Position numbers and translations under genes: made by a program. From IMG/VR virus record IMGVR_UViG_3300046517_002304, positions 248,001-312,000 of that record: a stretch of 64,000 nt of DNA. One strand, given 5' to 3'. This document shows positions 1 through 64,000 of the stretch, in pieces. Each line of letters starts with the position of its first letter. Positions within the stretch are counted from its first letter, which is position 1. The notes beneath the pieces are model-generated. The model was not told where the DNA came from and did no database searches. It worked only from the letters and a program-made list of their open reading frames with translations. The DNA is from a virus.

Positions 1-115
1 CTTCTTTCCAATCCATAGTCCAATTACCGGCTATATGTTTGGAAAAAGCTTGCTTAAAATCATTGGCTAAATTAGATAATGATTGGCTATGCTCAACAAA
101 TAGTTTAAACTTCAT
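1..115 (-). CDS. Hypothetical protein, 3' end outside window
   Basis: Open frame from an ATG at 115 running off the left edge (38 codons seen, start M-K-F-K-L-F-V-E-H). No function recognised. It follows the gene ending at 130 on the same strand with a 14-nt gap. Confidence 0.5.
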   Translation of the reverse strand, partial: MKFKLFVEHSQSLSNLANDFKQAFSKHIAGNWTMDWKE

Positions 116-129
116 ATACTATTTAGAAG

Positions 130-381
130 TTAATATCCGTAATCTTCGGAATAATCGCCGTCCATAGGATCAATTATAACGTCAGCATCATAGGCCCACT
201 TAGATAATAGCCTAGATACTTCTTCATAATTCCAGAAGCAGCTTACCATAATTGGACTTTCTTCCCCACAGCTCGGGCCAAATGATCTAATAATGCTTAT
301 AATTTCACTATCCCATTCACCGGAGGTCCATCTAATATGATAATCGTAAAGTCCAACTCCGCTGAAGTCAAATAGTTTCAT
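130..381 (-). CDS. Hypothetical 83-aa acidic protein
   Basis: Complete frame with an acidic C-terminus rich in Asp, Glu and Tyr. Its start is divergent from the plus-strand gene at 423, so the 41-bp gap must hold both sets of start signals. Function not recognised. Confidence 0.6.
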   Translation of the reverse strand: MKLFDFSGVGLYDYHIRWTSGEWDSEIISIIRSFGPSCGEESPIMVSCFWNYEEVSRLLSKWAYDADVIIDPMDGDYSEDYGY

Positions 382-406
382 CTGGTAAATCTCTTATTAA
401 AAATCC

Positions 407-422
407 ACTAATATATATTAGT
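407..422. promoter_or_regulatory. Perfect 16-bp palindrome abutting the start codon
   Basis: ACTAATATATATTAGT is a perfect palindrome whose last base touches the ATG at 423. It lies in the divergent gap between the genes at 381 and 423 and no Shine-Dalgarno is visible. It could be an AT-rich phage promoter core or an operator; the symmetry is directly seen, the role is inferred. Confidence 0.45.
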
Positions 423-1622
423 ATGCGATTTTCTCAATTCTTGACAGAAATTAGGACTCCTCCACATATGCCTCTGAAGTATTTCAGAGATAAGCTGGCC
501 AGCATTTCTGCTATAGAGCAAAATCTGAGTGAATTTGTTTTAAACTATGAAAAATTTCAAGATATTTTATATGATTTCAATGGTACTTCCAACTATTACA
601 GAATCCGCTTACCATGGGAAATTGGAGAAAAATTAGGCAAAAATACATCATATAAAGATTCATTTTCAGAGCCGATAAGAAGACTATTTCAATATTTAGA
701 GTTTGATAATCCTCACGGTTGGGAAAAATTTCTGCCAAACATTCTTCCGTTCGGAGAAGAAGGATATCAAGCTTTTATTACAAAGCATCAAAAGACATTG
801 AGGAAAATGACTCAATTTATAAAAGCTGCGCCTGATTTAGTTAATGAAATAAAAAGTGTTGCTGAATATTTGCAGGGTGGAAATCAAGCCGAGCCAGGAG
901 CGCCGACTTTAGCAGAGGCAGTAGGGTACGTGAATTACATTGCCAATGGATATCAAAATATAATGAAGTTGCTAAAAGAAGTTTTTGATCTTGAACATAA
1001 ATTAAAAGCGTATATGGAAAGAATACAACTTAATAAAGAGAGACAGTGGAACAGCACCGGAGAAGATATCAAGCCGAAACACGAAGGCACAGAAACATTA
1101 TATCATGCTACAATTGCCGCAGATGCTATTATAAACGGCGGATTTAAAACAAGAGCAGAATTAGGCCATAACGGAGCCTTAGGTGGTGGGCCGAGTGATG
1201 TAGTAAGTTTTACCGCCGACCTAAGAATAGCTAAAGAAATAAGCAAGAACCTAAGAATTGTAGTCAGAATAGCCAAAGGATTAATTAAACCAGAAGAAAT
1301 ACTAAAAATGGCCGCAGACGATAATGTTGACATTAGTAGATTTGACGCTCCCCGTAGTTATGCTCGCCATAAGACAGATGATCCAAAGATGACCTATGAG
1401 TTATTCAGAAGCTTTTTAGCACAGGCACATTTTGATAACAAGCATTATGACCCGTTATTCTTCGACGTATCTTTAGATGATTTGAAAAATGTAGATGAAC
1501 GACAAATTGGCGTACTAGCTTGTAAGGTTGATATGAGCCAAGTGAAAGATTATCTCACATCTATGGAAGAGTATAGAGCGCCGCCTAGTGCAGTTTTAGG
1601 TGTTAGAAAGGCTATAGGATAA
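423..1622 (+). CDS. Putative head-packaged protein with C-terminal ADP-ribosyltransferase-like domain
   Basis: 399 aa. Residues 1-9 (M-R-F-S-Q-F-L-T-E) resemble the capsid-targeting peptides of T4 internal proteins, which the prohead protease cuts after [L/I]-x-E. The middle is helical and charged. From about residue 225 the pattern L-Y-H-A-T, then I-I-x-G-G-F, then S-F-T-x-x-x-x-x-A is that of NAD-dependent ADP-ribosyltransferase folds (Y-H start, substrate-loop G-F, S-F-T strand); a catalytic Glu cannot be assigned by eye. The stop overlaps the next gene's start by one base (TAATG), so the two are probably translated together. Suggested role: an enzyme injected with the DNA that modifies host proteins, as T4 Alt does. 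The transferase call is tentative. Confidence 0.55.
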   Translation: MRFSQFLTEIRTPPHMPLKYFRDKLASISAIEQNLSEFVLNYEKFQDILYDFNGTSNYYRIRLPWEIGEKLGKNTSYKDSFSEPIRRLFQYLEFDNPHGWEKFLPNILPFGEEGYQAFITKHQKTLRKMTQFIKAAPDLVNEIKSVAEYLQGGNQAEPGAPTLAEAVGYVNYIANGYQNIMKLLKEVFDLEHKLKAYMERIQLNKERQWNSTGEDIKPKHEGTETLYHATIAADAIINGGFKTRAELGHNGALGGGPSDVVSFTADLRIAKEISKNLRIVVRIAKGLIKPEEILKMAADDNVDISRFDAPRSYARHKTDDPKMTYELFRSFLAQAHFDNKHYDPLFFDVSLDDLKNVDERQIGVLACKVDMSQVKDYLTSMEEYRAPPSAVLGVRKAIG

Positions 1623-2311
1623 TGCCATTTAAAAATAAAAGACAAATCAAAGCATGCTTCGCAGCACATGACCCAAAATGGAATTGCGAAAAATGGCTTA
1701 AAGTAACACCTAAAAATATTCCAGAGTCATTGTCATTTAAACAATGGTTGGAAGGCAAACATTTAACAGAAGCTACTAAGGAAGATTTCTGGGAACTAGG
1801 CAATCTTCAAAGAGATAGACCAGAGCACGCCATGCTTCAAGTTCAATATGCTATGGGAGGCGGAGTTATGAATCCTGTCATAGAACATGTCGGCGATTTA
1901 ATTCACAGAATGACAGAGCGCCCTACTTGGAGCTATGCGGGATATGAGTATGTAAAAAATAAAGTAGAAAAAACTCTTAGGTGGCTTACAAATGGGTATG
2001 GGTTTGCCAAAGAATTCAGCGAAAATATAGCCAACAATGCTAGTTCAATGGGAATCCCAGCAGAACAACTACGTAGCAAAATATATCGCGCTATGGATGT
2101 ATATGCCGATGAGCATGCTAAATTACCTACTTATAATAGAGCGCAGAAGCTAGCGCAAATAGCAGCAGTATCTTTAGGTAGACGACAGTTTCATAAAACT
2201 GTCCAGGCACTTAAAATGCTACAATCACATCTTGGATCAATGCAAGAATGGATTAACTTTGCCCATCAAGGCGTCACTCAGAATGAACCAGTCGTAGCAC
2301 CATTGCCTTAG
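1622..2311 (+). CDS. Putative virion-internal protein
   Basis: 229 aa, coupled to the previous gene by TAATG. The N-terminus K-R-Q-I-K-A-C-F-A-A ... W-x-C resembles a short motif frequent in phage and host proteins of unknown role. Around residues 35-46 a second capsid-targeting-like string (L-S-F-K-Q-W-L-E) appears, so cleavage there would release the mostly helical remainder. No enzyme motif is visible. Its last 38 nt overlap the convergent gene 2274-2726. Confidence 0.55.
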   Translation: MPFKNKRQIKACFAAHDPKWNCEKWLKVTPKNIPESLSFKQWLEGKHLTEATKEDFWELGNLQRDRPEHAMLQVQYAMGGGVMNPVIEHVGDLIHRMTERPTWSYAGYEYVKNKVEKTLRWLTNGYGFAKEFSENIANNASSMGIPAEQLRSKIYRAMDVYADEHAKLPTYNRAQKLAQIAAVSLGRRQFHKTVQALKMLQSHLGSMQEWINFAHQGVTQNEPVVAPLP

Positions 2312-2726
2312 GTGTGCGATATTCAAATAAACTGCCAACTCCCTTATATGGAGTGCCATTCCAATAATTAATTGCACATTCTTTGGCTTGATCAGGGTTA
2401 TCTATCCACTCATCAATTTCTGAATACCATCCCTCATCTGACGCCTCAACCCTACCAAGTGGCCTAACAAGGTATACAAAATCTAAATATCCGCCAGCAG
2501 AATCAATTTCGTCAATATCTGCTACCATATATACTGATTTTTTGCGGCTTAGCTTATCTTTTGGACGAACTAGCTCAAGAATATTTTCAGAGAACTGCAC
2601 TTCTGGATAACTAGTATATCCATCATTTTGTGGAGTTAAAATAAATCCATTAGGGAATTCCTTTCGGCTCCCATGATAAAGATTTTTAGGATTTAGATTC
2701 TCTAACCATAAACTGAAGGACTGCAT
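2274..2726 (-). CDS. Putative small ADP-ribosyltransferase (Arr-like fold) with targeting peptide
   Basis: 150 aa. The start M-Q-S-F-S-L-W-L-E-N again matches the x-F-S-x-(F/W)-L-x-E pattern. It is followed at once by N-L-Y-H-G-S, a G-F-I-L loop, a strand V-Y-M-V-A-D and Y-L-V-R-P-L-G-R-V-E, an order like that of rifampin ADP-ribosyltransferase (Y-H-G-T ... I-Y-V-V-E-P-T-G). Arr-type enzymes are about 140 aa, matching this length. The 3' end overlaps the convergent plus gene. Family call tentative; no target can be named. Confidence 0.5.
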   Translation of the reverse strand: MQSFSLWLENLNPKNLYHGSRKEFPNGFILTPQNDGYTSYPEVQFSENILELVRPKDKLSRKKSVYMVADIDEIDSAGGYLDFVYLVRPLGRVEASDEGWYSEIDEWIDNPDQAKECAINYWNGTPYKGVGSLFEYRTPKAMVLRLVHSE

Positions 2727-2744
2727 TCATTATTTATGAGTCTG

Positions 2745-2864
2745 CTACCAAGTATCTGTCCACTTAGCAACCTTACCTGCTACCGCACCGATAATGATGC
2801 CTCCAACCATTACACCTAAGGCAACCACCATACATCCAAAAAAAACTAGTATTAAATCTAACAT
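2745..2864 (-). CDS. 39-aa single-pass membrane peptide
   Basis: One long hydrophobic Gly/Val/Ile-rich helix (residues 3-29) followed by K-V-A-K-W-T-D-T-W. Lies just after another tiny membrane gene. Function unknown. Confidence 0.5.
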   Translation of the reverse strand: MLDLILVFFGCMVVALGVMVGGIIIGAVAGKVAKWTDTW

Positions 2865-2868
2865 CGCT

Positions 2869-2979
2869 TTAACCTTTCAAAACCATTGTCCAGAAAAATA
2901 TTCCCCATCCGATAAACATAGCTAGTATAACCCATCCAGCAGGTAATACTTTATTCTTTTCTTCAGTCGTGTTTTTCAT
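2869..2979 (-). CDS. 36-aa single-pass membrane peptide
   Basis: Charged N-terminus (M-K-N-T-T-E-E-K-N-K) then one membrane helix. Ends 4 nt before the next tiny membrane gene, an operon-like spacing; AAGGAAAATAAAAA precedes its start. Confidence 0.5.
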   Translation of the reverse strand: MKNTTEEKNKVLPAGWVILAMFIGWGIFFWTMVLKG

Positions 2980-2994
2980 TTTTTATTTTCCTTG

Positions 2995-3303
2995 TTAATC
3001 ATTAAAACCAACTTGTTCTCTGTACTTAAAAATAAACTCACAAGCCTTGTCTATGCTGGTGCTTCCTACACCATTTGGCGCAGTTACACTTTCAGAATAC
3101 AGCACTTGTGCCGTACTGGCTCCATAAACTGTAATAAAAGAGCCATTAATGGTAAGGCTAACTCTCCCAGCTTCGGTAGAGCCGTCTTTTGTTTTAATTA
3201 CGTGAAGCGGCCAGAACGTTTCTGAATCTAGGTAAGCGACCTGATCGTAAGCATCTTTCCAGCATCTTTCCCCTGATACATTTATACTAACGCTAGCTTT
3301 CAT
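2995..3303 (-). CDS. Family A paralogue (102 aa), distal end of array
   Basis: Starts M-K-A-S-V-S-I-N-V and ends ...F-I-F-K-Y-R-E-Q-V-G-F-N-D, matching the family A frame: N-terminal beta strand M-K-A-x-V-x-I, an aromatic middle, and a C-terminal helix with Y-R-x-x-x-G. It is the last member in transcription order and is separated from the rest by the repeat protein 3306-4139. Confidence 0.7.
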   Translation of the reverse strand: MKASVSINVSGERCWKDAYDQVAYLDSETFWPLHVIKTKDGSTEAGRVSLTINGSFITVYGASTAQVLYSESVTAPNGVGSTSIDKACEFIFKYREQVGFND

Positions 3304-3305
3304 AA

Positions 3306-4139
3306 TTACTCGTCTTTCTTATCAGTACTCTTATACATTCGCTCGCCATTAATCCACCACTGCACATTTCCGCTGGCGAAAACAATAGCCGGGCCTTCTT
3401 CTCTATGCAGCTTACCTTCCCTAAACCAGAACATTTCTGCATCTGACGTAATAACAGCAGGGCCATTATCACGGTGCTGTATTCCATCTTTATACCAGTA
3501 TTGACTTCCGTCCGATGTTTGTATGGCAGGACCATTATTGCGATGTAGCTTCCCGTCTAAATACCATAATTGACTACCGTCTGGTGCCATTACAGCCGGC
3601 TTTCCTACTCGGTGATATTTTCCATTAACCCACCATTCTTTTCTTGATTTATATTCTTTTTCAGGCGTGGAACCATGAACCTCTTCAAAAATAATTCTTG
3701 CTGGACCATCTACTCTATGTCTCTCCCCTTCAGAAAACCATTCTTGGTCTCCATTATTACGAATAATGGCAGGCCCACCGTCTCTATGTAATCTTCCTTG
3801 TTTATACCAGCATTGATCGCCATTACTAAAAATCATCGCCGGACCATCTTCCCGATGGAGAAGACCATGTTGGAACCATTCGGCCGTATACCAATTATCT
3901 TGGTAAACGATTGCTGGACCAGAATCTCTATGATATGATCCATACTCGTCAAACCAACGTTCAGTGTTGCCATTTGAATCAGTCTTATACCGTGGAACAT
4001 TAGCGAAACCCCGAGCAACTCCATCAATCGCGGGGCGAGATACAAAATCTTCTCCACGTACAACTTTTGTCCAGATTAGGTATGACCCAAACCCCAGCAA
4101 AAGCAAAAACAACACACGCATTAAATTATTTTTACTCAT
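3306..4139 (-). CDS. Membrane-anchored protein of eight H-R-x-x-G-P-A repeats
   Basis: 277 aa. Residues 6-24 form a membrane anchor or uncleaved signal. The rest is eight tandem units of about 24-30 aa with core W-(Y/F)-x-x-G-x-x-H-R-x-D-G-P-A-x-I, like the repeats found in many large phages and giant viruses (MORN-2-like beta hairpins). Such repeats form extended beta sheets, usually for binding. AAGGAG lies 8 nt before the ATG. It interrupts the family A array. Role unknown; envelope-facing display is likely from topology. Confidence 0.7.
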   Translation of the reverse strand: MSKNNLMRVLFLLLLGFGSYLIWTKVVRGEDFVSRPAIDGVARGFANVPRYKTDSNGNTERWFDEYGSYHRDSGPAIVYQDNWYTAEWFQHGLLHREDGPAMIFSNGDQCWYKQGRLHRDGGPAIIRNNGDQEWFSEGERHRVDGPARIIFEEVHGSTPEKEYKSRKEWWVNGKYHRVGKPAVMAPDGSQLWYLDGKLHRNNGPAIQTSDGSQYWYKDGIQHRDNGPAVITSDAEMFWFREGKLHREEGPAIVFASGNVQWWINGERMYKSTDKKDE

Positions 4140-4165
4140 TTTTTTCTCCTTGTTATTTTTTTCTT

Positions 4166-4396
4166 TCAGGTATTAATAAATTTTAAAACTTCAATAGCAA
4201 TCACGGCTACCCCAACGCCTATGAAGCACATTACTCCAAACATTAACATGACATATCTGGAGTTACTTCTATTTCCTGCCCGACACAGACCACAATCGTA
4301 TATCAATTCATGTCCGTCTATAATCATAGTTCGGCATGTTATATTATGCTTCTTACATTTATATCGGAAGATCAACGTCCTTACTTTAGCTTTCAT
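4166..4396 (-). CDS. Family A-like N-terminus with Cys pairs and membrane helix
   Basis: 76 aa. Starts M-K-A-K-V-R-T like family A but continues with C-x-x-H ... C ... C-x-x-C, a likely zinc site, then a membrane helix (about 48-70). It could be a chimera of the array N-terminus with another gene. Overlaps the upstream gene end by 11 nt. Confidence 0.6.
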   Translation of the reverse strand: MKAKVRTLIFRYKCKKHNITCRTMIIDGHELIYDCGLCRAGNRSNSRYVMLMFGVMCFIGVGVAVIAIEVLKFINT

Positions 4397-4706
4397 AATC
4401 GTCCTTGTATACTTTTCGGTAACGGTAAATAGTTGAGCGCATTTCCGTCAAAGTGTATTCCTTAAAAAACGCCGCACCAAAATCCTTCATCTTACCACTA
4501 CAAATTACACTTCCATCGTCTTTAAAAATAGTCAAAACACTGCTGGTCATTCCTCCTCCATTAGGCGGCACCACTCTACCGACTAATATAAGGTCTTTAT
4601 AAAAACGCTTTTCCAGCCTATTGTTAACCATATAAAAAGAAAGCGAATATTCGTATGTATTCTTTTTTTTCTCAGGCCCTACAGTAATTTTAACTTCAGC
4701 TTTCAT
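4386..4706 (-). CDS. Family A paralogue (106 aa)
   Basis: Starts M-K-A-E-V-K-I-T-V-G-P-E-K-K-K; longer middle than most members and a C-terminus ending Y-R-K-V-Y-K-D-D-Y-E-S rather than the usual G-(W/Y)-E. ATGA overlap with the preceding cistron. Confidence 0.75.
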   Translation of the reverse strand: MKAEVKITVGPEKKKNTYEYSLSFYMVNNRLEKRFYKDLILVGRVVPPNGGGMTSSVLTIFKDDGSVICSGKMKDFGAAFFKEYTLTEMRSTIYRYRKVYKDDYES

Positions 4707-4978
4707 TTGTTTAATCCATATGCGTTACGATAATAATATACTTCATGTCCAGCGATATCATTAGATTCATCAGACATTTCATACTTAAATGGACGATATG
4801 AGTATGACGCGCCAGAATTATCCTGATAAATATACAATCTTTTCTGGGAATAAACAACATACCCAACACAGTAATTGCCTGGAGTGTAAATGTATACAAT
4901 GCTATACAAATCACCGCTGGGTATAAAATGATATGGGTGTTCTTTAAAACGAATCTTATAATCAACAATGGCCTTCAT
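4703..4978 (-). CDS. Divergent family A paralogue (91 aa)
   Basis: M-K-A-I-V-D-Y-K-I-R-F, then H-P-Y at the usual place and many Tyr residues. C-terminal helix keeps Y-x-x-x-Y-G-L-N-K. Coupled by ATGA on both sides. Confidence 0.7.
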   Translation of the reverse strand: MKAIVDYKIRFKEHPYHFIPSGDLYSIVYIYTPGNYCVGYVVYSQKRLYIYQDNSGASYSYRPFKYEMSDESNDIAGHEVYYYRNAYGLNK

Positions 4979-5253
4979 TCCATTCCCTTGCCAGTCCGAT
5001 ATTCATGTAACGCAATACCAAAGGCATCATCGCTAGAATACCATTTTTTAAAAACACCTTTGTTTACCGCAAATCCATCTCCTGTTTCGCCATAAACAAC
5101 AACTAAGCCGTCAAGATCAAACCTCACGCCTACTTTATGATTATTATCATCACGGTAAATCGTACAATATGGCATGCCACTACCATAACATACTTTTTTT
5201 ATCGCATATGGATGTTCGATATTTACTTCTTTTATAATTACTTCAGCCTTCAT
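4975..5253 (-). CDS. Family A paralogue (92 aa)
   Basis: M-K-A-E-V-I-I-K-E-V ... E-H-P-Y ... A-F-G-I-A-L-H-E-Y-R-T-G-K-G-M-E. Closest in the middle to the member at 5776 (shared V-G-V-R-F-x-x-D-G and A-F-G-I-A-L-H-E-Y-R), a recent duplicate. Confidence 0.8.
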   Translation of the reverse strand: MKAEVIIKEVNIEHPYAIKKVCYGSGMPYCTIYRDDNNHKVGVRFDLDGLVVVYGETGDGFAVNKGVFKKWYSSDDAFGIALHEYRTGKGME

Positions 5254-5516
5254 ACATGCCCCAATTCTCTGAAACGAGTTTCATGAACATATTTCACTAT
5301 TTCATACAAAGCCTCATTAGGGTCAATAGTACGCAGTATATCACGATGATGATTTAAACAAGCATGAACGCGAACAGTGTTGTCAGACCAGTTAATCAAA
5401 CCTGCCAATCCACCATCCTGTAAAGATACTCTAATCATCTGATATGAAATATATTTCAGTCTATAGCCGAACATATCCGGCAACACTTCCAATTCAAATG
5501 AGTAAGGCTTAGTCAT
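5250..5516 (-). CDS. Highly divergent array member (88 aa)
   Basis: Starts M-T-K-P-Y-S-F-E-L-E-V and lacks the M-K-A-E-V head, but has the same size, position and a C-terminal helix ending H-E-T-R-F-R-E-L-G-H-V. Coupled by ATGA. Probably a diverged family A copy, though an unrelated insert is possible. Confidence 0.6.
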   Translation of the reverse strand: MTKPYSFELEVLPDMFGYRLKYISYQMIRVSLQDGGLAGLINWSDNTVRVHACLNHHRDILRTIDPNEALYEIVKYVHETRFRELGHV

Positions 5517-5779
5517 TCGTATCCCATCAACTTTCTTAGTTCGTGAATCCTAATGGCAATCTGATCGTCGGTTTCATTTTTACTAATACCAATATCACAA
5601 GTATTCTGAGAATTGTTATTAAAAACACTAGCCTCATCGCGCCTACGATTAATATACCCAACAAAAAATGTATTATCGCTATTCCTTAAGTCCGATCCAT
5701 AGAATGTCTTTTTAAGAGTATAAGGATGACTATTATTTTTTTCCTCAGACCCTAAAGTAATTTTAACTTCAGCTTTCAT
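5513..5779 (-). CDS. Family A paralogue (88 aa)
   Basis: M-K-A-E-V-K-I-T-L-G-S-E-E-K-N-N-S-H-P-Y-T-L ... I-H-E-L-R-K-L-M-G-Y-E. The S-H-P-Y-(T/S)-(L/M) head is shared with 6601 and 6852. Confidence 0.8.
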   Translation of the reverse strand: MKAEVKITLGSEEKNNSHPYTLKKTFYGSDLRNSDNTFFVGYINRRRDEASVFNNNSQNTCDIGISKNETDDQIAIRIHELRKLMGYE

Positions 5780-6045
5780 TCCAACCCCTTTGATTTACGA
5801 TATTCGTGTAGAGCAATGCCGAAAGCATTATTACTATCATAATGTTTGTTAAAGCCTATTGCTTCAGAAGTTATATCATTATGATTGTAGAACATCACGC
5901 TACCGTCACCATGAAATCTAACGCCTATAGGGTTATCGTTGTTATCTTTCCAAACCGTATAATGATTACCGCCCAAAACATAAACTTTTTCTGTTTTGTA
6001 AATGATGTTATTTGCTAACTCTCTTACGGTAACTTCAGCTTTCAT
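5776..6045 (-). CDS. Family A paralogue (89 aa)
   Basis: M-K-A-E-V-T-V-R-E-L ... N-P-I-G-V-R-F-H-G-D-G-S-V ... H-E-Y-R-K-S-K-G-L-E. Near-duplicate of 4975 in its second half. Confidence 0.8.
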   Translation of the reverse strand: MKAEVTVRELANNIIYKTEKVYVLGGNHYTVWKDNNDNPIGVRFHGDGSVMFYNHNDITSEAIGFNKHYDSNNAFGIALHEYRKSKGLE

Positions 6046-6320
6046 TAGTTTCTCCCCAAATAATACTTGCGATAAAGATTTACCTTAAACAAACATGCTT
6101 CTGGCGTAATCCCATCAGGAAGATCAATAGTAGTTACACGCTTCTCCGCTACTTCATCATATATTGAAATTGTGCAATCGGTTAAATTAATAGCAGCAAC
6201 TCTTCCAAGGTTTTTGGCGAAAGGAATCAATAAATAAACAGCACCTTTGGTTGCAGTGGAGTTCCAGTGTATCCGATAAGGCGAATCTTCAACCATTGAT
6301 ATTTTGACTTCAGCTTTCAT
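6045..6320 (-). CDS. Family A paralogue (91 aa)
   Basis: Start set at the ATG overlapping the previous stop (ATGA at 6317-6320) rather than at an ATG two codons upstream. M-K-A-E-V-K-I-S-M ... L-Y-R-K-Y-Y-L-G-R-N, so the terminal G-(W/Y)-E is lost. Confidence 0.75.
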   Translation of the reverse strand: MKAEVKISMVEDSPYRIHWNSTATKGAVYLLIPFAKNLGRVAAINLTDCTISIYDEVAEKRVTTIDLPDGITPEACLFKVNLYRKYYLGRN

Positions 6321-6604
6321 TCCCATCCCTTTGATTTACGATATTCGTGTACTATCTGGCCAAATTCATCATCACTAGTGTATTGATTAATAGGTAGATT
6401 TAATTCACCATAGTCAAAAGTATTTCCATTTTTATTATAGACAGCAAAACTTTTAGCATTATCATTACTCTCCGCAAACCTAAGAGCGGCTTTATGATTA
6501 TTACCACAGATATAAAGCGTATAATATAACGAACCATTATCGTGGTGCGTTTTCTCAATCTTATATGGGTTACTACAAACAGATACCTTAACAGTTGCTT
6601 TCAT
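6317..6604 (-). CDS. Family A paralogue (95 aa)
   Basis: M-K-A-T-V-K-V-S-V ... N-P-Y-K-I-E-K-T ... V-H-E-Y-R-K-S-K-G-W-E. ATGA overlaps at both ends. Confidence 0.8.
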   Translation of the reverse strand: MKATVKVSVCSNPYKIEKTHHDNGSLYYTLYICGNNHKAALRFAESNDNAKSFAVYNKNGNTFDYGELNLPINQYTSDDEFGQIVHEYRKSKGWE

Positions 6605-6855
6605 TCGTACCCTTGTTCTTTTCTAAACTCATAAATCCTATGAGCTACTTCATCATTCGTCTCATTTACCAAAGTCATAAACTTAGAAGCAGTCTGACCG
6701 TGTAGATCAAACGCCACTATCGTATTTTGAGGACGATTTACATACCCAACAAAACCATTAGCATTACGAAAGTCCATTCCATATGCCGTAGAATGAAGCG
6801 TGTAAGGGTGCTTGTTAGACCTAGACCCTACAGTAATTTTAACACTAGCCTTCAT
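6601..6855 (-). CDS. Family A paralogue (84 aa)
   Basis: M-K-A-S-V-K-I-T-V-G ... K-H-P-Y-T-L ... R-I-Y-E-F-R-K-E-Q-G-Y-E. Shares F-V-G-Y-(V/I)-N-R-(P/R) with 5513. Confidence 0.8.
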   Translation of the reverse strand: MKASVKITVGSRSNKHPYTLHSTAYGMDFRNANGFVGYVNRPQNTIVAFDLHGQTASKFMTLVNETNDEVAHRIYEFRKEQGYE

Positions 6856-7118
6856 TCGTATCCCTGTTCTTTCCTAATCTCATAAATCCTACAGGCTGCT
6901 TCGTTATTAGACTCGTAAAGAGAGAGAGGAAAACTAGCAAGAACAACACCATTATTATAAACAAATACAGTGTGATTTGAGCGATCTATCACACCAACCG
7001 TTTTCTCAAAACCATGCTGGTCTATTACAAATGTACTCTGAGTGCCTTCAGACATGCTATAAGGGTGGCTATTATTTTTTTTCTCAGGCCCCAAAGAGAT
7101 TTTAACAGTTGCTTTCAC
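6852..7118 (-). CDS. Family A paralogue (88 aa), GTG start
   Basis: Start set at GTG 7118, which overlaps the preceding stop as GTGA and aligns with the family head V/M-K-A-T-V-K-I-S-L-G. Ends R-I-Y-E-I-R-K-E-Q-G-Y-E. Confidence 0.75.
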   Translation of the reverse strand: MKATVKISLGPEKKNNSHPYSMSEGTQSTFVIDQHGFEKTVGVIDRSNHTVFVYNNGVVLASFPLSLYESNNEAACRIYEIRKEQGYE

Positions 7119-7387
7119 GTAGGCCACCCTTTACTTAAACGAAATTCATAGATTCTCTTAGCCACTTCTTCTAACATCTCCTCGTCTTTACCCGATTCTA
7201 CTGTAGTTAAGTGGTCTATACCATTAAAGGCTTTATTATAAATATTCATGTAAGAGTCACCAACATTCATCTTTCCAACAACTACATTCCCTGTAAAAGG
7301 TTTCTCCCAAAAAATATAATATCTACCATCCATAGTCCCAATCCAATAAGGATGCCCGCCAACAGTTATTTTAACTTCAGCTTTCAT
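7115..7387 (-). CDS. Family A paralogue (90 aa)
   Basis: M-K-A-E-V-K-I-T-V-G-G-H-P-Y-W-I-G ... K-R-I-Y-E-F-R-L-S-K-G-W-P-T. Closely similar to 7384-7659 (H-P-Y-(W/Y), N-K-(A/S)-F-N-G-(I/V)), a recent tandem duplicate. Confidence 0.8.
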   Translation of the reverse strand: MKAEVKITVGGHPYWIGTMDGRYYIFWEKPFTGNVVVGKMNVGDSYMNIYNKAFNGIDHLTTVESGKDEEMLEEVAKRIYEFRLSKGWPT

Positions 7388-7659
7388 GTTTCCCATCCAC
7401 TATACAAGCGAAATTCATAAATTCTCTTAGCAGCATTTTCTAAAGATTCCGGTGTAGCTTTTCCATCTATCCAGTCATGATGATGCACTCCGTTAAAACT
7501 CTTATTATAAACGGACACATACTTTTCATCCTTAGCCCATCTTCCTACAACCTTCGATGGATATACTCCTTTAAGCTTAACCATAATATAAGTATACCCA
7601 AATCCTTTAGAGAAATAGTAAGGATGCCCACCAACTGTAATTTTAACTTCTGCTTTCAT
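7384..7659 (-). CDS. Family A paralogue (91 aa)
   Basis: M-K-A-E-V-K-I-T-V-G-G-H-P-Y-Y-F-S ... A-A-K-R-I-Y-E-F-R-L-Y-S-G-W-E-T. Sister copy of 7115. Confidence 0.8.
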   Translation of the reverse strand: MKAEVKITVGGHPYYFSKGFGYTYIMVKLKGVYPSKVVGRWAKDEKYVSVYNKSFNGVHHHDWIDGKATPESLENAAKRIYEFRLYSGWET

Positions 7660-7898
7660 AGGTCGTGATTTTCCACATAACTGGCAATTACTGATGCTAC
7701 CTTTTTCAAATTTTTCGTCTCATAAACAGCATTAAATACCTGCATTCCCTTTTTATCAAATATTTCTAACGTACCGCTCTCGGTCAAAAACCTAGCAACC
7801 ATCGTATAATGGTCATAAAAATAATCCCATCCATAACAATGCATAATACGATAGTCCCCAATCATACTATAAACAATTATAGAAGATAATGCCTTCAT
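7656..7898 (-). CDS. Divergent family A paralogue (80 aa)
   Basis: M-K-A-L-S-S-I-I-V-Y; middle keeps short beta-strand-like segments, end I-A-S-Y-V-E-N-H-D-L. It has its own ribosome site (AAGGGATTCC) after a 28-nt gap, one of the few gaps in the array. Confidence 0.65.
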   Translation of the reverse strand: MKALSSIIVYSMIGDYRIMHCYGWDYFYDHYTMVARFLTESGTLEIFDKKGMQVFNAVYETKNLKKVASVIASYVENHDL

Positions 7899-7926
7899 AG
7901 GAATCCCTTAATATCCTTTAGAAAAA

Positions 7927-8217
7927 TCATTCCGTCCCAAAAAACTGTTTTCGGGAAGACCAAATTTGTTCGGCAACCTGATCCCTGGTCATATTCTCAT
8001 GACAACTAAAAGTAAATAAAGGACTACATTTATTATCATAAACAACAAATTTCTTACATGATTTAGACTTACTGTCATAGCTCATTGCGCCTACATCACG
8101 AAGTAATTTATAACTATAAACCCTATAATTAAAATCCCAGTCAAGCGCCGTCATGTGAATGCTATATGGATGATCACCTTCTGGTTTATTCACAGATAAT
8201 TTTACTTCAGCTTTCAC
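7927..8217 (-). CDS. Family A paralogue (96 aa), GTG start
   Basis: GTG start overlaps the previous stop (GTGA). Head V-K-A-E-V-K-L-S-V ... D-H-P-Y-S-I; end W-S-S-R-K-Q-F-F-G-T-E. Confidence 0.75.
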   Translation of the reverse strand: MKAEVKLSVNKPEGDHPYSIHMTALDWDFNYRVYSYKLLRDVGAMSYDSKSKSCKKFVVYDNKCSPLFTFSCHENMTRDQVAEQIWSSRKQFFGTE

Positions 8218-8477
8218 GCATCACCATTTATTCTTTGTAGTTCTGCGGCTAAGTCATTAGCGTCCCAATATTTTTGACTATAAGTACCAACAATTATTTG
8301 CAATCCTGATAAAGATACATCGTACCGTTCAAGGATATAGACACCAAGATTATTATCTCTAATCCTTCCCTTCTTCTCGCTAAAACCAGAGAAAACATTA
8401 TAATAACCATTGCCAATGTATACCGCATAATACAAAGGCTGGTGATTAATCTTCCAATCTGATAATATTGCTTTCAT
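8214..8477 (-). CDS. Divergent family A paralogue (87 aa)
   Basis: M-K-A-I-L-S-D-W-K-I-N-H-Q-P-L-Y-Y; similar opening to 4703. C-terminus L-A-A-E-L-Q-R-I-N-G-D-A. Confidence 0.65.
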   Translation of the reverse strand: MKAILSDWKINHQPLYYAVYIGNGYYNVFSGFSEKKGRIRDNNLGVYILERYDVSLSGLQIIVGTYSQKYWDANDLAAELQRINGDA

Positions 8478-8782
8478 ATATGTCCTAATTCCATCATTCT
8501 TTTAGCAAGAATAAATGTAAAAGACTCATACTCATTTGGCAAATATTCCCCTTCCCAAATTGTATTAACTTGATCATCAAACACTCTCATTACATTACTA
8601 TTTCCATCACAGGCACCAATGCTATAATAAGCGCCTTCTTCAGTAATCCTAGCAAATGAATAAAACTTCTTATTAAGATGTTTATACATTATAAAAGGAT
8701 GATATTTTGACGAACTGATAACATCGTATTCAATATATTTTGGAAATTTAAATACAACATCAATACTAACATTGGCTTTCAT
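8474..8782 (-). CDS. Family A paralogue (102 aa)
   Basis: Start at M-K-A-N-V-S-I-D-V (8782), inside the last codons of the upstream gene (17-nt overlap). Ends I-L-A-K-R-M-M-E-L-G-H-I. Confidence 0.7.
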   Translation of the reverse strand: MKANVSIDVVFKFPKYIEYDVISSSKYHPFIMYKHLNKKFYSFARITEEGAYYSIGACDGNSNVMRVFDDQVNTIWEGEYLPNEYESFTFILAKRMMELGHI

Positions 8783-9059
8783 GTTTACACCCAAATGCCT
8801 TACGTTTTTTGTAAATATGCTCTTCTATTTCTTCTTTACTCATAGCCTTATAATCACTTATAGATAACGTTTTAGATCCAACTCCTTTATTGGCATATAC
8901 TCTTAAGTCACGGATATATCCTGTACTGTTTGGCTTTTGATAACCACATACCAATTCGTTAGTGCTCTCAAGATAAGCGGCTATTCTTCCTAAAGTTGGA
9001 CTATCCCTAAAGACATAACCGTATCGGCTACCAAGACTAAGTTTAACTTCTGCCTTCAT
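8766..9059 (-). CDS. Family A paralogue (97 aa)
   Basis: Start at the ATGA overlap (9059). M-K-A-E-V-K-L-S-L-G ... H-I-Y-K-K-R-K-A-F-G-C then an extra K-H-E-S-Q-C tail that is read across the next gene's ATG-AAA-GC start region. Confidence 0.75.
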   Translation of the reverse strand: MKAEVKLSLGSRYGYVFRDSPTLGRIAAYLESTNELVCGYQKPNSTGYIRDLRVYANKGVGSKTLSISDYKAMSKEEIEEHIYKKRKAFGCKHESQC

Positions 9060-9340
9060 TGTTTTAACCAATCTCTCTTTAATAATTCATTATGAACATA
9101 GTGAATTAAATGATCATGATTCGCAAATTTAGGAATTCCGTTGATTACTATATACTGCATATTATTAGGATCAGTTGAGCCATATAAACAGATTTGTTCC
9201 GAACCACATAAATGAACTGCTACTAGATTACCCATTACCCAAGGAGGTTGACCTACGTGAACATGTGTCTCTAAAGGAAGCACATCCTGAGCACAATAAT
9301 CAAATATCTTGTTTACTTCTATTTTAACTTCGGCTTTCAT
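9056..9340 (-). CDS. Family A paralogue (94 aa)
   Basis: M-K-A-E-V-K-I-E-V-N ... Y-V-H-N-E-L-L-K-R-D-W-L-K-Q. Middle strongly diverged (several His/Val). Confidence 0.75.
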   Translation of the reverse strand: MKAEVKIEVNKIFDYCAQDVLPLETHVHVGQPPWVMGNLVAVHLCGSEQICLYGSTDPNNMQYIVINGIPKFANHDHLIHYVHNELLKRDWLKQ

Positions 9341-9597
9341 GGTTTCTCCAATCCAACCGAGATTCTGTATTCATGTAGCTTAGCTCCTACTGCTTCTAAA
9401 TCATCACCTTTTATACTAAGATAAATCGGAAGGCTATTATCTGATTGAATAACAGCCAACATTTTCTTATTCACGTAATACTTGCCAACTATTGCCATAC
9501 CATCTTGAGATATAAACCATTTCTCGTTATTTTTAAGATGATAAATTACATATGGATTATCATTGTTAACAATGGATATTTTAACCGAAGCTTTCAT
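9337..9597 (-). CDS. Family A paralogue (86 aa)
   Basis: M-K-A-S-V-K-I-S-I-V-N-N-D-N-P-Y-V-I-Y-H ... K-L-H-E-Y-R-I-S-V-G-L-E-K-P. Keeps the aromatic-W-F-x-x-x-D/N-G turn seen in the 9.6-11.1 kb group. Confidence 0.8.
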   Translation of the reverse strand: MKASVKISIVNNDNPYVIYHLKNNEKWFISQDGMAIVGKYYVNKKMLAVIQSDNSLPIYLSIKGDDLEAVGAKLHEYRISVGLEKP

Positions 9598-9843
9598 TCT
9601 AATCCCTTTTTCATACGAAACTCATAAATGAACTCAGCTATTTCATCTAAATCACTCATATGAGGAGACAAATACACCGTCTCCCCCATTCCAACGTCAA
9701 CCTGTAGTGAGTTGTTTTCTTTTTTATACATGGCAACAACATGATGTCCACCAGGTTTGCAGAAATAAGTTCCGCCATCATATTGATAATACCAATATCG
9801 CGGTTCTTTTTTTTTCAAGAAAAACTTTTACTTCAGCTTTCAT
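9594..9843 (-). pseudogene. Family A member split by a frameshift at an A9 run
   Basis: From the ATG at 9843 (TAATG overlap) the frame reads M-K-A-E-V-K-V-F-L-E-K-K then stops soon after a run of nine A on the coding strand (9807-9815). One base fewer joins it to E-P-R-Y-W-Y-Y-Q-Y-D-G ... F-R-M-K-K-G-L-E, a perfect family A continuation. Either the gene is broken, it is expressed by polymerase or ribosome slippage on A9, or it is a homopolymer sequencing error. Confidence 0.75.
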
Positions 9844-10091
9844 TAATCTTCCCACCCTTGATTAAACCTGTACGAATACACCCATCTAGCAACTTCATTT
9901 ACGTCTTTTGACTTAGTAGGAACAAAGAACGTGGACCCATTTGATCGGTAGATCTCTATTCTTTTTTTATTCGTGTCAAACTTTGCCGCTAAGTTGTTGT
10001 TATTTTTATTAGTGAACCAATACAACTGTGGGAAATCAGTAATATTATACGGAGGCTTGTTATTAACAGTGATTTTTACGGTTGCTTTCAT
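9843..10091 (-). CDS. Family A paralogue (82 aa)
   Basis: M-K-A-T-V-K-I-T-V-N-N-K-P-P-Y ... R-W-V-Y-S-Y-R-F-N-Q-G-W-E-D. Start chosen at the ATG that overlaps the upstream stop. Confidence 0.8.
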   Translation of the reverse strand: MKATVKITVNNKPPYNITDFPQLYWFTNKNNNNLAAKFDTNKKRIEIYRSNGSTFFVPTKSKDVNEVARWVYSYRFNQGWED

Positions 10092-10336
10092 AATTCCCAT
10101 CCTTGCACTGTTCTATAACTGTGTAGCCAAATCCCCGCTTCATCTACGTTAGTATTCGACCACCCGACAGTAATATTCTTTCCATTTGGAGGGAATATCA
10201 ATAGTCTACTGCCTAAAAACAATTTACCGTATATAGAAGATCCATCAGGTGGCGCGAACCAAACTTGGCCTTCTGCAACATAATGTGCCATATACGGATG
10301 TTTTTTATTAATAAAAATTTTGATTTCAGCTTTCAT
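10088..10336 (-). CDS. Family A paralogue (82 aa)
   Basis: M-K-A-E-I-K-I-F-I-N-K-K-H-P-Y ... V-W-F-A-P-P-D-G ... W-L-H-S-Y-R-T-V-Q-G-W-E-L. TAATG coupling. One of a tight subgroup with 10336 and 10578. Confidence 0.8.
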   Translation of the reverse strand: MKAEIKIFINKKHPYMAHYVAEGQVWFAPPDGSSIYGKLFLGSRLLIFPPNGKNITVGWSNTNVDEAGIWLHSYRTVQGWEL

Positions 10337-10581
10337 TAACCTTCCCACCCTTGCGCTACGCGATAGTTGTATAGGTAGTTTCCTATTTCATCTATGTCTA
10401 CGCTTGATGTACCAATGGTAATTTCATTTCCAACAGGCGAAAACATTACCATTTTGACTCCGAGCAAGAATTTACCGAATACGACATCGCCGTTAGTAAA
10501 CCAAACTTGTTTATCAGAGTAATGGTACTTCTTATAAGGATGCTTGTTATTAATAACGGTGATTTCTACAGATGCCTTCAT
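10336..10581 (-). CDS. Family A paralogue (81 aa)
   Basis: M-K-A-S-V-E-I-T-V-I-N-N-K-H-P-Y ... Q-V-W-F-T-N-G-D ... Y-L-Y-N-Y-R-V-A-Q-G-W-E-G. The longer upstream frame is rejected because the family head and the ATGA overlap fix the start at 10581. Confidence 0.8.
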   Translation of the reverse strand: MKASVEITVINNKHPYKKYHYSDKQVWFTNGDVVFGKFLLGVKMVMFSPVGNEITIGTSSVDIDEIGNYLYNYRVAQGWEG

Positions 10582-10829
10582 GGTTGCTCCCATCCCTGCT
10601 CTACTCTGTAGCGATGAATCAAATTTCCTGCATATTCTACGTCCGTACACATAGTAGAAACAATGATGCCTCCTCCTTTTGGAGGACATATCACTATTTT
10701 ACTGCCCCAAAAGAGCTTGCCGAATACCTTGTTTCCGTTCGGTGACGTAAACCAGGTTTGGAATTCGGAATATTGAAGTAAACCGTACGGATGTTTTTTA
10801 CCAATTGTTATTTTTACTTCAGCTTTCAT
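10578..10829 (-). CDS. Family A paralogue (83 aa)
   Basis: M-K-A-E-V-K-I-T-I-G-K-K-H-P-Y ... T-W-F-T-S-P-N-G ... L-I-H-R-Y-R-V-E-Q-G-W-E-Q-P. Sister of 10336. Confidence 0.8.
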   Translation of the reverse strand: MKAEVKITIGKKHPYGLLQYSEFQTWFTSPNGNKVFGKLFWGSKIVICPPKGGGIIVSTMCTDVEYAGNLIHRYRVEQGWEQP

Positions 10830-11074
10830 TCCAATCCTTTTTTCAGCCGGATGAAATAAATCGCTCTGCCAACGTCATCTATTGTATCTTGCGTTTTAGT
10901 CTTAAATATCGCTACGGCCTTACTTTCTCCAAAGCAAGCATGCGCAACTGAAATTCTGGCGAAATATTTGCCGACTAATTTATTTTCATTATTTCTAAAC
11001 TCTATTCTGCGAGGTCCATCATAAGCCCATTTATATGGATGTTTTAGAACAGAGATAATTACGGACGCTTTCAT
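10826..11074 (-). CDS. Family A paralogue (82 aa), first gene of the array
   Basis: M-K-A-S-V-I-I-S-V-L-K-H-P-Y-K-W ... A-I-Y-F-I-R-L-K-K-G-L-E. Promoter-proximal copy, with GGTGA 5 nt before the ATG and the sigma70-like promoter just upstream. Confidence 0.8.
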   Translation of the reverse strand: MKASVIISVLKHPYKWAYDGPRRIEFRNNENKLVGKYFARISVAHACFGESKAVAIFKTKTQDTIDDVGRAIYFIRLKKGLE

Positions 11075-11083
11075 GATTTCACC

Positions 11084-11112
11084 ACAATACCATAAAACCC
11101 CTGTAGAGTCAA
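11084..11112 (-). promoter_or_regulatory. Sigma70-like promoter for the family A array
   Basis: On the minus strand TTGACT (11112-11107), a 17-bp spacer, and TATTGT (11089-11084), followed within 10 nt by the ATG at 11074. It is the only clear promoter before about 8 kb of coupled genes. The short leader leaves little room for other control. Confidence 0.65.
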
Positions 11113-11425
11113 TAGGATTTTTTCCTGGTATTTTTGGGAAAACCCCTTGTGGCGATAAAGGGTATTTCCTGGATTTTTTTGAAATGGCCGAATGCGGAAA
11201 ATGTCCCTGAATGTTTATTAAAATGGCAGGGTGCCGGATGAATATGGAACCTTTAAATACCCCTTATGTTTCTAAAGGGGCGGGGTACCGGGAAAATAAA
11301 AGATGAGGGGAATGAGGATGGCTGTCCTGGTGGCGTAGCCCCCCATCTTACTCAGACCCCCCACATGTTCCGGAAGATAATTTATAGCAGCAAGGTTCTG
11401 CTACCAGTTATCCCTAGAGCATGTC
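11113..11425. other. Gene-free stretch with GTATTT/CCTGG repeats
   Basis: About 310 bp upstream of the family A promoter. It holds loose direct repeats of GGTATTT and TTTCCTGG (11127-11190), homopurine blocks with GGGG, and one plus-oriented AGTTATCC near 11410. No gene is seen. It marks the switch from the AT-rich array to the octamer-rich region. Confidence 0.5.
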
Positions 11426-11647
11426 CTACGCTGCGGTAGGGATGAACTCCTGATACCCGCTCTGTCTATCCAACGCAACCGCTACCTCTCCCGCACTCAC
11501 CGTCAAGTCCCCATGAACCTTGCCCCCTACCAGCACCCGCTTGGTATCCCGCAGTCCCACACTCCAGTGGTGGCAGCAGGTCAGCCCGCTCTCCCTGTCC
11601 CGCACGTAGACCAGACCATTCGGCAGCAGCTCGGCAGTCAGCATCAT
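11426..11647 (-). CDS. Hypothetical 73-aa protein
   Basis: AAGGAGAG lies 8 nt before an ATGATG start. L-V-Y-V-R-D-R-E-S-G-L-x-C-C-H-H and L-V-G-G-K-V-H-G-D-L-T-V suggest a small beta-rich fold. Function not recognised. Confidence 0.65.
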   Translation of the reverse strand: MMLTAELLPNGLVYVRDRESGLTCCHHWSVGLRDTKRVLVGGKVHGDLTVSAGEVAVALDRQSGYQEFIPTAA

Positions 11648-11668
11648 ACTTGGCTCTCCTTACAACCA

Positions 11669-11899
11669 TTAAAGGATAACTAACTGATCCGTGAACGTGT
11701 TCAGCGTGCCTGTCCCGCCCGATGCCCGGTAAGCCTCCCAGCATCGGGCCGCATAGACGACTTGCCCCAGCGAAACGAATGGCAGCCTCTTGCTGGCTTC
11801 CCGCTGGAACTCAGCCGCCTGCTGCCGATTGAACAGGCGAACTAACTCAACCCCGCCGGGCACCTTACGCAAGGCAAGTTGCGACGTTATCCGCATCAT
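11669..11899 (-). CDS. Hypothetical 76-aa protein; octamer read as codons
   Basis: Start set at ATG 11899 (AGGGGG upstream). Helical, basic. The last codons Q-L-V-I-L are encoded by the octamer itself (TTA-GTT-ATC-C), so the motif is translated here instead of holding the stop. Confidence 0.65.
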   Translation of the reverse strand: MMRITSQLALRKVPGGVELVRLFNRQQAAEFQREASKRLPFVSLGQVVYAARCWEAYRASGGTGTLNTFTDQLVIL

Positions 11900-11996
11900 G
11901 GGCAACCCCCTTAATAATAAACAAACAGGTGAACAGGTGTATAGAAAGGCCCACCCGCGGCGTAGATTGAAACGCACGCGGGGGGCGGTAGCAGCT

Positions 11997-12062
11997 CTAC
12001 TTCCTCATTCCCTGAATGACCGCGATGACGCCCGCAAAGTAGTAGGGGGTTGCTTCCGTCAT
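11997..12062 (-). CDS. 21-aa peptide
   Basis: M-T-E-A-T-P-Y-Y-F-A-G-V-I-A-V-I-Q-G-M-R-K with the standard CTTACAGGAGAG ribosome site 5 nt ahead. The strong start signal argues for a real short hydrophobic peptide. Confidence 0.5.
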   Translation of the reverse strand: MTEATPYYFAGVIAVIQGMRK

Positions 12063-12108
12063 GTTACTCTCCTGTAAGAGGTCGGGGATACAGAAGGGTA
12101 GGGATAAC

Positions 12109-12372
12109 TCAGGTCGTAAAGGTTCCGTCCGCGAACGTCTGGAGAATCTGGACTTTCTTATCGTGGTTGCCGTCGTCGGCTTTGCGGTTAACCGTCAGTT
12201 CCGCCAGGGTCGCTTCTCCCGCGTTCTGATAGGCGGGAAGGAATTCCTTTACCCATTGCTTGAAGTGAGTCTCAGCGGCGTGTAGAGCGTGCCCAGGCGT
12301 AGCATCGTTGAAGACGACAATCCCTTGAACAATCTGGCGAACCATTTTGAGGACGACGTAAGAATAAATCAC
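12109..12372 (-). CDS. Hypothetical 87-aa protein, GTG start
   Basis: GTG start with TAAGGAG in the end of the upstream gene. First half beta/hydrophobic, then H-A-A-E-T-H-F-K-Q-W-V helix. Stop TGA sits in TGA-GTTATCC? the final codons end T-F-T-T just before the octamer. Confidence 0.6.
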   Translation of the reverse strand: MIYSYVVLKMVRQIVQGIVVFNDATPGHALHAAETHFKQWVKEFLPAYQNAGEATLAELTVNRKADDGNHDKKVQILQTFADGTFTT

Positions 12373-12381
12373 GATGACTCC

Positions 12382-12591
12382 TTAGAGGGCGGTATAAACC
12401 CAGCCTGAATCGGGCCGACTATTCCAACGGTCAATCAGCTTCAGGAAATCTTGCCGATTGTAACAGTAAACGGTCTTCTCTCCGTCATGGTTGCCGTTGC
12501 CGTTGTACCGAATCCAGTGGTAGCGAAATTGTCGCATGCCAATATGATCGTTGCGGGAATACCAGACGTTGGCTGACGAATCGTGTTCCAT
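12382..12591 (-). CDS. Hypothetical 69-aa protein
   Basis: Aromatic, Asn/His-rich (W-I-R-Y-N-G-N-G-N-H-D-G-E-K) with a C-terminal helix. Its stop lies inside the next gene's ribosome site, so the two are coupled. Confidence 0.65.
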   Translation of the reverse strand: MEHDSSANVWYSRNDHIGMRQFRYHWIRYNGNGNHDGEKTVYCYNRQDFLKLIDRWNSRPDSGWVYTAL

Positions 12592-12593
12592 AA

Positions 12594-12791
12594 CTACGCC
12601 CAGGGACTTGACTTGATACGATTTTCGGCGGCTCGCAAAACGGCTGGCGTGCCAGTAAGACGATGGATAACTTCCTTCGCCTCTGCCTTTGTCATGCCGC
12701 CGATCATTCCGAGAATGCCATCGGGCATGTTCAGCGTTTTGCGGGCAACGCGGAGCTGGTGCTTTTCAGGGATACTTAGTTGTCGTGCCAT
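12594..12791 (-). CDS. Hypothetical 65-aa helical basic protein
   Basis: First gene after promoter-like module 1. R-V-A-R-K-T-L-N-M-P-D-G-I-L-G-M-I-G-G-M-T-K-A-E-A looks like paired helices. Ends TAG-TTATGG, a degenerate octamer. Confidence 0.7.
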   Translation of the reverse strand: MARQLSIPEKHQLRVARKTLNMPDGILGMIGGMTKAEAKEVIHRLTGTPAVLRAAENRIKSSPWA

Positions 12792-12801
12792 GCGGGGTAA
12801 T

Positions 12802-12897
12802 GGATAACTGCTCCCCGGCTAGTTATCCATATCTTAGGTACAGGGGAAACTATAAGAGTTAATAATTATAGTATCAGTACTTTAGCTATGGATAACT
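12802..12897 (-). promoter_or_regulatory. Promo­ter-like inverted-repeat module 1
   Basis: Three octamers in alternating orientation: AGTTATCC reading from 12897, GGATAACT at 12828, AGTTATCC at 12809 (minus-strand sense). The outer arms extend into ATAGCTAAAGTAC and GTACCTAAGATAT. The loop is AT-rich and contains TATAATTATTAA. It lies between a terminator and the gene at 12791, so it is probably the operon's start region; an RNA switch is also possible. Confidence 0.6.
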
Positions 12898-12911
12898 TAG
12901 AGGATCTCCGG

Positions 12912-12941
12912 GTAACGAAAACAGGGGGGACTTTCCCCCCT
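12912..12941 (-). terminator. Rho-independent terminator
   Basis: G6-A/T-C6 hairpin followed on the minus strand by TGTTTTCGTT. Follows the gene ending at 12954 and precedes module 1. Confidence 0.7.
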
Positions 12942-12953
12942 AGTTATCCCTGA

Positions 12954-13205
12954 TTAGTATTCGTCGAAGAATCCGTAGTCTTCGTCGGTCCCCATTCCGG
13001 CGCTGGTCATGGCCGAATCGTGGTCGCCATCCATATCTTCGCCGGGAATGTGGTCGTCGTCGGTCTGCTCTTCGTCTTCCAGAATTCCGACAGAGAGGAA
13101 CAGGCCAGTGGCAGCGTATGCCCGTACCAGCTTGACCGCTTCCTCTTCCGTGGCGACAACGTGCTCATGGCTGGCATTTTGCGTGCGACAGACGACAACT
13201 GGCAT
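12954..13205 (-). CDS. Hypothetical 83-aa protein with acidic tail
   Basis: Start set at ATG 13205, with ACAGGAGAC ahead. N-terminal beta-alpha (M-P-V-V-V-C-R-T ... E-E-A-V-K-L-V) then a Glu/Asp-rich tail ending F-F-D-E-Y. Tail resembles those at 30963 and 43784. Confidence 0.65.
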   Translation of the reverse strand: MPVVVCRTQNASHEHVVATEEEAVKLVRAYAATGLFLSVGILEDEEQTDDDHIPGEDMDGDHDSAMTSAGMGTDEDYGFFDEY

Positions 13206-13254
13206 AGTCCTGTCTCCTGTAAGGGGGGTGCTGAATATAACAGGAGATGGATAA

Positions 13255-13467
13255 CTACGATTTGGCGAAACCGGCTCCGAGCGTCGTTTCAAATTCCCCG
13301 GCGGTCTTGCGGGTTTCGTGGTCCCAGATATAGCCGTAATCCATGTTCGGGCGATTCTGGAATTCGGCGAGGATACGACGGGCCTGTTCCATGCTTTCGG
13401 CGGGCAGAAACGAGATTGACGGCTTGCCCGGCGAAATTTTGCGATGGCCCACGACGGTGAGTTTCAT
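13255..13467 (-). CDS. Hypothetical 70-aa protein
   Basis: M-K-L-T-V-V-G-H-R-K-I-S ... E-Q-A-R-R-I-L-A-E-F. Its start is preceded by GAAAGGATAAC, complementary to the octamer 33 nt upstream, so the ribosome site may be hidden in a hairpin. The leader is nearly identical to that of the gene at 18009. Stop TAG-TTATCC. Confidence 0.65.
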   Translation of the reverse strand: MKLTVVGHRKISPGKPSISFLPAESMEQARRILAEFQNRPNMDYGYIWDHETRKTAGEFETTLGAGFAKS

Positions 13468-13519
13468 AATTCGTTATCCTTTCAAAAATCGGGTGAAACT
13501 TACAACCGACTACGGATAA

Positions 13520-13717
13520 CTAACGGCTAATGCTCCCCGCGAGAAATCGCGTAAAGGGGTTGTGTGTCGTTTGCTGGATTTCTTCGAGGTCGGCCTTTGT
13601 TTCAGCGGCGATTCCCGATATGCGGGCATTGTCGGCGGCTGACATTTGATTTTTGTATCGGCGGGCGATTGACGTTACCTGAGTCAATGCCCGCAAGAGG
13701 TCAATCTGATCCCTCAT
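13520..13717 (-). CDS. Hypothetical 65-aa helical protein
   Basis: All-helical (M-R-D-Q-I-D-L-L-R-A-L-T-Q-V ... A-D-L-E-E-I-Q-Q-T), stop TAG-TTATCC. Start overlaps the upstream stop (ATGA). Confidence 0.65.
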   Translation of the reverse strand: MRDQIDLLRALTQVTSIARRYKNQMSAADNARISGIAAETKADLEEIQQTTHNPFTRFLAGSISR

Positions 13718-13878
13718 TCTTGCATCGCTGCGATTGCAGCGGCCTTTCTAGTTCTCTGCCTACGCGGGCGGGTATCGTGAACGTGATGAGCGGTGCGGGT
13801 TTGATGACCGATAGCTACGTCAAGGTAGCCGATTTTTACGATCATCTTACGGGTTGACTTCTGTGCGGGGGTGTGCAT
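13714..13878 (-). CDS. Hypothetical 54-aa basic protein
   Basis: Start at ATG 13878, 10 nt after an octamer; the longer frame through the octamer (S-Y-P-L-E-I-M) is rejected. Arg/His-rich (T-R-P-R-R-Q-R-T-R-K), nucleic-acid binding possible. Confidence 0.6.
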   Translation of the reverse strand: MHTPAQKSTRKMIVKIGYLDVAIGHQTRTAHHVHDTRPRRQRTRKAAAIAAMQE

Positions 13879-14047
13879 AATTTCTAACGGATAACTAAGA
13901 CAGTCCGCACATTTTGCGGCTAAAGGAATTATCACGTTTAGGTGGCCTGAAGGAGAGCCAGGCATTCACGGCAACCCCGCGTGGGATTGGTTAACCCCAT
14001 GAATTGTTGTCCTATTATTCCCGACCCGTTTGCCGGTGCGGATTGTC

Positions 14048-14212
14048 TTAGGCGTCAACTTTCTTGATGTAATTGGATTCGAGATAAGCGTTTTTCATGG
14101 CATCCGTGTGGCCGTTGTCCCAGTGAATGATACACTCACCGTTGAGTTCATGCACCACGGTGCCCTTGAGGCCCTTCTCGTTTTGGAGGCGGTCACCCTT
14201 TTTTACATCCAT
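14048..14212 (-). CDS. 54-aa SH3-like protein
   Basis: M-D-V-K-K-G-D-R-L-Q-N-E-K-G-L-K-G-T-V-V ... W-D-N-G-H-T has the G-D-x-V / G-x-V-V / W-D-N-G layout of small SH3/KOW barrels. Start fixed by ACAGGAGTATACA. Confidence 0.65.
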   Translation of the reverse strand: MDVKKGDRLQNEKGLKGTVVHELNGECIIHWDNGHTDAMKNAYLESNYIKKVDA

Positions 14213-14249
14213 TGTATACTCCTGTAAGAGACAAGAGTTAAAGGATAAC

Positions 14250-14414
14250 TCAGGCGGCACGCAATTCTTCAGCAACGCAGCCCTCTTCGTCGCCGTTATC
14301 CCATTGGACAGCGTAAATGCCGATGAAATTTCCCGGCACTCTGGCTACAATTTCGCCCCGCTTTGTTCCGTAATAATCCGTTACCCGTTGGCCGACTTCA
14401 AAAACGTATTGCAT
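14250..14414 (-). CDS. 54-aa SH3-like protein
   Basis: M-Q-Y-V-F-E-V-G-Q-R-V-T-D-Y-Y-G-T-K-R-G-E-I-V-A-R ... W-D-N-G-D-E-E-G. Paralogous in layout to 14048. CGGAG six bases before the ATG. Stop TGA-GTTATCC. Confidence 0.65.
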   Translation of the reverse strand: MQYVFEVGQRVTDYYGTKRGEIVARVPGNFIGIYAVQWDNGDEEGCVAEELRAA

Positions 14415-14536
14415 ATTTGCTCCGAGGGTGCTGGTCGTAGCGAGACGTTTACGCCCCATCTACTTTAATTCCCCCCACGTTGGAGTCCAGCGTTGCAGCG
14501 CTTACCCAATGGCGGGAGAAACTACAATCAGCGTTC

Positions 14537-14671
14537 CTAGGGATTACCCAGAAAAGTGAGAACATAGTAAACGAACGCGAAGAATCCGAAAATCAAGCTG
14601 CCGAATACGCCGCAGAAAACGGCCATTTCGGCGAATGGGACAATCCACTTGTCAACGAAGCGGTCCATCAT
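14537..14671 (-). CDS. 44-aa single-pass membrane protein
   Basis: M-M-D-R-F-V-D-K-W-I-V-P-F then a hydrophobic helix ending L-T-F-L-G-N-P. GAGGGG precedes ATGATG. An opposite-strand frame here (14480-14695) is taken as its shadow. Confidence 0.65.
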   Translation of the reverse strand: MMDRFVDKWIVPFAEMAVFCGVFGSLIFGFFAFVYYVLTFLGNP

Positions 14672-14687
14672 GCCCCTCAAAGGATAA

Positions 14688-15071
14688 CTAACTGACGGTG
14701 TTGACGGTGATCGTCTTACGTCGCTTGCCGTTGAACGGGAGCAAGGTCACGAGAAATTCGTTGTGCCGCACGCCGCGAATGGAGTCAATAAAACCGCGAT
14801 GCTTGTTGTAGTAGAAGAGCCCGCCCTCAGACAGCTTTGCCATGAGCTGGCCGTTTGTCAGATTGCCGGGGGTCGGTTTGTTGCCGTCGTCGTTAATCAG
14901 CTTGACGATTTTCGGGATGACATCGTTATCCAAAAGACATGCTGAATCGCAGCGACTTTCAACGTCTGTCGGGTAGTTACAAACAATGTCCAGACTTTCG
15001 CCATACCGCCCGCCGATTTCAGTAAGGCGGATAATGCGATTGTCGTTAGTGATTTGGTTGTCGGCTCTCAT
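14688..15071 (-). CDS. Hypothetical 127-aa protein
   Basis: Mixed alpha/beta: I-I-R-L-T-E-I-G-G-R-Y-G-E-S-L-D-I-V near the start, a beta/Lys-rich end (K-R-R-K-T-I-T-V-N-T-V-S). Stop TAG-TTATCC. Not recognised. Confidence 0.7.
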   Translation of the reverse strand: MRADNQITNDNRIIRLTEIGGRYGESLDIVCNYPTDVESRCDSACLLDNDVIPKIVKLINDDGNKPTPGNLTNGQLMAKLSEGGLFYYNKHRGFIDSIRGVRHNEFLVTLLPFNGKRRKTITVNTVS

Positions 15072-15105
15072 AATCGTTGTACCCTTTCAGGAACTAACGG
15101 ATAAC

Positions 15106-15345
15106 TTAGACCGCTTCCCCCCGACCGATCAGCCAATACCTATACTGGCCGTTCCGATATTCAATGACTGCGGAGCGGTCAATGTGGCTGGCATGGGTGA
15201 ACGCATGGTCGCGGCAATCGGCGAAACTGAAATCGGCAAGGCTTGGATTGACGACGAAGTAGTCAACGGCGATTGATTTGGGAGGAGCTGGCTTTGGCGG
15301 CGGGGACCATGAGCGGCGGTAGCCGTAATCGGTATATGGGTTCAT
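15106..15345 (-). CDS. Hypothetical 79-aa protein
   Basis: Pro-rich N-terminus (S-P-P-P-K-P-A-P-P-K-S) then H/D-rich core ending W-L-I-G-R-G-E-A-V. First gene after module 2. Stop TAA-GTTATCC. Confidence 0.65.
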   Translation of the reverse strand: MNPYTDYGYRRSWSPPPKPAPPKSIAVDYFVVNPSLADFSFADCRDHAFTHASHIDRSAVIEYRNGQYRYWLIGRGEAV

Positions 15346-15355
15346 GGTTGTTAAT

Positions 15356-15453
15356 GGATAACTGCGGGGTGGGCTAGTTATCCATATCTTAGGTACGGGG
15401 AGAGTTTTGTTGTACTAGGATTTAACTAGTAGGTACCTAAGATATGGATAACT
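15356..15453 (-). promoter_or_regulatory. Promoter-like module 2 with perfect 21-bp inverted repeat
   Basis: Arms 15376-15396 and 15433-15453 are perfectly complementary over 21 bp around a 36-nt loop, and begin and end with the octamer. A third octamer (15356-15363) can pair with the inner arm instead, giving two exclusive hairpins. It lies between a terminator and the gene at 15345. Confidence 0.65.
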
Positions 15454-15469
15454 CTGGCGGTACGTGGCG

Positions 15470-15502
15470 AAAAGAAAAAACGCTCCCGTTTCGGGGAGCG
15501 TT
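15470..15502 (-). terminator. Rho-independent terminator
   Basis: Minus-strand hairpin ACGCTCCCC/GGGAGCGT followed by TTTTTTCTTTT. Ends the operon from 15522 upward. Confidence 0.85.
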
Positions 15503-15521
15503 AGTTATCCTTAGCTTTGGT

Positions 15522-15890
15522 CTATCGCAGATACTCGGGACCGTATTCGTTCATCCGTCCCATGCCCTTGCTGACGTCGTAGATGTTTCCTCTGGCGTGC
15601 TTCGCGGGGGCTTTCCACGTTGCGGGTTTCAGAATGTCGCCGTTGGCCTTGACGATGAAAGCGAAAGCTGAACCCCTGCAATCTCTGGCCCGTTCGCTGG
15701 CCCGCGATTTCCAGATGCGGACGTATTTGTTGCCGGGATCTTGGATCAACTCCTCCCGCTCCAGGGTCGGGAAGTGAGCCGCCATGTATTCATCAATTTT
15801 CTTCTGGTTATCCGCAACCCATTCCGTCAGTCGCTTCTGAAAGGTCGCGGCCTGTTCGTCGGCATGTCGCTGCAATTCGGCGGCATCCAT
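15522..15890 (-). CDS. Hypothetical 122-aa protein
   Basis: Start ATG 15890 with CAGGAGTATACA. N-terminal helix (E-L-Q-R-H-A-D-E-Q-A-A-T-F-Q-K-R-L), then R-I-W-K-S-R-A ... A-F-A-F-I-V-K-A-N-G-D-I-L-K-P-A-T-W-K-A-P-A, a pattern common in phage proteins of unknown role ('NGDIxKPA'). Confidence 0.7.
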   Translation of the reverse strand: MDAAELQRHADEQAATFQKRLTEWVADNQKKIDEYMAAHFPTLEREELIQDPGNKYVRIWKSRASERARDCRGSAFAFIVKANGDILKPATWKAPAKHARGNIYDVSKGMGRMNEYGPEYLR

Positions 15891-15930
15891 TGTATACTCC
15901 TGAGTAAGGTTGACAATGGGGAATGGATAA

Positions 15931-16083
15931 CTAGCTGACCCGCACCAAGGCCCCACCGTTGCGAATGTCATGCCACGCGAAGCGAATGCCGTGCCGATCC
16001 AAAAATTCGGCGAAGCGAATTGCTCCCAGCGGGTGATTGAACAGGAACGAACGACCGATCCGACGAAAGCTAAGTTTATCCAT
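15931..16083 (-). CDS. Hypothetical 50-aa protein
   Basis: M-D-K-L-S-F-R-R-I-G-R-S-F-L-F-N-H-P-L-G ... G-A-L-V-R-V-S, stop TAG-TTATCC. Start has AGAGGATAACTCAG, the ribosome site overlapping an inverted octamer. Confidence 0.6.
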   Translation of the reverse strand: MDKLSFRRIGRSFLFNHPLGAIRFAEFLDRHGIRFAWHDIRNGGALVRVS

Positions 16084-16089
16084 CTGAGT

Positions 16090-16229
16090 TATCCTCTTGA
16101 GGAAAATGGACTCACTCTGGATTACGGATAACTAAACGTGCGGCATGTCGTGTGGAGTCAGTATTGCCCACCGGGCTAGGTGGTCCCGCTCCCAGTCTAT
16201 ACGCCGAACGCCTAGTTATAAAAACGAAT
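16090..16229. other. Gene-free segment bounded by octamers
   Basis: Between octamers at about 16126 and 16230 lies about 100 nt without a frame, with a CCACC/GGTGG hairpin. Probably another short folded RNA segment. Confidence 0.35.
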
Positions 16230-16315
16230 GGATAACTAAGCAAGTGAGGACGCCAAAATCGTTTTGTCCCTTTCGGAAGATTGCCGATCTGGCTATGTCT
16301 CTTGCCTAGTTATCC
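16230..16315. ncRNA. 86-nt hairpin segment closed by octamer arms
   Basis: GGATAACTAaGCAAG (16230-16245) pairs with CTTGCcTAGTTATCC (16301-16315), enclosing about 55 nt. Lies between the gene ending at 16321 and the next octamer. Structure seen; RNA function inferred. Confidence 0.45.
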
Positions 16316-16320
16316 GTAGC

Positions 16321-16518
16321 TTAGTTCTGGCGATACTTCGCAATCGCCGAGGCCATCGCGTCGTCAACGGTGCTGCCAGCGGCTACTGCTTCGCGGGTTT
16401 CGCTGAAGATTTTGCTGAGGTCAAACATCATCACCTCAACGCCGTTCCCAAGGCGGCTGTAGGCGTTGTCAATGCTGTCGTCCAACTGCTTTTCGGCTTT
16501 CGTCCTACGTTTCGCCAC
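16321..16518 (-). CDS. Hypothetical 65-aa helical protein, GTG start
   Basis: GTG start with ACAGGAGAGTATC ahead. A-K-R-R-T-K-A-E-K-Q-L-D-D-S-I-D-N-A-Y then F-D-L-S-K-I-F-S-E-T-R-E-A-V, coiled-coil-like. A much longer frame reading through the octamer is rejected. Confidence 0.65.
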   Translation of the reverse strand: MAKRRTKAEKQLDDSIDNAYSRLGNGVEVMMFDLSKIFSETREAVAAGSTVDDAMASAIAKYRQN

Positions 16519-16561
16519 GATACTCTCCTGTAAGGGGTGACTGATGAGAGTTAAAGGATAA

Positions 16562-16849
16562 CTAGCCGACAGTGAACAGCGGTCGGGTGTATTCCGCCAT
16601 GACCGCCTTATCACTCTGGCGAACGATACGGGCAGCGGAAACTGTCGTCGGGCCGAGATGTTTGTTGCCGCCGGTGCGAGTTGATTCCTCAAAAGCAGCG
16701 ACGTATTTCCGCAAGTTATCCGCAGTCGGTTGACCGTCGCCAGGGACTTGCTCTTGCGGCGATTTTCGCAGTCGCCATTCGCAAGGCGTGTAGATGAAGC
16801 CGGGAACCTTAATCTCAACCGTGAAAGGAATCGCTCTTGATCGTCCCAT
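16562..16849 (-). CDS. Hypothetical 95-aa protein
   Basis: ACAGGAGATTATC before ATG. Basic N-terminus with aromatic strands, then D-N-L-R-K-Y-V-A-A-F-E-E-S-T. Stop TAG-TTATCC. Confidence 0.7.
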   Translation of the reverse strand: MGRSRAIPFTVEIKVPGFIYTPCEWRLRKSPQEQVPGDGQPTADNLRKYVAAFEESTRTGGNKHLGPTTVSAARIVRQSDKAVMAEYTRPLFTVG

Positions 16850-16884
16850 GATAATCTCCTGTTAAGACAGGGAGAAATGGATAA

Positions 16885-17094
16885 CTATTCGCTGATTGTT
16901 TGCGTGTAGGGGATTTCCCCTAATGATTGGAGAATTTCCTCCGCAAGCACATTGCCGGCGTCAGCTCTGAGTTTCAACCCGCCGGCGATCAAGGCAAGTT
17001 TTCCGAGCGACAGGCCAGTAATTTCGTAAAGGTCGTACGCTCCCTTGATTAGTCCCTTAGTTTTCGTCAGTCCTAGCTTTTGCCCTTTCTTCAT
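16885..17094 (-). CDS. Hypothetical 69-aa protein
   Basis: Lys-rich start (M-K-K-G-Q-K-L-G-L-T-K-T-K) then an amphipathic helix L-G-K-L-A-L-I-A-G-G-L-K-L. ACAGGAGATACC before ATG; stop TAG-TTATCC. Confidence 0.7.
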   Translation of the reverse strand: MKKGQKLGLTKTKGLIKGAYDLYEITGLSLGKLALIAGGLKLRADAGNVLAEEILQSLGEIPYTQTISE

Positions 17095-17173
17095 GGTATC
17101 TCCTGTGAGAGAAAATTATAAGACTGCCCGTGTTTTCGTCCGCGACAGCACCGCAATGCCGCCAACTGCCTCA

Positions 17174-17261
17174 CCGACCGTTGCCGGGTAATCCGTGGTC
17201 TAGAACACACGACGTTCTACTTCCACGGGCCAGGTTTAGGAGCCTGTTGTCTTACGGTCGG
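17174..17261 (-). ncRNA. Folded 88-nt RNA, three-way junction
   Basis: Outer stem CCGACCGT (17261-17254) with ACGGTCGG (17181-17174). Inside, hairpin CAGG/CCTG and a double stem CCGTGG-AGAAC / GTTCT-CCACGG. It follows the octamer after the gene ending at 17272 and lies in an otherwise gene-free leader. tRNA-sized but without a tRNA T-loop or anticodon arm. Confidence 0.6.
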
Positions 17262-17271
17262 ATATGGATAA

Positions 17272-17463
17272 CTAGATGATCGGCATTGAAACCGTGCTGC
17301 CCTTGATTTCCGTGTCAACGATCTTGATATGATTGTTCGGACAATCCAAAGTGAAATTGTAGTCACAATCGGTCGCTGCCATATCGCCCGCGACTTCAGG
17401 TGAAAATACGTGCGGGTGTTCAATGTCAACCGCGACGACAAAGTAAACGCGGGATTTCAGCAT
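17272..17463 (-). CDS. Hypothetical 63-aa protein
   Basis: M-L-K-S-R-V-Y-F-V-V-A-V-D-I-E-H-P-H, beta-rich with Asp/His, stop TAG-TTATCC. AAAGGAGCGTC before ATG, inside the upstream stop region. Confidence 0.65.
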   Translation of the reverse strand: MLKSRVYFVVAVDIEHPHVFSPEVAGDMAATDCDYNFTLDCPNNHIKIVDTEIKGSTVSMPII

Positions 17464-17472
17464 GACGCTCCT

Positions 17473-17850
17473 TTATTCGTTTGAGTAACTCAAATCGTCG
17501 CTTGGCTGAAGTTGATTCCAGATATGCCCGCAATTTTCGCATGATTCACCATGCAACGCGGACTCAGGAATCGGCTCTTGACAGTCGGGACATTCGCCCT
17601 TATCATATTCGTTTCGGACGAGATCAGACGGAACCCAAGTCAGACGTTTGGGGAATGGTTTTTTATCACGGAAGCAAAGGATTCGTAAATCGCCCGATGC
17701 CTGACTTTTTGCAGAGGCAAGCGTAGGTGCCCAGTCCTGCCGATTAGTCCCGACTTTGTAACTCCAAAATGGAACAATGCCAGGCGTAGCAATCGGTTGC
17801 TGCCAGATTGTGCATTCGTAGTTCAGGTGTTTGGCGGTATACTGGAGCAT
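17473..17850 (-). CDS. 125-aa protein with C-terminal zinc ribbon
   Basis: Start at M-L-Q-Y-T-A-K-H-L (17850); the upstream M-S-Y-P-L-N-R is the octamer read as codons. C-P-D-C near residue 93 and C-E-N-C near 110 form a zinc ribbon. Resembles small phage 'metal-binding' proteins; no enzyme motif. Confidence 0.65.
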   Translation of the reverse strand: MLQYTAKHLNYECTIWQQPIATPGIVPFWSYKVGTNRQDWAPTLASAKSQASGDLRILCFRDKKPFPKRLTWVPSDLVRNEYDKGECPDCQEPIPESALHGESCENCGHIWNQLQPSDDLSYSNE

Positions 17851-17860
17851 ACGATTTAAT

Positions 17861-17957
17861 GGATAACTCATCGCCGCCTAGTTATCCATATCTTAGGTAC
17901 GCAGAGAGTTTTGTTGTACTAGGATTTAACTAGTAGGTACTCTAGCTATGGATAACT
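17861..17957 (-). promoter_or_regulatory. Promoter-like inverted-repeat module 3
   Basis: Octamers at 17861, 17880 (inverted) and 17950, with long imperfect arms and a loop almost identical to module 2 (shared GTTTTGTTGTACTAGG). Placed between a terminator and the gene at 17850. Confidence 0.6.
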
Positions 17958-17974
17958 AGACCTATCAGCTAGGC

Positions 17975-18004
17975 CAAAAAAATTGGCCCGGGTTTTCCGG
18001 GCCT
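17975..18004 (-). terminator. Rho-independent terminator
   Basis: GGCCCGG-AAAA-CCGGGCC hairpin followed on minus by AATTTTTTTGG. Follows the gene ending at 18009. Confidence 0.85.
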
Positions 18005-18008
18005 TGTC

Positions 18009-18182
18009 CTATTCACCTTGCAGGTTATCCCCCTGATAAGCGGCGTAGCTCTTCTCATCGTGCCAAGTCAGCTTGACCGCACGGCAGGTCGTGAAATCGT
18101 GGTTCCAGAAAAAATCGTAATAGCGGGGGGTGAGATTTCGGTGTTCCCCGCGAGCAAATTGCTCCGCAGTGAATTCAATCAT
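18009..18182 (-). CDS. Hypothetical 57-aa protein
   Basis: M-I-E-F-T-A-E-Q-F-A-R-G-E-H-R ... F-F-W-N-H-D-F-T-T-C. Leader carries AAAAGGATAACCGGT before ATG and shares about 35 bp with the leader of 13255. Confidence 0.65.
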   Translation of the reverse strand: MIEFTAEQFARGEHRNLTPRYYDFFWNHDFTTCRAVKLTWHDEKSYAAYQGDNLQGE

Positions 18183-18237
18183 ACCGGTTATCCTTTTAAT
18201 CGGGTGAAACTTACAACCGATTACGGATAACTAGAAT

Positions 18238-18267
18238 GACCCTCCCTAGGTATCACTAGGGAGGGTC
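18238..18267 (-). terminator. Hairpin, possible terminator
   Basis: GACCCTCCCTA/TAGGGAGGGTC perfect 11-bp stem just after the gene ending at 18283. Only ATTCT follows, so termination would be weak. Confidence 0.5.
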
Positions 18268-18282
18268 GGAGGGACGAACGCA

Positions 18283-18753
18283 TCAGGCAGCGGACTTGTC
18301 GGTCTTCTTCTTCGCGGGTTTCTTCGCAGCGACGGCTTTCGTCTTCGCGGCACGCGGCTTGCGGGGTTTGGCGGGTTTCGGGGTTTCGGCGACAGGTGCC
18401 GGCGGTTCAGGGGCGAGCGGTTCAACGGTCGGGGCGTCGTCCACCACAACGGCAGGCTTTCGCTTGCGTTGACGCGGGGCGGTCGGAAGGGCGACGGATT
18501 CGCCAACGGTCGGGATGATCTTTTCGCAGTCCAGTTGCACGCGGACACAATCGGTATCGTGATAGACTTCCAGCACCTTGCACTGAATGCCCATCCAGAC
18601 AGCGGCGGCCAGGCGGAAGAGATTCAGTCGGCCCTTATGGTCGCGGGACAACTCAACGCCGGTGATCGTGGTATCCTTTCGGTCACGAAACTTCAACTGC
18701 GGTTCTACCACCACTTCGCGGGGCTTTTCCTGTTCCTCAACTTCCATACGCAT
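18283..18753 (-). CDS. 156-aa protein with histone H1-like tail
   Basis: Residues 1-85 are an ordinary alpha/beta domain (K-F-R-D-R-K-D-T-T-I-T-G-V ... V-R-V-Q-L-D-C-E-K). Residues 95-156 are Lys/Pro/Ala-rich repeats (A-K-P-R-K-P-R-A-A-K-T-K) like H1 or bacterial histone-like tails, so DNA binding is likely. AAGGAG precedes the ATG. Ends the unit at the 18238 hairpin. Confidence 0.7.
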   Translation of the reverse strand: MRMEVEEQEKPREVVVEPQLKFRDRKDTTITGVELSRDHKGRLNLFRLAAAVWMGIQCKVLEVYHDTDCVRVQLDCEKIIPTVGESVALPTAPRQRKRKPAVVVDDAPTVEPLAPEPPAPVAETPKPAKPRKPRAAKTKAVAAKKPAKKKTDKSAA

Positions 18754-18795
18754 CGCATACTCCTTAGAGAAGGGGGATTGTTGATTGTTAAGGGA

Positions 18796-18916
18796 TAACT
18801 AACGCCAGTTAGGTGCCACTTCGGTCAACTGGACTACCTCGCACTCTATAGGACTTCGCGGGTGCATGGACGGTCGCAGGCGATTTCAACAGGCCCGCGT
18901 GCGTCTCGGTTAGTTA
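18796..18916 (-). ncRNA. Folded RNA segment of about 120 nt
   Basis: Outer stem TAACTAAC/GTTAGTTA, hairpin CGCGGG/CCCGCG, hairpin CCAGTT/AACTGG. No frame. Flanked by octamers on both sides, as for the 17174 segment. Confidence 0.5.
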
Positions 18917-18933
18917 CAACAATGAATGGATAA

Positions 18934-19122
18934 CTAGAAGCTGGATTTTCGTTCGTCCTGAGGCTTCGGCGGCATCGTCAGGCCATCCTGAAAAATCGCC
19001 CGACTTCGCAGCCATTGCAGCATTCCCTTCCAGCGTTCGGGGGGGATATGGTCGGGGCAACCGAAATCGTATCTGGTACATACCAGAAACGAATCAAGGT
19101 TCATTTTGCTGCAATCAATCAT
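18934..19122 (-). CDS. Hypothetical 62-aa protein
   Basis: M-I-D-C-S-K-M-N-L-D-S-F-L-V-C-T ... W-K-G-M-L-Q-W-L-R-S-R. Stop TAG falls exactly in TAG-TTATCC, the cleanest example of the shared stop. Confidence 0.65.
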   Translation of the reverse strand: MIDCSKMNLDSFLVCTRYDFGCPDHIPPERWKGMLQWLRSRAIFQDGLTMPPKPQDERKSSF

Positions 19123-19131
19123 AATACTATC

Positions 19132-19165
19132 AAACGGATAACTTAGTTGTTAGCTAGTTATCCGT
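19132..19165 (-). promoter_or_regulatory. Compact octamer hairpin between genes
   Basis: ACGGATAACT and AGTTATCCGT form a 10-bp perfect stem with a 12-nt loop between the genes 19174 and 18934. No T-run, so not a standard terminator. Confidence 0.5.
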
Positions 19166-19173
19166 AGCTTGTG

Positions 19174-19404
19174 TCAGTTGCCGTAAGCAAGGCCCATAGC
19201 AATCAACTCTTCGGCCACGCGCCGGGAAATCCGCAGCGCTCCGACATTGCCATTACGAACAATCGTGAGCTGAGGCCGACAACCATGAAACAAGTTGATA
19301 GTTGGCCGATGATCCGCTTTGGGAAGATTTCGGACTTTGCCGTCAATGCTGCCCTTCGGGAGCAACTCAGCAGCAGAGAAATCGGGGAGTTTACTTTTCG
19401 ACAT
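19174..19404 (-). CDS. Hypothetical 76-aa protein
   Basis: M-S-K-S-K-L-P-D-F-S-A-A-E-L ... L-T-I-V-R-N-G-N-V-G-A-L-R-I-S-R-R-V-A-E-E-L, a DNA- or nucleotide-binding style alpha/beta end. Stop TGA, then the inverted octamer hairpin. Confidence 0.65.
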   Translation of the reverse strand: MSKSKLPDFSAAELLPKGSIDGKVRNLPKADHRPTINLFHGCRPQLTIVRNGNVGALRISRRVAEELIAMGLAYGN

Positions 19405-19413
19405 TTTGACCTT

Positions 19414-19698
19414 TCATTCGTAAGATGGAATCTCTTCGTCAATCAGATAATTGCGGCAAAGTTTCAAGGCGTCAATCGCGTTGTCCCGTTCGTTTCGCCA
19501 GAATTTGAGGACTTGCCGCTTGGCATTCTCTGCCGTCAAAAACCAGTAGCCAGTGCCGGCACCCTCTGCATGAGCTATCTGGCCGTTGTCAAAAACTACA
19601 ATCTCTTGATCGTCGTCAATGAGAATGTCTTTATAACAGAGGCCGATGGCACAGCAGTTTTGTTCAACCCATCCGTATACTCGGACTTGCTTGCTCAT
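19414..19698 (-). CDS. Hypothetical 94-aa protein
   Basis: M-S-K-Q-V-R-V-Y-G-W-V ... L-I-D-D-D-Q-E-I-V-V-F-D-N-G-Q then helix N-A-K-R-Q-V-L-K-F-W-R-N-E-R-D-N-A-I-D-A-L. Not recognised. Confidence 0.65.
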   Translation of the reverse strand: MSKQVRVYGWVEQNCCAIGLCYKDILIDDDQEIVVFDNGQIAHAEGAGTGYWFLTAENAKRQVLKFWRNERDNAIDALKLCRNYLIDEEIPSYE

Positions 19699-19705
19699 AA
19701 TGATT

Positions 19706-19737
19706 GCTAATGGATAACTAGTTGCCCGCTAGTTATC
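19706..19737 (-). promoter_or_regulatory. Perfect 12-bp octamer hairpin
   Basis: ATGGATAACTAG-7 nt-CTAGTTATCCAT between the genes 19750 and 19414. Tightest of the inverted octamer pairs. Confidence 0.5.
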
Positions 19738-19749
19738 CATAGCTAGGTT

Positions 19750-19971
19750 TCAATGGATGTGAGTCTGGGACTTAAGTATGATGTCCTGATTTTCCTGTGC
19801 GGTCGCAACGCCCGTCAGAAGTCGGGTAGTGTAGATGACGACGTATCGCGGTTCGCCAGTCATACTATCGTGAGGCAGGTCAATCACTTGCATGCTTTCG
19901 CCAGGGTCAAGATTGCCAAGCAACTCAACCATTGCGTCGTGATTCCGACAGTGATAAACGGCGACAAGCAT
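19750..19971 (-). CDS. Hypothetical 73-aa protein
   Basis: M-L-V-A-V-Y-H-C-R-N-H-D-A-M-V-E-L-L ... R-Y-V-V-I-Y-T-T-R. AAAGGATAACTCACA before ATG, placing the ribosome site within an octamer just after tRNA processing. Confidence 0.65.
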   Translation of the reverse strand: MLVAVYHCRNHDAMVELLGNLDPGESMQVIDLPHDSMTGEPRYVVIYTTRLLTGVATAQENQDIILKSQTHIH

Positions 19972-19995
19972 TGTGAGTTATCCTTTACTAAAATT

Positions 19996-20068
19996 GGGGA
20001 TGCTAGGACTCGAACCTAGGACCAAAAAATTATGAGTTTTCTGCTCTGACCAACTGAGCTACACCCCC
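19996..20068 (-). tRNA. tRNA with CAT anticodon (Met or lysidine-Ile)
   Basis: Full cloverleaf on the minus strand: acceptor GGGGGTG/CATCCCC, D arm GCTC..GAGC, anticodon loop CTCATAA, T arm CTAGG-TTCGAGT-CCTAG. No CCA encoded. Elongator Met or Ile2 cannot be separated by eye. Confidence 0.92.
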
Positions 20069-20074
20069 GGTGAT

Positions 20075-20533
20075 TTACGCCGCTCCCGCGACCTTACCCC
20101 GACACTCGGGACCGAAACCTGATTCAATACTCTCGGGAACCGTCAACGTCTTGAGGCAACGCCCGCACCTGCCAGCGTTATGCAACTTGAAACCAGCCGC
20201 CTCAATCGCAGCCGTATCGCCCGCCCATACGCGAGCCAGCACGCGATTAATCAATTTGAACGTCATTGAATCCTTTGTGAATTTTGACAGCTTCGTAATC
20301 GTGACTTCGCCGGTGAAAGCATTGACCTTGCCTACGTCGCTGTAATCCCGTATATTTTCGGGACCAGTCAACTTGCCGACCCACCAAGCCTCCGGAAATT
20401 CTGCCGTTGCTTCCGAATAGTTCACGCGATACGTATAATGAGGCTTGCAGCCGTGTTTCGCCGCGAATTCAGCGGGCAACTCAAGAGTAAAAATTGCCTT
20501 GCCAGCGAGGACGAATTCTTTTGTAATCATCAT
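20075..20533 (-). CDS. 152-aa protein with DUF6011-like Cys motif
   Basis: C-terminal R-C-G-R-C-L-K-T-L-T-V-P-E-S-I-E-S-G-F-G-P-E-C matches the short metal-binding motif of many phage proteins (C-G-R-C-x-R-x-L-x-x-x-x-S-x-x-x-G-x-G-P-x-C). N-terminal 100 residues are beta-rich with a possible DNA- or RNA-binding role. Lies 6 nt after the tRNA. Confidence 0.75.
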   Translation of the reverse strand: MMITKEFVLAGKAIFTLELPAEFAAKHGCKPHYTYRVNYSEATAEFPEAWWVGKLTGPENIRDYSDVGKVNAFTGEVTITKLSKFTKDSMTFKLINRVLARVWAGDTAAIEAAGFKLHNAGRCGRCLKTLTVPESIESGFGPECRGKVAGAA

Positions 20534-20577
20534 ACACTCCTGTTTTATAATTGACAGAAGGGTAGGGATAACTAAAA

Positions 20578-20627
20578 GACTCTACGCGGCAGTAGTTCCC
20601 ATGGGCGGGCCTTACCGCGTCAGAGTC
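20578..20627 (-). ncRNA. Stem-loop RNA, possible terminator
   Basis: GACTCT-CGCGG / CCGCG-AGAGTC stem on minus followed by TTTTAG and the octamer. Lies between the genes 20635 and 20533. Confidence 0.5.
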
Positions 20628-20634
20628 CAAAACA

Positions 20635-21027
20635 TCACGCAACCGACGACGACCGCAACCGAGCGACTTCGTTGACGTAGGCAGCGGCTTCCGTATCAAC
20701 CGAAAGATACTCCAGAATTTTCTTGTTGACGATGAACGGAGCAACTCCGACGAATTCCCCGACGTATCCCCGAATCGCCGTGCTATACTTTCCGCAGAGC
20801 GAAAGGGCAACGTGATTGAAGGGGGAAACCTTGCGGTTGAGGATGACTTCATCATCCGACCGCCCGCCGAATCCCAAGGCGCGGGCCTCATTCGCCCGAT
20901 TCTGTTTGTCCTTCAGCAAGTCCAGACGAACCTGAGCCATTGCGACATTCGCCGCTGCCTTTGACTGCTGTTTGGCCGACTTCGGCTGAGTCATGCGAAT
21001 ATGAAGCGTCTTTTCGGTCTTCGCCAT
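20635..21027 (-). CDS. Hypothetical 130-aa protein
   Basis: Basic helical N-terminus (R-M-T-Q-P-K-S-A-K-Q-Q-S-K-A-A), middle P-F-N-H-V-A-L-S-L-C-G-K-Y-S-T-A-I-R-G-Y-V-G-E-F. AGGAGTAGAAGTT before ATG. Not recognised. Confidence 0.7.
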   Translation of the reverse strand: MAKTEKTLHIRMTQPKSAKQQSKAAANVAMAQVRLDLLKDKQNRANEARALGFGGRSDDEVILNRKVSPFNHVALSLCGKYSTAIRGYVGEFVGVAPFIVNKKILEYLSVDTEAAAYVNEVARLRSSSVA

Positions 21028-21097
21028 AACTTCTACTCCTGTTTAAGAATTGCCTTGACGAATGAGAATGGATAACTACACTAGCGAAAGTTATCCA

Positions 21098-21334
21098 CTA
21101 TTTCGGCGGTCCCTGATTTTTTACTTCGTCCTGCCACGTTGCTTGCTGCCATTCGTGGCTGAAATCTTCGCAAGCCGCTTCCATCTCGGTGATGACTTCG
21201 CGGCAGGCATCGGTCACACTTACGGCAGCGGCACTATCACGATACCGCTCTTGAATCAATTTTCCCAAAGCACGGCGGGTCACATTGCCGCGATTAAATC
21301 TGAGAATGAGAGCCTCAAGAAATTCATCCATCAT
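21098..21334 (-). CDS. Hypothetical 78-aa protein
   Basis: Helical, M-M-D-E-F-L-E-A-L-I-L-R-F-N-R-G-N-V-T-R-R-A-L-G-K-L-I, DNA-binding style first helices. ATGA overlap upstream. Confidence 0.65.
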   Translation of the reverse strand: MMDEFLEALILRFNRGNVTRRALGKLIQERYRDSAAAVSVTDACREVITEMEAACEDFSHEWQQATWQDEVKNQGPPK

Positions 21335-21618
21335 ACCCCCTCTACGGATAACTCAGGTTTTTTGAATTTTACCAACTCGGGAAACAACTCAGTCGCTTGT
21401 GTCGGTTGGCCGAATTTGACCGCTCGTAAAATTGCTCTTGACGGCGGGCCAGTCCATCGCCTCCAATGTGATTTGTCGATACGGTTTAACTCAACCGCCC
21501 GTACCCATTGCCCGCCGATCTTAACCGCTCCATCGTATGAACCGACAAAGCTATAATAATTGGCGTCAGAATTCCGTATGCTTCTGGAAATCGTCTTGCC
21601 TAGGTCGTAGTTGGGCAT
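21331..21618 (-). CDS. Hypothetical 95-aa protein
   Basis: Start M-P-N-Y-D-L-G-K-T-I-S (21618), after the octamer. N-Y-Y-S-F-V-G-S-Y-D-G-A-V-K-I-G-G-Q-W-V-R-A-V-E-L-N-R is beta-rich. Not recognised. Confidence 0.65.
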   Translation of the reverse strand: MPNYDLGKTISRSIRNSDANYYSFVGSYDGAVKIGGQWVRAVELNRIDKSHWRRWTGPPSRAILRAVKFGQPTQATELFPELVKFKKPELSVEGV

Positions 21619-21635
21619 GGAGTTTAAGGGATAAC

Positions 21636-22217
21636 TCAGTGTCTCTTTGCCTTGGCACGAAGATAGGCGTCTTCCCACGCATACGCCTCTTCTGCCGTGA
21701 CCGTGCCGCCGATTGCATTGAACATTGCATTCAGCTTGCGATTGTATTCAGCAGCATGCCGACGAACAACGGCAGGATTTGCCTCACCGTCGCAATGCAG
21801 AGTCTCGGGTTCAAGTGCCGCATAGCAAGCAACGATTGCCGCCATGATAGCCTTATCAATATTGGATTGCAGAATCGGATGGAAAACCGAATTTGCTGGT
21901 TGAACGCGACCGACCCCGAGCAACTTCATTGCGTCAACCGTCGCAACGTCAGCGGCGGTCAGCGTCACCTTTTCGCGGGGAGTTTCGGTCTTCTGCGAAG
22001 TAACCCGAGCAACGTCTGCCTCTGTTGCGGGAGTAAGCATTTCATAAGGGACAACCCAAATTGACCCTACTTCGCTGCCACGCCCGTACCCGCGTTGCTC
22101 CAATATGCGAACTTTCGCTTTGACGCGGTTACGCTTGAAAATTTTAGCGATAGTCCTTTGACCATTTTCGCGGCCAAAGCTCACCGGCATTCCGTCGTAT
22201 GCTTGTTCGTAATTCAT
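21636..22217 (-). CDS. Hypothetical 193-aa protein with SH3-like start
   Basis: Start M-N-Y-E-Q-A-Y-D-G-M-P-V-S-F (22217). Residues 8-55 look like an SH3 barrel (G-M-P-V-S-F-G-R ... R-V-K-A-K-V-R-I-L); the rest is helical. Not recognised. Confidence 0.65.
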   Translation of the reverse strand: MNYEQAYDGMPVSFGRENGQRTIAKIFKRNRVKAKVRILEQRGYGRGSEVGSIWVVPYEMLTPATEADVARVTSQKTETPREKVTLTAADVATVDAMKLLGVGRVQPANSVFHPILQSNIDKAIMAAIVACYAALEPETLHCDGEANPAVVRRHAAEYNRKLNAMFNAIGGTVTAEEAYAWEDAYLRAKAKRH

Positions 22218-22227
22218 ATTTGCCAAT

Positions 22228-22324
22228 GGATAACTCATCGCCGCCTAGTTATCCATATCTTAGGTACGTAGCAGATATTGTTGTACTAGGATTTTCTAAT
22301 GTTGTACTCTAGTTATGGATAACT
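22228..22324 (-). promoter_or_regulatory. Promoter-like inverted-repeat module 4
   Basis: Octamers at 22228, 22247 (inverted) and a degenerate right arm at 22317; loop shares TTGTTGTACTAGGATTT with modules 2 and 3. Between a terminator and the gene at 22217. Confidence 0.6.
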
Positions 22325-22340
22325 GGCCAGGACTACAGGC

Positions 22341-22369
22341 CAAAAAATTAGCCCCCGTTTAGCCGGGGG
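22341..22369 (-). terminator. Rho-independent terminator
   Basis: CCCCCGG/CGGGGGC hairpin followed on minus by TAATTTTTTGG. Confidence 0.85.
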
Positions 22370-22421
22370 AACGCTGACGCTCATTAGCCGCGAGCGACGA
22401 CAGCAAGGTGTAAGGGATAAC

Positions 22422-22568
22422 TCAGTCAAACAAATCCCGCTTTGCCTGATAGCCGTCATCTTCCGGCCCCCAGGTATTTTCGCAGTTGCCGTGTTCGTCA
22501 ATGTAACGAATCACGCCAGTAAGGTCAAGCTGAAGACAACCGCCGTCTTCCATTTCCAACTCTTGCAT
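22422..22568 (-). CDS. Hypothetical 48-aa acidic protein
   Basis: M-Q-E-L-E-M-E-D-G-G-C-L-Q-L-D-L-T-G-V-I-R-Y-I-D-E ... W-G-P-E-D-D-G-Y. AAAGGAGTCC before ATG; stop TGA-GTTATCC. Confidence 0.65.
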   Translation of the reverse strand: MQELEMEDGGCLQLDLTGVIRYIDEHGNCENTWGPEDDGYQAKRDLFD

Positions 22569-22600
22569 AATCAGGACTCCTTTAATTGTTAAGGGATAAC

Positions 22601-22789
22601 TCAGACGGGAACGTGAATGAATTCAATCGTTACGTGCTGGCGGGCAAATCTTCGGGCTTCCTCAATCGCCTCTAGTAAGTTATGATTAGAAGCGATTCCA
22701 AGCATTACGCCCCCTTCGTCGCGGGGAGCATTGCCGAAAATGTCATACCCTCTATAATCATTCGCTTGCACGTAAATCGCCGTAATCAT
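22601..22789 (-). CDS. Hypothetical 62-aa protein
   Basis: M-I-T-A-I-Y-V-Q-A-N-D-Y-R-G-Y-D-I-F-G ... L-L-E-A-I-E-E-A-R-R-F-A. ATGA overlap upstream; stop TGA-GTTATCC. Confidence 0.7.
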   Translation of the reverse strand: MITAIYVQANDYRGYDIFGNAPRDEGGVMLGIASNHNLLEAIEEARRFARQHVTIEFIHVPV

Positions 22790-23451
22790 TTTTCACCACC
22801 TACAAGAGACAGCAGCAATTCGGCGACGGCATTGTTTGTGAAGCGGGTAAGTTTCAAGTCCCTGATCGTGTTGACTCGGGGCTGGCAGTATTCGGCGAAC
22901 GCGGCGGAAATTTCCACAAGCTGATGATTGACTTCAACCAGATTCAACAGGTCGCGGTCAATCGCCTTGATGTATTCCTCTTTCTCGGTGAGTTGCTTCA
23001 CCACTTCAGCAAAAATGCCGTTGTAGCTTCGCCAATCGGGATTGTCCCAATCCTTAGACAAGTAGGTAGAAAGCCTATCGTCGCAACCGATGACCGCCTC
23101 ACGCAAGTAATACTGAGGACCGTCGCCCTTGCTTCGCTCAATCTGTTTGAGCATTTTATTCGACAGCAATTCGGCGGGATAGTAAACTTCACCGCCCCAA
23201 ATTTTGACGCGGACGTTGTAGTTCTCATTCTCCAGAATGACGCTCCACCCCTTGGCGAATGGGTTGTCTGATTTCGCCAAATCGGCCTTGAATTCGCGGA
23301 CCAGCACGTTATCCACACGAACACGATGCTTGATACGGTTCAGGGTGCCGATGAGAATCCCGAGGAGGAAACTTTCAACCTCTGCCACGAGGCGAGCACG
23401 GCGAAGATTCTTTTCGGCTGCAATCGTTTGCGGGAGCGGTGCGAATTCCAT
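22786..23451 (-). CDS. Hypothetical 221-aa protein
   Basis: Helical ends flank a beta segment (G-W-S-V-I-L-E-N-E-N-Y-N-V-R-V-K-I-W-G-G-E-V-Y-Y). CAGGAGTATCCC before ATG. One of the longer genes here; no domain recognised. A chance DnaA-box-like TTATCCACA occurs inside it. Confidence 0.7.
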   Translation of the reverse strand: MEFAPLPQTIAAEKNLRRARLVAEVESFLLGILIGTLNRIKHRVRVDNVLVREFKADLAKSDNPFAKGWSVILENENYNVRVKIWGGEVYYPAELLSNKMLKQIERSKGDGPQYYLREAVIGCDDRLSTYLSKDWDNPDWRSYNGIFAEVVKQLTEKEEYIKAIDRDLLNLVEVNHQLVEISAAFAEYCQPRVNTIRDLKLTRFTNNAVAELLLSLVGGEK

Positions 23452-23491
23452 GGGATACTCCTGAGTAATGTTGACGAAAGTTAAAGGATAA

Positions 23492-23764
23492 CTATTCGCT
23501 CACGTAGACTTTGCCGTGAGCGATGTAGTCCAGTGCCGTCGCCCAATCGCATCGCGGCTCTTCGCAAATGATCGTTGTCTTGCCGTCAAACGTGACCCCG
23601 ACAGAAATCAGTCTATCAGGATTTGTCGGAAGGGCCAGCAGAGTAATATTACGCTGCCGCCACTTGTTGACGGTGGCTCCGATGAGCGGAAGCTGTACGA
23701 TTTCTTCCATGCTCAACGTGGTATTGTTATGAATCTGCATAACGGCCTGATTGTTTGTTTTCAT
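23492..23764 (-). CDS. Hypothetical 90-aa protein
   Basis: Start placed at M-K-T-N-N-Q-A-V-M (23764); an ATG four codons upstream is possible. Helix-turn (L-S-M-E-E-I-V-Q-L-P-L-I-G-A-T-V-N-K-W) may bind DNA. Stop TAG-TTATCC. Confidence 0.6.
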   Translation of the reverse strand: MKTNNQAVMQIHNNTTLSMEEIVQLPLIGATVNKWRQRNITLLALPTNPDRLISVGVTFDGKTTIICEEPRCDWATALDYIAHGKVYVSE

Positions 23765-23785
23765 AATGAGCATCAAGGGATAACT

Positions 23786-23858
23786 GAAAAATTGGCGGGC
23801 CAGCTTGCGTTCAGTATTATCGGGCGTTCCCTAACCTACTAGCAAGCCGTTCCCCGCC
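23786..23858 (-). ncRNA. Stem-loop RNA or terminator
   Basis: GGCGGG-GGCTTGC / GCAAGC-CCCGCC double stem on minus, then AATTTTTC. Lies between module 5 and the gene at 23764, so it may attenuate the operon. Confidence 0.5.
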
Positions 23859-23872
23859 GTGAGATCAGTAAT

Positions 23873-23940
23873 GGATAACTAGCTGGCCTCATAGTTATCC
23901 ATATCTTAGGTACAGAGCAATTTTTAATTCTTATAATGAA
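23873..23940 (-). promoter_or_regulatory. Promoter-like module 5
   Basis: GGATAACT at 23873 and inverted AGTTATCCATATCTTAGGTAC-type arm at 23893; the far arm is missing. Next to the terminator at 23941. Confidence 0.5.
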
Positions 23941-23977
23941 ATAAAAAAACGCCAGCGGGTGATTCCCGCCAGCGTTA
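23941..23977 (-). terminator. Rho-independent terminator
   Basis: AACGCTGGCGGG/CCCGCTGGCGTT-type stem followed on minus by TTTTTTTATTTC. Confidence 0.85.
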
Positions 23978-24197
23978 TCAAATTCTAGCCCTCAAGGTTC
24001 TAACCTATCTAAACAAACCCCGATGTATAGTATGGCAGGCCGCTCTGCCGGCGCGACGGCACTAGGGAGAATGATGATTGATCTATGCTACATAGTAGGC
24101 TCCGGGCTAGTGGAGCAAAGCATAGCAAAATCAGCAGTGGAAGAAAAATAAACATAATGATTCCGAGGTTTTTGGCAGTTGCACACTATACTAAAGC
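23978..24197. other. Gene-poor segment upstream of the HNH gene
   Basis: About 220 bp with no clear minus gene. On plus, AGGGAG precedes ATGATG at 24071 and a 26-codon frame, too short to trust. Probably DNA that arrived with the HNH gene. Confidence 0.35.
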
Positions 24198-24677
24198 ATG
24201 CAAAAGTTTAACTGCGGGACTTGTGGAAAAGAAGTTTATCGACCGACTTGGAGAATCAAAAAATGTTTAACTGGCATTTTTTACTGTAGCCAGAAATGTT
24301 GCTGTGATGCTAATAACAAAAAAAAGGCGGATCAGGTTAGTGGTATGAGAAAAGGCGAAGTACTAAACCACTGTTCCACGTCCAGTAGGTTCGCAACGAT
24401 ACGGAAAAATGCTAGGCGAACATACCTTGCGTCAGACAAACCTAAGTGCTGCCTAGTATGCGGGTATTCTAAGCATATTGAAATTTGCCATGTTCAGGGG
24501 ATTACAACATTCCCCGATGAGACGAAGTTAATCGTTATCAACGATCTGACAAATCTCGTTGCTTTATGTCCGACCCATCATTGGGAGTTAGACAATAAGC
24601 AGCTTGACGAAGAAATACTCCCGGAAAGATTCGCACTTTCGACCCCCGGGTTAGAAACCCGATGCTCTATCTGCTGA
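24198..24677 (+). CDS. HNH homing endonuclease-like protein
   Basis: 159 aa, on the opposite strand to its neighbours. Cys pairs at C6/C9 and C30/C34, then C85-x2-C88, H98, N119 and C124-P-x-H127-H128, the zinc-binding HNH layout of free-standing phage homing nucleases. No Shine-Dalgarno. Residues from about 140 are the antisense of tRNA-Arg, so the native protein was probably shorter before fusing into the tRNA region. Mobile gene; its likely cut site is nearby. Confidence 0.8.
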   Translation: MQKFNCGTCGKEVYRPTWRIKKCLTGIFYCSQKCCCDANNKKKADQVSGMRKGEVLNHCSTSSRFATIRKNARRTYLASDKPKCCLVCGYSKHIEICHVQGITTFPDETKLIVINDLTNLVALCPTHHWELDNKQLDEEILPERFALSTPGLETRCSIC

Positions 24678-24688
24678 GCTACGAGAGC
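24616..24688 (-). tRNA. tRNA-Arg (TCT)
   Basis: Acceptor GCTCTCG/CGGGAGT with A discriminator, D arm GCTC..GAGC, anticodon loop TTTCTAA, T stem GAAAG/CTTTC. The T loop is TGCGAAT instead of TTCGAAT, which breaks the usual T54-psi55. First pair is G-T. No CCA encoded. Reads AGA. Confidence 0.8.
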
Positions 24689-24702
24689 AACTGACAGACA
24701 AC

Positions 24703-24734
24703 AATGGATAACTCAGGAGTTCCTGAGTTATCCT
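24703..24734 (-). promoter_or_regulatory. Octamer hairpin after gene 24745
   Basis: GGATAACTCAGG and CCTGAGTTATCC form a 12-bp perfect stem with a 4-nt loop, just before the tRNA-Arg. Confidence 0.5.
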
Positions 24735-24744
24735 TACCTGAAAT

Positions 24745-24957
24745 TCAAGCGACAACTTTTCCGTGTCTGATCCAGTCCAGTTCGCCACCGAAACACGATA
24801 CGGATGAACCGTCAGGAAAAGCCACTAAGTAATGAGCACGATTTGACATCATTTTCTTGCTCTTCACGCGACCAACCTTGTTGGTTCGCTCATAGAGCAC
24901 CGGGTCACCGACATTATGCTCGGGAACGAATTCCGCACGATAGCCAACAGACTTCAT
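24745..24957 (-). CDS. 70-aa SH3-like protein
   Basis: Start M-K-S-V-G-Y-R-A-E-F-V (24957), ACAGGAGCAACG ahead. V-G-D-P-V-L-Y-E-R-T-N-K-V-G-R-V-K-S ... F-P-D-G-S is a KOW/SH3 pattern. Confidence 0.65.
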   Translation of the reverse strand: MKSVGYRAEFVPEHNVGDPVLYERTNKVGRVKSKKMMSNRAHYLVAFPDGSSVSCFGGELDWIRHGKVVA

Positions 24958-25006
24958 AATCGTTGCTCCTGTAGAGTTGTGGACTTGATGCCTGTTAAGG
25001 GATAAC

Positions 25007-25270
25007 TCAGGATTCGGTGGAATGAACAATCAGGATATAGCTCTGACTCTCTTCCGGCGATGAACCAGCAACGTAAAATTGCCCGTCCATCAGGCAGTCC
25101 TCAAATTCGTCGGGAGTCATCACGTTTTCAATGCCGGGGGACGATTCTTTCGCCCACTTCAGGAATAGCTCTTCCGCTTGGCTATTCCCATCCTTATCGT
25201 CGGGGAAGGATGCCAGCTTGTCTACAACTGACTTATCGCTCACCCAAATCACGTTGACGGTTTTAAGCAC
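25007..25270 (-). CDS. Hypothetical 87-aa protein, GTG start
   Basis: GTG at 25270 with TTTTGGAG ahead. L-K-T-V-N-V-I-W-V-S-D-K-S-V then an acidic helix. Stop TGA-GTTATCC. Confidence 0.6.
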   Translation of the reverse strand: MLKTVNVIWVSDKSVVDKLASFPDDKDGNSQAEELFLKWAKESSPGIENVMTPDEFEDCLMDGQFYVAGSSPEESQSYILIVHSTES

Positions 25271-25394
25271 GGCAATTACTCCAAAAGAAAAGACCACCCG
25301 CCACTCCCTGTAAACTCACAATGAGCACCTGAGGGTTTAGGCAGAATGGGTCGTATTATATGGACCGCTTAGCATGCAAGGTTAAGGGATAACT
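25271..25394. other. Gene-free leader with TATAAT box
   Basis: Minus strand CCATATAATACG about 60 nt before the gene start at 25270 may be a -10 element; no convincing -35 at 17 bp. Otherwise nothing seen. Confidence 0.35.
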
Positions 25395-25682
25395 GTGTCC
25401 GCTGGTTTTATCTCTTGCTTTCATCGCAACGGGGATACGTTATCCAATAGCGTTGCAGTCATTACGACAAGCCTATTATCCAACTGTCATCACAATTTAG
25501 CAAGGCTCCAACCTTGGATTTAGCCATCGGCACCTACGACGATGGACTTACAGGACTCCAACTGCCTCTAGATTTCACCCGCTCCGCGAGAGCTATTCGG
25601 ATTCACTGGCTCTAGACGCCCAATGTTAAAGCCGCTTCATCGCATTGCGATACCTCACGACTTCAACACTGTATCATGGATA
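25395..25682 (-). ncRNA. Large multi-hairpin non-coding segment (about 290 nt)
   Basis: No frame. Successive perfect stems: GCAACG/CGTTGC enclosing GGATA/TATCC, CAAGG/CCTTG, CCATCG/CGATGG, GCTC/GAGC inside TCTAGA/TCTAGA, ATCGCA/TGCGAT. Octamers bound it on both sides. I do not recognise tmRNA, RNase P or a group I core. Confidence 0.55.
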
Positions 25683-25683
25683 A

Positions 25684-25827
25684 CTACTTGCGCTTCCGGC
25701 GACCGACGTTCAACAGCGTGCGGTCCTCAAATCCGAGTTTCACGCCATGAACGCGACACACCTGAGCCACCGCTTGAATGAGCTGACGGCCCTGTTCCGA
25801 TTTTGTCGGCTTGCAACTTTTCGCCAT
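25684..25827 (-). CDS. Hypothetical 47-aa basic protein
   Basis: M-A-K-S-C-K-P-T-K-S-E-Q-G-R-Q-L-I-Q-A-V ... N-V-G-R-R-K-R-K. Stop TAG-TTATCC. Confidence 0.65.
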   Translation of the reverse strand: MAKSCKPTKSEQGRQLIQAVAQVCRVHGVKLGFEDRTLLNVGRRKRK

Positions 25828-25878
25828 GACTCTATTCTCCAGAATGGAAATTGATTTGTCTGATTGACAATGGATAAC

Positions 25879-26148
25879 TCAGCCGCGATTGTCCTCTTGC
25901 CCCTCAACCAACATTGCGGGGACAGTGATGCGACCAGTCAGCATGCCCATCATCGCCCGCCGTGGTGCCGCATAGGTTTCGTAATCAATGCTCAACGCTG
26001 GCGTAGCGACTACCAGATCGGTGCGAGTGACGTAGAAGTATTTCGGGTATTTCAGAGGATTGAAATTGAAGAACGTCTGAAATTGTTCAAGCGTGCGGCT
26101 GGCGTTGCGGTAAACGTAGCCAGAGGCTCTGAGTACTTCAGGATTCAT
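25879..26148 (-). CDS. Hypothetical 89-aa protein
   Basis: L-E-Q-F-Q-T-F-F-N-F-N-P-L-K-Y-P-K-Y-F-Y-V-T-R-T-D-L. Stop TGA-GTTATCC. AAAGGAACCG ahead of ATG. Confidence 0.65.
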   Translation of the reverse strand: MNPEVLRASGYVYRNASRTLEQFQTFFNFNPLKYPKYFYVTRTDLVVATPALSIDYETYAAPRRAMMGMLTGRITVPAMLVEGQEDNRG

Positions 26149-26178
26149 AATCGGTTCCTTTAATTACTAAAGGATAAC

Positions 26179-26442
26179 TCAGCCGCGAAGATACAGCCGT
26201 TCACCCTTCACGATGACGTAGCAACTGCCGGCGTTGCTGTAGCAGATACAGTAAACGCGATACAGCTTCGTATCGCCGTTGAAGCGGAGCATTTTGTCAG
26301 TGCTGATTTTGCTACCGTAGCCGTCTTCCCCTTGCCCTGGGGCTAACTGAAGCATACCACGGCGAGGAACAGGCCGCTCAATCAACTCATAGTTGTCGGC
26401 GTATGTAATCGCCGGGCCACAAGATCCAGAGAGGATAGACAT
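26179..26442 (-). CDS. Hypothetical 87-aa protein
   Basis: C-terminal R-V-Y-C-I-C-Y-S-N-A-G-S-C-Y-V-I-V-K-G-E-R-L-Y-L is beta-rich with three Cys. CCGGAGTATTCA before ATG. Stop TGA-GTTATCC. Confidence 0.65.
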   Translation of the reverse strand: MSILSGSCGPAITYADNYELIERPVPRRGMLQLAPGQGEDGYGSKISTDKMLRFNGDTKLYRVYCICYSNAGSCYVIVKGERLYLRG

Positions 26443-26525
26443 TGAATACTCCGGTGATTTGTAAGGGGGATTTACATCATGGCGACTGTCGAACCCGCCG
26501 CGATAACCCCCAGATGCAGGACGAT

Positions 26526-26650
26526 GGATAACTAGCTGCCCCCATAGTTATCCATAGCTAAGGTACGGACTATCATTTAGATTCCCCTGCTAGTTATCCA
26601 TAGCTAAGGTACGGAACAATACTAGGATGCCCCCGTTAGTTATCCATAGC
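26526..26650 (-). promoter_or_regulatory. Module 6: three tandem 46-bp repeats with octamers
   Basis: Inverted octamers at 26546, 26592 and 26638, each followed by ATAGCT(A/T)AGGT(A/C)CGG, at exact 46-bp steps, plus one GGATAACT at 26526. Reads as a tandem operator/promoter array between the terminator 26684 and the gene at 26442. Confidence 0.6.
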
Positions 26651-26683
26651 TTAGGTCCGGCCGAACATAGCTGGGGCCAGTCG

Positions 26684-26721
26684 AAATAAAAAATGCCCCT
26701 CAGCCAATCAAGGCTGAGGGG
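26684..26721 (-). terminator. Rho-independent terminator
   Basis: CCCCTCAGCC/GGCTGAGGGG perfect stem, then CATTTTTTATTTC on minus. Ends the helicase operon. Confidence 0.9.
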
Positions 26722-26801
26722 ACTAACTAAGGCGGGACATTATGCCCGCAATCGTGGAGGTCCGCCAATCAGGCGGGCCAGTTGAGTCTAACTATGGATA
26801 A

Positions 26802-27590
26802 CTATTCGTCGCTCTCTTCCCATTCTTCATCCCGAGCAACTTCAGCCGTTGCCGTGCTCCGCCCCGGTGCCGCTGTCTTTTCTACCGTAATATAATTCAG
26901 GACACGCATAGACCGCGTATCGCGGACATACTCTAGGTTTCGCTCCTGTTGTAATTCGTGCGGTAGCTTGGCGTATGACGACGGGTAGAGGGAGGGGTCC
27001 AATACCCAAACGGTTTCGGCCTCCAATCCCTTAGCTTTATGCGTCGTCGTCAACAATACCGCGTGCTTTACGTCGCCGGCGTCATTGACTTCCGCGAAGA
27101 TACTGCTAATTAATTCCTTCAACGCTTTCGCAGTATCGGTCCCCTCAGTCAGAGCGATGAGAGTATCGCATTTATCATTAAGAGTTTCCGCCGCACGACC
27201 CGCATTTTTCCGCTTTTCCAGTTTCGTCAACTCCCGACCGCGATATGTTTCAATCCGTTCAATGAGAGTCGGGATATCGTCGGTCTTCATCCGATCAATC
27301 AGATTGATGAGGCCCTCCCCAAAATCGTTGCGGCCTGCAATCTGGACTTTGAGATGACGCCTCAGAAGTTTCCAGACAAGCGTTGCAAGGGGAGCATTGT
27401 TCCGACATTGAACCATATCCCCTGGGGCAATCAAATCAATCGCCGCTGCCAGAGGCATCGTATTGACTTCCCCCTGAGGGGCTGATGCCATTGCTTCAAA
27501 GGCAGGAACGAACGCCTGAGCAATTTCAACGTGCGACTTCGGGCACCGTCGCGTCTTCGTCAGCGTCAAGAGAGTCAAGCCGCGAGACAT
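26802..27590 (-). CDS. UvrD-like helicase, C-terminal half (motifs IV-VI)
   Basis: 262 aa. T-R-R-C-P-K-S-H near residue 13 is motif IV; C-R-N-N-A-P-L, then T-T-H-K-A-K-G-L-E-A-E-T-V-W (motif V) and Q-Q-E-R-N-L-E-Y-V-R-D-T-R (motif VI) follow, as in superfamily 1A helicases. ATP site residues of motifs I-III are on the separate upstream gene 27640-28605, so the two must assemble. AAAGGATAAC before ATG pairs with the octamer of the upstream gene. Confidence 0.85.
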   Translation of the reverse strand: MSRGLTLLTLTKTRRCPKSHVEIAQAFVPAFEAMASAPQGEVNTMPLAAAIDLIAPGDMVQCRNNAPLATLVWKLLRRHLKVQIAGRNDFGEGLINLIDRMKTDDIPTLIERIETYRGRELTKLEKRKNAGRAAETLNDKCDTLIALTEGTDTAKALKELISSIFAEVNDAGDVKHAVLLTTTHKAKGLEAETVWVLDPSLYPSSYAKLPHELQQERNLEYVRDTRSMRVLNYITVEKTAAPGRSTATAEVARDEEWEESDE

Positions 27591-27639
27591 ACTTGTTATC
27601 CTTTAAAAGTGTGCGGAGTTGATGGAAGTTAAAGGATAA
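27591..27639 (-). promoter_or_regulatory. 49-nt linker with 12-bp inverted repeat inside the split helicase
   Basis: GTTATCCTTTAA and TTAAAGGATAAC face each other across 25 nt. The right arm contains the second gene's AAAGGA ribosome site, so the hairpin would hide it. Protein on either side continues without loss. Confidence 0.6.
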
Positions 27640-28605
27640 CTAGGCGGATAGACGACGCTCAAACAATTGCATAGAATCTTCCGCTGCTCCGCAAAAGCCG
27701 TAGATAGCCTGATTCTCATCGCCCACCGCGATAATCCTGCCATTCTTGCCCGCGACCGTGAACGCCATTTCAATTCGGCACATATTCAGGTCTTGAACTT
27801 CGTCAACCAGCACGTTATCATAAGTCGGCAACGTAATCTTATTGACAATCGGAATCCAAATTTGATCGTCAAAATCAAATTCCCGCGTATTCTTGCGTGC
27901 GGCATCCAAAACCTTTGGAACCAATTCAAAAATCCGCTCTACTTCGTCGCCAATTTCAACGCTATGATATTCGCAGAGTTGCGTCAGATTTTCGGTTGTC
28001 GGTGCCAGCAATTTGTTTTTGCAGAGGGAAACCAACTTGACGACCGCATACTTGATACGGTTTTTATCGTTGTCGTCCATCCCCTCAGGGAGCATTGCAT
28101 CAACGCAATTATGCGTTTTGTATTCCTTCAATTCGGCACCCTTATAGAATGCCCGAATTGCACTCCAGCCGAAAGCATGGAACGTGCTAGTGGCCGTTCC
28201 CTCAGGCATGCGTGCTTTCAACTCTCGGGCGATTTTGTTATTAAACGCCAGAGCGATGACGCTACCAGTGAGGCGGGCGGCACCCATGACAATCGTTGTC
28301 GTCTTGCCCGTTCCCGCCAGTGCTTTGATAATCAGGTGGGAAGTCCCATTCTCCATTTCTTCCCATATCGCAATCTGCTGATCCGACCCCTTAAAGGTGG
28401 GGAGAGGAATTTTCGTAATCACCTCCTTAACATACTTGGCTTTCTGAGTATGTTTGCACTGGACTTCACCGGCGGCCTTATCAAACCCCTCAGGATTACG
28501 GGCCGACTTTTCATAGTAGCCCGGGCAACCATAAAACTTGCCGAAACTACTTTTCCGAGCAACCAGCGTTTTGTCGCACTTAGGGCAGAAATATTCGCTC
28601 ATCAT
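27640..28605 (-). CDS. UvrD-like helicase, N-terminal half with topoisomerase-type zinc finger
   Basis: 321 aa. C7/C10/C27/C50 form a zinc finger like those at topoisomerase I C-termini. Then Q76, Walker A G98-T-G-K-T102, Walker B D268-E-V-Q-D, motif III V294-G-D-E-N-Q-A-I-Y-G-F. It stops 17 residues later at F-E-R-R-L-S-A with TAG-TTATCC. Normal relatives continue straight into motif IV, found on the next gene. DNA unwinding for phage replication or repair is expected of the pair. Confidence 0.85.
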   Translation of the reverse strand: MMSEYFCPKCDKTLVARKSSFGKFYGCPGYYEKSARNPEGFDKAAGEVQCKHTQKAKYVKEVITKIPLPTFKGSDQQIAIWEEMENGTSHLIIKALAGTGKTTTIVMGAARLTGSVIALAFNNKIARELKARMPEGTATSTFHAFGWSAIRAFYKGAELKEYKTHNCVDAMLPEGMDDNDKNRIKYAVVKLVSLCKNKLLAPTTENLTQLCEYHSVEIGDEVERIFELVPKVLDAARKNTREFDFDDQIWIPIVNKITLPTYDNVLVDEVQDLNMCRIEMAFTVAGKNGRIIAVGDENQAIYGFCGAAEDSMQLFERRLSA

Positions 28606-28639
28606 AATCTTTCAGCAAGGGAATTCAAATCCAGTTGCC

Positions 28640-28750
28640 GTATTGTGGATAACTATTGCTACCCAATGGCAATTCCGTATCTCGTATCTTAGATACGGAT
28701 AACTATGGGGGAGAGGCGTTCTAACTCTACGCTTTGCCTCTCCCCCGTTT
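28640..28750 (-). promoter_or_regulatory. Module 7 with preceding hairpin
   Basis: CCGTATCT/AGATACGG inverted repeat with octamers at 28647 and 28697, preceded on minus by an 11-bp GGGGGAGAGGC/GCCTCTCCCCC hairpin (28706-28745) without a T-run. Same order as modules 1-6, before the helicase operon. Confidence 0.5.
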
Positions 28751-28754
28751 TGCG

Positions 28755-29000
28755 TCGGCCTCCGCACATTAGGCAGGGATAACTCCCCGACCTGTAACGT
28801 GGCATAAGCGACCCTCCGAGGTGTTACGTCGTAATGAGCGACATCCTACCGGCGTCCACTTATGCCGTGTCTGAATTTTTAGGATTGTTGTAATGCCTCT
28901 TATTCTCCTGCAAGTCAAATGAAGCGACCTCAGTCAAGAATATTTAGCTTGTAATGGTCGCATAGGCCAAGCCACAGCTTCCATAGACTTACAACAATTC
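28755..29000. ncRNA. Gene-free folded segment (about 240 nt)
   Basis: Stems GGCATAAG (28801) / CTTATGCC (28859) and TTGTTGTAA (28885) / TTACAACAA (28989), the latter enclosing GCGACC (28924) / GGTCGC (28956). No frame. Strand uncertain; neighbours are minus. Confidence 0.5.
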
Positions 29001-29233
29001 TAGGAATTCAGCAAATCCGCAATTTCTTGATTACGGATAACTACTGGTTTCGTGATATCGATGTTGAGGGCGGCTCTTGCCCCTTCCAAGTCACCCTCTT
29101 CTAGATAAAACGTGTCGGCGGCATCAGACAAACCGATATCGACTAGCTGATTAACCAGCTCAGCAACCCGCTTCTTACTCATACGAACGGGAGCGTCAAC
29201 CTTAACCAGCAGATTCACCGTTCGTTTTTTCAT
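29000..29233 (-). CDS. Family B paralogue (77 aa) with octamer read through
   Basis: M-K-K-R-T-V-N-L-L-V-K-V-D-A ... K-R-V-A-E-L-V-N-Q-L-V-D-I-G-L-S. The family-B-sized part would end near residue 62; the octamer TAGTTATCCGTAATCAAGA is then read as V-V-I-R-N-Q-E to a later stop. A C-terminal extension by stop loss is likely. Confidence 0.65.
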   Translation of the reverse strand: MKKRTVNLLVKVDAPVRMSKKRVAELVNQLVDIGLSDAADTFYLEEGDLEGARAALNIDITKPVVIRNQEIADLLNS

Positions 29234-29277
29234 GGTTTTCCTGATGGAGTTCGTTTTTTCATGGTTTTCCTGATGGA
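29220..29277. repeat. Tandem 29-bp duplication of a start region
   Basis: 29220-29248 and 29249-29277 are identical and each carries the ribosome site, ATG and first codons of gene 29000. The extra copy makes a 10-codon leader whose TGA overlaps the real ATG. Confidence 0.85.
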
Positions 29278-29290
29278 TCAGGGATAACTA

Positions 29291-29390
29291 AGAGAGATGC
29301 CCTATTCGCTTGCTACGTCTTCGGGCTACGATTTTTACTGAAGAGTTCTGCTCTTCGCGGCAAGATTCGTCGGATACGCCTATCTCTCGA
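29291..29390. ncRNA. Folded segment of about 100 nt
   Basis: GAGAGAT/ATCTCTC closing stem with inner GAAGAG/CTCTTC hairpin; octamers on both sides; no frame. Confidence 0.5.
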
Positions 29391-29402
29391 GGAACAATGG
29401 AT

Positions 29403-29528
29403 AACTAATTTGTTCTAGCCGTTATTCAGATTCCCGATTTTCACCGAAAGCCCGCTGATCGGGCGAGCCAAATCCTAGAGCTGGAGGCTTTCGCCCCACG
29501 GTCTCCTAACGACCAGAACGAATTAGTT
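29403..29528. ncRNA. Folded cloverleaf-like segment of about 125 nt
   Basis: Closing stem AACTAATTtGTTCT (29403) / AGAACgAATTAGTT (29515), inner CGTT/AACG, then CGAAAGCC/GGCTTTCG enclosing GCCCG/CGGGC. Octamers flank it. No frame. Confidence 0.6.
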
Positions 29529-29545
29529 AAATGAATAGGGATAAC

Positions 29546-29584
29546 TAAAAATTGCCGGGGAGGGTCTTGGCAACCCTCCCCGGC
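29546..29584 (-). terminator. Rho-independent terminator
   Basis: GCCGGGGAGGGT/ACCCTCCCCGGC stem followed on minus by AATTTTTAG, which runs into the octamer. Confidence 0.8.
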
Positions 29585-29601
29585 GCGCCAAGCGAAAGCC
29601 T

Positions 29602-29901
29602 TTAGACAGGTTCGCGGGACAGGTAATCGTTGTCGTCGCTGTCGTCGCGGAATTCACCGTCGCCAGAGTCATGCACGACCCCTTCACGCAATTTCTTGCC
29701 GTTTGCGATGAAGTTACGGGCCTCCTTTGCCGAATTCTTGAGGGCGTAGCCGCATGCACGGATGCCCTTATTTTCGGCGGTTTCAACGGGGTTCGCAGCG
29801 AAAATCAACTCCGACAACGCATCGGCTGAGGCCGCATCGTAGCAGGCGTTAATCATACCCTGAAAAGCAACTGCATTGAAAATGAACTTACGACTCATCA
29901 T
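29602..29901 (-). CDS. Hypothetical 99-aa protein with acidic tail
   Basis: M-M-S-R-K-F-I-F-N-A-V-A-F-Q-G-M-I, helical, K-N-S-A-K-E-A-R-N-F-I, tail D-D-S-D-D-N-D-Y-L. ACAGGAGACATG start. Confidence 0.65.
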   Translation of the reverse strand: MMSRKFIFNAVAFQGMINACYDAASADALSELIFAANPVETAENKGIRACGYALKNSAKEARNFIANGKKLREGVVHDSGDGEFRDDSDDNDYLSREPV

Positions 29902-29945
29902 GTCTCCTGTTTGGGTAAAAGAAACTTACAATTGTTAAGGGATAA

Positions 29946-30122
29946 CTAGGAGATAACCTCTCGGCAAGTTTCCCACGATTCCTCGCTCATTCCGATATCT
30001 GGTTCCGTTTCATCGTCAACCAGACAGTCCCCGATATTGAGGACATCAACGGCAATCTGCCTATGTTCGCAGAAATCAAGTATTGCCGATGCCGCACCAC
30101 GCGAAAGTTTTCGGTATTTCAT
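29946..30122 (-). CDS. Hypothetical 58-aa acidic protein
   Basis: M-K-Y-R-K-L-S-R-G-A-A-S-A-I-L-D-F-C-E-H ... C-L-V-D-D-E-T-E-P-D. AAAGGACTTA before ATG; stop TAG-TTATCC. Confidence 0.65.
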   Translation of the reverse strand: MKYRKLSRGAASAILDFCEHRQIAVDVLNIGDCLVDDETEPDIGMSEESWETCREVIS

Positions 30123-30159
30123 TAAGTCCTTTCAAGAATGACCGAAAGTGTATGGATAA

Positions 30160-30336
30160 CTAACGTTGCCCGCCTTGTTTAGCTATTGCCCAATGAATAC
30201 ACCTGCTGTAAGCGTCTTCCCCACCGTTCTCCGAATGAATTGCTACCCAAAGCAGCAACCCTTTCTCCTGAACAGTAGTAAGTTGCAACTCAGGCGAATA
30301 CGTCACCTTGAGTTCCCCCACCATTATTTCTTTCAC
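30160..30336 (-). CDS. Hypothetical 58-aa protein, GTG start
   Basis: GTGA overlap with the upstream stop. K-E-I-M-V-G-E-L-K-V-T-Y-S ... W-V-A-I-H-S-E-N-G-G-E-D-A-Y. Stop TAG-TTATCC. Confidence 0.6.
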   Translation of the reverse strand: MKEIMVGELKVTYSPELQLTTVQEKGLLLWVAIHSENGGEDAYSRCIHWAIAKQGGQR

Positions 30337-30473
30337 AATGTCCTCAGGTATGCACGAAACAGGCTAATCGCTTCCCGGCGAGTGTAGCCGATGTATGACA
30401 TTCTCACCAGGTACCCACCGTGAATCGTGGATATCTTCCAGTGGCCGTTATGGTAGGATCGTTCAACTGTCAT
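30333..30473 (-). CDS. Hypothetical 46-aa basic protein
   Basis: M-T-V-E-R-S-Y-H-N-G-H-W-K-I-S-T ... S-L-F-R-A-Y-L-R-T-L. GAGGAATC before ATG. Confidence 0.6.
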   Translation of the reverse strand: MTVERSYHNGHWKISTIHGGYLVRMSYIGYTRREAISLFRAYLRTL

Positions 30474-30489
30474 GATTCCTCACGGATAA

Positions 30490-30675
30490 CTAAATTAAGT
30501 CCCGTTGTGCTTTGCACAGCATGGAATGAAGATCGGGAGCAACGAGTGACTTGGTATTCTCCATATAATACTCGATAGAATTGAACAAGCAAAGTAGCTT
30601 GCCACGGGTGATAACCAACTCAACTTTCACAAGCTGATTGTCATCAACGTATTTCATCTTAACTGACTCTTGCAC
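30490..30675 (-). CDS. Family D paralogue (61 aa), GTG start
   Basis: GTG at 30675 with GTGGAGGTTTTC ahead, stronger than the alternative upstream starts. V-K-V-E-L-V-I-T-R-G-K-L-L-C-L-F matches K-I-E-L-V-L-S-x-x-N-A-L in 33762 and 38515. Confidence 0.6.
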   Translation of the reverse strand: MQESVKMKYVDDNQLVKVELVITRGKLLCLFNSIEYYMENTKSLVAPDLHSMLCKAQRDLI

Positions 30676-30719
30676 GAAAACCTCCACAAAAATTGATTGC
30701 ACGGAAGTTGCACGGATAA

Positions 30720-30788
30720 CTAATACATCAACCAGAGGGCCAATGCACCAAGCATCACACCTAAGCTAATCCCGATGAACATAATCAT
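30720..30788 (-). CDS. 22-aa membrane peptide
   Basis: One hydrophobic helix, M-I-M-F-I-G-I-S-L-G-V-M-L-G-A-L-A-L-W-L, start overlapping the upstream stop (ATGA), stop TAG-TTATCC. Confidence 0.5.
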   Translation of the reverse strand: MIMFIGISLGVMLGALALWLMY

Positions 30789-30946
30789 GCTACGGCTTTC
30801 TCGGTGAGGGCGACGTACCCGTTGTCTTTGCGTTCAACGATACCTTGATTTTCAAGGATATCAAGAATGCGCTTTTCGGCCGGCATTAGGTCATCATGAT
30901 GAATGCCGATCAACTGTTTGGCGATAGCAACAAGTGCTTTTTTCAT
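30785..30946 (-). CDS. Hypothetical 53-aa winged-helix-like protein
   Basis: L-M-P-A-E-K-R-I-L-D-I-L-E-N-Q-G-I-V-E-R-K-D-N-G-Y-V-A-L-T looks like helix, recognition helix and wing of a small winged-helix domain. DNA-binding role inferred. Confidence 0.6.
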   Translation of the reverse strand: MKKALVAIAKQLIGIHHDDLMPAEKRILDILENQGIVERKDNGYVALTEKAVA

Positions 30947-30962
30947 AGTGACCTATGGATAA

Positions 30963-31196
30963 CTAGTTTTCGTCGGCGTCCATAAAATCATCTTCAACTT
31001 CGTCGTCGTTATCGCTTTCTGGGTCATCGTCCCTATCGTCCAGATCTTCTTCGTCACCCCCATGCTCATCCCAGAGGTCATGAGCATAAGTCTCAATCTC
31101 TGACATAACAGATTCAAAGTCACTATGACCAGTTGTCTTGCCGATATCATCAAAGACTCGGCTGATACGTTCAAGTTGTGCGGGGGTGAATTTCAT
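30963..31196 (-). CDS. Hypothetical 77-aa protein with acidic tail
   Basis: Helical first 45 residues then almost only Asp/Glu. Stop TAG-TTATCC. Confidence 0.65.
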   Translation of the reverse strand: MKFTPAQLERISRVFDDIGKTTGHSDFESVMSEIETYAHDLWDEHGGDEEDLDDRDDDPESDNDDEVEDDFMDADEN

Positions 31197-31198
31197 AA

Positions 31199-31501
31199 TT
31201 ATGAAGGGATAACTCTAATCTTGAGGAATTCTTCAGGTGGATTGACGCTGGTGTTCGTAAATACGATTGCTTCACCTACCTGTTTGGCTTCTTTGCCTTT
31301 CCAGATAAGATCAATCGTTTCACCGACCGTAGGTCCGTCAAGAAATTCGGACTCCATATACTGAGAAGTCTGCCTCTTTACTTGGCGACTGGTAAACTGC
31401 ATGCCGGGCCGACAATGAACGGCATTACGCCCAATGAACTCGGCAGCAAACTTAGTGCCAACTGGCAGACGACGTTTGACATCGGCGATAGAAATTTTCA
31501 T
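31199..31501 (-). CDS. Hypothetical 100-aa protein; octamer translated
   Basis: M-K-I-S-I-A-D-V-K-R-R-L-P-V-G-T-K-F ... F-L-D-G-P ... W-K-G-K-E-A. The octamer forms its last codons (R-V-I-P-S). Not recognised, but the layout resembles a small beta-barrel. Confidence 0.65.
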   Translation of the reverse strand: MKISIADVKRRLPVGTKFAAEFIGRNAVHCRPGMQFTSRQVKRQTSQYMESEFLDGPTVGETIDLIWKGKEAKQVGEAIVFTNTSVNPPEEFLKIRVIPS

Positions 31502-31529
31502 ATTTACCTATGGATAACTAGGAATTTTT

Positions 31530-31676
31530 GGGGCAGCATCACTAGCTTAGTGGATGAATTGGATAGTATCTATTACAGAATATCGGGAAGAATCCGCTCC
31601 GGGACAAGTCAAATCATTTCGGCGAAAAACTGCACAAATATAATTTGCACAAAATCAGGGAATAACAGTTACCAGC
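31530..31676. other. Short gene-free stretch with repeated TTTGTGC
   Basis: Minus strand carries TTTTGTGCAAATTATATTTG with a second TTTGTGC 14 nt on. Could be an operator; nothing else seen. Confidence 0.3.
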
Positions 31677-31874
31677 CTACATTGTCCTATCTAATCCAGT
31701 GGGAACAACAGGCTTAGTCTGCAAATCTTCCAGCCAAGCCGTAAGACCACGAAACAATCTGATGAAGACAACCGCTACAATCACCGTCCCGACACCGTAA
31801 GTAAGGGGCGATACTTTAAGATTGTCCTGAGCAATGAAGATCAGCCAAACCCACATCATTTCTCGCATCATCAT
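31677..31874 (-). CDS. 65-aa membrane protein
   Basis: Two hydrophobic stretches (7-15 and 27-43) then a charged tail. The start has several ATGs in a row; the first is used. Confidence 0.55.
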   Translation of the reverse strand: MMMREMMWVWLIFIAQDNLKVSPLTYGVGTVIVAVVFIRLFRGLTAWLEDLQTKPVVPTGLDRTM

Positions 31875-31890
31875 GATTTCCTACGGATAA

Positions 31891-32064
31891 CTAATCAATC
31901 TTTACGTCGGAAACGTCAACAGGACGAATACCTAGCACACGTAGATGGCCGTCTTTCCACAAGCAATGATCGGTAAGAGCATTGTCAACGGCATCAACAA
32001 TATCCCCTGCTGTAGTCACTTCAGTATTGTAATCAATTGATACGGTGAGAGTGACTGTAGCCAT
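31891..32064 (-). CDS. Family B paralogue (57 aa)
   Basis: M-A-T-V-T-L-T-V-S-I-D-Y-N-T-E-V ... D-I-V-D-A-V-D-N-A-L-T-D-H. TAATG coupling with 32064-32294. Stop TAG-TTATCC. Confidence 0.7.
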   Translation of the reverse strand: MATVTLTVSIDYNTEVTTAGDIVDAVDNALTDHCLWKDGHLRVLGIRPVDVSDVKID

Positions 32065-32294
32065 TAAGCCGCTTCCATTTCATCCTGGCGGGAGGGTTTA
32101 ACTTTGTGAACTTTCTTAGGCTTGCTCGCCGTAGCTTTGGAGAAATCGGGGTAGCCCAAACAGTAATTGAGGCTGTCTCCACTGACGATTTCGTTGATAA
32201 TCAAGTTATCAAGAGCCTCAGCCAATGCTCTCGGATGAGTCTCTACGTCGTCATACTCAACTCGGACACTGATAATTGTTGATCGCTTTGCCAT
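32064..32294 (-). CDS. Family B paralogue (76 aa)
   Basis: S-V-R-V-E-Y-D-D-V-E-T-H-P-R-A-L-A-E-A-L-D-N-L-I, the clearest family B pattern (strand, V-E-Y-D-D, helix). Basic tail. Confidence 0.7.
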   Translation of the reverse strand: MAKRSTIISVRVEYDDVETHPRALAEALDNLIINEIVSGDSLNYCLGYPDFSKATASKPKKVHKVKPSRQDEMEAA

Positions 32295-32315
32295 GATTCC
32301 CTTCCTTATGGATAA

Positions 32316-32477
32316 CTAGACCTCTTCCAAGCAACCTTCCAAAATCGCAGCCAATACACCGATCACAATGCACGCGGTAACGTAGGCGTTAGTATTATCT
32401 CCAAACATTAGATAACATACACCGTCAGCCGCCAGCAGGAAGCTGATTGCAATGATGAAGGGGAATGGCTTTTTCAT
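32316..32477 (-). CDS. 53-aa two-helix membrane protein
   Basis: M-K-K-P-F-P-F-I-I-A-I-S-F-L-L-A-A-D-G and a second helix near 33-47. Stop TAG-TTATCC. Confidence 0.6.
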   Translation of the reverse strand: MKKPFPFIIAISFLLAADGVCYLMFGDNTNAYVTACIVIGVLAAILEGCLEEV

Positions 32478-32493
32478 AACTACCTATGGATAA

Positions 32494-32646
32494 CTAAGAA
32501 TTTTTCTCAATAAGATACATTCCAATCCCCGATACGACAACGCCAACTGCCGCACCAACATACCAGCCAATCGGTGCGTTAATGTATGCACCAAGGCCAG
32601 CAACTATGAATCCAGCAGCAACAGAGATAAGCAGGACTTCTTTCAT
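32494..32646 (-). CDS. 50-aa two-helix membrane protein
   Basis: Two Gly/Val/Ala-rich helices split by N-A-P-I-G-W. TGATG overlap with the upstream gene. Confidence 0.6.
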   Translation of the reverse strand: MKEVLLISVAAGFIVAGLGAYINAPIGWYVGAAVGVVVSGIGMYLIEKNS

Positions 32647-32921
32647 CATGATGTTTTGTACCAGAATTGGAATGAATCGTCGTAGTAGTGCGGTTCAGCG
32701 TGAAAACAAGTATAATACTCGGTAACTCCAAGCAAGGCGACTGCTTCACGAATTGCCTTTGTATAAGTCTGACGCTTCTGGCTTAACCAGATGCACATAG
32801 AGTCCATCTTGAAGTTTTCAAAGACTCTTAGTGTGTCAATCTGGCGACCGAAAGGCAGGGCGTTAAACTGTTTCTCGGGGAAGACGCCTTTAATTTTATA
32901 CTTGCGTGTATAGGTGGGCAT
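32646..32921 (-). CDS. Hypothetical 91-aa protein
   Basis: M-P-T-Y-T-R-K-Y-K-I-K-G-V-F-P-E-K-Q ... C-F-H-A-E-P-H-Y-Y-D-D. AAAGGAAACTT before ATG. Confidence 0.65.
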   Translation of the reverse strand: MPTYTRKYKIKGVFPEKQFNALPFGRQIDTLRVFENFKMDSMCIWLSQKRQTYTKAIREAVALLGVTEYYTCFHAEPHYYDDSFQFWYKTS

Positions 32922-32958
32922 AAGTTTCCTTTAAGTGAGGATATAAGAGGATGGATAA

Positions 32959-33177
32959 CTACTCAATCTCATTGCCGTCGCAATCATATAATTCATCTTC
33001 GCTGTAATGAATTACGTGAATTGCATTGTGTCCCGTATGCTCCTGAAAGGCTTTGTAATACCCTAGTCGCTTACAGTGCTCATGGTTGACCAATACGAAT
33101 GTCCCTACGTCGCTATAATTACCACCGTAGTAGGTGAGGTCATATTCAAATCGGACAAATTTTGTGCGTTTGGGCAT
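32959..33177 (-). CDS. Hypothetical 72-aa protein
   Basis: Tyr/His/Asp-rich, M-P-K-R-T-K-F-V-R-F-E-Y-D-L-T-Y-Y ... H-Y-S-E-D-E-L. Stop TAG-TTATCC. Confidence 0.65.
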   Translation of the reverse strand: MPKRTKFVRFEYDLTYYGGNYSDVGTFVLVNHEHCKRLGYYKAFQEHTGHNAIHVIHYSEDELYDCDGNEIE

Positions 33178-33460
33178 TGCTCTGAATCCCTTTTATGCTC
33201 TCGGGAGGCTCTAAAATCGCATTTGCCGTAAGTCGTTGCAGTGGAACCCCTTAGAGTTCCTGAAAACAATTCGCCGTAAGTCGTTGCTATGAAAGGAGTT
33301 AGGATGGGTGCCAAGCCCCACTCAAATCAAACCCTACCGCATTGGCGTCTTTTCCCTGATTTCGGGGATTTTTACCGCACTTCTTTTATGTCGGTGGCAG
33401 TTTAACGGGTCATGCCCCAGGATCACACTCGCACTCTGATTTATTTCATACTACGGATAA
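33178..33460. other. Gene-free stretch with a repeated 16-mer
   Basis: GCCGTAAGTCGTTGC occurs at about 33228 and again at about 33273, 45 bp apart, each followed by a purine-rich block. Possible operator or RNA element; no gene or clear fold. Confidence 0.45.
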
Positions 33461-33547
33461 CTACTTTCCCCGACTGGCCTGCCATGCCAAGAATAGTAAG
33501 CCGCAAGGATTAACTACAACCGCGATGAACATAGAAATCATTTGCAT
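33461..33547 (-). CDS. 28-aa membrane peptide
   Basis: M-Q-M-I-S-M-F-I-A-V-V-V-N-P-C-G-L-L-F-L; stop TAG-TTATCC. Confidence 0.45.
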   Translation of the reverse strand: MQMISMFIAVVVNPCGLLFLAWQASRGK

Positions 33548-33761
33548 GTTTTAACTCTTCTCCGTTTCCGAGGACGCCCAATTCCCCCCATTTTCCCCCA
33601 CCGATCCCCACCGATCATTCTATAATTAATCAAAACACTTGAAATATCTATAATTCAGGGGAGTTTGCTCTGGTGGGCAGCTACTCTGCATCGGCCAGTT
33701 TGGCGTTCCCCGAACTATAGATTTAATTTGATAACTCTGAATTATTCCTAATTATGGATAA
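33548..33761. other. Gene-free stretch with repeated AATTATAGA and GATCGGTGGGG
   Basis: On minus, AATTATAGA occurs twice 30 bp apart (around 33625-33655) and GATCGGTGGGG twice in tandem (about 33597-33618). Likely a promoter/regulator region for 33547 downstream. Confidence 0.4.
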
Positions 33762-34010
33762 CTACCGCATTTCCTGCGGGTGTTCCCCTTGACGATACGG
33801 CGGAATCCTATAATGCGATTTGAAATTACTCGGCCACTTTTTCGCAATGGACTCCTCAATCATCCTGCAAACAATTTCCGCTTGTCCGCTTGGTTGCTGC
33901 GACTGCAATGCCTTCAGCACTAAAAGAGAGTTTCGCCGCGAAAGAGTCAGTTTCAATTTAAGAAACTTCTTTTTCGCCTTATGCTTGACCGTGACCGATT
34001 CAGTTTTCAT
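33762..34010 (-). CDS. Family D paralogue (82 aa)
   Basis: F-L-K-L-K-L-T-L-S-R-R-N-S-L-L-V-L-K-A-L-Q-S matches K-x-E-L-V-L-S-x-x-N-A-L-A-V-L-K-x-L of 38515. TAATG coupling; stop TAG-TTATCC. Confidence 0.65.
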   Translation of the reverse strand: MKTESVTVKHKAKKKFLKLKLTLSRRNSLLVLKALQSQQPSGQAEIVCRMIEESIAKKWPSNFKSHYRIPPYRQGEHPQEMR

Positions 34011-34210
34011 TACCAGTCCCTTCCTTCGCTTTCGTCTTCCCGCAACGCATTTTCAAAACGGTTGACTGCTTCAGCAGAGAAATCCCCATTAAGAATCGCC
34101 TGTTTGGATTCATACAACTCCCACTGGAGAATACTACACCAATAATGCTGCTTTGATCCTTGAACCGTAAAGCAAACCGCAGTCTTCGTTCTTTTGATTT
34201 CGGTTTTCAT
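34010..34210 (-). CDS. Hypothetical 66-aa protein
   Basis: M-K-T-E-I-K-R-T-K-T-A-V-C-F-T-V-Q-G-S-K-Q-H ... A-V-N-R-F-E-N-A-L-R-E-D. The longer frame with S-Y-P-L-D-I-M is the octamer. Confidence 0.65.
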   Translation of the reverse strand: MKTEIKRTKTAVCFTVQGSKQHYWCSILQWELYESKQAILNGDFSAEAVNRFENALREDESEGRDW

Positions 34211-34215
34211 AATGT

Positions 34216-34461
34216 CTAATGGATAACTAACTGTTCCGCCGCAGAATTCGTTTTGAAATCTGCCAGACAGATGTTCGTAATGCCACAACTATCAAGAATG
34301 ATAGTTTTCTTAGGCAAGTATAATATAAACTTTGCTGGAAGCGGTTGCTTGCGGTTCCAATCCTCTACCTTGCTTCTGGCAAAGGCTACATTGGTATCAG
34401 CGACCTGAATAAGCGTTGTCGGCCAACCATCATATCTAACAACAAAATGGTAAAGATTCAT
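34216..34461 (-). CDS. Family E paralogue (81 aa); octamer translated
   Basis: M-N-L-Y-H-F-V-V-R-Y-D-G-W ... N-V-A-F-A-R-S-K-V-E-D-W aligns with 36369. The final Q-L-V-I-H is encoded by the octamer. Confidence 0.65.
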   Translation of the reverse strand: MNLYHFVVRYDGWPTTLIQVADTNVAFARSKVEDWNRKQPLPAKFILYLPKKTIILDSCGITNICLADFKTNSAAEQLVIH

Positions 34462-34510
34462 GAGTTGCATTCTTAAATCCTCAAAAACACTTCGTTTCTA
34501 ACAGGGATAA

Positions 34511-34828
34511 CTATCTCAACAAATTTTGCGGGAGGTCCAGCTCAAACTCAACAGGACAAACCCACAAAAGCCGATCATTAAGAGTATTCTGACCTAGCGG
34601 CATCCTGTCAAACGTATACATAAATATAAACAATTCGTGCGGGATATCCCCTCGCCAGACCTTTTTGCCCCACAGAGATTTTTGAGAAATAGTAAAACGC
34701 TCACGAAAGACTTCGGCACGAAACTTGGGATTAAGAACCGCGTTGATTGCAGCAGCACCAGGGCAGGCCGCACAATTTCCCTGCATTCCATTTTTGATAT
34801 GCTCTTCTGTGATTTTAACTAATGTCAT
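34511..34828 (-). CDS. Family C paralogue (105 aa)
   Basis: I-T-E-E-H-I-K-N-G-M ... C-A-A-C-P-G-A-A-A-I-N-A-V-L ... F-E-L-D-L-P. The C-x2-C-P pair and the terminal F-x-L-x-(I/L)-P are the family marks. Function unknown; a metal or disulfide site is possible. Confidence 0.7.
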   Translation of the reverse strand: MTLVKITEEHIKNGMQGNCAACPGAAAINAVLNPKFRAEVFRERFTISQKSLWGKKVWRGDIPHELFIFMYTFDRMPLGQNTLNDRLLWVCPVEFELDLPQNLLR

Positions 34829-34837
34829 AGGGATAAC

Positions 34838-35104
34838 TTACTTCCTCTGATCTACAAGGGTTTCCCAATGGACAGCAATCCACGTTTCATCCAAGTCTTC
34901 GGGCAACTCAATACGCTTGACCTCTGCCGTCGTCAGTTCCAGCACGACCTCAAGGGAAGCAAGATTATACTCCACCGTGAAACCATTGGCGGCAGGAAGG
35001 ATATTCTTGATATCTTCGGCGGCCACCTTATCGGTGCAACTATCCTTGATCCACATAAAGCCATGTTGTTTGAGCAACTGTCTGAGCGTGCCGTCAACTT
35101 TCAT
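34838..35104 (-). CDS. Hypothetical 88-aa protein
   Basis: R-Q-L-L-K-Q-H-G-F-M-W-I-K ... V-L-E-L-T-T-A-E-V-K-R-I-E-L. Stop TAA-GTTATCC. Confidence 0.65.
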   Translation of the reverse strand: MKVDGTLRQLLKQHGFMWIKDSCTDKVAAEDIKNILPAANGFTVEYNLASLEVVLELTTAEVKRIELPEDLDETWIAVHWETLVDQRK

Positions 35105-35105
35105 C

Positions 35106-35291
35106 TTATGGTCCCTCCAGTAAATCCATTTGAAACTGCCAGTCTGTGCTTTCGTCGTCCGTCAATGCTTTGAATTCAGGATGAACTTCAACGATATGCT
35201 CCTCAATATAATAAGAAACTGCATCCTCAAATATCTGCTTCACCACTTCTGGCGGGAGGTTTGCGATTCTTGCTTTGACGATGAAATTCAT
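35106..35291 (-). CDS. Family B paralogue (61 aa)
   Basis: Start M-N-F-I-V-K-A-R-I (35291), sharing bases with the upstream TAA. Helix E-V-V-K-Q-I-F-E-D-A-V-S-Y-Y as in family B. Confidence 0.65.
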   Translation of the reverse strand: MNFIVKARIANLPPEVVKQIFEDAVSYYIEEHIVEVHPEFKALTDDESTDWQFQMDLLEGP

Positions 35292-35518
35292 TACTGTTTT
35301 TCCGCCTCTTCCATCCAGCCGTTCAGCCACCTTGCACCATCTCTACTACCAATGTAAGGATTTGCATTGGCGGGAACGCCTGCCCTTTTAGCTTGCTTGC
35401 CAGATTCAACGATGGATGCAAGGTAGGCATCACGACCTTTAGATGCTTCCTTCACCATGAAACACATCCCCCATATCACGGCGATGACCACAGCTAGAAT
35501 TGCAAAGTATTTTTTCAT
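35291..35518 (-). CDS. Membrane-anchored RMF-like protein (family F, 75 aa)
   Basis: Membrane helix 5-21, then G-K-Q-A-K-R-A-G ... A-N-P-Y ... A-R-W-L-N-G-W-M-E-E. The G-x-x-A-x-x-x-G...N-P-Y...W-L-x-G-W order is that of ribosome modulation factor. RMF itself has no anchor, so the role is uncertain. Confidence 0.6.
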   Translation of the reverse strand: MKKYFAILAVVIAVIWGMCFMVKEASKGRDAYLASIVESGKQAKRAGVPANANPYIGSRDGARWLNGWMEEAEKQ

Positions 35519-35534
35519 GATTGATTAGGGATAA

Positions 35535-35831
35535 CTAGGCGAGATACTTTTTGGGAATGTCCATCGTGAAGCGGAAAGGTTTCGCCAAACCATTGTCATA
35601 GTCAAAGTTCCAAATGAAATCCTTAACCTTACGCGGAAGCGGCATATTTGCCAGCTCAACCGTGAATGGTTGCGGGTATCGTTTACAAATCATCAAAATG
35701 CCAAACGCGGCCTTTGCCATTAAAGACGATTTGAGTCTGGCATTGATTGCCCGAGCGACGGGACATTTCCTACAATCCTTCAAAATGCCAGCGTCAATAC
35801 GCTTCTGGGTGACGTAGAATTGAATTTTCAT
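35535..35831 (-). CDS. Family C paralogue (98 aa)
   Basis: M-K-I-Q-F-Y-V-T-Q-K-R-I-D-A-G ... C-R-K-C-P-V-A-R-A-I-N ... K-P-F-R-F-T-M-D-I-P. Start 35831; stop TAG-TTATCC. Confidence 0.7.
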   Translation of the reverse strand: MKIQFYVTQKRIDAGILKDCRKCPVARAINARLKSSLMAKAAFGILMICKRYPQPFTVELANMPLPRKVKDFIWNFDYDNGLAKPFRFTMDIPKKYLA

Positions 35832-35832
35832 A

Positions 35833-36018
35833 TCAGCCTGCATCCACTGGTTTCGTTGGTTCAACAACCGTTGGAATCCCGAACAACGTAGACTCCAGTC
35901 CCTTGACTAACGGCGGGAGGGCTTCAAATACATCTTGGAGCGCCTCACGAATGATAAAATGATTCGTTACTTCATCATCGTATTCCACGTACATCGTGAC
36001 TTTGGCGGATTTTTTCAT
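35833..36018 (-). CDS. Family B paralogue (61 aa)
   Basis: K-V-T-M-Y-V-E-Y-D-D-E-V-T-N-H-F-I-I-R-E-A-L-Q-D-V-F. ATGA overlap upstream. Confidence 0.7.
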   Translation of the reverse strand: MKKSAKVTMYVEYDDEVTNHFIIREALQDVFEALPPLVKGLESTLFGIPTVVEPTKPVDAG

Positions 36019-36176
36019 GGTTTCTCAAAAGATAAGAGAACATTTTCACCAATGGGAAACTCTTGCTTAAATTCTAATCCTTGAGTCTTCATAACAGTAA
36101 TAACACCTTCCTTATCTTCAGGACGGCAGACGACTCCCAGCGAAGTCACATTGAATTTTCTACAGTTGATAATCAT
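36015..36176 (-). CDS. Hypothetical 53-aa protein
   Basis: M-I-I-N-C-R-K-F-N-V-T-S-L-G-V-V-C-R-P-E-D-K-E-G-V-I-T. beta-rich; no Shine-Dalgarno, octamer 7 nt upstream. Confidence 0.6.
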   Translation of the reverse strand: MIINCRKFNVTSLGVVCRPEDKEGVITVMKTQGLEFKQEFPIGENVLLSFEKP

Positions 36177-36192
36177 GGTTGATTACGGATAA

Positions 36193-36372
36193 CTAACGAA
36201 ACATATCATGCCAGAATTTGCGATGGGCCGCATTGTTTTCATACTCCACACTGCCGGGGCGGGGAGTTGCCCATCCACCATAGCCGATATTATTAATACC
36301 AGCGACGTAGAAAGAAACGCCAGTCAGAACGATGAGCAATGCCAGAAGCCAGATATCCCAGTATTTTTTCAT
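36193..36372 (-). CDS. 59-aa single-pass membrane protein
   Basis: Helix 6-24 then G-W-A-T-P-R-P-G-S-V-E-Y-E-N-N outside. Coupled by ATGA to 36369. Confidence 0.6.
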   Translation of the reverse strand: MKKYWDIWLLALLIVLTGVSFYVAGINNIGYGGWATPRPGSVEYENNAAHRKFWHDMFR

Positions 36373-36587
36373 AGCGGTTTCTTGTTTGGGTAAATGTGAA
36401 CAACCTTACTGTCGTCCAGCGACGTAGTAAACTCAGGCAGATAATTCATAACATATTCTGCCTGAGGGTAATTCTGCCCAACCCATTTCGTTGCATCACT
36501 GCGGGCAAAGGCAGCACAAGTGCCGGTGACCTGAATAATCATCGGCTCTTCGCCTTTGATTCGGATATCAAAATGATAAAGACTCAT
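36369..36587 (-). CDS. Family E paralogue (72 aa)
   Basis: M-S-L-Y-H-F-D-I-R-I-K-G ... C-A-A-F-A-R-S-D-A-T-K-W aligns with 34216. Confidence 0.65.
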   Translation of the reverse strand: MSLYHFDIRIKGEEPMIIQVTGTCAAFARSDATKWVGQNYPQAEYVMNYLPEFTTSLDDSKVVHIYPNKKPL

Positions 36588-36811
36588 GGTTCATATCTCG
36601 GATATCCATGATAGGAAGGCATATTGACATGCACTAGACCCAAACCAGTGCCAGGTTCCGTCTGACTTGGATCAAGATCAATTTTGAGAATTTCCTGATA
36701 CTCCAACTCCGAACCGTCAAGACACAGATACAATACCGCGTTACCCTTCAGCGGGTTAGACTTAGCCATCTTTTGGAGGCTCTTGATTGCGTCGTTGATT
36801 GTCATAGACAT
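36584..36811 (-). CDS. Hypothetical 75-aa protein
   Basis: Helix I-K-S-L-Q-K-M-A then V-L-Y-L-C-L-D-G-S-E-L-E-Y. ATGA to next gene. Starts M-S-M-T-I. Confidence 0.6.
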   Translation of the reverse strand: MSMTINDAIKSLQKMAKSNPLKGNAVLYLCLDGSELEYQEILKIDLDPSQTEPGTGLGLVHVNMPSYHGYPRYEP

Positions 36812-36820
36812 AGGGATAAC

Positions 36821-37117
36821 TTAGGCAGCACCTTTCAATGCAATTTTGGGAATGTTCAGTGTAAAACAGAACGGCTTGACTGTTCTGCCATTATCAAATG
36901 CCTTGATAAATTTCTTCACACTTGTCGGCATCTTTAAGCGGCGAAAGACTCCTCTTGTCTTAGTAAAATTATAAATTTCAATACTGCCAGCGATTACATG
37001 AGCGTAATAAGGCCACGCCAGCCTCGCATTAATCACCAAAGCGGCGGGACAAAGCATACAATCACTAGCAATTCCATGTTGGATTTGCTCCTGCATTACT
37101 ACGAATCGTGTTTTCAT
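36821..37117 (-). CDS. Family C paralogue (98 aa)
   Basis: M-K-T-R-F-V-V-M-Q-E-Q-I-Q-H-G ... C-M-L-C-P-A-A-L-V-I-N ... K-P-F-C-F-T-L-N-I-P. Start 37117, not the longer frame. Confidence 0.7.
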   Translation of the reverse strand: MKTRFVVMQEQIQHGIASDCMLCPAALVINARLAWPYYAHVIAGSIEIYNFTKTRGVFRRLKMPTSVKKFIKAFDNGRTVKPFCFTLNIPKIALKGAA

Positions 37118-37119
37118 AA

Positions 37120-37302
37120 TTACATCCTCAACAGCCAGATACGGGAGTGGCGCGGTTGTTCTTTCTCCCACAAAAGAATAGCACAACAGGCAAGAAACGC
37201 AACTATTGCCCACACTATCATCTCCCCCTCATTAGAGGAAGATTTGAGAATGATAGAGAACGCTTTCAGGCAGATAGCAATAAGAGCGATTTTAATTTTC
37301 AT
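37120..37302 (-). CDS. 60-aa membrane protein
   Basis: M-K-I-K-I-A-L-I-A-I and a second helix M-I-V-W-A-I-V-A-F-L-A-C-C-A-I-L-L-W, then a basic tail. Confidence 0.6.
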   Translation of the reverse strand: MKIKIALIAICLKAFSIILKSSSNEGEMIVWAIVAFLACCAILLWEKEQPRHSRIWLLRM

Positions 37303-37308
37303 GGATAA

Positions 37309-37542
37309 CTACCTGATCGTTTCCTCAGCACAACATTCGCTTGCACCGCCATTGAACACGAATGGTTTTTCTGGCGTGCCGTCGTTGAATCGGTTGTAGC
37401 CGTTGTCGGATGGAGGCCGCTCCCCTTCCTTTTTGAATACCTTATCGCAAGCATCCTTCGGGGAGTCTGCCTTAACGCTCCTGAACATGTTGAACCCAGC
37501 GCCTAGATTATACGGTCGGGTATAGACGTTATATTTGCTCAT
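37309..37542 (-). CDS. Hypothetical 77-aa protein
   Basis: M-S-K-Y-N-V-Y-T-R-P-Y-N-L-G-A-G ... D-A-C-D-K-V-F-K-K-E. Stop TAG-TTATCC. Confidence 0.65.
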   Translation of the reverse strand: MSKYNVYTRPYNLGAGFNMFRSVKADSPKDACDKVFKKEGERPPSDNGYNRFNDGTPEKPFVFNGGASECCAEETIR

Positions 37543-37558
37543 AGATATTCATGGATAA

Positions 37559-37786
37559 CTACTTACACTTCCGCATCTTCCAAATTTCCTGATCGTTTTC
37601 CACCTTGATAAACTCAGGACTCCATCCCGTTGCTTCCTCAAAATGATCCATATACCGACCAATGGTCATTCGTCTGGTATAGTAATCAGGGTTTACGCTG
37701 ACGCTATCCGTAGCAATGATATGCTCCACCTTCCGCATATACTCCACGAATCCATCCCATAATGCTTGCGCTTTAACTTTCGTCAT
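37559..37786 (-). CDS. Hypothetical 75-aa protein
   Basis: Helical, W-D-G-F-V-E-Y-M-R-K-V-E-H-I ending K-M-R-K-C-K. The end DNA is close to the 8-codon frame at 38492. Stop TAG-TTATCC. Confidence 0.65.
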   Translation of the reverse strand: MTKVKAQALWDGFVEYMRKVEHIIATDSVSVNPDYYTRRMTIGRYMDHFEEATGWSPEFIKVENDQEIWKMRKCK

Positions 37787-37935
37787 CGGATGTTCACCCT
37801 TCCGTTTTCGTCAGAGTAATAAAAATCAATCTTGAGAAGGACGTGGGCGGTTTTCAATGCCAGCCAACGGTGATAGGCGATTGCGAAGTCCGAAAACGAT
37901 TCGGCACCTTCATTCGGATTCGTTACGTAGAACAT
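37783..37935 (-). CDS. Hypothetical 50-aa protein
   Basis: M-F-Y-V-T-N-P-N-E-G-A-E-S-F-S-D-F-A-I-A-Y-H-R-W-L. TAATG on the frameshifted family C gene, ATGA on 37786. Confidence 0.55.
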   Translation of the reverse strand: MFYVTNPNEGAESFSDFAIAYHRWLALKTAHVLLKIDFYYSDENGRVNIR

Positions 37936-38248
37936 TAAGTGGCTTTCAACAGGAATTCAGGAATATCCATCAGGAAAGTAAGCGGACTCGGCTTTTGATC
38001 GTAATCCTTCTCATCAAACCGCATAATGAAAAAACTCGCTGTATCGGGCAAGTGGCTGGAATATACTTCTTTTCCGCCAAGTCGCCTTGGCGATTTTACG
38101 CTGTAGAACGCTACTCGCCTTTCTCAACATGGAGTTGATACTCTTCAGAAATTAACGGAATAATTGCCAAAGCAATCGGGCATTCCCCGCCCGAACAGGC
38201 AACTCCGTTGTTAATACACTCTTGCGTTACGGCGATTGTTTTAATCAT
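37935..38248 (-). pseudogene. Family C member with -1 frameshift
   Basis: Frame 1 reads M-I-K-T-I-A-V-T-Q-E-C-I-N-N-G ... C-S-G-G-E-C-P-I-A-L-A-I to TAG near 38115. The -1 frame continues V-A-F-Y-S-V ... F-I-M-R-F-D-E-K-D-Y ... P-L-T-F-L-M-D-I-P-E-F-L-L-K-A-T, a full family C end. No strong slippery heptamer is visible (GAG-AAA-GGC), so a broken gene is likelier than programmed frameshifting. Confidence 0.75.
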
Positions 38249-38475
38249 ACCTGATTCACGTTTTCGTGGAGTCTGACCCCGCTTGTCTCTGCTGCTTCCC
38301 TGATGATTGCTTCGTCACTACTCAGCCCCGCTACCCAAATCTTAATACCATTCTTGCCATTATAATCAATGTAAGTCGCAACAGTATCCTTAGCATTGCC
38401 TTCCAGCTTTGCCATGAAATTGTCGGCGGCTCTACGGGAGTGTGATACCACTAATGACGCGAATGGCTTTATCAT
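38245..38475 (-). CDS. Hypothetical 76-aa protein
   Basis: M-I-K-P-F-A-S-L-V-V-S-H-S-R-R-A-A-D-N-F ... I-K-I-W-V-A-G-L-S-S-D-E-A. ATGA with the frameshifted gene. Confidence 0.65.
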   Translation of the reverse strand: MIKPFASLVVSHSRRAADNFMAKLEGNAKDTVATYIDYNGKNGIKIWVAGLSSDEAIIREAAETSGVRLHENVNQV

Positions 38476-38491
38476 AATGTTTAACGGATAA

Positions 38492-38518
38492 CTACTCGCA
38501 CTTCCGCAAGGTTTTCAT
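38492..38518 (-). CDS. 8-codon mini-frame, gene remnant
   Basis: M-K-T-L-R-K-C-E overlapping the upstream stop (ATGA) and ending TAG-TTATCC. Near-copy of the last codons of 37559, so probably the leftover end of a lost duplicate. Confidence 0.35.
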   Translation of the reverse strand: MKTLRKCE

Positions 38519-38721
38519 GGTGCGAAATTTACGCCGATCTGATACTTAGCATTGAAGTCGCCGTCAGCATTCTTGACATGCTGATAGACTACGGCAGCGT
38601 GCGGATTATTTCCAGTGCAGAGAGTTTTCAGCACGGCAAGAGCATTGGCTTGCGAAAGAACCAACTCAATCTTGCAGGATTTTGTCTCTTCCTTATACTC
38701 AATTGAGAATGATTCTTCCAT
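38515..38721 (-). CDS. Family D paralogue (68 aa)
   Basis: S-C-K-I-E-L-V-L-S-Q-A-N-A-L-A-V-L-K-T-L, best conserved D member. Confidence 0.65.
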   Translation of the reverse strand: MEESFSIEYKEETKSCKIELVLSQANALAVLKTLCTGNNPHAAVVYQHVKNADGDFNAKYQIGVNFAP

Positions 38722-38740
38722 TGTATTTTTCTATGGATAA

Positions 38741-39034
38741 CTAGGCGGCACGCAAGATGTGGTCGGGGATGTCCAGCTCAAATGTGAACGGTTTCACCGT
38801 ATTATTACCGTCAAAATTCTCAATAAACTTAGCGACTTTTGTCGGAGTCTCCATAAGAGGACAAACCTTTGCGGTATGGTTTTTATAACTAAACCAGATT
38901 AAATCTAGTCCGACCATCACATCATAATGTGTATCAATCACCCCGATGATTGCTCTTGCCACTGGACAATTACCAGAATGGCACGGCTCGCCAGCGTCAA
39001 TGTCTTGCTGAGTGACTGAGATTGTTTTAATCAT
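38741..39034 (-). CDS. Family C paralogue (97 aa)
   Basis: I-S-V-T-Q-Q-D-I-D-A-G-E-P-C ... N-C-P-V-A-R-A-I ... K-P-F-T-F-E-L-D-I-P. Clearest member; stop TAG-TTATCC. Confidence 0.75.
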   Translation of the reverse strand: MIKTISVTQQDIDAGEPCHSGNCPVARAIIGVIDTHYDVMVGLDLIWFSYKNHTAKVCPLMETPTKVAKFIENFDGNNTVKPFTFELDIPDHILRAA

Positions 39035-39273
39035 GCTTTCACGATTTCAATGTAATTCAAATCGCCCTGGGGATCTCTGATCCAAAGGTCCACATTTTCC
39101 GCAAGATGGCAGACAATGGTTTTCTTACCACGAGGTCTGGTAATCTGGTAAGCGGTTCGTCCATAAGATTTATAAATCTTATTAATCCGATAATCTCTCC
39201 CGCCTTCCAACTTCTCCAGCCATACCCAACCATGCACCCTGATGATACTGCCGACTTGGATTTTAGTATTCAT
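39031..39273 (-). CDS. 80-aa SH3-like protein
   Basis: I-Q-V-G-S-I-I-R-V-H-G-W-V-W-L-E ... Y-R-I-N-K-I-Y, barrel-like strands. ATGA coupling. Confidence 0.6.
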   Translation of the reverse strand: MNTKIQVGSIIRVHGWVWLEKLEGGRDYRINKIYKSYGRTAYQITRPRGKKTIVCHLAENVDLWIRDPQGDLNYIEIVKA

Positions 39274-39289
39274 AATTGATTACGGATAA

Positions 39290-39604
39290 CTAGAGGATAT
39301 CAATATCCTCAACGATGTTTTCGTGAAAGAATGCAGAGATACGGACGACACCGAATCTTACTTTATCGTTGTCGTCCTCCCACGAATAGCCTACAGTATA
39401 CTCTCTCTTGTCGCCAATTCGTACGATGCCGTCAATCTGAAGTCCACCGAGCCATTGCTTGCCGTCAATTTCAACGCCGTGCGGAATGTTCCGACGATGC
39501 CTGACGATTGCCCGTTCAAGGCAACTCCGTTGTCCATCGGTGAGCTGGTTGTGGAAGCTATTGATCTTCTGAACCATGCCGTTTTTAATGATTACTGGAG
39601 TCAT
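39290..39604 (-). CDS. Hypothetical 104-aa protein
   Basis: H-N-Q-L-T-D-G-Q-R-S-C-L-E-R-A-I-V-R-H helix then beta strands with Trp. Stop TAG-TTATCC. Confidence 0.65.
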   Translation of the reverse strand: MTPVIIKNGMVQKINSFHNQLTDGQRSCLERAIVRHRRNIPHGVEIDGKQWLGGLQIDGIVRIGDKREYTVGYSWEDDNDKVRFGVVRISAFFHENIVEDIDIL

Positions 39605-39610
39605 AATTAA

Positions 39611-39808
39611 CTACTCGTCTATCTCCACGCTCTCAGGATAGAATGACACCAAGCAATCAGCGTCCATTTTGACTTCGACGATTTCGTTACGACCGTTAGA
39701 GAAAACAGAGTAGACACATCCCTTATGTCCACGCCAATTAGCAATAGAGCAAGATTCTTTAATCTTAACTCTGACGCCGGGGCGGGGAAAAGTGATTGTT
39801 GTTTGCAT
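39611..39808 (-). CDS. Family G SH3-like protein (65 aa)
   Basis: P-R-P-G-V-R-V-K-I-K-E-S-C-S-I-A-N-W-R-G-H-K-G ... F-Y-P-E-S-V-E. Same layout in 40220 and 40984. KOW/SH3-type barrel. Confidence 0.65.
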   Translation of the reverse strand: MQTTITFPRPGVRVKIKESCSIANWRGHKGCVYSVFSNGRNEIVEVKMDADCLVSFYPESVEIDE

Positions 39809-39824
39809 AATGTTTAACGGATAA

Positions 39825-40019
39825 CTAGGCGGCTGAGAAAATCATCTTGCCGATTCGCTCAACGTCGGAATCGGGATGAATGAATCCCATTCTCCCGTCA
39901 GCGTGAGCAATGTTGTATTTTTCGGAAGTGGGATTGACGACAATCAATCTGATTGCATGATCCATGCCTCCGATTGTCGTTTCAATTACGTCCCATGTTT
40001 TGCATTCTTTAAGTTTCAT
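39825..40019 (-). CDS. 64-aa SH3-like protein
   Basis: Start M-K-L-K-E-C-K-T-W-D-V-I-E (40019), CCGGAGTATACA ahead, inside the upstream gene end. Confidence 0.6.
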   Translation of the reverse strand: MKLKECKTWDVIETTIGGMDHAIRLIVVNPTSEKYNIAHADGRMGFIHPDSDVERIGKMIFSAA

Positions 40020-40203
40020 TTGTATACTCCGGTGCAAGTGGCGGTCTTCGCTCGCCTGTTTTGGGATCGTTCCAGAATTGATGACTTGACTGCTTACACT
40101 TTTTACAATACCTTATCCCCATGCTGGGAGTTGAATAATAATGAACATCACCGCCGCAATCGCCAGTGTGGATTCCGATCTTTCGGTCTTCGTTCTTTTT
40201 CAT
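40009..40203 (-). CDS. 64-aa protein with C-x-x-C pair
   Basis: H-T-G-D-C-G-G-D-V ... Y-C-K-K-C-K-Q-S-S-H-Q-F-W, likely zinc ribbon. Confidence 0.65.
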   Translation of the reverse strand: MKKNEDRKIGIHTGDCGGDVHYYSTPSMGIRYCKKCKQSSHQFWNDPKTGERRPPLAPEYTNET

Positions 40204-40219
40204 AATTGATTACGGATAA

Positions 40220-40417
40220 CTAGAGAAGGTCTAGACTGCTCTCGCGGACCTTAACAACTAACTTTCCGCCCAATCCAACATGGATGCAATCCTTGCCGAT
40301 GCCTTTGATCTGGCCCATCCTGCCGCGATACTTCGGGAGGAGACAGTTCTGGCGAATTCTGACAACCATGCCAGGCGCGGGAATTGTTTGGGGGATGAAG
40401 GCGGGGAAAGTAATCAT
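40220..40417 (-). CDS. Family G SH3-like protein (65 aa)
   Basis: I-P-A-P-G-M-V-V-R-I-R-Q-N-C-L-L-P-K-Y-R-G-R-M-G-Q-I. Stop TAG-TTATCC. Confidence 0.65.
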   Translation of the reverse strand: MITFPAFIPQTIPAPGMVVRIRQNCLLPKYRGRMGQIKGIGKDCIHVGLGGKLVVKVRESSLDLL

Positions 40418-40671
40418 GAGAGGACTTCTATTGTAATGTGGCCTTTGGCGGATTTACGGGGAATGATTTGCGACACATCTTCAAGATTAAACTTGGCAAT
40501 ACCTAATCCATCAGGGTAAACAACGTATTCAAATCGCTCAAATTCGTTGTTTGTCTTGCCAGCCAGAAGTTGCCCATACATGATAAAAAATCGTTCGCCG
40601 CTCGCACGGTGGATGCCCGCGACTCTGACTCCCTTGCCGATATGCTGCTTCAGTATTTCAAGGTTTGTCAT
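40414..40671 (-). CDS. 85-aa SH3-like protein
   Basis: L-K-Q-H-I-G-K-G-V-R-V-A-G-I ... K-F-N-L-E-D-V-S-Q-I-I-P-R. ATGA overlap with 40417. Confidence 0.6.
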   Translation of the reverse strand: MTNLEILKQHIGKGVRVAGIHRASGERFFIMYGQLLAGKTNNEFERFEYVVYPDGLGIAKFNLEDVSQIIPRKSAKGHITIEVLS

Positions 40672-40687
40672 GATTGATAAAGGATAA

Positions 40688-40987
40688 CTAGGCTTTCAGG
40701 ATTGCTTTCGGCAACCGCAGACTGAATCGGAATGGCTTGACCGCTCTGAAGTTGTCAAAATCTTCAATAAATTTTTGCACTCTAAGAGGGAGCGAGAATT
40801 GGATCGGCACTTCCTGATTATGTAAATAAACATCTGCAACCCTCCCAATCACCATAATCAATCTAACTTTCTCGGATAGCTTCTGGCCGATCACTAATGC
40901 AACAGGGCAAGTGGAGCAACTGCATACGTCACCGTCAACGATTAATTCCTCATTAACGGAAAAATAAACTCTTTTTTTGTCGCTCAT
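40688..40987 (-). CDS. Family C paralogue (99 aa)
   Basis: C-S-C-S-T-C-P-V-A-L-V-I ... K-F-I-E-D-F-D-N ... K-P-F-R-F-S-L-R-L-P. Stop TAG-TTATCC. Confidence 0.7.
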   Translation of the reverse strand: MSDKKRVYFSVNEELIVDGDVCSCSTCPVALVIGQKLSEKVRLIMVIGRVADVYLHNQEVPIQFSLPLRVQKFIEDFDNFRAVKPFRFSLRLPKAILKA

Positions 40988-41184
40988 CTTAAATCCATGC
41001 TTTCAGGATAAACATCAATTTGATCGATGCCGTCAAGTTGAACCTCAATGGTTCCTGATTCCTTTTCGCCTGAGACAACCGTTCCAAGTCGGCCACGCGC
41101 CCACTCAATTCGGCATTCGTTGTTAATTGTAACTGGCGTTCCGACTGACGGAATGAATGGTCTTGTTTCGTCCATGAAAGTCAT
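40984..41184 (-). CDS. Family G SH3-like protein (66 aa)
   Basis: P-S-V-G-T-P-V-T-I-N-N-E-C-R-I-E-W-A-R-G-R-L-G-T-V-V ... Y-P-E-S-M-D. Confidence 0.65.
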   Translation of the reverse strand: MTFMDETRPFIPSVGTPVTINNECRIEWARGRLGTVVSGEKESGTIEVQLDGIDQIDVYPESMDLR

Positions 41185-41193
41185 ACGGATAAC

Positions 41194-41577
41194 TCACCCT
41201 TCCATTGCCTTGCAAGCCTGTTCAAAACTATCAAACGACATTTCGTTTCTTGTATAACGAAAGCCGCACCGAGGATGACGGTTACTTTGAAAAGCAACAT
41301 ACCAAACATCTTCATCCCTGATTGCAAACGTCCAATCACCGCAACTGGCAGTCCAGTCAATGACTCTAACCTCACTGTATCCTAAGAATTTAAATAATTT
41401 CTTATAACTAGATGATCCAGCATTCGGCAGCTCAATACTTTCACCGTTATTAAACAAATCTGCTGCTGGCCTACTCCTCAGAGCGTTTCCATTATCATCA
41501 TAGATGATGCCGAAACCACTCGGGTTTTCGTGCATTCCAGTCGCTTGCTCATGAGCGAATTGTTCGGCTGCTTTCAT
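41194..41577 (-). CDS. Hypothetical 127-aa protein
   Basis: Start M-K-A-A-E-Q-F-A-H-E-Q-A-T (41577); the longer frame is the octamer. Mixed, Trp-rich middle (W-T-A-S-C-G-D-W-T-F-A-I). Stop TGA-GTTATCC. Confidence 0.65.
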   Translation of the reverse strand: MKAAEQFAHEQATGMHENPSGFGIIYDDNGNALRSRPAADLFNNGESIELPNAGSSSYKKLFKFLGYSEVRVIDWTASCGDWTFAIRDEDVWYVAFQSNRHPRCGFRYTRNEMSFDSFEQACKAMEG

Positions 41578-41593
41578 AGTTGTTAATGGATAA

Positions 41594-41935
41594 CTAATCG
41601 TGGGTGCCGATGTGAATCCCATCAGGGTAATGGTCGGGACAAATGTATGACCGTGCGCAGACGCACTGAGTATACTCTGCTTTTTCGCAGCAGATTTGAC
41701 CTTGCTTAACTTCTAATTTCTTTTTGCACTGGTCCCTTCCACATGCTTTCCGCTCAAATGATCTTCTGGCCCAGCTCGCCGTATCAATGTTGAGCGCATC
41801 ACCACAAATGCAGCAATGATAATATTCTTGAACCTTGACCGAACAGTCAGAACAAACATTCAAGCCGTCAGCCATTTTCGTAGTATGCGGCCTTTGTCGG
41901 CACCACTCGCAAGCATCGGCGTATTTAAGTTTCAT
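41594..41935 (-). CDS. 113-aa Cys-rich zinc-binding protein
   Basis: Cys at about 9 and 12, 28/31, 41/42/45, 64/69, with H-x-x-C near the end: three likely zinc sites. Stop TAG-TTATCC. Regulator or RNA binding is guesswork. Confidence 0.65.
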   Translation of the reverse strand: MKLKYADACEWCRQRPHTTKMADGLNVCSDCSVKVQEYYHCCICGDALNIDTASWARRSFERKACGRDQCKKKLEVKQGQICCEKAEYTQCVCARSYICPDHYPDGIHIGTHD

Positions 41936-41962
41936 GGTTGATTACGGATAACTAGGCGACTT

Positions 41963-42106
41963 TTATGGAGTCAACCAGATGAAAAACCAAGTTATTAAAC
42001 AAACTGGAAGAACATAAAAAAGCAAAAATGGCAAAACTCCAAACCATGCGTAATACATGGCGATACCAATAATAGTAATCAATTTATTCTTAATGCGCTC
42101 AATCAT
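41963..42106 (-). CDS. 47-aa membrane protein
   Basis: Helices 10-24 and 25-45, Phe/Leu-rich. ATGA overlap with the next. Stop TAA before the octamer. Confidence 0.6.
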   Translation of the reverse strand: MIERIKNKLITIIGIAMYYAWFGVLPFLLFYVLPVCLITWFFIWLTP

Positions 42107-42246
42107 CGCAGCCTAGTTTCCGCTCTGATTGTTGACAGTGCCGTATCAAGGCTCAGGACTTCCGTACTCCACGACAATTCACCGTCGCGGTAGCACTTCA
42201 GCATCCAACAGCCAGCACCGATCTGATTGATTTCAAATTTAAGCAT
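42103..42246 (-). CDS. Hypothetical 47-aa protein
   Basis: M-L-K-F-E-I-N-Q-I-G-A-G-C-W-M-L-K-C-Y-R-D-G-E-L. Small beta fold. Confidence 0.6.
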   Translation of the reverse strand: MLKFEINQIGAGCWMLKCYRDGELSWSTEVLSLDTALSTIRAETRLR

Positions 42247-42578
42247 TAGGCTGATTTCAACACATATTGCGGAAAGTCAAGCGTGAAGTGGGCAGGCGTG
42301 ACTGGCTCGGGATAATGGCCGGGATCAAAACAATGAGCGTAGAATTTTTTGGCAATTGTTGCTAACTTAGTAACGACGCCTAAACGCCAAGTTGTGCGTA
42401 TGCCTGAATTGGCAGTTTTAAAAATCAAAACTTCGCCGTCCAACACGCAAACAAAATAACCATCTTTAATTCTTTCGCGGATAGCAAGGTCAACGGGATC
42501 ATGGATGCCGCGATTTTCCATGCTTTTGTTGATTCTGCGTTGCGTGATGCAAAATCTAGTCGGTTTGTAGTTTTTCAT
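42246..42578 (-). CDS. Divergent family C paralogue (110 aa) lacking the Cys pair
   Basis: F-C-I-T-Q-R-R-I-N-K-S ... D-P-V-D-L-A-I-R-E-R-I ... H-F-T-L-D-F-P. D-P-V-D-L-A-I replaces C-P-V-A-x-A-I. Confidence 0.6.
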   Translation of the reverse strand: MKNYKPTRFCITQRRINKSMENRGIHDPVDLAIRERIKDGYFVCVLDGEVLIFKTANSGIRTTWRLGVVTKLATIAKKFYAHCFDPGHYPEPVTPAHFTLDFPQYVLKSA

Positions 42579-42595
42579 GATTGGTTTATGGATAA

Positions 42596-42817
42596 CTAAA
42601 TGAAGATAGGTTGACAGGTGACTAGCATTTGTTTCTCAATGGCAATTTCTAATCGCTCAAAAACCCATGCTTGCCGTTGTTCCAGCCATCTATAGTAAGC
42701 GACCTGAGACAATCCTTTAACGGGATAGCGTCTCATCCTATGCCCTTCCATCGGCTGATGAGACAAGTCTAATACTAGACCATCTTGCGGGCCACCGATG
42801 ACATTAGTTTTAGGCAC
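42596..42817 (-). CDS. 73-aa protein with G-G-P-Q-D-G start
   Basis: M-P-K-T-N-V-I-G-G-P-Q-D-G-L-V, a pattern seen in many small phage proteins. Stop TAG-TTATCC. Function unknown. Confidence 0.65.
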   Translation of the reverse strand: MPKTNVIGGPQDGLVLDLSHQPMEGHRMRRYPVKGLSQVAYYRWLEQRQAWVFERLEIAIEKQMLVTCQPIFI

Positions 42818-42818
42818 G

Positions 42819-43022
42819 TTAATTCCTCTGAACGAGAATTCGTTTGTATTCGGGACTGTCTACGCTGATTAAGTGATGTGTTGTATCAAAATACTTCATA
42901 TACTTCAAATGTTCGCTGCTCTCCGTGTTCTGAAAGTATTGATAACCGTCTGCTTCGCCTTGATAGATATAAATCTTATTGTGGCGAGTTGAGTAGTAGC
43001 GTTGGCCGATTTGGAAATTCAT
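42819..43022 (-). CDS. Hypothetical 67-aa protein
   Basis: Start M-N-F-Q-I-G-Q-R-Y-Y-S-T-R-H-N-K-I-Y-I-Y (43022). Tyr-rich beta protein. Confidence 0.6.
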   Translation of the reverse strand: MNFQIGQRYYSTRHNKIYIYQGEADGYQYFQNTESSEHLKYMKYFDTTHHLISVDSPEYKRILVQRN

Positions 43023-43038
43023 AATATTTAAAGGATAA

Positions 43039-43191
43039 CTAGTATCCCCTTTTACGATACAGAATCCATGCAAGATCTTCTAACGCCAGCCTGCGACGGC
43101 GAGTCTCCCACCCTTTGAATGCTGCCAGTCGCCTCTTATTCAGCTTGCGACGACGATTCAGCCATCCTTGTTTCTGCGGGGATGTTTTCAT
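43039..43191 (-). CDS. 50-aa strongly basic protein
   Basis: Seven to nine Arg in clusters (L-N-R-R-R-K-L-N-K-R-R-L). Stop TAG-TTATCC; ATGA coupling. Nucleic-acid binding likely. Confidence 0.6.
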   Translation of the reverse strand: MKTSPQKQGWLNRRRKLNKRRLAAFKGWETRRRRLALEDLAWILYRKRGY

Positions 43192-43346
43192 GCTTCCTTG
43201 ACCGCCCAACCGTATATAACGGTTTCAGGGTATGCTACCAAAGCGATTTCTCTTGCGTGAGAATAATCGGCAGCATCAAACATGCTTTCATGCTTGAGAG
43301 AGCCATTCTCAAAATACTGGCAATGAAATCTCTTGTATGTTTTCAT
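43188..43346 (-). CDS. Hypothetical 52-aa protein
   Basis: M-K-T-Y-K-R-F-H-C-Q-Y-F-E-N-G-S ... A-R-E-I-A-L-V-A-Y-P-E-T-V. No Shine-Dalgarno, octamer 8 nt upstream. Confidence 0.6.
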   Translation of the reverse strand: MKTYKRFHCQYFENGSLKHESMFDAADYSHAREIALVAYPETVIYGWAVKEA

Positions 43347-43362
43347 AATTATGAAGGGATAA

Positions 43363-43767
43363 CTACTTATATTCCATTTTATTTACAACGCGGGCCGCGA
43401 CTTCCGCCACAACTTCGCCACCATTAATTTTAATGTTAGCGCCGGCATATTCGTTGCTTAAAATTTCATTGCCGATAACCCCCAAATCTTCGGGACGAAT
43501 TTTTCCGACAATAGGCTTGTCGGAAACAACCGAAACGACAATTGAATAATGATACATTTTCTTGACGAAATCGTTGTCGCCAAAATATTTTTCCTGGCAA
43601 CTTAAACAGACAGGCTCATCAATCTCCTCTTCTCCTCCATTTTCGCCGTCTAGAAAACTAGGCGTCCACCCAGCGGCTTGAGCTGCGTCAACATTTGCCA
43701 CCCTGTTATCGCAAAAGTAGCAAGCGATTTCTTTATTCCATCCTGCGGTTTGTTCGGTTTCGATCAT
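43363..43767 (-). CDS. 134-aa fusion of a zinc-ribbon part with a family B domain
   Basis: C-Y-F-C ... C-L-S-C in the first half, then M-Y-H-Y-S-I-V-V-S-V-V-S-D-K-P-I-V ... like 43784. Start 43767. Confidence 0.65.
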   Translation of the reverse strand: MIETEQTAGWNKEIACYFCDNRVANVDAAQAAGWTPSFLDGENGGEEEIDEPVCLSCQEKYFGDNDFVKKMYHYSIVVSVVSDKPIVGKIRPEDLGVIGNEILSNEYAGANIKINGGEVVAEVAARVVNKMEYK

Positions 43768-43783
43768 GATGTTTAAAGGATAA

Positions 43784-44035
43784 CTAATCCTCAAGGTCTT
43801 CGCCGTCATCGTTGATTTGAAAGAATTCTGGCTCTGACGCTTGCTCTCGCAATAGTTCTGCCATTCGCTTCGCGTCAACCGCCTCCGTTACAGATTTTAC
43901 GTCGCCAGAATATTCGCCGTTGATACACTCGTCTACGATAACCTCAAGACTATCCAAATTCACATCGCGGATTGGGTCTTCGGAAAGAACCGTCAACGTG
44001 ATTTCGGTTTTGTAAAACTTGCGTTTTGATGGCAT
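43784..44035 (-). CDS. Family B-like paralogue (83 aa) with acidic tail
   Basis: E-I-T-L-T-V-L-S-E-D-P-I-R-D-V ... I-V-D-E-C-I-N-G-E-Y-S-G, matching the end half of 43363. Stop TAG-TTATCC. Confidence 0.65.
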   Translation of the reverse strand: MPSKRKFYKTEITLTVLSEDPIRDVNLDSLEVIVDECINGEYSGDVKSVTEAVDAKRMAELLREQASEPEFFQINDDGEDLED

Positions 44036-44059
44036 GATTTTCTCTGTAGCGAAAGGGAT

Positions 44060-44091
44060 AACTCACGCCTATTAATTAATAGGCGTGAGTT
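44060..44091 (-). terminator. 32-nt perfect palindrome, terminator-like
   Basis: AACTCACGCCTATTAA/TTAATAGGCGTGAGTT; the octamer is its left end. No T-run. Confidence 0.5.
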
Positions 44092-44103
44092 AGTTGTTGA
44101 CAA

Positions 44104-44325
44104 CTAGGCGACCGAACGAAACTTGCTGGCGTCATTGATGACGACCGCACGACCTTCGGCGAGAAGCATCAAGTGAAAGTCAAAGACTTCGGCTTGCTTG
44201 CGTGCGAAATGATCCTGAACAGGCGGCTGAGCGATAGGCCGAATGCCCAGCACCTTGACAAGCCGCTGCTTCTTTTCAATGACGACGTTGTAGCACTGGC
44301 CTTTGATAATGTCGGTTCGCTTCAT
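44104..44325 (-). CDS. 73-aa SH3-like protein
   Basis: I-I-K-G-Q-C-Y-N-V-V-I-E-K-K-Q-R-L-V-K-V-L-G-I, pair with 44575. Planctomycete-style small barrel. Confidence 0.6.
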   Translation of the reverse strand: MKRTDIIKGQCYNVVIEKKQRLVKVLGIRPIAQPPVQDHFARKQAEVFDFHLMLLAEGRAVVINDASKFRSVA

Positions 44326-44380
44326 GATTTTCTTTCTAGGTTGGAGTCAATAGGAACGATTTATAATTGTTAAAGGATAA

Positions 44381-44578
44381 CTAAGCGGGAGTTTTCAGCC
44401 GATCATGTAATTCGGCTTTCGCTTTCGCAGTCATGTATCGCGGATTAGAAATCGCCTCAATCTTCATCGTAGGCGACGATATACCGAAACAATTTCTAGC
44501 TGCCGCATTAGCATCGGCAACGCGGTCAGAGTAGCGAATGTTCCCGCACCAGCTCACTGCGAAGAATTGATTTTTCAT
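44381..44578 (-). CDS. Hypothetical 65-aa protein
   Basis: Start M-K-N-Q-F-F-A-V-S-W-C (44578). H-D-R-L-K-T-P-A end. ATGA coupling; stop TAG-TTATCC. Confidence 0.6.
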   Translation of the reverse strand: MKNQFFAVSWCGNIRYSDRVADANAAARNCFGISSPTMKIEAISNPRYMTAKAKAELHDRLKTPA

Positions 44579-44787
44579 GCTTGTGGCAATTCGTAAATAA
44601 ATTTGCGAACGGTTGTGAAAACGAGAGGCACTTTGCCGTAACAAGTTGTTACATGGAAAAAAATCGGAGAAACTAGACCACGATCAAACGGCATTGTTTC
44701 ATTGATTTCATCTACTCTAACGGCAGTTAATTTTTTATTAACTTTCGCCATGTAGAATTTTCCAGCTTGAATCTCGCTGCGTATCAT
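44575..44787 (-). CDS. 70-aa SH3-like protein
   Basis: M-I-R-S-E-I-Q-A-G-K-F-Y-M-A-K-V-N-K-K-L-T-A-V-R-V; the G-K-x-Y-x-A-K-V-x-x-K-L-x-x-V-R-V line is frequent in planctomycete proteins. Confidence 0.6.
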   Translation of the reverse strand: MIRSEIQAGKFYMAKVNKKLTAVRVDEINETMPFDRGLVSPIFFHVTTCYGKVPLVFTTVRKFIYELPQA

Positions 44788-44789
44788 AA

Positions 44790-45251
44790 CTAAATGTACC
44801 TTATCCGATACGGAAATTGATCCGCAAGCATCTGATAGCCCCACCACTCTGTTCCTACATCATCGGCACAGGCGTCTACGGCTACCGAAATTCTCGCCTT
44901 TGTTCTTTCTAATAACCCGCATACTGTATCAAATACACACATGCTTTGATAAATGCCGCAAACCCTTAAATGCTCTACTTTAACTTTTAGTTTTTTTAAA
45001 GCAGAAATTACTCCCCGACTACCATCTTGATCGTACTTGGTGATCTGCACAGCCTTTTCGTAATTCGCAACTTTTTTTAGAATACATGGCATTACTGGCC
45101 CACAACGCGACAACCGCACAATAATAATTGGTGCCTTCCGCTTTTTTGCTAACGTAATTTCATGATGAACATTTTTACGGACTTTCGCCCATGTCGGACC
45201 TCCCCACTCAAAATAACCTTGCATATCAATGACAACTAATGCTTGTTTCAT
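44790..45251 (-). CDS. Isochorismatase/nicotinamidase-like hydrolase
   Basis: 153 aa, short for the family (180-210). Starts A-L-V-V-I-D9-M-Q; K72 in I-T-K-Y-D and C105 in G-I-Y-Q-S-M-C-V-F complete the D-K-C triad. Substrate not readable: nicotinamide, isochorismate or an amide. NAD recycling fits the ADP-ribosyltransferase-like genes at 423 and 2274, but that is inference. Confidence 0.75.
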   Translation of the reverse strand: MKQALVVIDMQGYFEWGGPTWAKVRKNVHHEITLAKKRKAPIIIVRLSRCGPVMPCILKKVANYEKAVQITKYDQDGSRGVISALKKLKVKVEHLRVCGIYQSMCVFDTVCGLLERTKARISVAVDACADDVGTEWWGYQMLADQFPYRIRYI

Positions 45252-45267
45252 AACTTATAACGGATAA

Positions 45268-45441
45268 CTAGGTGCCGACCACATGCAAACTGCCGACTTC
45301 TGGCGTTCCAACTTCATCTAAGACGCCATCCGTGCTTAGGGCATTTTCAAGCAACGTATCCAATGCTTCGCACACTAAATCAGCATCGGTAATGCTGTCG
45401 TCGTATTCAACCGTAACTGAAAGAACTGCGGTTTGTTTCAT
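45268..45441 (-). CDS. Family B paralogue (57 aa)
   Basis: V-L-S-V-T-V-E-Y-D-D-S-I-T-D-A-D-L-V-C-E-A-L-D-T-L-L. Stop TAG-TTATCC. A plus-strand frame here is its shadow. Confidence 0.7.
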   Translation of the reverse strand: MKQTAVLSVTVEYDDSITDADLVCEALDTLLENALSTDGVLDEVGTPEVGSLHVVGT

Positions 45442-45450
45442 GATTGTTTC

Positions 45451-45705
45451 CTAGCTTACGCGAATGTCAATGCTCGCAACGCCATTCATTGCTTTGATAA
45501 TTTTCAACTTGCTAACTAAGCGGTTAGGCATCGGTATTGTGGAACCGATGAGAACGTAGCCAGGCGAATCGGTTTCCGTATAATCATGAAACATCTCATC
45601 GGCTAGTTTTAGCTTGTGTGATTTCGATTCAACTTGGTCACATTCTAACGCCCCGGCGCTCGTAAGCATATAAACCGTGACGCGAATTTTAAATGATTTG
45701 CTCAT
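45451..45705 (-). CDS. Family B-like protein (84 aa)
   Basis: F-K-I-R-V-T-V-Y-M-L ... K-I-I-K-A-M-N-G-V-A-S-I-D-I-R-V. Looser match to B. Confidence 0.6.
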   Translation of the reverse strand: MSKSFKIRVTVYMLTSAGALECDQVESKSHKLKLADEMFHDYTETDSPGYVLIGSTIPMPNRLVSKLKIIKAMNGVASIDIRVS

Positions 45706-45725
45706 GATTGTTTTCTAATGGATAA

Positions 45726-46169
45726 CTAGTTGATCGGTTTCGTGCCGCTGCATTTCTTAGATGAGAAACCGATACACCCCCAAAACTCTGATTCGGTTTT
45801 TGCATTTTTGCGAACGACCATCGGCCTCCCGCAATGACAAGTTTCATGCGTGCGGGTAGTCGCTTCATCAATGCGGTTCGCAAGATTCTTTTTCCATCCC
45901 TCAACCCGATGGACCCGTTTCTGTTTCCCAACAGGAACAATTGCTCCATCTTCATCTTTATAAACAATCGCGGTGCGAATTGCATCCTCACCACATCCCC
46001 GACTGCTTTCGCCCACGATGCCGCTGAAGATTCTCAGGCAAAGTCTCGGGCCGATAATCTTTCCGTAAACTGCCTCTTTGCAGTTTGGAACAGTGATCGG
46101 AGCAAAACCGAGATTCTTGAGATAAGAATCAAATTCGGTTAGACTGATGTTTTTGTATGTTGCTGCCAT
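45726..46169 (-). CDS. 147-aa protein with topoisomerase-type zinc finger
   Basis: C-terminal C-H-C-G-R-P-M-V-V-R ... F-W-G-C ... C is a four-Cys topoisomerase finger. N-terminal 90 residues (C-L-R-I-F-S-G-I ... D-A-I-R-T-A-I-V) are a conserved unknown domain in phages. DNA binding likely. Confidence 0.7.
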   Translation of the reverse strand: MAATYKNISLTEFDSYLKNLGFAPITVPNCKEAVYGKIIGPRLCLRIFSGIVGESSRGCGEDAIRTAIVYKDEDGAIVPVGKQKRVHRVEGWKKNLANRIDEATTRTHETCHCGRPMVVRKNAKTESEFWGCIGFSSKKCSGTKPIN

Positions 46170-46188
46170 GATGTAATCTAACGGATAA

Positions 46189-46365
46189 CTAAAGTCGCTT
46201 CCAGATAAACCAGATTCCTCTAACAGTCAACCATACAGAAGCAACAAAAGATAACGATGCAAGTATATGATTGCGACTTGTATCAATCTCATACATTGTA
46301 TTAATCCATACTAGCCCTATAACAATTAACAACACCGTTGCGATTGATTTGAAAAAATCGTTCAT
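46189..46365 (-). CDS. 58-aa membrane protein
   Basis: Helices 8-23 and 36-52 with a basic end (I-W-K-R-L). ATGA overlap. Confidence 0.6.
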   Translation of the reverse strand: MNDFFKSIATVLLIVIGLVWINTMYEIDTSRNHILASLSFVASVWLTVRGIWFIWKRL

Positions 46366-46652
46366 CGGTAGAACCTTAGATTGGGGTATTGAAATTGCAT
46401 TTTTGCCTTAGCATCCCACCGACTAAATGCACGCACAAAATCTTGAAAGCCATCGCCTATTGCAGCATACAACGGACATCCACCACCACCCCAGTAAGCA
46501 CCACCACGATCATAATCGCCGCTTACAAAACGGACTCGGAATAACTGGACTTTGGCCGATTGATTCGTTGTGATTCGCGCACGGCCCTTCGGTGCGCCAT
46601 ATTTACACGGCACATCCGTAAGCAATTTATTTCCGTCGCCTAGCTTTGGCAT
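46362..46652 (-). CDS. Hypothetical 96-aa protein
   Basis: C-K-Y-G-A-P-K-G-R-A ... G-G-A-Y-W-G-G-G-G-C-P-L-Y. Gly-rich middle; ends R-F-Y-R. Confidence 0.65.
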   Translation of the reverse strand: MPKLGDGNKLLTDVPCKYGAPKGRARITTNQSAKVQLFRVRFVSGDYDRGGAYWGGGGCPLYAAIGDGFQDFVRAFSRWDAKAKMQFQYPNLRFYR

Positions 46653-46653
46653 T

Positions 46654-46971
46654 TTATCTTACCGATGGGATATAGGATGTAACCAGATTCTTGAATCCAT
46701 CGTCAACGTCTGAGTTTGCGATTTGCTCTTTAAGAAGATTGACAAGATTCGCTCGCTTAATCTTCTTATCTCTTGCGGCCTGAGTGTTAGGACAATCCTG
46801 TTTCCATTCTATACGATTGAAATTAGGACTCCACGAAACAATACAGCCACAAGCAAACTCACGTTCCTCAAATCCATCCCCGCAAGTATGCACGCTCCGA
46901 CACGATTCAGCCACGATATCGGCGGAACAGGTCGGGCAACTTTCAATATGGGCAATGAGTTTAAGATTCAT
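46654..46971 (-). CDS. 105-aa Cys-rich protein
   Basis: C-P-T-C ... C-R-S-V-H-T-C ... A-C-G-C ... D-C-P-N, a zinc-site pattern typical of phage host-transfer proteins. ATGA with 46968. Confidence 0.65.
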   Translation of the reverse strand: MNLKLIAHIESCPTCSADIVAESCRSVHTCGDGFEEREFACGCIVSWSPNFNRIEWKQDCPNTQAARDKKIKRANLVNLLKEQIANSDVDDGFKNLVTSYIPSVR

Positions 46972-47282
46972 CTGAGTTTCCAGTGTTGCGCCAGGGCATC
47001 GTATCGCCTTATCCGATGAATAGACTGTTCACGACGAAAGGTTTGCAAACGATATCCGATGCGAGTTAATTCTTTATGCAATTCGTTATATTCTTCCAGC
47101 TTTGCTGGCGACGTTGCACGAATGCAGTGAGTATAATCAGCACTTCCATGCTGGCCGATATGCTGATATGACTGGCAAGTATGAGATTCGTTAGTTCCCG
47201 GCAATTCAGGGAACAGAGCGAAGATTTCGCCGTCTTTATCTTTTCGGAAGATGACTGCCGTGAGCGGTTCGGTTGTATTCAT
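46968..47282 (-). CDS. Hypothetical 104-aa protein
   Basis: A-V-I-F-R-K-D-K-D-G-E-I-F-A-L-F-P-E-L-P-G-T: like small phage proteins of unknown role with R-D-x-D-G-x-I-x-A-L-F-P. Confidence 0.65.
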   Translation of the reverse strand: MNTTEPLTAVIFRKDKDGEIFALFPELPGTNESHTCQSYQHIGQHGSADYTHCIRATSPAKLEEYNELHKELTRIGYRLQTFRREQSIHRIRRYDALAQHWKLR

Positions 47283-47298
47283 AATTGTTAAAGGATAA

Positions 47299-47493
47299 CT
47301 ACTTCGCTTCTACAGTAAATTTATAATCGTCAACCGTTAAGTTAGGATGATCGGAGGTAAGCATCCCGCGATGTGCTGCGGTTTTTACGAGGTCTCTCAA
47401 AACCTGCTCGCATTCGGTCGGATCGGGATGAGTTGTCGTTTCGCTGCGAAACTTAACCGTCAGCTTTAACTCAACTGCTTGAATGCGAGGCAT
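47299..47493 (-). CDS. Family B-like protein (64 aa)
   Basis: Start M-P-R-I-Q-A-V-E-L-K-L-T-V-K-F (47493). E-C-E-Q-V-L-R-D-L-V helix. Stop TAG-TTATCC. Confidence 0.6.
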   Translation of the reverse strand: MPRIQAVELKLTVKFRSETTTHPDPTECEQVLRDLVKTAAHRGMLTSDHPNLTVDDYKFTVEAK

Positions 47494-47495
47494 GC

Positions 47496-47744
47496 TTACA
47501 CTTCCGCTTCTGGTCGGATGCAAAGAGGTTTTGTGTGGGGAGCGCCACTAACAATCTTGCCAGTCTTGCGATTAAAAACAAGAATCGTTTCGCAGATATC
47601 AACCTTGATAAGTTTTTTTGTAACTGTAGCAACCTTGCCGTCCCAATCCCCGCCGTATAATCCAGTATTGGTATCAGCGTAGAACACTCTAACTTCGTCA
47701 CCACGTTGGCGAGAGTTAGCTTTAATTGGTGGGAGTGATTGCAT
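47496..47744 (-). CDS. 82-aa SH3-like protein
   Basis: E-V-R-V-F-Y-A-D-T-N-T-G ... G-K-V-A-T-V-T-K-K-L-I-K-V. Overlaps the upstream gene by 23 nt. Confidence 0.6.
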   Translation of the reverse strand: MQSLPPIKANSRQRGDEVRVFYADTNTGLYGGDWDGKVATVTKKLIKVDICETILVFNRKTGKIVSGAPHTKPLCIRPEAEV

Positions 47745-48030
47745 TTTTCTTATTCTTATGTTCGTTGCAGCACTTTGCTGAACAGAATGCGTTTGGATGT
47801 TTTTTCATTTCACCGCAATTAATACAAGGCTTCGCAGGATAAACTGGTTTACTTCTGCCTCCACCGCCATAACCCAGCACTCCCATATAAGGCATACCAA
47901 CTAATGCAGCAGCCAAACTAAGATGCATTCGTCCTACTCTGGACAATGCCGATGAGCGAGTAGGATGAATTTCTACTGTATCGTTTCCAGATGTGATTGT
48001 CTCAACCGTATCAGACAAAGCATGCTCCAT
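47722..48030 (-). CDS. 102-aa protein with Cys-pair end
   Basis: C-I-N-C-G-E-M-K-K-H-P-N-A-F-C-S-A-K-C-C near the end (zinc ribbon). Gly-rich centre. Confidence 0.65.
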   Translation of the reverse strand: MEHALSDTVETITSGNDTVEIHPTRSSALSRVGRMHLSLAAALVGMPYMGVLGYGGGGRSKPVYPAKPCINCGEMKKHPNAFCSAKCCNEHKNKKNAITPTN

Positions 48031-48062
48031 TAAGTTTGGGGTTTATAACTTATAATGGATAA

Positions 48063-48209
48063 CTAAGGCTCAAATCCAGTTCCGTCCATAACATCACAAG
48101 CCGCCGCATAAATTTCAGCCATGCGTTCTGCCAGCGTTTCAGGCGATTGATTAGGATCGGACGCACCTTGAATTCTATACAGTGCCATGAGAATTTCGTA
48201 GCTTGTCAT
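48063..48209 (-). CDS. Hypothetical 48-aa acidic protein
   Basis: M-T-S-Y-E-I-L-M-A-L-Y-R-I-Q-G ... A-E-R-M-A-E-I-Y. Helical. Stop TAG-TTATCC; ATGA. Confidence 0.6.
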   Translation of the reverse strand: MTSYEILMALYRIQGASDPNQSPETLAERMAEIYAAACDVMDGTGFEP

Positions 48210-48775
48210 GGTCTTCCTTTCAGCTTGTAATTCGGAAGTGATTGCTTATCAACATACTTACACGTATCAATAGCAATCACCGAATCAGGACCGTAAAAAC
48301 AAGATTCCATTTCGTTTGCGTCTTCCTCTGTTTCTGGCATCGCCATATTGTCAAACATCCACTGAATAACTTCATAAAAATTTCCTGTGACGGGCTGAGT
48401 AACATGCACAGTTAATTTTTTAACAGGAGCAAGTCTGGTATGCTGCGTCTTAAGAAGATACAATAAATTTAGGTCATTGATAGATTGAATAGATTGTCTT
48501 GACGACAGCATCCCATCTTGCCAGTTTGTTTTCTTGCTACTAAGCCAATCATACTTGCACAGAACAATAGTATGAGGCTCTGTGATAAAATGAGCGTATG
48601 ATGGTTGTCTGACCATTTCGCAGATGCGAGCAACGTCAGACTGGCGAGCGAAAAATGCTCTGTTATATCGCATAAAGTTAAACATATTTCGCAATCCGTG
48701 AGTAGCAAGGATTGCGAAGTTGAACCGATTAAGCGGTCCCTGATCTAAGTATGTTGGTTCGGCGAGTGTAATCAT
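48206..48775 (-). CDS. Hypothetical 189-aa protein
   Basis: Large for this region; M-I-T-L-A-E-P-T-Y-L-D-Q-G ... C-K-Y-D-W-L-S-S-K-K ... C-F-Y-G-P-D-S-V-I-A-I-D-T. No domain recognised. Confidence 0.65.
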   Translation of the reverse strand: MITLAEPTYLDQGPLNRFNFAILATHGLRNMFNFMRYNRAFFARQSDVARICEMVRQPSYAHFITEPHTIVLCKYDWLSSKKTNWQDGMLSSRQSIQSINDLNLLYLLKTQHTRLAPVKKLTVHVTQPVTGNFYEVIQWMFDNMAMPETEEDANEMESCFYGPDSVIAIDTCKYVDKQSLPNYKLKGRP

Positions 48776-49128
48776 GGGAGCGGAGCTACGTCGGCAGAGT
48801 TACAGGCAATGGTATGAACCAACTCCAAAGGAATATCTCCTCTCCCTAATAGACATGAAACTTTAATGATATGCTGGCCTTCATCGTAGCCGATGATTTC
48901 GCCATGCCCCTCAACGCCGCTTACGAAAAAATTAACTTTATCACCGATGGTTGCTTGTGTATCATCGGTGATATCGTGTGCCGTAATAACTTCGGGAAGA
49001 TATTCAGTTAAGGTTCTAGCCGATACTTCAAGCATCGGCCTATGTTTAACCTTGCCGTCTTCGCTAAAAGCAGAATGCAACTGGCGAAGCAAACTGATCG
49101 GAATGAGGATTTGTTCGTCGTTATTCAT
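48772..49128 (-). CDS. Hypothetical 118-aa protein
   Basis: L-I-P-I-S-L-L-R-Q-L-H-S-A ... G-D-K-V-N-F-F-V-S-G-V-E-G-H-G-E-I-I-G-Y-D-E-G looks like a C-terminal SH3 barrel. Confidence 0.65.
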   Translation of the reverse strand: MNNDEQILIPISLLRQLHSAFSEDGKVKHRPMLEVSARTLTEYLPEVITAHDITDDTQATIGDKVNFFVSGVEGHGEIIGYDEGQHIIKVSCLLGRGDIPLELVHTIACNSADVAPLP

Positions 49129-49144
49129 GATTGATTACGGATAA

Positions 49145-49306
49145 CTACTTTCGCAAAAAGAGAGTAGAGCCTGTCTGAACGTATGTTCCGTTTTCAGATT
49201 TAAAATAAAGCCACATACCATCTTTGCGTATCGCCAGCAACCCATTAGACAAATGGCGAAAACTATTTACGTGGTAACGATGAAGGATGCCTGAGACGCT
49301 GGTCAT
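49145..49306 (-). CDS. Hypothetical 53-aa protein
   Basis: H-L-S-N-G-L-L-A-I-R-K-D-G-M-W-L-Y-F-K-S-E, beta hairpins. Stop TAG-TTATCC. Confidence 0.6.
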   Translation of the reverse strand: MTSVSGILHRYHVNSFRHLSNGLLAIRKDGMWLYFKSENGTYVQTGSTLFLRK

Positions 49307-49332
49307 GGTGTCGCCTTATTGTTACTAGAACA

Positions 49333-49512
49333 TCAACCAATCGGTTCAACTTCCAGCACCTCAACCGTGCGGTCAAGGGTATTTCTCCGACACTTTGCGA
49401 GATTGTCGCTTCCCGCTTCACGAACTTCTTCCTCTACGTCGTCAATGCAATCAGCTTCAATTTCATAGACTGCCCGCATATCTTGACGAATGATGACACG
49501 AAACAAAGGCAT
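49333..49512 (-). CDS. Hypothetical 59-aa acidic protein
   Basis: Start M-P-L-F-R-V-I-I-R-Q-D (49512), CTGGAGAAATCAC ahead. beta-alpha-beta. Confidence 0.6.
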   Translation of the reverse strand: MPLFRVIIRQDMRAVYEIEADCIDDVEEEVREAGSDNLAKCRRNTLDRTVEVLEVEPIG

Positions 49513-49543
49513 GTGATTTCTCCAGTTGATTATTAAGGGATAA

Positions 49544-49756
49544 CTAGCGGGGCCTGTTTCGCATACGTGATGCAGAGGCAAGCCGCTTGATTCGGTTGCG
49601 ACGGAATCTTTCGTTCTTAGAAATGGGACTACGCGCCCGCAACCATCCCGACTTACCGTAGGGATTACTCTGCAAATGCGGTTGACCGCACATGACGCGA
49701 GCAATCGTGTCGGCATAGTATCGGGTGCCGCACATTTCAATCATATCTGGCATCAT
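49544..49756 (-). CDS. Hypothetical 70-aa basic protein
   Basis: Arg/Lys-rich end R-F-R-R-N-R-I-K-R-L-A; stop TAG-TTATCC. Confidence 0.6.
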   Translation of the reverse strand: MMPDMIEMCGTRYYADTIARVMCGQPHLQSNPYGKSGWLRARSPISKNERFRRNRIKRLASASRMRNRPR

Positions 49757-49796
49757 GCGTATGTTCCTTTATGAGTGTTGATTTGTTAAAGGATAA

Positions 49797-50816
49797 CTAG
49801 CGGGGGGTCAACGTCGTTGTCTGGAAATTCGTGATGTTATCGTTTTCCGCCTTGCCTTCAAAATCCATCGGCACAATGTTCGGATCAGTAGGTTGAACTA
49901 CAGGCCGATACATGGAAAGGAATTTCGTTATGACTGCCTTAGTCACGATCTTTAACTGCTGCGGCGTATAAGTCGCCACAACCGCCGGTGGAGGCATCTT
50001 AGCGTTAGAGTCATACAATCCGCCATCCCCGAGAACTCCGTCAAGTCCCGGAGCGATGATCTGGAAACCTTGCGGCTTGAATGGCGTAGGCGTTTTGAAT
50101 GGGTCAATGTTGGGAAGCATGTAAGGGATGACCGATCCATCGGGAACGCTCACGCCAAACATTGCTTGCATGGCGGCTTTTGAGTTTGAATCGAAGTTCC
50201 GCTTAGATACATAAAAATCATTGTAGTTATAAACAGAGCCGTCATACGAACTATAATAAACAATCGGATCGGTATCTTCGGTGCCGCTCATTGTGTATTC
50301 GCGGAACCCATCGCCGTCATAGTCGCGTAGCCGACTCGGCATAAATTCGTAGATGATCTGCTGGCGATTTGTGGATACGGCGAACGGATTCGTTATCATT
50401 GAGGCGAACCCGCTTGGAGTCTTGCCGTTGTCAAATGTGCCGCCCAAAAAGAACACGAGACATTCAGCACCGTCAAGAAATGTCGGCTGGTCAATCGTTC
50501 CATTCCTGTTAATATCGTTATTAACAGTGAAATCAAACATCGGCCACATTTGAGTAATCTGGTATTTTGCCGATGGATAGGATGCCCAATCAGAAGCATT
50601 TTCGCAGAGCGTAATCCCGCTTGGAGGCTGGACACCATAGCGGATTTTGAAAATTGAAATTGCATTGTCAAGCTGAGCAACTTCAATGCGAGATGCGGCG
50701 ATCATCGCTCTTATCCGCACGCCGTTGACAGCGGGGACAAGGAGGCCCATGAGAACAAGAATTACGCTAATCACAATGATTAGCTCAACCACAGTAAACG
50801 CCTTGCGATTCTTCAT
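49797..50816 (-). CDS. Prepilin-like protein of Gemmataceae type
   Basis: 339 aa. Basic leader M-K-N-R-K-A then F-T-V-V-E-L (F+1, E+5) and an 18-residue hydrophobic helix, the class III signal of type IV/II prepilins. The rest is a large globular domain with L-D-G-A-E-C-L-V-F-F-L-G-G, a string characteristic of many Gemmataceae prepilins. Start set at M10 of the longer frame. Probably acquired from the host; may decorate or jam the pilus system. Stop TAG-TTATCC. Confidence 0.8.
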   Translation of the reverse strand: MKNRKAFTVVELIIVISVILVLMGLLVPAVNGVRIRAMIAASRIEVAQLDNAISIFKIRYGVQPPSGITLCENASDWASYPSAKYQITQMWPMFDFTVNNDINRNGTIDQPTFLDGAECLVFFLGGTFDNGKTPSGFASMITNPFAVSTNRQQIIYEFMPSRLRDYDGDGFREYTMSGTEDTDPIVYYSSYDGSVYNYNDFYVSKRNFDSNSKAAMQAMFGVSVPDGSVIPYMLPNIDPFKTPTPFKPQGFQIIAPGLDGVLGDGGLYDSNAKMPPPAVVATYTPQQLKIVTKAVITKFLSMYRPVVQPTDPNIVPMDFEGKAENDNITNFQTTTLTPR

Positions 50817-50862
50817 AGCGATCTTTCTGTAAGTGAGGTTCAAGATGATTGTTAAAGGATAA

Positions 50863-51243
50863 CTAAGAGAGGATATGCTTGATATCAGAAATGGTTTCCA
50901 AAACGAAAACCATTGTCGGAAAAATCAAAGGGTCTACCACAAATATAAACATGCTATAGAGCATGATGCAAAATTGAAATATGTTTAGTCCCTTCATGGT
51001 TTTGCAGGCAGTCTCTACCCGTTTCCTGTTGTAGACGATGGCCATTGCCGCGATGACAATAAAGGACAATTTAATTTTTACGCCGATCAAACCCATTATG
51101 CCGTTATTGTTGATGTGTGCTTCGGCGAGAGGATTGGCTTCGTAGAACGTATTCCCTTTGTTAATGACCGTCGCAACAGTCATAACAACGTCCATTGATT
51201 GAAGGAACAGGAACAGCAAGAAATGTTTGACGAGCGTTTTCAT
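50863..51243 (-). CDS. 126-aa multi-pass membrane protein (DUF5658-like)
   Basis: Four helices; Q-S-M-D-V-V-M-T-V ... F-Y-E-A-N-P-L-A-E matches the D-x-x-x-T...(E)-x-N-P-L pattern of DUF5658. Role unknown. Confidence 0.7.
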   Translation of the reverse strand: MKTLVKHFLLFLFLQSMDVVMTVATVINKGNTFYEANPLAEAHINNNGIMGLIGVKIKLSFIVIAAMAIVYNRKRVETACKTMKGLNIFQFCIMLYSMFIFVVDPLIFPTMVFVLETISDIKHILS

Positions 51244-51263
51244 ATTTGATAACGGATAACTAA

Positions 51264-51455
51264 TTAGAAGTTTTCAGGAAGCCATTCTCCTAAATCTTTA
51301 ATCATTTTGATAAATGGTGCAATTTTTTCCTCTAGCTGTTGCGGCGTAATGACGCCAGCGGCAGCATTAGATACATTGCCCTCAAGGCCCATGAGGATTG
51401 CAGTGAGTTGCATTTTAGGCGTAGGCTGACGCCAGAGTGGATTAAGTGTTTTCAT
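51264..51455 (-). CDS. Hypothetical 63-aa protein
   Basis: Start M-K-T-L-N-P-L-W (51455) at the ATGA overlap. V-I-T-P-Q-Q-L-E-E-K-I-A-P-F-I-K-M-I-K. Confidence 0.6.
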   Translation of the reverse strand: MKTLNPLWRQPTPKMQLTAILMGLEGNVSNAAAGVITPQQLEEKIAPFIKMIKDLGEWLPENF

Positions 51456-51601
51456 AAATTCCACATCCATCGGCCATGAATTGTTATGTAATTAATCCAG
51501 TCGTGTTCATTCCAATTTCCCGTATACACTGGCGGGGGAGAAAATAGATATTTGCCAGCTCTGTATAGCTGGACTTTATCATCGTAAGATAGGACTACCA
51601 T
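51452..51601 (-). CDS. Hypothetical 49-aa protein
   Basis: M-V-V-L-S-Y-D-D-K-V-Q-L-Y-R-A-G-K-Y-L-F ... N-W-N-E-H-D-W-I. Coupled to both neighbours. Confidence 0.6.
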   Translation of the reverse strand: MVVLSYDDKVQLYRAGKYLFSPPPVYTGNWNEHDWINYITIHGRWMWNL

Positions 51602-51723
51602 TTTTGAATGATATCTGTAAGTCGCCAGTAGGCGAACAAAAGAGCGAATGGGAGGAGAAACATTTCAACCTCAATCCATGTTTCGCAAAAGACTTGATTA
51701 ATATCTTTGAGTAGTTCTTTCAT
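51595..51723 (-). CDS. 42-aa membrane protein
   Basis: Amphipathic N-terminus then helix 20-34 ending in W-R-L-T-D-I-I-Q-K-W. Confidence 0.55.
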   Translation of the reverse strand: MKELLKDINQVFCETWIEVEMFLLPFALLFAYWRLTDIIQKW

Positions 51724-51724
51724 T

Positions 51725-51877
51725 TCAAAAACCTGCCAGCATCAAATCGCGGGTTGTTGAAAAGTAGAAATAAAGTTCGTGGTCTAAGTATGCCAACACA
51801 TATTGACACACTTCACCACTAGGAACATCAAACGTATCGTTGTAGCTGTTCCAGATTTGAGGATTGCTTTTAGGCAT
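51725..51877 (-). CDS. Hypothetical 50-aa protein
   Basis: Start M-P-K-S-N-P-Q-I-W-N-S-Y (51877). Y-F-Y-F-S-T-T-R end. Confidence 0.6.
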   Translation of the reverse strand: MPKSNPQIWNSYNDTFDVPSGEVCQYVLAYLDHELYFYFSTTRDLMLAGF

Positions 51878-51908
51878 TGGATTTTCTTTCTTATCTGGTA
51901 AGGGATAA

Positions 51909-52148
51909 CTACTTACTCCATCCTCTTTCCCACGCTGACGCTTCATCTGCATAAAGCATTCGGTCGTAAATATCACTTTTCTTATAAGGATTTTTGAATT
52001 GCTCTCCACTCATTTTAGTAGAGTAGGCGTCTTCCTCAATCTTAACCAACACTGATTTTCTCGCTTGCATAAACCTTGCGTAATCGGAAAATGCGAACCC
52101 CGCAAATCCAAAAACTAACACGCCAGCGATTATGATTGACGGTCGCAT
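51909..52148 (-). CDS. 79-aa membrane-anchored protein
   Basis: Helix 5-18 then charged region ending D-E-A-S-A-W-E-R-G-W-S-K; weak echo of family F (A-x-W-x-x-G-W). Stop TAG-TTATCC. Confidence 0.6.
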   Translation of the reverse strand: MRPSIIIAGVLVFGFAGFAFSDYARFMQARKSVLVKIEEDAYSTKMSGEQFKNPYKKSDIYDRMLYADEASAWERGWSK

Positions 52149-52288
52149 ATTTTATAAGGGATAACTAAGGTTGCCCAATCCGTCCTCATTGAATTTTCAG
52201 TCAGTCGACTAAACTTACTAATTCTCCGAATGTTGATTGTCAGATCTGGGAGTTTTATGACCTGATCTTCACCCTTGGCAATCCGTCG
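52149..52288. other. Open frame after a TAA with no start codon
   Basis: In frame with gene 52289 beyond its TAA, about 40 codons read like protein (K-G-E-D-Q-V-I-K-L-P-D-L-T-I). No start codon is present. Gene relic or readthrough tail. Confidence 0.35.
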
Positions 52289-52561
52289 TTATTCTTCGTC
52301 GGAAATGGTTTTGTTGTTGGCCGTGATTTCAAGTCCGGGAAACGGCGATCCGTCTCTGCCGATTTTCTGGACCGTTTTGAATTTCGCTGGAGCAAAATTG
52401 CTGTTCATATAATTATTAAATGCCGTGTTGTTTCGGCATCGCATACGAACGTGCTTTGCAAACTTGGTGAGGAACCAGAGTTGTTCAGCAGTAGCATCCT
52501 TCACCGAAAATCCAAAAGCCGATTCAAAAGCGGTTGTGAAATCTTTGCCAGTAAAGTGCAT
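52289..52561 (-). CDS. Hypothetical 90-aa protein
   Basis: Start M-H-F-T-G-K-D-F-T-T-A-F (52561), AAAAGGAACCGAACC ahead. Helical. Confidence 0.65.
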   Translation of the reverse strand: MHFTGKDFTTAFESAFGFSVKDATAEQLWFLTKFAKHVRMRCRNNTAFNNYMNSNFAPAKFKTVQKIGRDGSPFPGLEITANNKTISDEE

Positions 52562-52602
52562 GGTTCGGTTCCTTTTGTTAATTGACAAATGAAAAGGGAT
52601 AA

Positions 52603-52809
52603 CTATTCGCCGAACATTCCGATGTCGTGGGCAAGACAATCCTTCAAATCAGAAGAAGTATCCGTAAGTTGCACGCCGTTCCCCGACCAAACTTGCACAT
52701 TTAATTTTCCATTAACAATCGTTGTTCTGAGGATACAGCAGAGCCGTTTCCCGTTCACAACTCGGAGAATAGATTGTTCGTCAGTCAATGTTTGTGCGAT
52801 GATGTTCAT
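52603..52809 (-). CDS. Hypothetical 68-aa protein
   Basis: Start M-N-I-I-A-Q-T-L-T-D-E-Q (52809). L-C-C-I-L-R-T-T-I-V-N-G-K-L-N-V. Confidence 0.65.
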   Translation of the reverse strand: MNIIAQTLTDEQSILRVVNGKRLCCILRTTIVNGKLNVQVWSGNGVQLTDTSSDLKDCLAHDIGMFGE

Positions 52810-52829
52810 AGTTTCTAATGGATAACTAA

Positions 52830-52863
52830 AAACTGCCGTGTGGGAATTCCCACACGGCAGTTT
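52830..52863 (-). terminator. Perfect palindromic terminator
   Basis: 34-nt perfect palindrome AAACTGCCGTGTGGGAA/TTCCCACACGGCAGTTT; the minus strand continues TTTAG into an octamer. Confidence 0.85.
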
Positions 52864-52888
52864 AAACATCCTACCATCACTGCCGAGA

Positions 52889-53902
52889 CTAGGCAGCGTC
52901 GTCTTCGGTCGCCACAGGCAGAGCCTTGTAACGCTGATTCGCCATCTTGCTGATGATGAACCGAACACGCTCAATCCCTTCAAGTGCGTCCATGCTCTCA
53001 GCCAGCTTCGTCAGCTTGCTGGTATTGAGGAGCAATTCCTTCATTTCGCCGAGCGTCTTTGCCTTGGCACGAGCCTTGCTGTTGCCAGCTTCGGTTTCGT
53101 CGGCACCGTCAGTCGCTTCCACCTTCTTGATGAGGCCACGCTTGACGAGGATAGCGGTGTATCCCTTCTTGCCGTCAGCAATGTCCTGGCGATCCTGATC
53201 CGTAACCTTGTCGTCATGCAGCAACGCAAAGTTGCGAGCCTGCTGCTGATTCGGCTTCGGCGGCTGACCCTTCACCGACTTCTGGAAGAGTCCAAGTTTG
53301 CTGGCGATGTCCTTGTAGGACAGTCCCGCAACCTTGTTCAGCCGTGCGGCCTGTCGGCCCAAATCCACAGGCGACAATGCCTTGCGGAAGGTGTTTTCAG
53401 CGACCGAAAACTGTTCGGCCTTGACCTGATCCACCGTCAGCACCTTGACTTCAATCTCGTCGTCCGAAATCTCAGGCGACATGATGTGAGCGGCGGTCTT
53501 CGCAATGAAGCGGCGAGCACCCCACACAATGTTGTATTCGCCATTCGTGGAATGAACCACGCCGATGGCCTGCAACTGACCGTCAGTCAGCAGTTCCTGA
53601 GCGAACGCCCACAGCGCCGGCTCCTTACGCAAACGCTTGACGAAATCAGCTTTCGTCTCTTCGGTGGCGGTGTCGCCCCAGGCGAGGTCGCGGAGAACCT
53701 GTCGGTTATCAACAACCTGCTTCGGCGATTCGCCTTCGGGAAGAACTTCGCCCTCTGCCAGCGGCAGATCGTAGGTGGGAACGAGTTCCGTCTTGAACAG
53801 AACTTCGTCCATTCCCAAGTTTTCAAAGTGTTCGCGGGTATTCTTCCCGTCGTCGCGGGCGAACCCAGTGATCTTGGACAGCTTCAGCTTCTGAGTACTC
53901 AT
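52889..53902 (-). CDS. ParB-like partition/nucleoid protein
   Basis: 337 aa, start M-S-T-Q-K-L-K-L-S (53902). L-T-D-G-Q-L-Q-A-I-G-V-V-H, then G128-A-R-R (CTP-binding box, usually G-E-R-R) and A168-E-N-T-F-R-K-A-L-S-P, then a helix-turn-helix (189-212) as in ParB/Spo0J. N-terminal 95 residues and the C-terminus are extra. CTP clamp binding to a parS-like site would be expected; the octamer inverted repeats are possible but untested targets. Terminated at 52830. Confidence 0.8.
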   Translation of the reverse strand: MSTQKLKLSKITGFARDDGKNTREHFENLGMDEVLFKTELVPTYDLPLAEGEVLPEGESPKQVVDNRQVLRDLAWGDTATEETKADFVKRLRKEPALWAFAQELLTDGQLQAIGVVHSTNGEYNIVWGARRFIAKTAAHIMSPEISDDEIEVKVLTVDQVKAEQFSVAENTFRKALSPVDLGRQAARLNKVAGLSYKDIASKLGLFQKSVKGQPPKPNQQQARNFALLHDDKVTDQDRQDIADGKKGYTAILVKRGLIKKVEATDGADETEAGNSKARAKAKTLGEMKELLLNTSKLTKLAESMDALEGIERVRFIISKMANQRYKALPVATEDDAA

Positions 53903-54118
53903 CGTCTTGTTTCTCCGTATGAGAGTTTGCCATGTATCTTTGGGAGCGAAGTCGGACGACTTCTTATTAACTCCCCCTTGTCTCTTCTTCTGTTGATGGA
54001 TAACTAAGAGAGTATTTCTTAACAACCCATCCTTCCCATCCCGCCAAAACTAAGTTAGCTGCTCATGTTGCCGCGTCTCCTGTTAAGAGTGAAACTTTTG
54101 AATTTGATTTCCGATACC
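53903..54118 (-). promoter_or_regulatory. Leader of the ParB-like gene
   Basis: GAAGTCG/CGACTTC perfect hairpin at 53951-53966, an octamer at 53999, and an AGGAG followed by a 4-codon frame (M-S-S) upstream. A structured leader about 120 nt long, unlike the short leaders of its neighbours. Confidence 0.5.
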
Positions 54119-54373
54119 CTACGGATAACTAACGACGACATTTTTGCCGTCTTTTCTAAGAGTATAAAGAGCAAACTTAGCAAGCATCAGTATATCCCAA
54201 TTAACTTCAAAGTTGATACCCGCTTCTACGATATCGTTTCTAGAAACGATAATTTGAATTTCTTCGGGGTCTTCCGAATACCTTACAGCATGGATTGCAA
54301 CGCCAAGAGCTAAAACAGAACTGGCATGTTGCCATCTCATGCCACTTTTTGCGATGATGAAATAGGTATTCAT
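54119..54373 (-). CDS. Hypothetical 84-aa protein; octamer translated
   Basis: M-N-T-Y-F-I-I-A-K-S-G-M-R-W ... ends V-V-V-S-Y-P from the octamer. Not recognised. Confidence 0.6.
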   Translation of the reverse strand: MNTYFIIAKSGMRWQHASSVLALGVAIHAVRYSEDPEEIQIIVSRNDIVEAGINFEVNWDILMLAKFALYTLRKDGKNVVVSYP

Positions 54374-54388
54374 GATGCGTTGTGATAA

Positions 54389-54655
54389 CTAATTGTTACT
54401 TTTAGATGACGATGCATCTGATGTTAAATCAATTAGTAATGCAATAATAATTAGTAAAGTCCATCCTCCAGAGACTTCATGATTATTGTAAATCATCGCA
54501 GCGATATATGCGAGTGTAGTATATGGAACTAAGAGAAAACCAATAAATGCCCACAAGCAACTCATTGATTGCGAAATAACGTTTGTAAAAACCGCCAGCA
54601 CCAATAAAACCAATCTTGGCATAAGTAAGCCAAGTATTACGGCTAAGCAAGGCAT
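54389..54655 (-). CDS. 88-aa multi-pass membrane protein
   Basis: Start M-P-C-L-A-V-I-L-G-L-L-M-P-R (54655). Four helices with P-Y-T-T-L-A-Y in the middle, a frequent phage/actinobacterial membrane family of unknown role. Confidence 0.65.
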   Translation of the reverse strand: MPCLAVILGLLMPRLVLLVLAVFTNVISQSMSCLWAFIGFLLVPYTTLAYIAAMIYNNHEVSGGWTLLIIIALLIDLTSDASSSKSNN

Positions 54656-54656
54656 T

Positions 54657-54830
54657 TTATTTCTCCTGTTTCCATCGCCAATGAAACTTATTAGTAGAAG
54701 TGGCCGACACCCATTCGGCATGACCTTTATTTACAGAATCAATTTGCCACCATAAATCCATTGCCAATGCCGATACGAACATCCACAGTATAATATAGAG
54801 AAGCCGAGATAGTTTGCTTGTATCTTTCAT
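54657..54830 (-). CDS. 57-aa single-pass membrane protein
   Basis: Helix 9-27 then charged tail W-R-W-K-Q-E-K. Coupled 1 nt before 54655. Confidence 0.6.
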   Translation of the reverse strand: MKDTSKLSRLLYIILWMFVSALAMDLWWQIDSVNKGHAEWVSATSTNKFHWRWKQEK

Positions 54831-54834
54831 TGGC

Positions 54835-54999
54835 TTACATTAGGTTCGCGGCAGCAGCAAGACCGATTAATCCCAACACCGTAACCACCAATCCCCAAAA
54901 AGCCATTTGCTTACTGCCAAGGTCGATATAGTTAAAAAATGCCACCGTCATTCCACCTAATGCGATGGATATGGACGTAAAAATTAGAAACGCTTGCAT
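54835..54999 (-). CDS. 54-aa membrane protein
   Basis: Helices 2-23 and 33-52. Same membrane-peptide cluster. Confidence 0.6.
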   Translation of the reverse strand: MQAFLIFTSISIALGGMTVAFFNYIDLGSKQMAFWGLVVTVLGLIGLAAAANLM

Positions 55000-55003
55000 G
55001 ATT

Positions 55004-55186
55004 TTAATCCTTAATTTTTGGTGATGTTAAGAACTTGCAATTAGAAGAGTGTTCACTTAAACCCTTCTTAAACCATTGCTTACACTTCCTGCACTGGCCT
55101 TCGCAGCATGCTATAATATGCAGCATTCCGCCTTTATGGCATTGGCACTTACATATAACAGAAATAGTTTTGTTTTGAGTTTGCAC
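55004..55186 (-). CDS. 60-aa Cys-rich zinc-binding peptide
   Basis: C-K-C-Q-C-H ... C-C-E-G-Q-C-R-K-C ... C; at least two zinc sites. Confidence 0.6.
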   Translation of the reverse strand: MQTQNKTISVICKCQCHKGGMLHIIACCEGQCRKCKQWFKKGLSEHSSNCKFLTSPKIKD

Positions 55187-55213
55187 GGTTTCAGTCCACG
55201 CCGCAATGGATAA

Positions 55214-55408
55214 CTATAGTCCTGCGTCCTCTGCTGCTATTAATGCTTTAACTAAACTGCGATATCTTTTATTAATCGTCGGGCTTAAAAAGTTTTCTGG
55301 CACTTCACGAAGTTTATTTGTGGTCCGCTGACACAACCAGCGTAAGCGATCACTACGCTTTGTCCATTTACGATTTGTGATGTTTTCTTTATCTGCACCA
55401 AAAATCAT
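55214..55408 (-). CDS. Hypothetical 64-aa basic protein
   Basis: R-K-W-T-K-R-S-D-R-L-R-W-L-C-Q-R. Stop TAG-TTATCC. Nucleic-acid binding possible. Confidence 0.6.
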   Translation of the reverse strand: MIFGADKENITNRKWTKRSDRLRWLCQRTTNKLREVPENFLSPTINKRYRSLVKALIAAEDAGL

Positions 55409-55436
55409 GCCACGGCCCTCATTCGCAGGCTACATT

Positions 55437-55463
55437 TTGACGATAGTATATTACACATATATG
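55437..55463 (+). promoter_or_regulatory. Possible promoter for the plus-strand gene 55475
   Basis: TTGACG at 55437 and TATATG at 55458, spacer 15 bp, so a weak match; then GAGGAG before the ATG. Confidence 0.45.
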
Positions 55464-55474
55464 AGGAGAAGAAA

Positions 55475-55609
55475 ATGAAGAAATATTTTATACTAGGGGC
55501 TATTGCTGCTTGTGGTTTCGTGTGGTACTACTGGATTGAGTCAAATATGCTTTTTATTTATTGGAGCTATAACCTACGTGGCTGGCTTGCAGATGTGATT
55601 CGGCCTTAA
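55475..55609 (+). CDS. 44-aa membrane protein on the opposite strand
   Basis: GAGGAGAAGAAA then ATG: M-K-K-Y-F-I-L-G-A-I-A-A-C-G-F-V-W-Y-Y-W, one helix. The only small plus gene in the minus block; converges with 55606. Confidence 0.65.
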   Translation: MKKYFILGAIAACGFVWYYWIESNMLFIYWSYNLRGWLADVIRP

Positions 55610-55794
55610 AGCACGCATCTCTTCCCACGAATAATTGTGCAGCGCCAGTTTCGCTTTGCCACAATTAGAAACCAGTCGGATACGCCGCTCATGATTTCTC
55701 TCGCGGCAAACTCCAGCAGGGACACCGGCACACATTGCGGCTTGCAATTTGCGGTATGGTTATAAACTTTATGTGTGGAGAAAATGTTATTCAT
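55606..55794 (-). CDS. Hypothetical 62-aa protein
   Basis: Start M-N-N-I-F-S-T-H-K (55794), overlapping the next gene. C-K-P-Q-C ... basic, ends R-G-K-R-C-V-L. Overlaps the plus gene by 4 nt. Confidence 0.55.
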   Translation of the reverse strand: MNNIFSTHKVYNHTANCKPQCVPVSLLEFAAREIMSGVSDWFLIVAKRNWRCTIIRGKRCVL

Positions 55795-55969
55795 GGTACA
55801 CCGATTTTCGCCACAGCTCAACATGCGGCGGATCAACGTCGTCAAACCACTCTCCCATTTGCTCAATAGCTTGTTGCACAGAAAAAGCTTTGATATAATA
55901 ACCAACTTTTCGCCAATGGTGGAGCGCACGGTAGCCGATGACATTTCTTGTGCAACGATATTCATTCAT
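55787..55969 (-). CDS. Hypothetical 60-aa protein
   Basis: M-N-E-Y-R-C-T-R-N-V-I-G-Y-R-A-L-H-H-W ... Q-A-I-E-Q-M-G-E-W-F-D-D-V-D. ATGA coupling. Confidence 0.6.
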   Translation of the reverse strand: MNEYRCTRNVIGYRALHHWRKVGYYIKAFSVQQAIEQMGEWFDDVDPPHVELWRKSVYHE

Positions 55970-56103
55970 TGCGGCACACAGTATTTGCTAATGAGAGAAA
56001 TCAAAAGTCCTAGCCAACCGATAATGCACAGAACAAGAATTAAAAGAAACATTGAAAGGCATCCATGCAAGATGCCGCCAAAGTTATTCGGTGGAAGTTT
56101 CAT
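55966..56103 (-). CDS. 45-aa membrane protein
   Basis: M-K-L-P-P-N-N-F-G-G then helix 18-40. Confidence 0.6.
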   Translation of the reverse strand: MKLPPNNFGGILHGCLSMFLLILVLCIIGWLGLLISLISKYCVPQ

Positions 56104-56127
56104 GATGCACAAACTTTGCACAAAGTT

Positions 56128-56379
56128 CTACACAAAATAAATATAAACTACGGTTCCGAACGCACCACTTAAAACTGTTCCTACCCAAAAAAGTCGCTCT
56201 TGCTTAGATGAAAAACCAATTCCCATACTTAAGTATAATTTGTCTAACCAAGGGTCATTTCTTGCTCTGTTATAAAATCTGCCCCAAGTAGCCGTACCTG
56301 CCATCATAAATAACGAAACCGAGAGAATCCAGCCGGTTGCGGCGATCATGAAAATGTATGGGAATGGTTCGTTGTTCAT
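56128..56379 (-). CDS. 83-aa two-helix membrane protein
   Basis: Helices 8-28 and 63-83; soluble loop between. Confidence 0.6.
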   Translation of the reverse strand: MNNEPFPYIFMIAATGWILSVSLFMMAGTATWGRFYNRARNDPWLDKLYLSMGIGFSSKQERLFWVGTVLSGAFGTVVYIYFV

Positions 56380-56383
56380 TATT

Positions 56384-56683
56384 TTACTTCACAAAAAACC
56401 ATTGTGCGGCGATGCACACCACAATGCTGCTTATGACACCAAGTAAGATGCATGCAAACACCCCTATTTGAGCTGCGCCTGTGATGGCATTCCAAAAATC
56501 CTCCCCAAACCATTGGGTGCCTCTTCCCAGCAAACAAGAATAATTCTTAGAATAGGCTATCTTGCCTGGCATGGAATCATTTGTTTCTTTCCACTCAATA
56601 ATTTCTCTGAATCCAGCTCCAATTTCTGCGATGATATAAAGAATAAAAGCAAGAAGGAAAAGAGCCAGTGGAAGGTAAAACAT
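56384..56683 (-). CDS. 99-aa two-helix membrane protein
   Basis: Helices 3-22 and 67-96; AAAGAAACAAA before ATG. Confidence 0.65.
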   Translation of the reverse strand: MFYLPLALFLLAFILYIIAEIGAGFREIIEWKETNDSMPGKIAYSKNYSCLLGRGTQWFGEDFWNAITGAAQIGVFACILLGVISSIVVCIAAQWFFVK

Positions 56684-56708
56684 TTTGTTTCTTTCTGAAA
56701 GTTAAAGG

Positions 56709-56746
56709 AATTCTGTGCAGGACCGCAATTAGCCCTGCACAGAATT
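56709..56746 (-). terminator. 13-bp hairpin, terminator-like
   Basis: AATTCTGTGCAGG/CCTGCACAGAATT perfect stem; the minus strand follows with CCTTTAACTTTC. Confidence 0.55.
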
Positions 56747-56802
56747 GTCCACACTATGTTTTATCTATCATTCGCTGAACCACAGCACGACAGCGAACTA
56801 TA

Positions 56803-56851
56803 CCGGCATGCGTATTTAGTGTCGCTGAATCCCAGTCTGTATTCATGCCGG
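56803..56851 (-). ncRNA. Stem-loop in a gene-free stretch
   Basis: CCGGCATG/CATGCCGG 8-bp stem with a 33-nt loop, in the 150 nt before 56906. Confidence 0.4.
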
Positions 56852-56905
56852 AGAACACAGAAGATTGCTAGACTCAACAACGATCTTTTTATGTGATAGG
56901 GATAA

Positions 56906-57127
56906 CTAATAAAGCAGACTCAACACAAATAAAAGGAGTAAAACTGCGGACGCCATAAAAAACCAGTCATTTAATTTTTGGTATGACTTATGTTTTAGGA
57001 CTGCATTTTTTTTATCTTTGCACCAAATATAAGTTGCATCCCGAAAAAACCTCTCGGCAGACCTACCAAATGATACATTCAAAGCAATACTGACACATAG
57101 CAACATGAGTATGATATAGGCCAGCAT
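56906..57127 (-). CDS. 73-aa two-helix membrane protein
   Basis: Helices 2-18 and 54-72 with a basic middle. Stop TAG-TTATCC. Confidence 0.65.
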   Translation of the reverse strand: MLAYIILMLLCVSIALNVSFGRSAERFFRDATYIWCKDKKNAVLKHKSYQKLNDWFFMASAVLLLLFVLSLLY

Positions 57128-57132
57128 CAGCG

Positions 57133-57486
57133 CTACTCAATTACGTGTGTTTGACCCCGACCTTGCTTGCCGTGATTCCAGTTTGCACCATTAATATCTT
57201 GCACTGAATGAATATGAAATTCCATATTATAATAATAGTGATTTCCTCGTTCTCCTTTAAACCACATTGACTTGCCTTCTGGAACATCTTGTATGAAAGT
57301 GATGGGCGGTTCGCTATCATACGGGTCAATTCTGTAAAGCTTTAGCTTGTCGCCATCGGCCACCAGAACGGAAAATGTACGTACGTCATGCATAAAAAGA
57401 CGCTCAAAATTAAACTGGTCTACTACATGAGGAGGAGCATAAACACATCCCACAACCAACAGCAGCAGTGGAAGAAAACATTTCAT
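57133..57486 (-). CDS. 117-aa lipoprotein
   Basis: M-K-C-F-L-P-L-L-L-L-V-V-G-C: lipobox V-V-G-C14. Mature part has Y-x-Y-D-S-E-P-P-I-T-F-I and W-F-K-G-E-R-G-N-H-Y-Y-Y. Envelope-located; superinfection exclusion is a possible role. Confidence 0.65.
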   Translation of the reverse strand: MKCFLPLLLLVVGCVYAPPHVVDQFNFERLFMHDVRTFSVLVADGDKLKLYRIDPYDSEPPITFIQDVPEGKSMWFKGERGNHYYYNMEFHIHSVQDINGANWNHGKQGRGQTHVIE

Positions 57487-57496
57487 GATTTGTTTC

Positions 57497-57808
57497 TTAT
57501 ATTGAGAAATCGGGTTCGTAAACTTCTGTTTGCTTATTTATAGAGCCATCCAGCACATCTTGAAAATCTCTCGCAATATTAATTTGCTCATATTTAATCT
57601 CCATAATCTTATCGCAGCAATCTCTGAGTTTATAAAAACTAATACCAGTTCGTTGCCTAAGAGCGTCGTTCAGTACGCCCATATCACAGATATTGACGCC
57701 AAGGTCTTCAATCTGATTAGCAGCACTGTTTAGGCATGCTACCAGTTTATCTAATCTTCTGATAGAGTCCCAGCTAATAACATCGCGTATATGATACTTA
57801 GGTCGCAT
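57497..57808 (-). CDS. Hypothetical 103-aa helical protein
   Basis: V-I-S-W-D-S-I-R-R-L-D-K-L-V-A-C-L-N-S-A ... helices throughout. Confidence 0.65.
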   Translation of the reverse strand: MRPKYHIRDVISWDSIRRLDKLVACLNSAANQIEDLGVNICDMGVLNDALRQRTGISFYKLRDCCDKIMEIKYEQINIARDFQDVLDGSINKQTEVYEPDFSI

Positions 57809-57984
57809 TAGATGTACCGAACAGGTCGGATTGCGTCAACGATGAACGGAGCAAGAAACATGGCAAAACAACCCCAAAAGAAGTTGACTTCTCCACCGCG
57901 CAAGCACCACATGATGGGACCGCCAATCAGTCCCATAGCAAGACCTTGCCAAAGTGTCTTCCAGCCAATGCATCCAGTTGTCAT
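57808..57984 (-). CDS. 58-aa membrane protein
   Basis: TAATG overlap. Helices 10-25 and 35-50 with C-L-R-G-G-E between. Confidence 0.6.
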   Translation of the reverse strand: MTTGCIGWKTLWQGLAMGLIGGPIMWCLRGGEVNFFWGCFAMFLAPFIVDAIRPVRYI

Positions 57985-57987
57985 GAT

Positions 57988-58248
57988 TCAATCTTTCAGT
58001 TGAAATTTATCAAACATCAACAAACATTCCAACTTGTTTTTTGTATCATTCATAATATTGCCGCAACCTAAACTAATTGCAGCAGTTGACAATGCGGCCA
58101 AAGCACCAGCAGCATCGTTGCCTTCAAGGCATTCCCACTGAACACTCTGGTTATTCCAGATTTCTTTCGGGAGGCCAATGCCATCGGCCCACATACGGAA
58201 CCAGATATCGATTTGTTCAACTCGTTCAGGAGTAGCTGGAGGCATCAT
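57988..58248 (-). CDS. Hypothetical 86-aa protein
   Basis: W-F-R-M-W-A-D-G-I-G-L-P-K-E-I-W ... A-A-G-A-L-A-A-L-S-T-A-A. Helical; AAAGGAAAACC before ATG. Confidence 0.65.
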   Translation of the reverse strand: MMPPATPERVEQIDIWFRMWADGIGLPKEIWNNQSVQWECLEGNDAAGALAALSTAAISLGCGNIMNDTKNKLECLLMFDKFQLKD

Positions 58249-58267
58249 GGTTTTCCTTTATTGTAAG

Positions 58268-58351
58268 TGCCGGAAGAGGGATTTGAACCCACACACCCCG
58301 AAGGATACGACATTTTAAGTGTCGTGCGGCTGCCAATTACGCCATTCCGGC
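58268..58351 (-). tRNA. tRNA-Leu (TAA)
   Basis: Acceptor GCCGGAA/TTCCGGC, long variable arm, anticodon loop CTTAAAA in stem CGACA/TGTCG, T arm GTGGG-TTCAAAT-CCCTC. No CCA. Reads TTA. Confidence 0.92.
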
Positions 58352-58364
58352 CTGTTTCGTCCGC

Positions 58365-58553
58365 TTAATCCTTTTCCCCTAACGGCGAAATATCCCACCA
58401 AAACCGTACGCCAAAAAATATAGCAACCATTGTGATTGAAGTAATAAGAAACTCAAGTTTACCGATTTGAGCATCATGATAGTGTGTAATCCAGATAGCG
58501 CCGCACTGTGCAGAGAAAAGAGCCAGTGCAACATCTCTAATAGTTCTTTTCAT
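58365..58553 (-). CDS. 62-aa membrane protein
   Basis: Helices 7-23 and 34-53; acidic end P-L-G-E-K-D. Confidence 0.6.
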   Translation of the reverse strand: MKRTIRDVALALFSAQCGAIWITHYHDAQIGKLEFLITSITMVAIFFGVRFWWDISPLGEKD

Positions 58554-58673
58554 GATTTGTTCCAGTTATTTATTAAACTAGTTTTGCAACAATAAACATT
58601 CACAAAAGCGAGCCAGAGCGGAGAACTAGAAACCACAAAGACTACTGCTGCTATTGAGTTTATTGCCGGGTCT

Positions 58674-58692
58674 GTACGCTAGGCTAGCATAC
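58674..58692. promoter_or_regulatory. 19-bp near-perfect palindrome
   Basis: GTACGCTAGGCTAGCATAC, one mismatch, in a gene-free 185-bp gap before 58553. Operator or short hairpin. Confidence 0.45.
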
Positions 58693-58738
58693 TTTTCAGT
58701 AGCTTGCTTCGGTCAGGTGAATGCCTATGGATAACTAA

Positions 58739-59023
58739 CTACTTTGAATCTTTTTCCATCTTTCCTTGCGACCAGCCGTTAAGCCACAAAGCGGCCTCAG
58801 CCGTCTTATCGCCGTGCCATGCACTAGATGCGCGTTGCCACGGATTTGCTTCCGACGATGCGCCAGCACGACCAGCTAACTTACCAGATTCAAAAATAGA
58901 ATTTACATAAGCCTGTTGTTTGGCCGCTCTGTTTTCTGCCTCAATTTGACTCCCGCGAAGATGGATGTGAAGGCAACCGCCGACGCACAATAAGCCAATT
59001 ATCCAAAAGATTATTTTCTTCAT
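58739..59023 (-). CDS. Membrane-anchored RMF-like protein (family F, 94 aa)
   Basis: Start M-K-K-I-I-F-W-I-I-G (59023). G-K-L-A-G-R-A-G ... A-N-P-W ... A-A-L-W-L-N-G-W-S-Q-G matches 35291. Confidence 0.6.
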   Translation of the reverse strand: MKKIIFWIIGLLCVGGCLHIHLRGSQIEAENRAAKQQAYVNSIFESGKLAGRAGASSEANPWQRASSAWHGDKTAEAALWLNGWSQGKMEKDSK

Positions 59024-59064
59024 TTTATTTCTCCACCACAAAGAATGCCAACTGCGAACTCAAC

Positions 59065-59286
59065 TCAAATAGCTTCACCGATATCTGATAGCATTCTTAT
59101 TTTTACATTTACTCCACCATCTAATAGCTTCTTTACCCATCTTTCGCTGCGGCCAATTCTTTGGGCCAACTGTAAATTAGTGATATGTTTCTCTTGCATA
59201 ATCTCACAAATTACTTCAGTAACATCAAGAATTAACTTTTCTTGGAAGAAAAGCTTTTTGTATTTTTCGCTTGTCCTAATAATCAT
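59065..59286 (-). CDS. XRE-type helix-turn-helix regulator
   Basis: 73 aa. I-T-N-L-Q-L-A-Q-R-I-G-R-S-E-R-W-V-K-K-L-L-D-G-G is a Cro/C1 helix-turn-helix. TAATG with 59286. Possible repressor of nearby phage genes. Confidence 0.7.
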   Translation of the reverse strand: MIIRTSEKYKKLFFQEKLILDVTEVICEIMQEKHITNLQLAQRIGRSERWVKKLLDGGVNVKIRMLSDIGEAI

Positions 59287-59696
59287 TACGGCACCCATTT
59301 AGTTCTGGAAGCAGGATGGCTATCATAAGTTCTAATGTAATAATCATCCTTTTCCTTACCAGGAGCCTTTGTGGGAGCAGGCGATACTTTACCACGAGGC
59401 GGGGGAGATACGTCATTTGCCAATGAACCAAGGAAGAACATGCCAAAAATTATAGTTAATATAAAACAACTGCCAGCCAAACAGCCATAACTTTCAGCGT
59501 GCGAACGATACTCATTCCACTTAACTGTGCCGCTTTTAGCGGTAGCTGATTTATAGACTCCATTATGCCAGTCCAGCTTTACTGTTGAATCATACGATTT
59601 ATTAGAAAGCTGCTGCCTGTTGTACTGCATTTTCCAAAAAGTAGCGGTCAATGCGAGAAGAACCAGCACTACCATTCCGATAATAGCGGTCATCAT
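59286..59696 (-). CDS. 136-aa two-helix membrane protein
   Basis: Helices 3-22 and 73-93; Pro-rich tail V-S-P-P-P-R-G-K-V-S-P-A-P. Confidence 0.65.
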   Translation of the reverse strand: MMTAIIGMVVLVLLALTATFWKMQYNRQQLSNKSYDSTVKLDWHNGVYKSATAKSGTVKWNEYRSHAESYGCLAGSCFILTIIFGMFFLGSLANDVSPPPRGKVSPAPTKAPGKEKDDYYIRTYDSHPASRTKWVP

Positions 59697-59905
59697 TGTG
59701 GCACCTTCTCTTTTAAGATATGGTATTCAGTGCCGCCCAACTCCTTATAAAGATTGCGAACTTTGCGATAGAGAAGAATAAGCTGAGTATCCATGGTTGC
59801 TGAAGTGCCTTGGTCGTTGCGGAATCCATAATGGCGATCCCATAACTCTTCTGTTCTAGAGAGAGTTTTGTGCAACTCAGCGGTAATTTGTTTTTTAGTT
59901 CTCAT
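59693..59905 (-). CDS. Hypothetical 70-aa helical protein
   Basis: M-R-T-K-K-Q-I-T-A-E-L-H-K-T-L-S-R-T-E-E-L-W. ATGA coupling. Confidence 0.65.
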   Translation of the reverse strand: MRTKKQITAELHKTLSRTEELWDRHYGFRNDQGTSATMDTQLILLYRKVRNLYKELGGTEYHILKEKVPQ

Positions 59906-60075
59906 TAATATTCTTTCTTACAGCCCGGACAAACCGTATCCTTGCGAGAAATGATTTCGGCATGAGCCTCGCAATACCAAACACAATGCTTGCCACACGC
60001 ATACATTACTGTAGCAGTGCTACGGCATCCGCCTGGGGCCGCACATATTCTTCTCTTAGGAGTTTTCTTTTTCAT
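59905..60075 (-). CDS. 56-aa zinc-ribbon protein
   Basis: C-A-A-P-G-G-C ... C-G-K-H-C ... C-P-G-C-K. TAATG with 59905. Confidence 0.65.
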   Translation of the reverse strand: MKKKTPKRRICAAPGGCRSTATVMYACGKHCVWYCEAHAEIISRKDTVCPGCKKEY

Positions 60076-60091
60076 AAGATTTAAAGGATAA

Positions 60092-60400
60092 CTAGAAAGC
60101 GAACCTAGCGGTCAAGACTTCAAGATGACGCATACCGCTCAACTCTTCGTCATCATCGTCAATACCAATCCCCTCATCAAATTCTTCGCTATCTTCATCA
60201 ATATCGTCGTCGTCAAACTCATCGTCTTCATCATCAAACTCGTCGCTTTCAAATAATTCGTCGTCGTCTTCGTCATCAAAATCGTCTTCATCTTGATCGT
60301 CAAAGTCAATATCGTCTTCGTCAATTTCGCCGAAGTCTTCGTCTTCTTCGTTAATTTCATTAACGAGCAAATCAAGTTCATCGGGATTAGGATTGCTCAT
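60092..60400 (-). CDS. Extremely acidic 102-aa protein
   Basis: More than half of residues 8-85 are Asp or Glu. DNA-mimic proteins that block nucleases or restriction enzymes look like this; the short C-terminus (M-R-H-L-E-V-L-T-A-R) is ordinary. Stop TAG-TTATCC. Confidence 0.7.
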   Translation of the reverse strand: MSNPNPDELDLLVNEINEEDEDFGEIDEDDIDFDDQDEDDFDDEDDDELFESDEFDDEDDEFDDDDIDEDSEEFDEGIGIDDDDEELSGMRHLEVLTARFAF

Positions 60401-60490
60401 GATTTCATTCCTTTTGGTGTACGATGGGGAAGGTGCGGGCCGAACGGGAATGTATCCCTGATATCCAACCGTTCCTTACCCCATTTATTT

Positions 60491-60685
60491 TTACTTAGAA
60501 TTGTCAAACAATAGTTTGAAAAACCACCTCACCACATAAAAAACAATAATTATAAAAGCCGAACACCATAAATAATCACCCTTGCCCACTTTTACATCTT
60601 GGTATCCCAAGACCATTACGGCCCCAATTACGCCGGCAAGAATAGCCAGCAAGGTATCTTTGAAAAACTGTGCAACATTCATCAT
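60491..60685 (-). CDS. 64-aa two-helix membrane protein
   Basis: Helices 10-26 and 41-57; W-F-F-K-L-L-F-D end. Confidence 0.6.
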   Translation of the reverse strand: MMNVAQFFKDTLLAILAGVIGAVMVLGYQDVKVGKGDYLWCSAFIIIVFYVVRWFFKLLFDNSK

Positions 60686-60718
60686 GATGATTTTTCCTTT
60701 ATGGATTGTGATGGATAA

Positions 60719-60841
60719 CTAAAAACAAAAAGCTATCCCGACTGCGACGATTGCCAGAAGCCACACAGAAATCATAATGGCTACAAAAGAATAGGCAAGC
60801 AACATTCCTAATCCGTAATATGAAAAGTTAGGGTTTTTCAT
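60719..60841 (-). CDS. 40-aa membrane protein
   Basis: M-K-N-P-N-F-S-Y-Y-G-L-G-M then one long helix. ATGA; stop TAG-TTATCC. Confidence 0.6.
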   Translation of the reverse strand: MKNPNFSYYGLGMLLAYSFVAIMISVWLLAIVAVGIAFCF

Positions 60842-61041
60842 ATTACGCAATCAATCTCTATAACGGAACCGACAATACATTTGACTTCCCATAGGTTAAA
60901 CTCAAAGTTGTTTACAGAAAACCCGCCAAGAGTAAGGTCAGCCAGCTCACCCTTCATCAATATCTGTGCTTGACTATTAATTAGGGCAACTTTAGCCTTT
61001 TTTAACTTCAAAAGTTGCTCATAGATTTGCTTGGAAGGCAT
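60838..61041 (-). CDS. Hypothetical 67-aa protein
   Basis: K-K-A-K-V-A-L-I-N-S-Q-A-Q-I-L-M-K-G-E ... beta strands N-F-E-F-N-L. Confidence 0.65.
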   Translation of the reverse strand: MPSKQIYEQLLKLKKAKVALINSQAQILMKGELADLTLGGFSVNNFEFNLWEVKCIVGSVIEIDCVI

Positions 61042-61082
61042 ATTTGCCTATGGATAACTAAAATTATATACTATCTTATAGT

Positions 61083-61310
61083 ATGTTCAAAGTAGAGCGG
61101 CATCATATCAAAGAAAATCCTGAAATTATACGTCTTTGCACGCTCAGTAAGGAGTTGTATAACAAGTGTAATTACTACAAAAGTAATCCAGGACAGTGAA
61201 TTTCTTGCTCAACTGGATAGGAGCCTTGTCGCAAGGCCAAAAGTAGTTAATCCATTAAAATCTAGTTGCGTAAAACGGCAGCTAGAGGGTTATATTGCTT
61301 AAACTGAGTT
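61083..61310 (+). pseudogene. Possible TnpB relic
   Basis: M-F-K-V-E-R-H-H-I-K ... L-S-K-E-L-Y-N-K-C-N resembles the start of TnpB (E-R-H-x-I-K, S-K-x-L-Y-N). Frame stops after 38 codons (61199); a second frame ends near 61310. No RuvC motif remains. Flanks carry no visible ends. Confidence 0.4.
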
Positions 61311-61345
61311 ATTAATATTACTTAGAACGATAACTAAATAATTAT

Positions 61346-62146
61346 ATGCGTTTTTCCGAATTCTTAGATGAAATGGCGTTCAGCACTGGAGTAGTGCCAA
61401 ATGAACACAAACAGCTATTGCAATTTGATGACACCGATAAACAATTATATCAATGGGCTAAAGCAAAGTTTAATGCTGTTGCTGCGGCTAAAGTTATATT
61501 AGCCAGATATGGATATTTAAGGCCAGACCTACAGCAAAAGGCGATAGAATCTGGCGTTTACTTTAAAGACATAAATGAAAATGTACCAGGCAGTCCAGGA
61601 ATTCTAGTTTTTAAAAATAAAGAGTTTCCGATACAGTCTAATATCAGAGAATTAAGAAACAGAATCAAAGACCAAATACCGCTGCTTACTAGATGGGGAG
61701 GCCGCGCACCTTCAGCAAAGACAGGCATAGATTATGATAGGTTGAGTAAGGGCTTCCAGCTCAACTATCACGCAAAAGCCGATTATTCTAATAATGAGTT
61801 ATGGCAATCAATTATTAAGGCCGATGGGTCAAGGTGTAATTCTCAAGAAGAGTTCAAACAAGAATTTACAAACCCGCACGCTCTTAATTTTAATATGAAA
61901 TTAGGGAGTACTCACGTTGACCACGATCAAATCATAAGGTTGATTAATGATCGGATCAAAAGTAAATTTGGGTCAGTCGCTCCCCCGGGGGATATTAAGA
62001 AAGTATTAGATTATTTATACCTTAACCTCGGCAAGATCGCCAGCAATAGCGGTACAATTCAGTCATCTATCGGAGCCGTTTTTAGGGACTGGGAATATAA
62101 AAATTCTGGGGACAAAGGCAGCTACACGCCTAACTACATCCCATAA
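61346..62146 (+). CDS. Putative virion-internal protein with capsid-targeting peptide
   Basis: 266 aa. Starts M-R-F-S-E-F-L-D-E, matching gene 423. Mature part helical and basic, with no enzyme motif. No strong Shine-Dalgarno. Followed by a plus-strand terminator. Fits a protein packed in the head and injected. Confidence 0.6.
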   Translation: MRFSEFLDEMAFSTGVVPNEHKQLLQFDDTDKQLYQWAKAKFNAVAAAKVILARYGYLRPDLQQKAIESGVYFKDINENVPGSPGILVFKNKEFPIQSNIRELRNRIKDQIPLLTRWGGRAPSAKTGIDYDRLSKGFQLNYHAKADYSNNELWQSIIKADGSRCNSQEEFKQEFTNPHALNFNMKLGSTHVDHDQIIRLINDRIKSKFGSVAPPGDIKKVLDYLYLNLGKIASNSGTIQSSIGAVFRDWEYKNSGDKGSYTPNYIP

Positions 62147-62240
62147 GCGTAATCGTTCAGTCCACCGATTTCTACTCCACGCTTGCCCCTAATAAGCATC
62201 GCTTTCCGCTCTCTCCGCGAAAGGACGGGAACGTAAACTA

Positions 62241-62284
62241 AAATCCACTCGCCCTTATGGGCTGGTTTTCGCTTTTTGCGTTTT
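62241..62284 (+). terminator. Terminator for the plus-strand gene
   Basis: GCCC-TTAT-GGGC short stem followed by TGGTTTTCGCTTTTTGCGTT on plus. Weak stem, long T-rich tail. Confidence 0.55.
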
Positions 62285-62298
62285 ATGATTGGCACGAT

Positions 62299-62514
62299 TC
62301 ACCATCCCCACAGAACATTATGGATTAAATATATAGCCAATGCCGGCCCTTCCATTATTAAAAAGAAAAGGCTAATGGTTAGACACCAAGCGTACATGTC
62401 TTCATTAATATAATTCAGAGTATTTTCAAACTTATACTTATAATACCATGCCGTAAGAGCAAATAGTGCCGCCACAAAGGCAAATACTATCATTGCTGCA
62501 ACTGCTAGTGGCAT
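62299..62514 (-). CDS. 71-aa two-helix membrane protein
   Basis: Start M-P-L-A-V-A-A-M-I-V (62514), within the end of the upstream gene. Helices 3-23 and 41-62. Confidence 0.55.
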   Translation of the reverse strand: MPLAVAAMIVFAFVAALFALTAWYYKYKFENTLNYINEDMYAWCLTISLFFLIMEGPALAIYLIHNVLWGW

Positions 62515-62669
62515 TGTGGGCGCTGTTCTTCTGCTTGTTTGATCCAAGTAGAGCAATAGCCGATGCTATCATCATCATGCCAGCATGACCGTACTTTGCC
62601 AATCCAGTACATCACAAGGATATCACTGGATTGTTTGGCAACAGCTTCGCAATATTGCCAAAAACTCAC
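62505..62669 (-). CDS. Hypothetical 54-aa protein, GTG start
   Basis: GTGA overlap. S-F-W-Q-Y-C-E-A-V-A-K-Q-S-S-D-I-L-V-M-Y-W, three Cys near the end. Confidence 0.5.
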   Translation of the reverse strand: MSFWQYCEAVAKQSSDILVMYWIGKVRSCWHDDDSIGYCSTWIKQAEEQRPQCH

Positions 62670-62965
62670 TTAACTTCCTCTACCAAGAGGATTTCTTCGT
62701 CCGGCTGCTCTTCAGTAATTCGATCTCTTGCATGTTTCTTAGACACACACTGGAGAACAAAATACTTGCCGGATTTTGTTTCAATTCGCCAAGGGGCAGA
62801 CTTAGAAAGCCCTTCAATGTTAGCCTTCTTGGGTTCCGCTTCAACGGCGACAGGAGCCGCCACCTCAACTGCTTTCTTCTTCATTGTTTTCCTTACATGA
62901 ACTTCGGTGCCATTTTCGGTTGTCTGGCTACCAGATGCGGTTTCAGAACCTTTTTTCTTCATCAT
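62666..62965 (-). CDS. 99-aa basic protein
   Basis: Lys/Ala-rich start (V-R-K-T-M-K-K-K-A-V-E-V-A-A-P) then G-K-Y-F-V-L-Q-C-V-S-K-K-H-A. Confidence 0.65.
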   Translation of the reverse strand: MMKKKGSETASGSQTTENGTEVHVRKTMKKKAVEVAAPVAVEAEPKKANIEGLSKSAPWRIETKSGKYFVLQCVSKKHARDRITEEQPDEEILLVEEVK

Positions 62966-62999
62966 GTCTTTCTATGGATAACTAAGGTTTGATTTTAAA

Positions 63000-63074
63000 A
63001 ACAATCATTCGGCTAATCCGCAAGTATCCCGGTGTTGCCACCCTGGTTTCACAGAGCTTAACCGAACAATTGTC
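63000..63074. other. Frame after TAA without start codon
   Basis: In frame behind gene 63075, readable as C-E-T-R-V-A-T-P-G-Y-L-R-I-S-R to TAG-TTATCC. No ATG; a GTG start 21 codons in is possible. Confidence 0.35.
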
Positions 63075-63206
63075 TTATGTCTTTTTTGGCTTCGGCCACT
63101 TCAGATCTGCGGAATTCACAACCCCTTTACCCCGCCATTTTCCCTGAAGTCGGTCCCACAGTCGCCACTTGTCTCCATCCCGACGCATAATAAATCTGAT
63201 TTTCAT
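63075..63206 (-). CDS. 43-aa basic protein
   Basis: M-K-I-R-F-I-M-R-R-D-G-D-K-W-R-L-W-D-R-L-Q. No clear ribosome site. Confidence 0.55.
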   Translation of the reverse strand: MKIRFIMRRDGDKWRLWDRLQGKWRGKGVVNSADLKWPKPKKT

Positions 63207-63207
63207 C

Positions 63208-63519
63208 TTACGCCTTCTTCAATCCAGCGCCGGGGGTTTTCTTCTTGGCCGAAAAATGAATTCGGTTACTGTTGTCGTAATGCCATTCGAATCTGGAATC
63301 GCCGCGAACCAGACCCTTCATAGCCCACACCAAATCTTTATCGTCGCAAGAAATGGAAACCATTGAACCGCTGATGAGCGTCTTCAAGTGTTCCGCTGCT
63401 TTGCTTGCGGCAGCATTCTGAGTCGCTTCACGACGACGCTCAAATCCGTCTCGCTTACGCTTCTCTTTATTCCAATCTCCGAGGGAAAACCCTTCAGCGA
63501 AGTTGCCCTTGCCAGCCAT
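63208..63519 (-). CDS. 103-aa basic protein
   Basis: K-R-K-R-D-G-F-E-R-R-R-E-A-T-Q then I-S-G-S-M-V-S-I-S. AAAGGAAATTAAA before ATG. Confidence 0.65.
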   Translation of the reverse strand: MAGKGNFAEGFSLGDWNKEKRKRDGFERRREATQNAAASKAAEHLKTLISGSMVSISCDDKDLVWAMKGLVRGDSRFEWHYDNSNRIHFSAKKKTPGAGLKKA

Positions 63520-63571
63520 TTTAATTTCCTTTAAAAAAGGTTATTGAATTGTTATGAACTAGTATGGATAA

Positions 63572-63769
63572 CTAAATTTCGATAATGTCTACAACAACGT
63601 CTTTTTCATCTAATATCAAAACTAAACATTCGGCATGTTTCTTATATTCATACAAATCTTTGTTATTCAAATTATCATTAGGTTTTTTGCGAACAGTTAG
63701 ATAACCCATTTTAACTAAATACTTTTCGGCTTTACCTACCTTCATTCCGATTGCGTTTGTTGTTTTCAT
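63572..63769 (-). CDS. Hypothetical 65-aa protein
   Basis: I-G-M-K-V-G-K-A-E-K-Y-L-V-K-M-G-Y ... L-V-L-I-L-D-E-K-D-V. Stop TAG-TTATCC. Confidence 0.65.
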   Translation of the reverse strand: MKTTNAIGMKVGKAEKYLVKMGYLTVRKKPNDNLNNKDLYEYKKHAECLVLILDEKDVVVDIIEI

Positions 63770-63969
63770 ATCTTGATAATTCTTGGGAATGCTTTTAATA
63801 TAACCTTATCAAATGCCTTACAGCAATCTTGCTGCAACCTGTCTATTACGGCATGTCTCCACGCGATATGAGATGGGCTAAGAAGACCCCCTGTAGGAGG
63901 GTCAACCTTATAATGCTTTTTCATACCTTGAAAAAATTGATCTTGCGATAAGCCAGTATCATTGTTCAT
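63766..63969 (-). CDS. Hypothetical 67-aa protein
   Basis: M-N-N-D-T-G-L-S-Q-D-Q-F-F-Q-G-M-K-K. ATGA with the next gene. Confidence 0.65.
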   Translation of the reverse strand: MNNDTGLSQDQFFQGMKKHYKVDPPTGGLLSPSHIAWRHAVIDRLQQDCCKAFDKVILKAFPRIIKI

Positions 63970-64000
63970 AGCAACTTCTTGAGTAAATAAACCGCTTCTG
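63966..64000 (-). CDS. End of a gene entering from the right
   Basis: E-A-V-Y-L-L-K-K-L-L then TGA overlapping the ATG at 63969 (ATGA). Partial; no function. Confidence 0.45.
   Translation of the reverse strand, partial: EAVYLLKKLL

Follow-up and report, generated by a model that had tools for sequence, protein, structure and literature searches.

A tandem row of 26 diverged small paralogues with a common N-terminal peptide in a T4-type jumbo phage

Lineage-specific expansions of protein families are known from several jumbo phages. Paralog family B of phage SPN3US (gp83, 138-154, 161, 237) comprises about 20 diverged members encoded mostly in one row, and its copy number varies from 2 to 20 among phages (PMC5694885). 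Bacillus phage G carries about 35 copies of a small zinc-ribbon protein, and MoxR-vWA pairs of jumbo phages have been proposed to act in virion assembly (both PMC7824862). The internal proteins IPI-IPIII of phage T4 combine a common 10-residue N-terminal targeting sequence with small, fast-evolving and divergent bodies, one of which is an anti-restriction protein (PMC9026906). The row of small genes described here, referred to as array 1, is an expansion of the kind represented by SPN3US family B and phage G, with many copies in one phage and none in the relatives compared. The preliminary description of this DNA, according to which no described system has such a look, was therefore too strong, since each of these systems is partly alike. 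The differences are nevertheless clear. The SPN3US proteins are about 275-500 aa long in the stretch examined, are separated mostly by short gaps, are virion head proteins and share no short tag recognizable by eye; the family profile of array 1 gave nothing significant against 11 of them (gp144-154). The phage G expansion is one of zinc ribbons, for which the available part of the source reports no shared N-terminal tag (PMC7824862), and its comparison with the array-1 family consists of the absent Pfam match. Array 1 shares with the T4 internal proteins a short N-terminal peptide common to divergent bodies, but the peptide is a different one, no prohead protease site is present, and 26 members of one fold stand against three. 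The novelty, within the collections and literature searched, lies in the family itself, in the tag common to two unrelated rows and in the dual-coded tail.

The window, i.e., the whole stretch of 64,000 bases that was analysed, corresponds to bases 248001-312000 of a 511,233-base IMG/VR virus record. A terminase and a major capsid protein of the T4 gp23 type (E 5e-87) are encoded in the record, which indicates a tailed jumbo phage. The capsid protein shares 61% identity with its counterpart in LR756511, an uncultured phage of 595 kb, and about 30% with those of cyanophages. Two short IMG/VR contigs (L034, L037) carry fragments 100% identical to this capsid protein and thus show that this virus, or one very close to it, occurs in other samples as a potential source of strain variants. 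The family profile was run over the whole record, and the other genome analyses used stretches of it.

Array 1 consists of 28 coupled genes at window positions 2995-11074, all on the minus strand and running from 11074 down to 2995. Among the 27 junctions there are 19 stop-start overlaps of 4 nt (ATGA/GTGA), three overlaps of 1 nt and two of greater length (11 nt and 17 nt), which leaves only three short gaps (2, 26 and 28 nt). Twenty-six of the genes (1-25 and 28), of about 80-106 aa, form one family. The row begins with genes 1 (10826..11074, 82 aa), 2 (10578..10829, 83 aa), 3 (10336..10581, 81 aa), 4 (10088..10336, 82 aa) and 5 (9843..10091, 82 aa), all family members, the last of which was modelled with AlphaFold2. 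Gene 6 (9594..9845) is a member frameshifted in an A9 run, with an MKAEVKVFLE head in one frame and the body, from 9818, in the other, possibly through assembly error, slippage or a real loss of the gene. Gene 7 (9337..9597, 86 aa) is followed by gene 8 (9056..9340, 94 aa), which joins a canonical head to a body too diverged for proof by sequence, by gene 9 (8766..9059, 97 aa), by the divergent gene 10 (8474..8782, 102 aa) and by gene 11 (8214..8477, 87 aa), the most divergent member. Genes 12 (7927..8217, 96 aa) and 16 (6852..7118, 88 aa) have GTG starts, and between them lie genes 13 (7656..7898, 80 aa), 14 (7384..7659, 91 aa) and 15 (7115..7387, 90 aa), the last two being 49% identical. Then come genes 17 (6601..6855, 84 aa) and 18 (6317..6604, 95 aa), the divergent and likewise modelled gene 19 (6045..6320, 91 aa), genes 20 (5776..6045, 89 aa) and 21 (5513..5779, 88 aa), the divergent gene 22 (5250..5516, 88 aa), which has no MKA head, genes 23 (4975..5253, 92 aa) and 24 (4703..4978, 91 aa), and the divergent gene 25 (4386..4706, 106 aa). 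Two other proteins are inserted before the last member, gene 28 (2995..3303, 102 aa). Gene 26 (4166..4396, 76 aa) has an MKAKV head on a Cys-rich body with a transmembrane segment, and gene 27 (3306..4139, 277 aa) combines an N-terminal transmembrane segment with HRDNGPA (MORN-like) repeats, its relatives occurring in Atu_ph07 and Celeribacter phage P12053L. The preliminary description of a coupled, one-stranded tandem array of about 26 diverged small paralogues was thus borne out, but not for the entire span, as genes 26 and 27 are not members, gene 22 is headless and gene 6 is frameshifted. The single promoter that it assumed is suggested by the tight coupling of the genes, whereas the candidate upstream of gene 1 (TTGACT-17-TATTGT, 11084..11112, minus strand) is weak: this sigma70-like site is one of 38 such matches, and shuffled sequences give 43.

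For most of the genes, membership of the family does not depend on the conserved head. When leave-one-out profiles were built with the head removed, the bodies of about 20 genes scored above all shuffles, and those of genes 8, 10, 11, 19, 22 and 25 were not clearly significant by body alone. Identity to gene 5 ranges from 14 to 39% across the members. The positions kept in the body are Y15, G36, Y48, G52, I71, R75 and G79, and many strand and loop positions are variable, with an entropy near 3-3.7 bits. Tandem amplification that keeps the frame of the protein and varies its faces was confirmed. The nearest relatives are sometimes adjacent copies (genes 2-3-4, 14-15 and 16-17). Similarity, however, did not fall significantly with distance in the row (Spearman, p 0.26), which indicates that most copies are old.

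Over the whole record, the family profile found 26 places, all in array 1. No homologues were found in IMG/VR, INPHARED, GTDB genomes, Pfam, PHROGs, PDB or PADLOC. In the last four collections no match fell below 0.001, the isolated matches of single members reaching E 0.0018 at best, and no known defence or anti-defence family was among them. A tblastn search in phages gave no relatives. Two pattern matches in IMG/VR (L011, L012) were due to chance, with no array at either place, and the candidates turned up by related-locus searches in IMG/VR and GTDB genomes, in which one query had no conserved stretch, were not relatives. The copy-number comparison gave 26 copies in the array phage and none in LR756511, LR756508, MG592671 or the IMG/VR fragments, and the largest paralog family found in 300 kb of LR756511 has three members. 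The expansion is therefore private to the lineage within the collections searched, which possibly do not cover records very near the window. Such confinement to one phage, with no match in any library, is expected of fast lineage-specific expansions.

The fold was predicted for two members. The AlphaFold2 model of gene 5 (pLDDT 87.9) consists of five strands and a C-terminal helix, with residues 1-10 of the head averaging a pLDDT of 54. Gene 19, the body of which is not detectably homologous, was modelled with the same order of elements (pLDDT 79), its residues 1-8 being below 50. As one family alignment underlies both models, they are independent only in part. A five-strand meander with a C-terminal helix is thus the predicted fold common to the two modelled members. 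Foldseek searches with both models against PDB and viral models gave no match at E<=0.001. The best PDB match, PLK4 polo-box 3 (prob 0.75, E 0.14), was not significant, and neither were the WD40 blades matched by gene 19 or the viral matches.

The head and the tail, previously regarded as the conserved parts of one protein, are indeed conserved, but each has a further side. The tail K/Q-G-W-E serves in part as a Shine-Dalgarno site inside the gene. Among the aligned members, the 21 with a further gene downstream all have GGA or GGG as the Gly codon of the tail, and the last gene has GGT; at the other Gly codons of the array genes GGA/GGG occurs in 66 of 145 cases (Fisher p 4e-7 vs. the tail). 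Purine-rich stretches of the AAGGG or AGGGA type lie within about 12 bases upstream of the next start. The last gene, too, retains the helix residue R75 and G79, which suggests that the tail is also under protein constraint and has two jobs, that of a translational signal and that of a protein element. The row clearly exemplifies a protein tail that is at the same time the ribosome-binding site of the following gene, so that part of a conserved motif is explained by translation and not by protein function.

The head M-K-A-x-V-x-I is the best-kept part of the alignment and lies outside the fold in both models (pLDDT about 50). The models are of monomers, so a low-confidence head is no proof that the head is free in a complex. 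An MKA start is present in 25 of the 26 members (that of gene 6 being out of frame with its body), in none of the 159 other called ORFs of the window, and in 7 of 578 ORFs in half of the genome of one relative, which places the array far above chance. Synonymous codons of the head vary like background usage (Ala p 0.29, Val p 0.25), which means that selection acts on the amino acids and not on the DNA. The DNA pattern for MKAEVKI revealed a second row, array 2, at about 412.3-415.2 kb of the record (L021 9309-12160), 155 kb from array 1. It consists of six small genes with MKAEV heads on bodies unrelated to the array-1 family; in hhalign the two arrays matched with 93% probability over columns 1-21 when the heads were included, and with 0.1% when bodies without heads were compared. 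The head, located outside the fold and common to unrelated bodies, thus behaves as a separable N-terminal tag. Array 2 sits within a MoxR / DUF58 / vWA (Bat-like) cluster and also holds two headless genes, c1 and c2 (L021 10531-10803 and 9477-10466), with tails resembling those of array 1, one of them with a Tat-like signal; they are not claimed as family members, the hhalign probability for c1 being only 26%. A single MKAEISV gene at 146.9 kb of the record is regarded as background, because similar starts occur once or twice per relative genome.

The most likely reading, to which we hold tentatively, is that array 1 encodes a tagged set of putative variable binders of host targets. One coupled transcript would give about 25 small one-domain proteins, in each of which a short linker containing H-P-Y joins the 7-9 residue tag M-K-A-[E/S/T]-V-K-I to a meander of five strands with a helix, its frame kept and its faces varied. 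The common tag may be an address or docking peptide, possibly adding a beta strand to a shared partner, and would bring all array-1 members and the unrelated array-2 bodies to the same place, where the variable bodies would bind different host targets of defence or takeover. An arms race, already suggested in the preliminary description, is the leading candidate for the driver of this variation, and the interpretation given there is supported in part. Against a set of binders stand the lack of a target, of an anti-defence homologue and of a fold match at E<=0.001, and no orthologues of the members were found in the collections searched. Moreover, the row could equally build an assembly, and the same divergence would be expected of very old copies under relaxed constraint. 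It is also conceivable, though rather unlikely, that MKAEVKI represents a second N-terminal address system, unlike the T4-type capsid-targeting-like heads, which directs the small variable proteins of two unrelated rows to one partner or compartment and behind which new bodies can be plugged. If the tag is an address, it would allow a giant phage to keep and exchange a large set of host-directed proteins in the manner of a plug-in system.

Next in rank, and unlikely, is packaging of the members in the head and injection with the DNA, with MKAEVKI as a second capsid-targeting sequence. The T4-type gp23 and the pairing of a targeting peptide with divergent bodies in the T4 internal proteins (PMC9026906) fit this explanation, as does the flank at 231-250.7 kb, where M-x-F-[KRS]-x-[WF]-L heads abound and a few of the proteins that bear them are ADP-ribosyltransferase-like by eye. 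However, a classical capsid-targeting-like head is thereby already present on other genes of the phage, so that MKAEVKI, which is unlike it, is a different label, and it is not followed by the conserved xxE cleavage site of T4 heads. The alternating K-A-x-V-x-I-x-V of the head is typical of a beta strand, and together with the tight translational coupling and the low confidence of the head in monomer models it is consistent with hetero-oligomerization of the members into a ring, sheet or filament, with each head adding a strand to its neighbour and the tandem row keeping the ratio equal; this is distinctly doubtful given the extreme divergence of the faces, the headless gene 22 and the occurrence of this head on unrelated bodies outside the row. 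The location of array 2 inside the MoxR / DUF58 / vWA cluster, with the virion-assembly role proposed for MoxR-vWA pairs in jumbo phages (PMC7824862), would suit members that are virion-assembly clients of a MoxR-vWA chaperone system and a tag that is the recognition peptide of the chaperone. This appears improbable, as no MoxR/vWA neighbour was noticed beside array 1 in the window and a MoxR recognition peptide of such a kind is not known. Finally, neutral or dosage-driven amplification of a drifted minor gene, with copies of no special role, would agree with the adjacent closest copies, the other small expansions in the phage and the frameshift in gene 6, but we give it little probability, because 25 open frames with a kept fold and head indicate constraint and most copies are old. 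The tagged set of putative binders is preferred among these explanations.

The surroundings of array 1 are compatible with host-directed as well as with virion-directed use. The genes with T4 capsid-targeting-like heads lie on its downstream side, and such heads recur at window position 61346 and are found in LR756511 too. The larger proteins with these heads cluster at L022 3199-19593 and at window positions 423-2726 and 61346-62146, and the resemblance of a few of them to ADP-ribosyltransferases concerns LYHGS, LYHAT and FYHGT motifs. Another feature of the window is the element TAGTTATCCNT (core AGTTATCC), which occurs between 11681 and 63573 with 114 copies on the minus strand vs. 19 on the plus strand, often just 5' of small genes. 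Fifteen more copies are found in the 20 kb after the window, none in the 20 kb before it and none upstream of array 1; the element is possibly an early promoter or a processing signal. A protein encoded at 49797-50843 resembles GspG pseudopilins at its N-terminus (NCBIfam E 6e-7, below the cut-off). Small CxxCPxAxAI proteins form a six-member family at 34511-42578, interspersed with other genes, and the phage encodes further small families, namely a four-member VEYDD family and one of three members.
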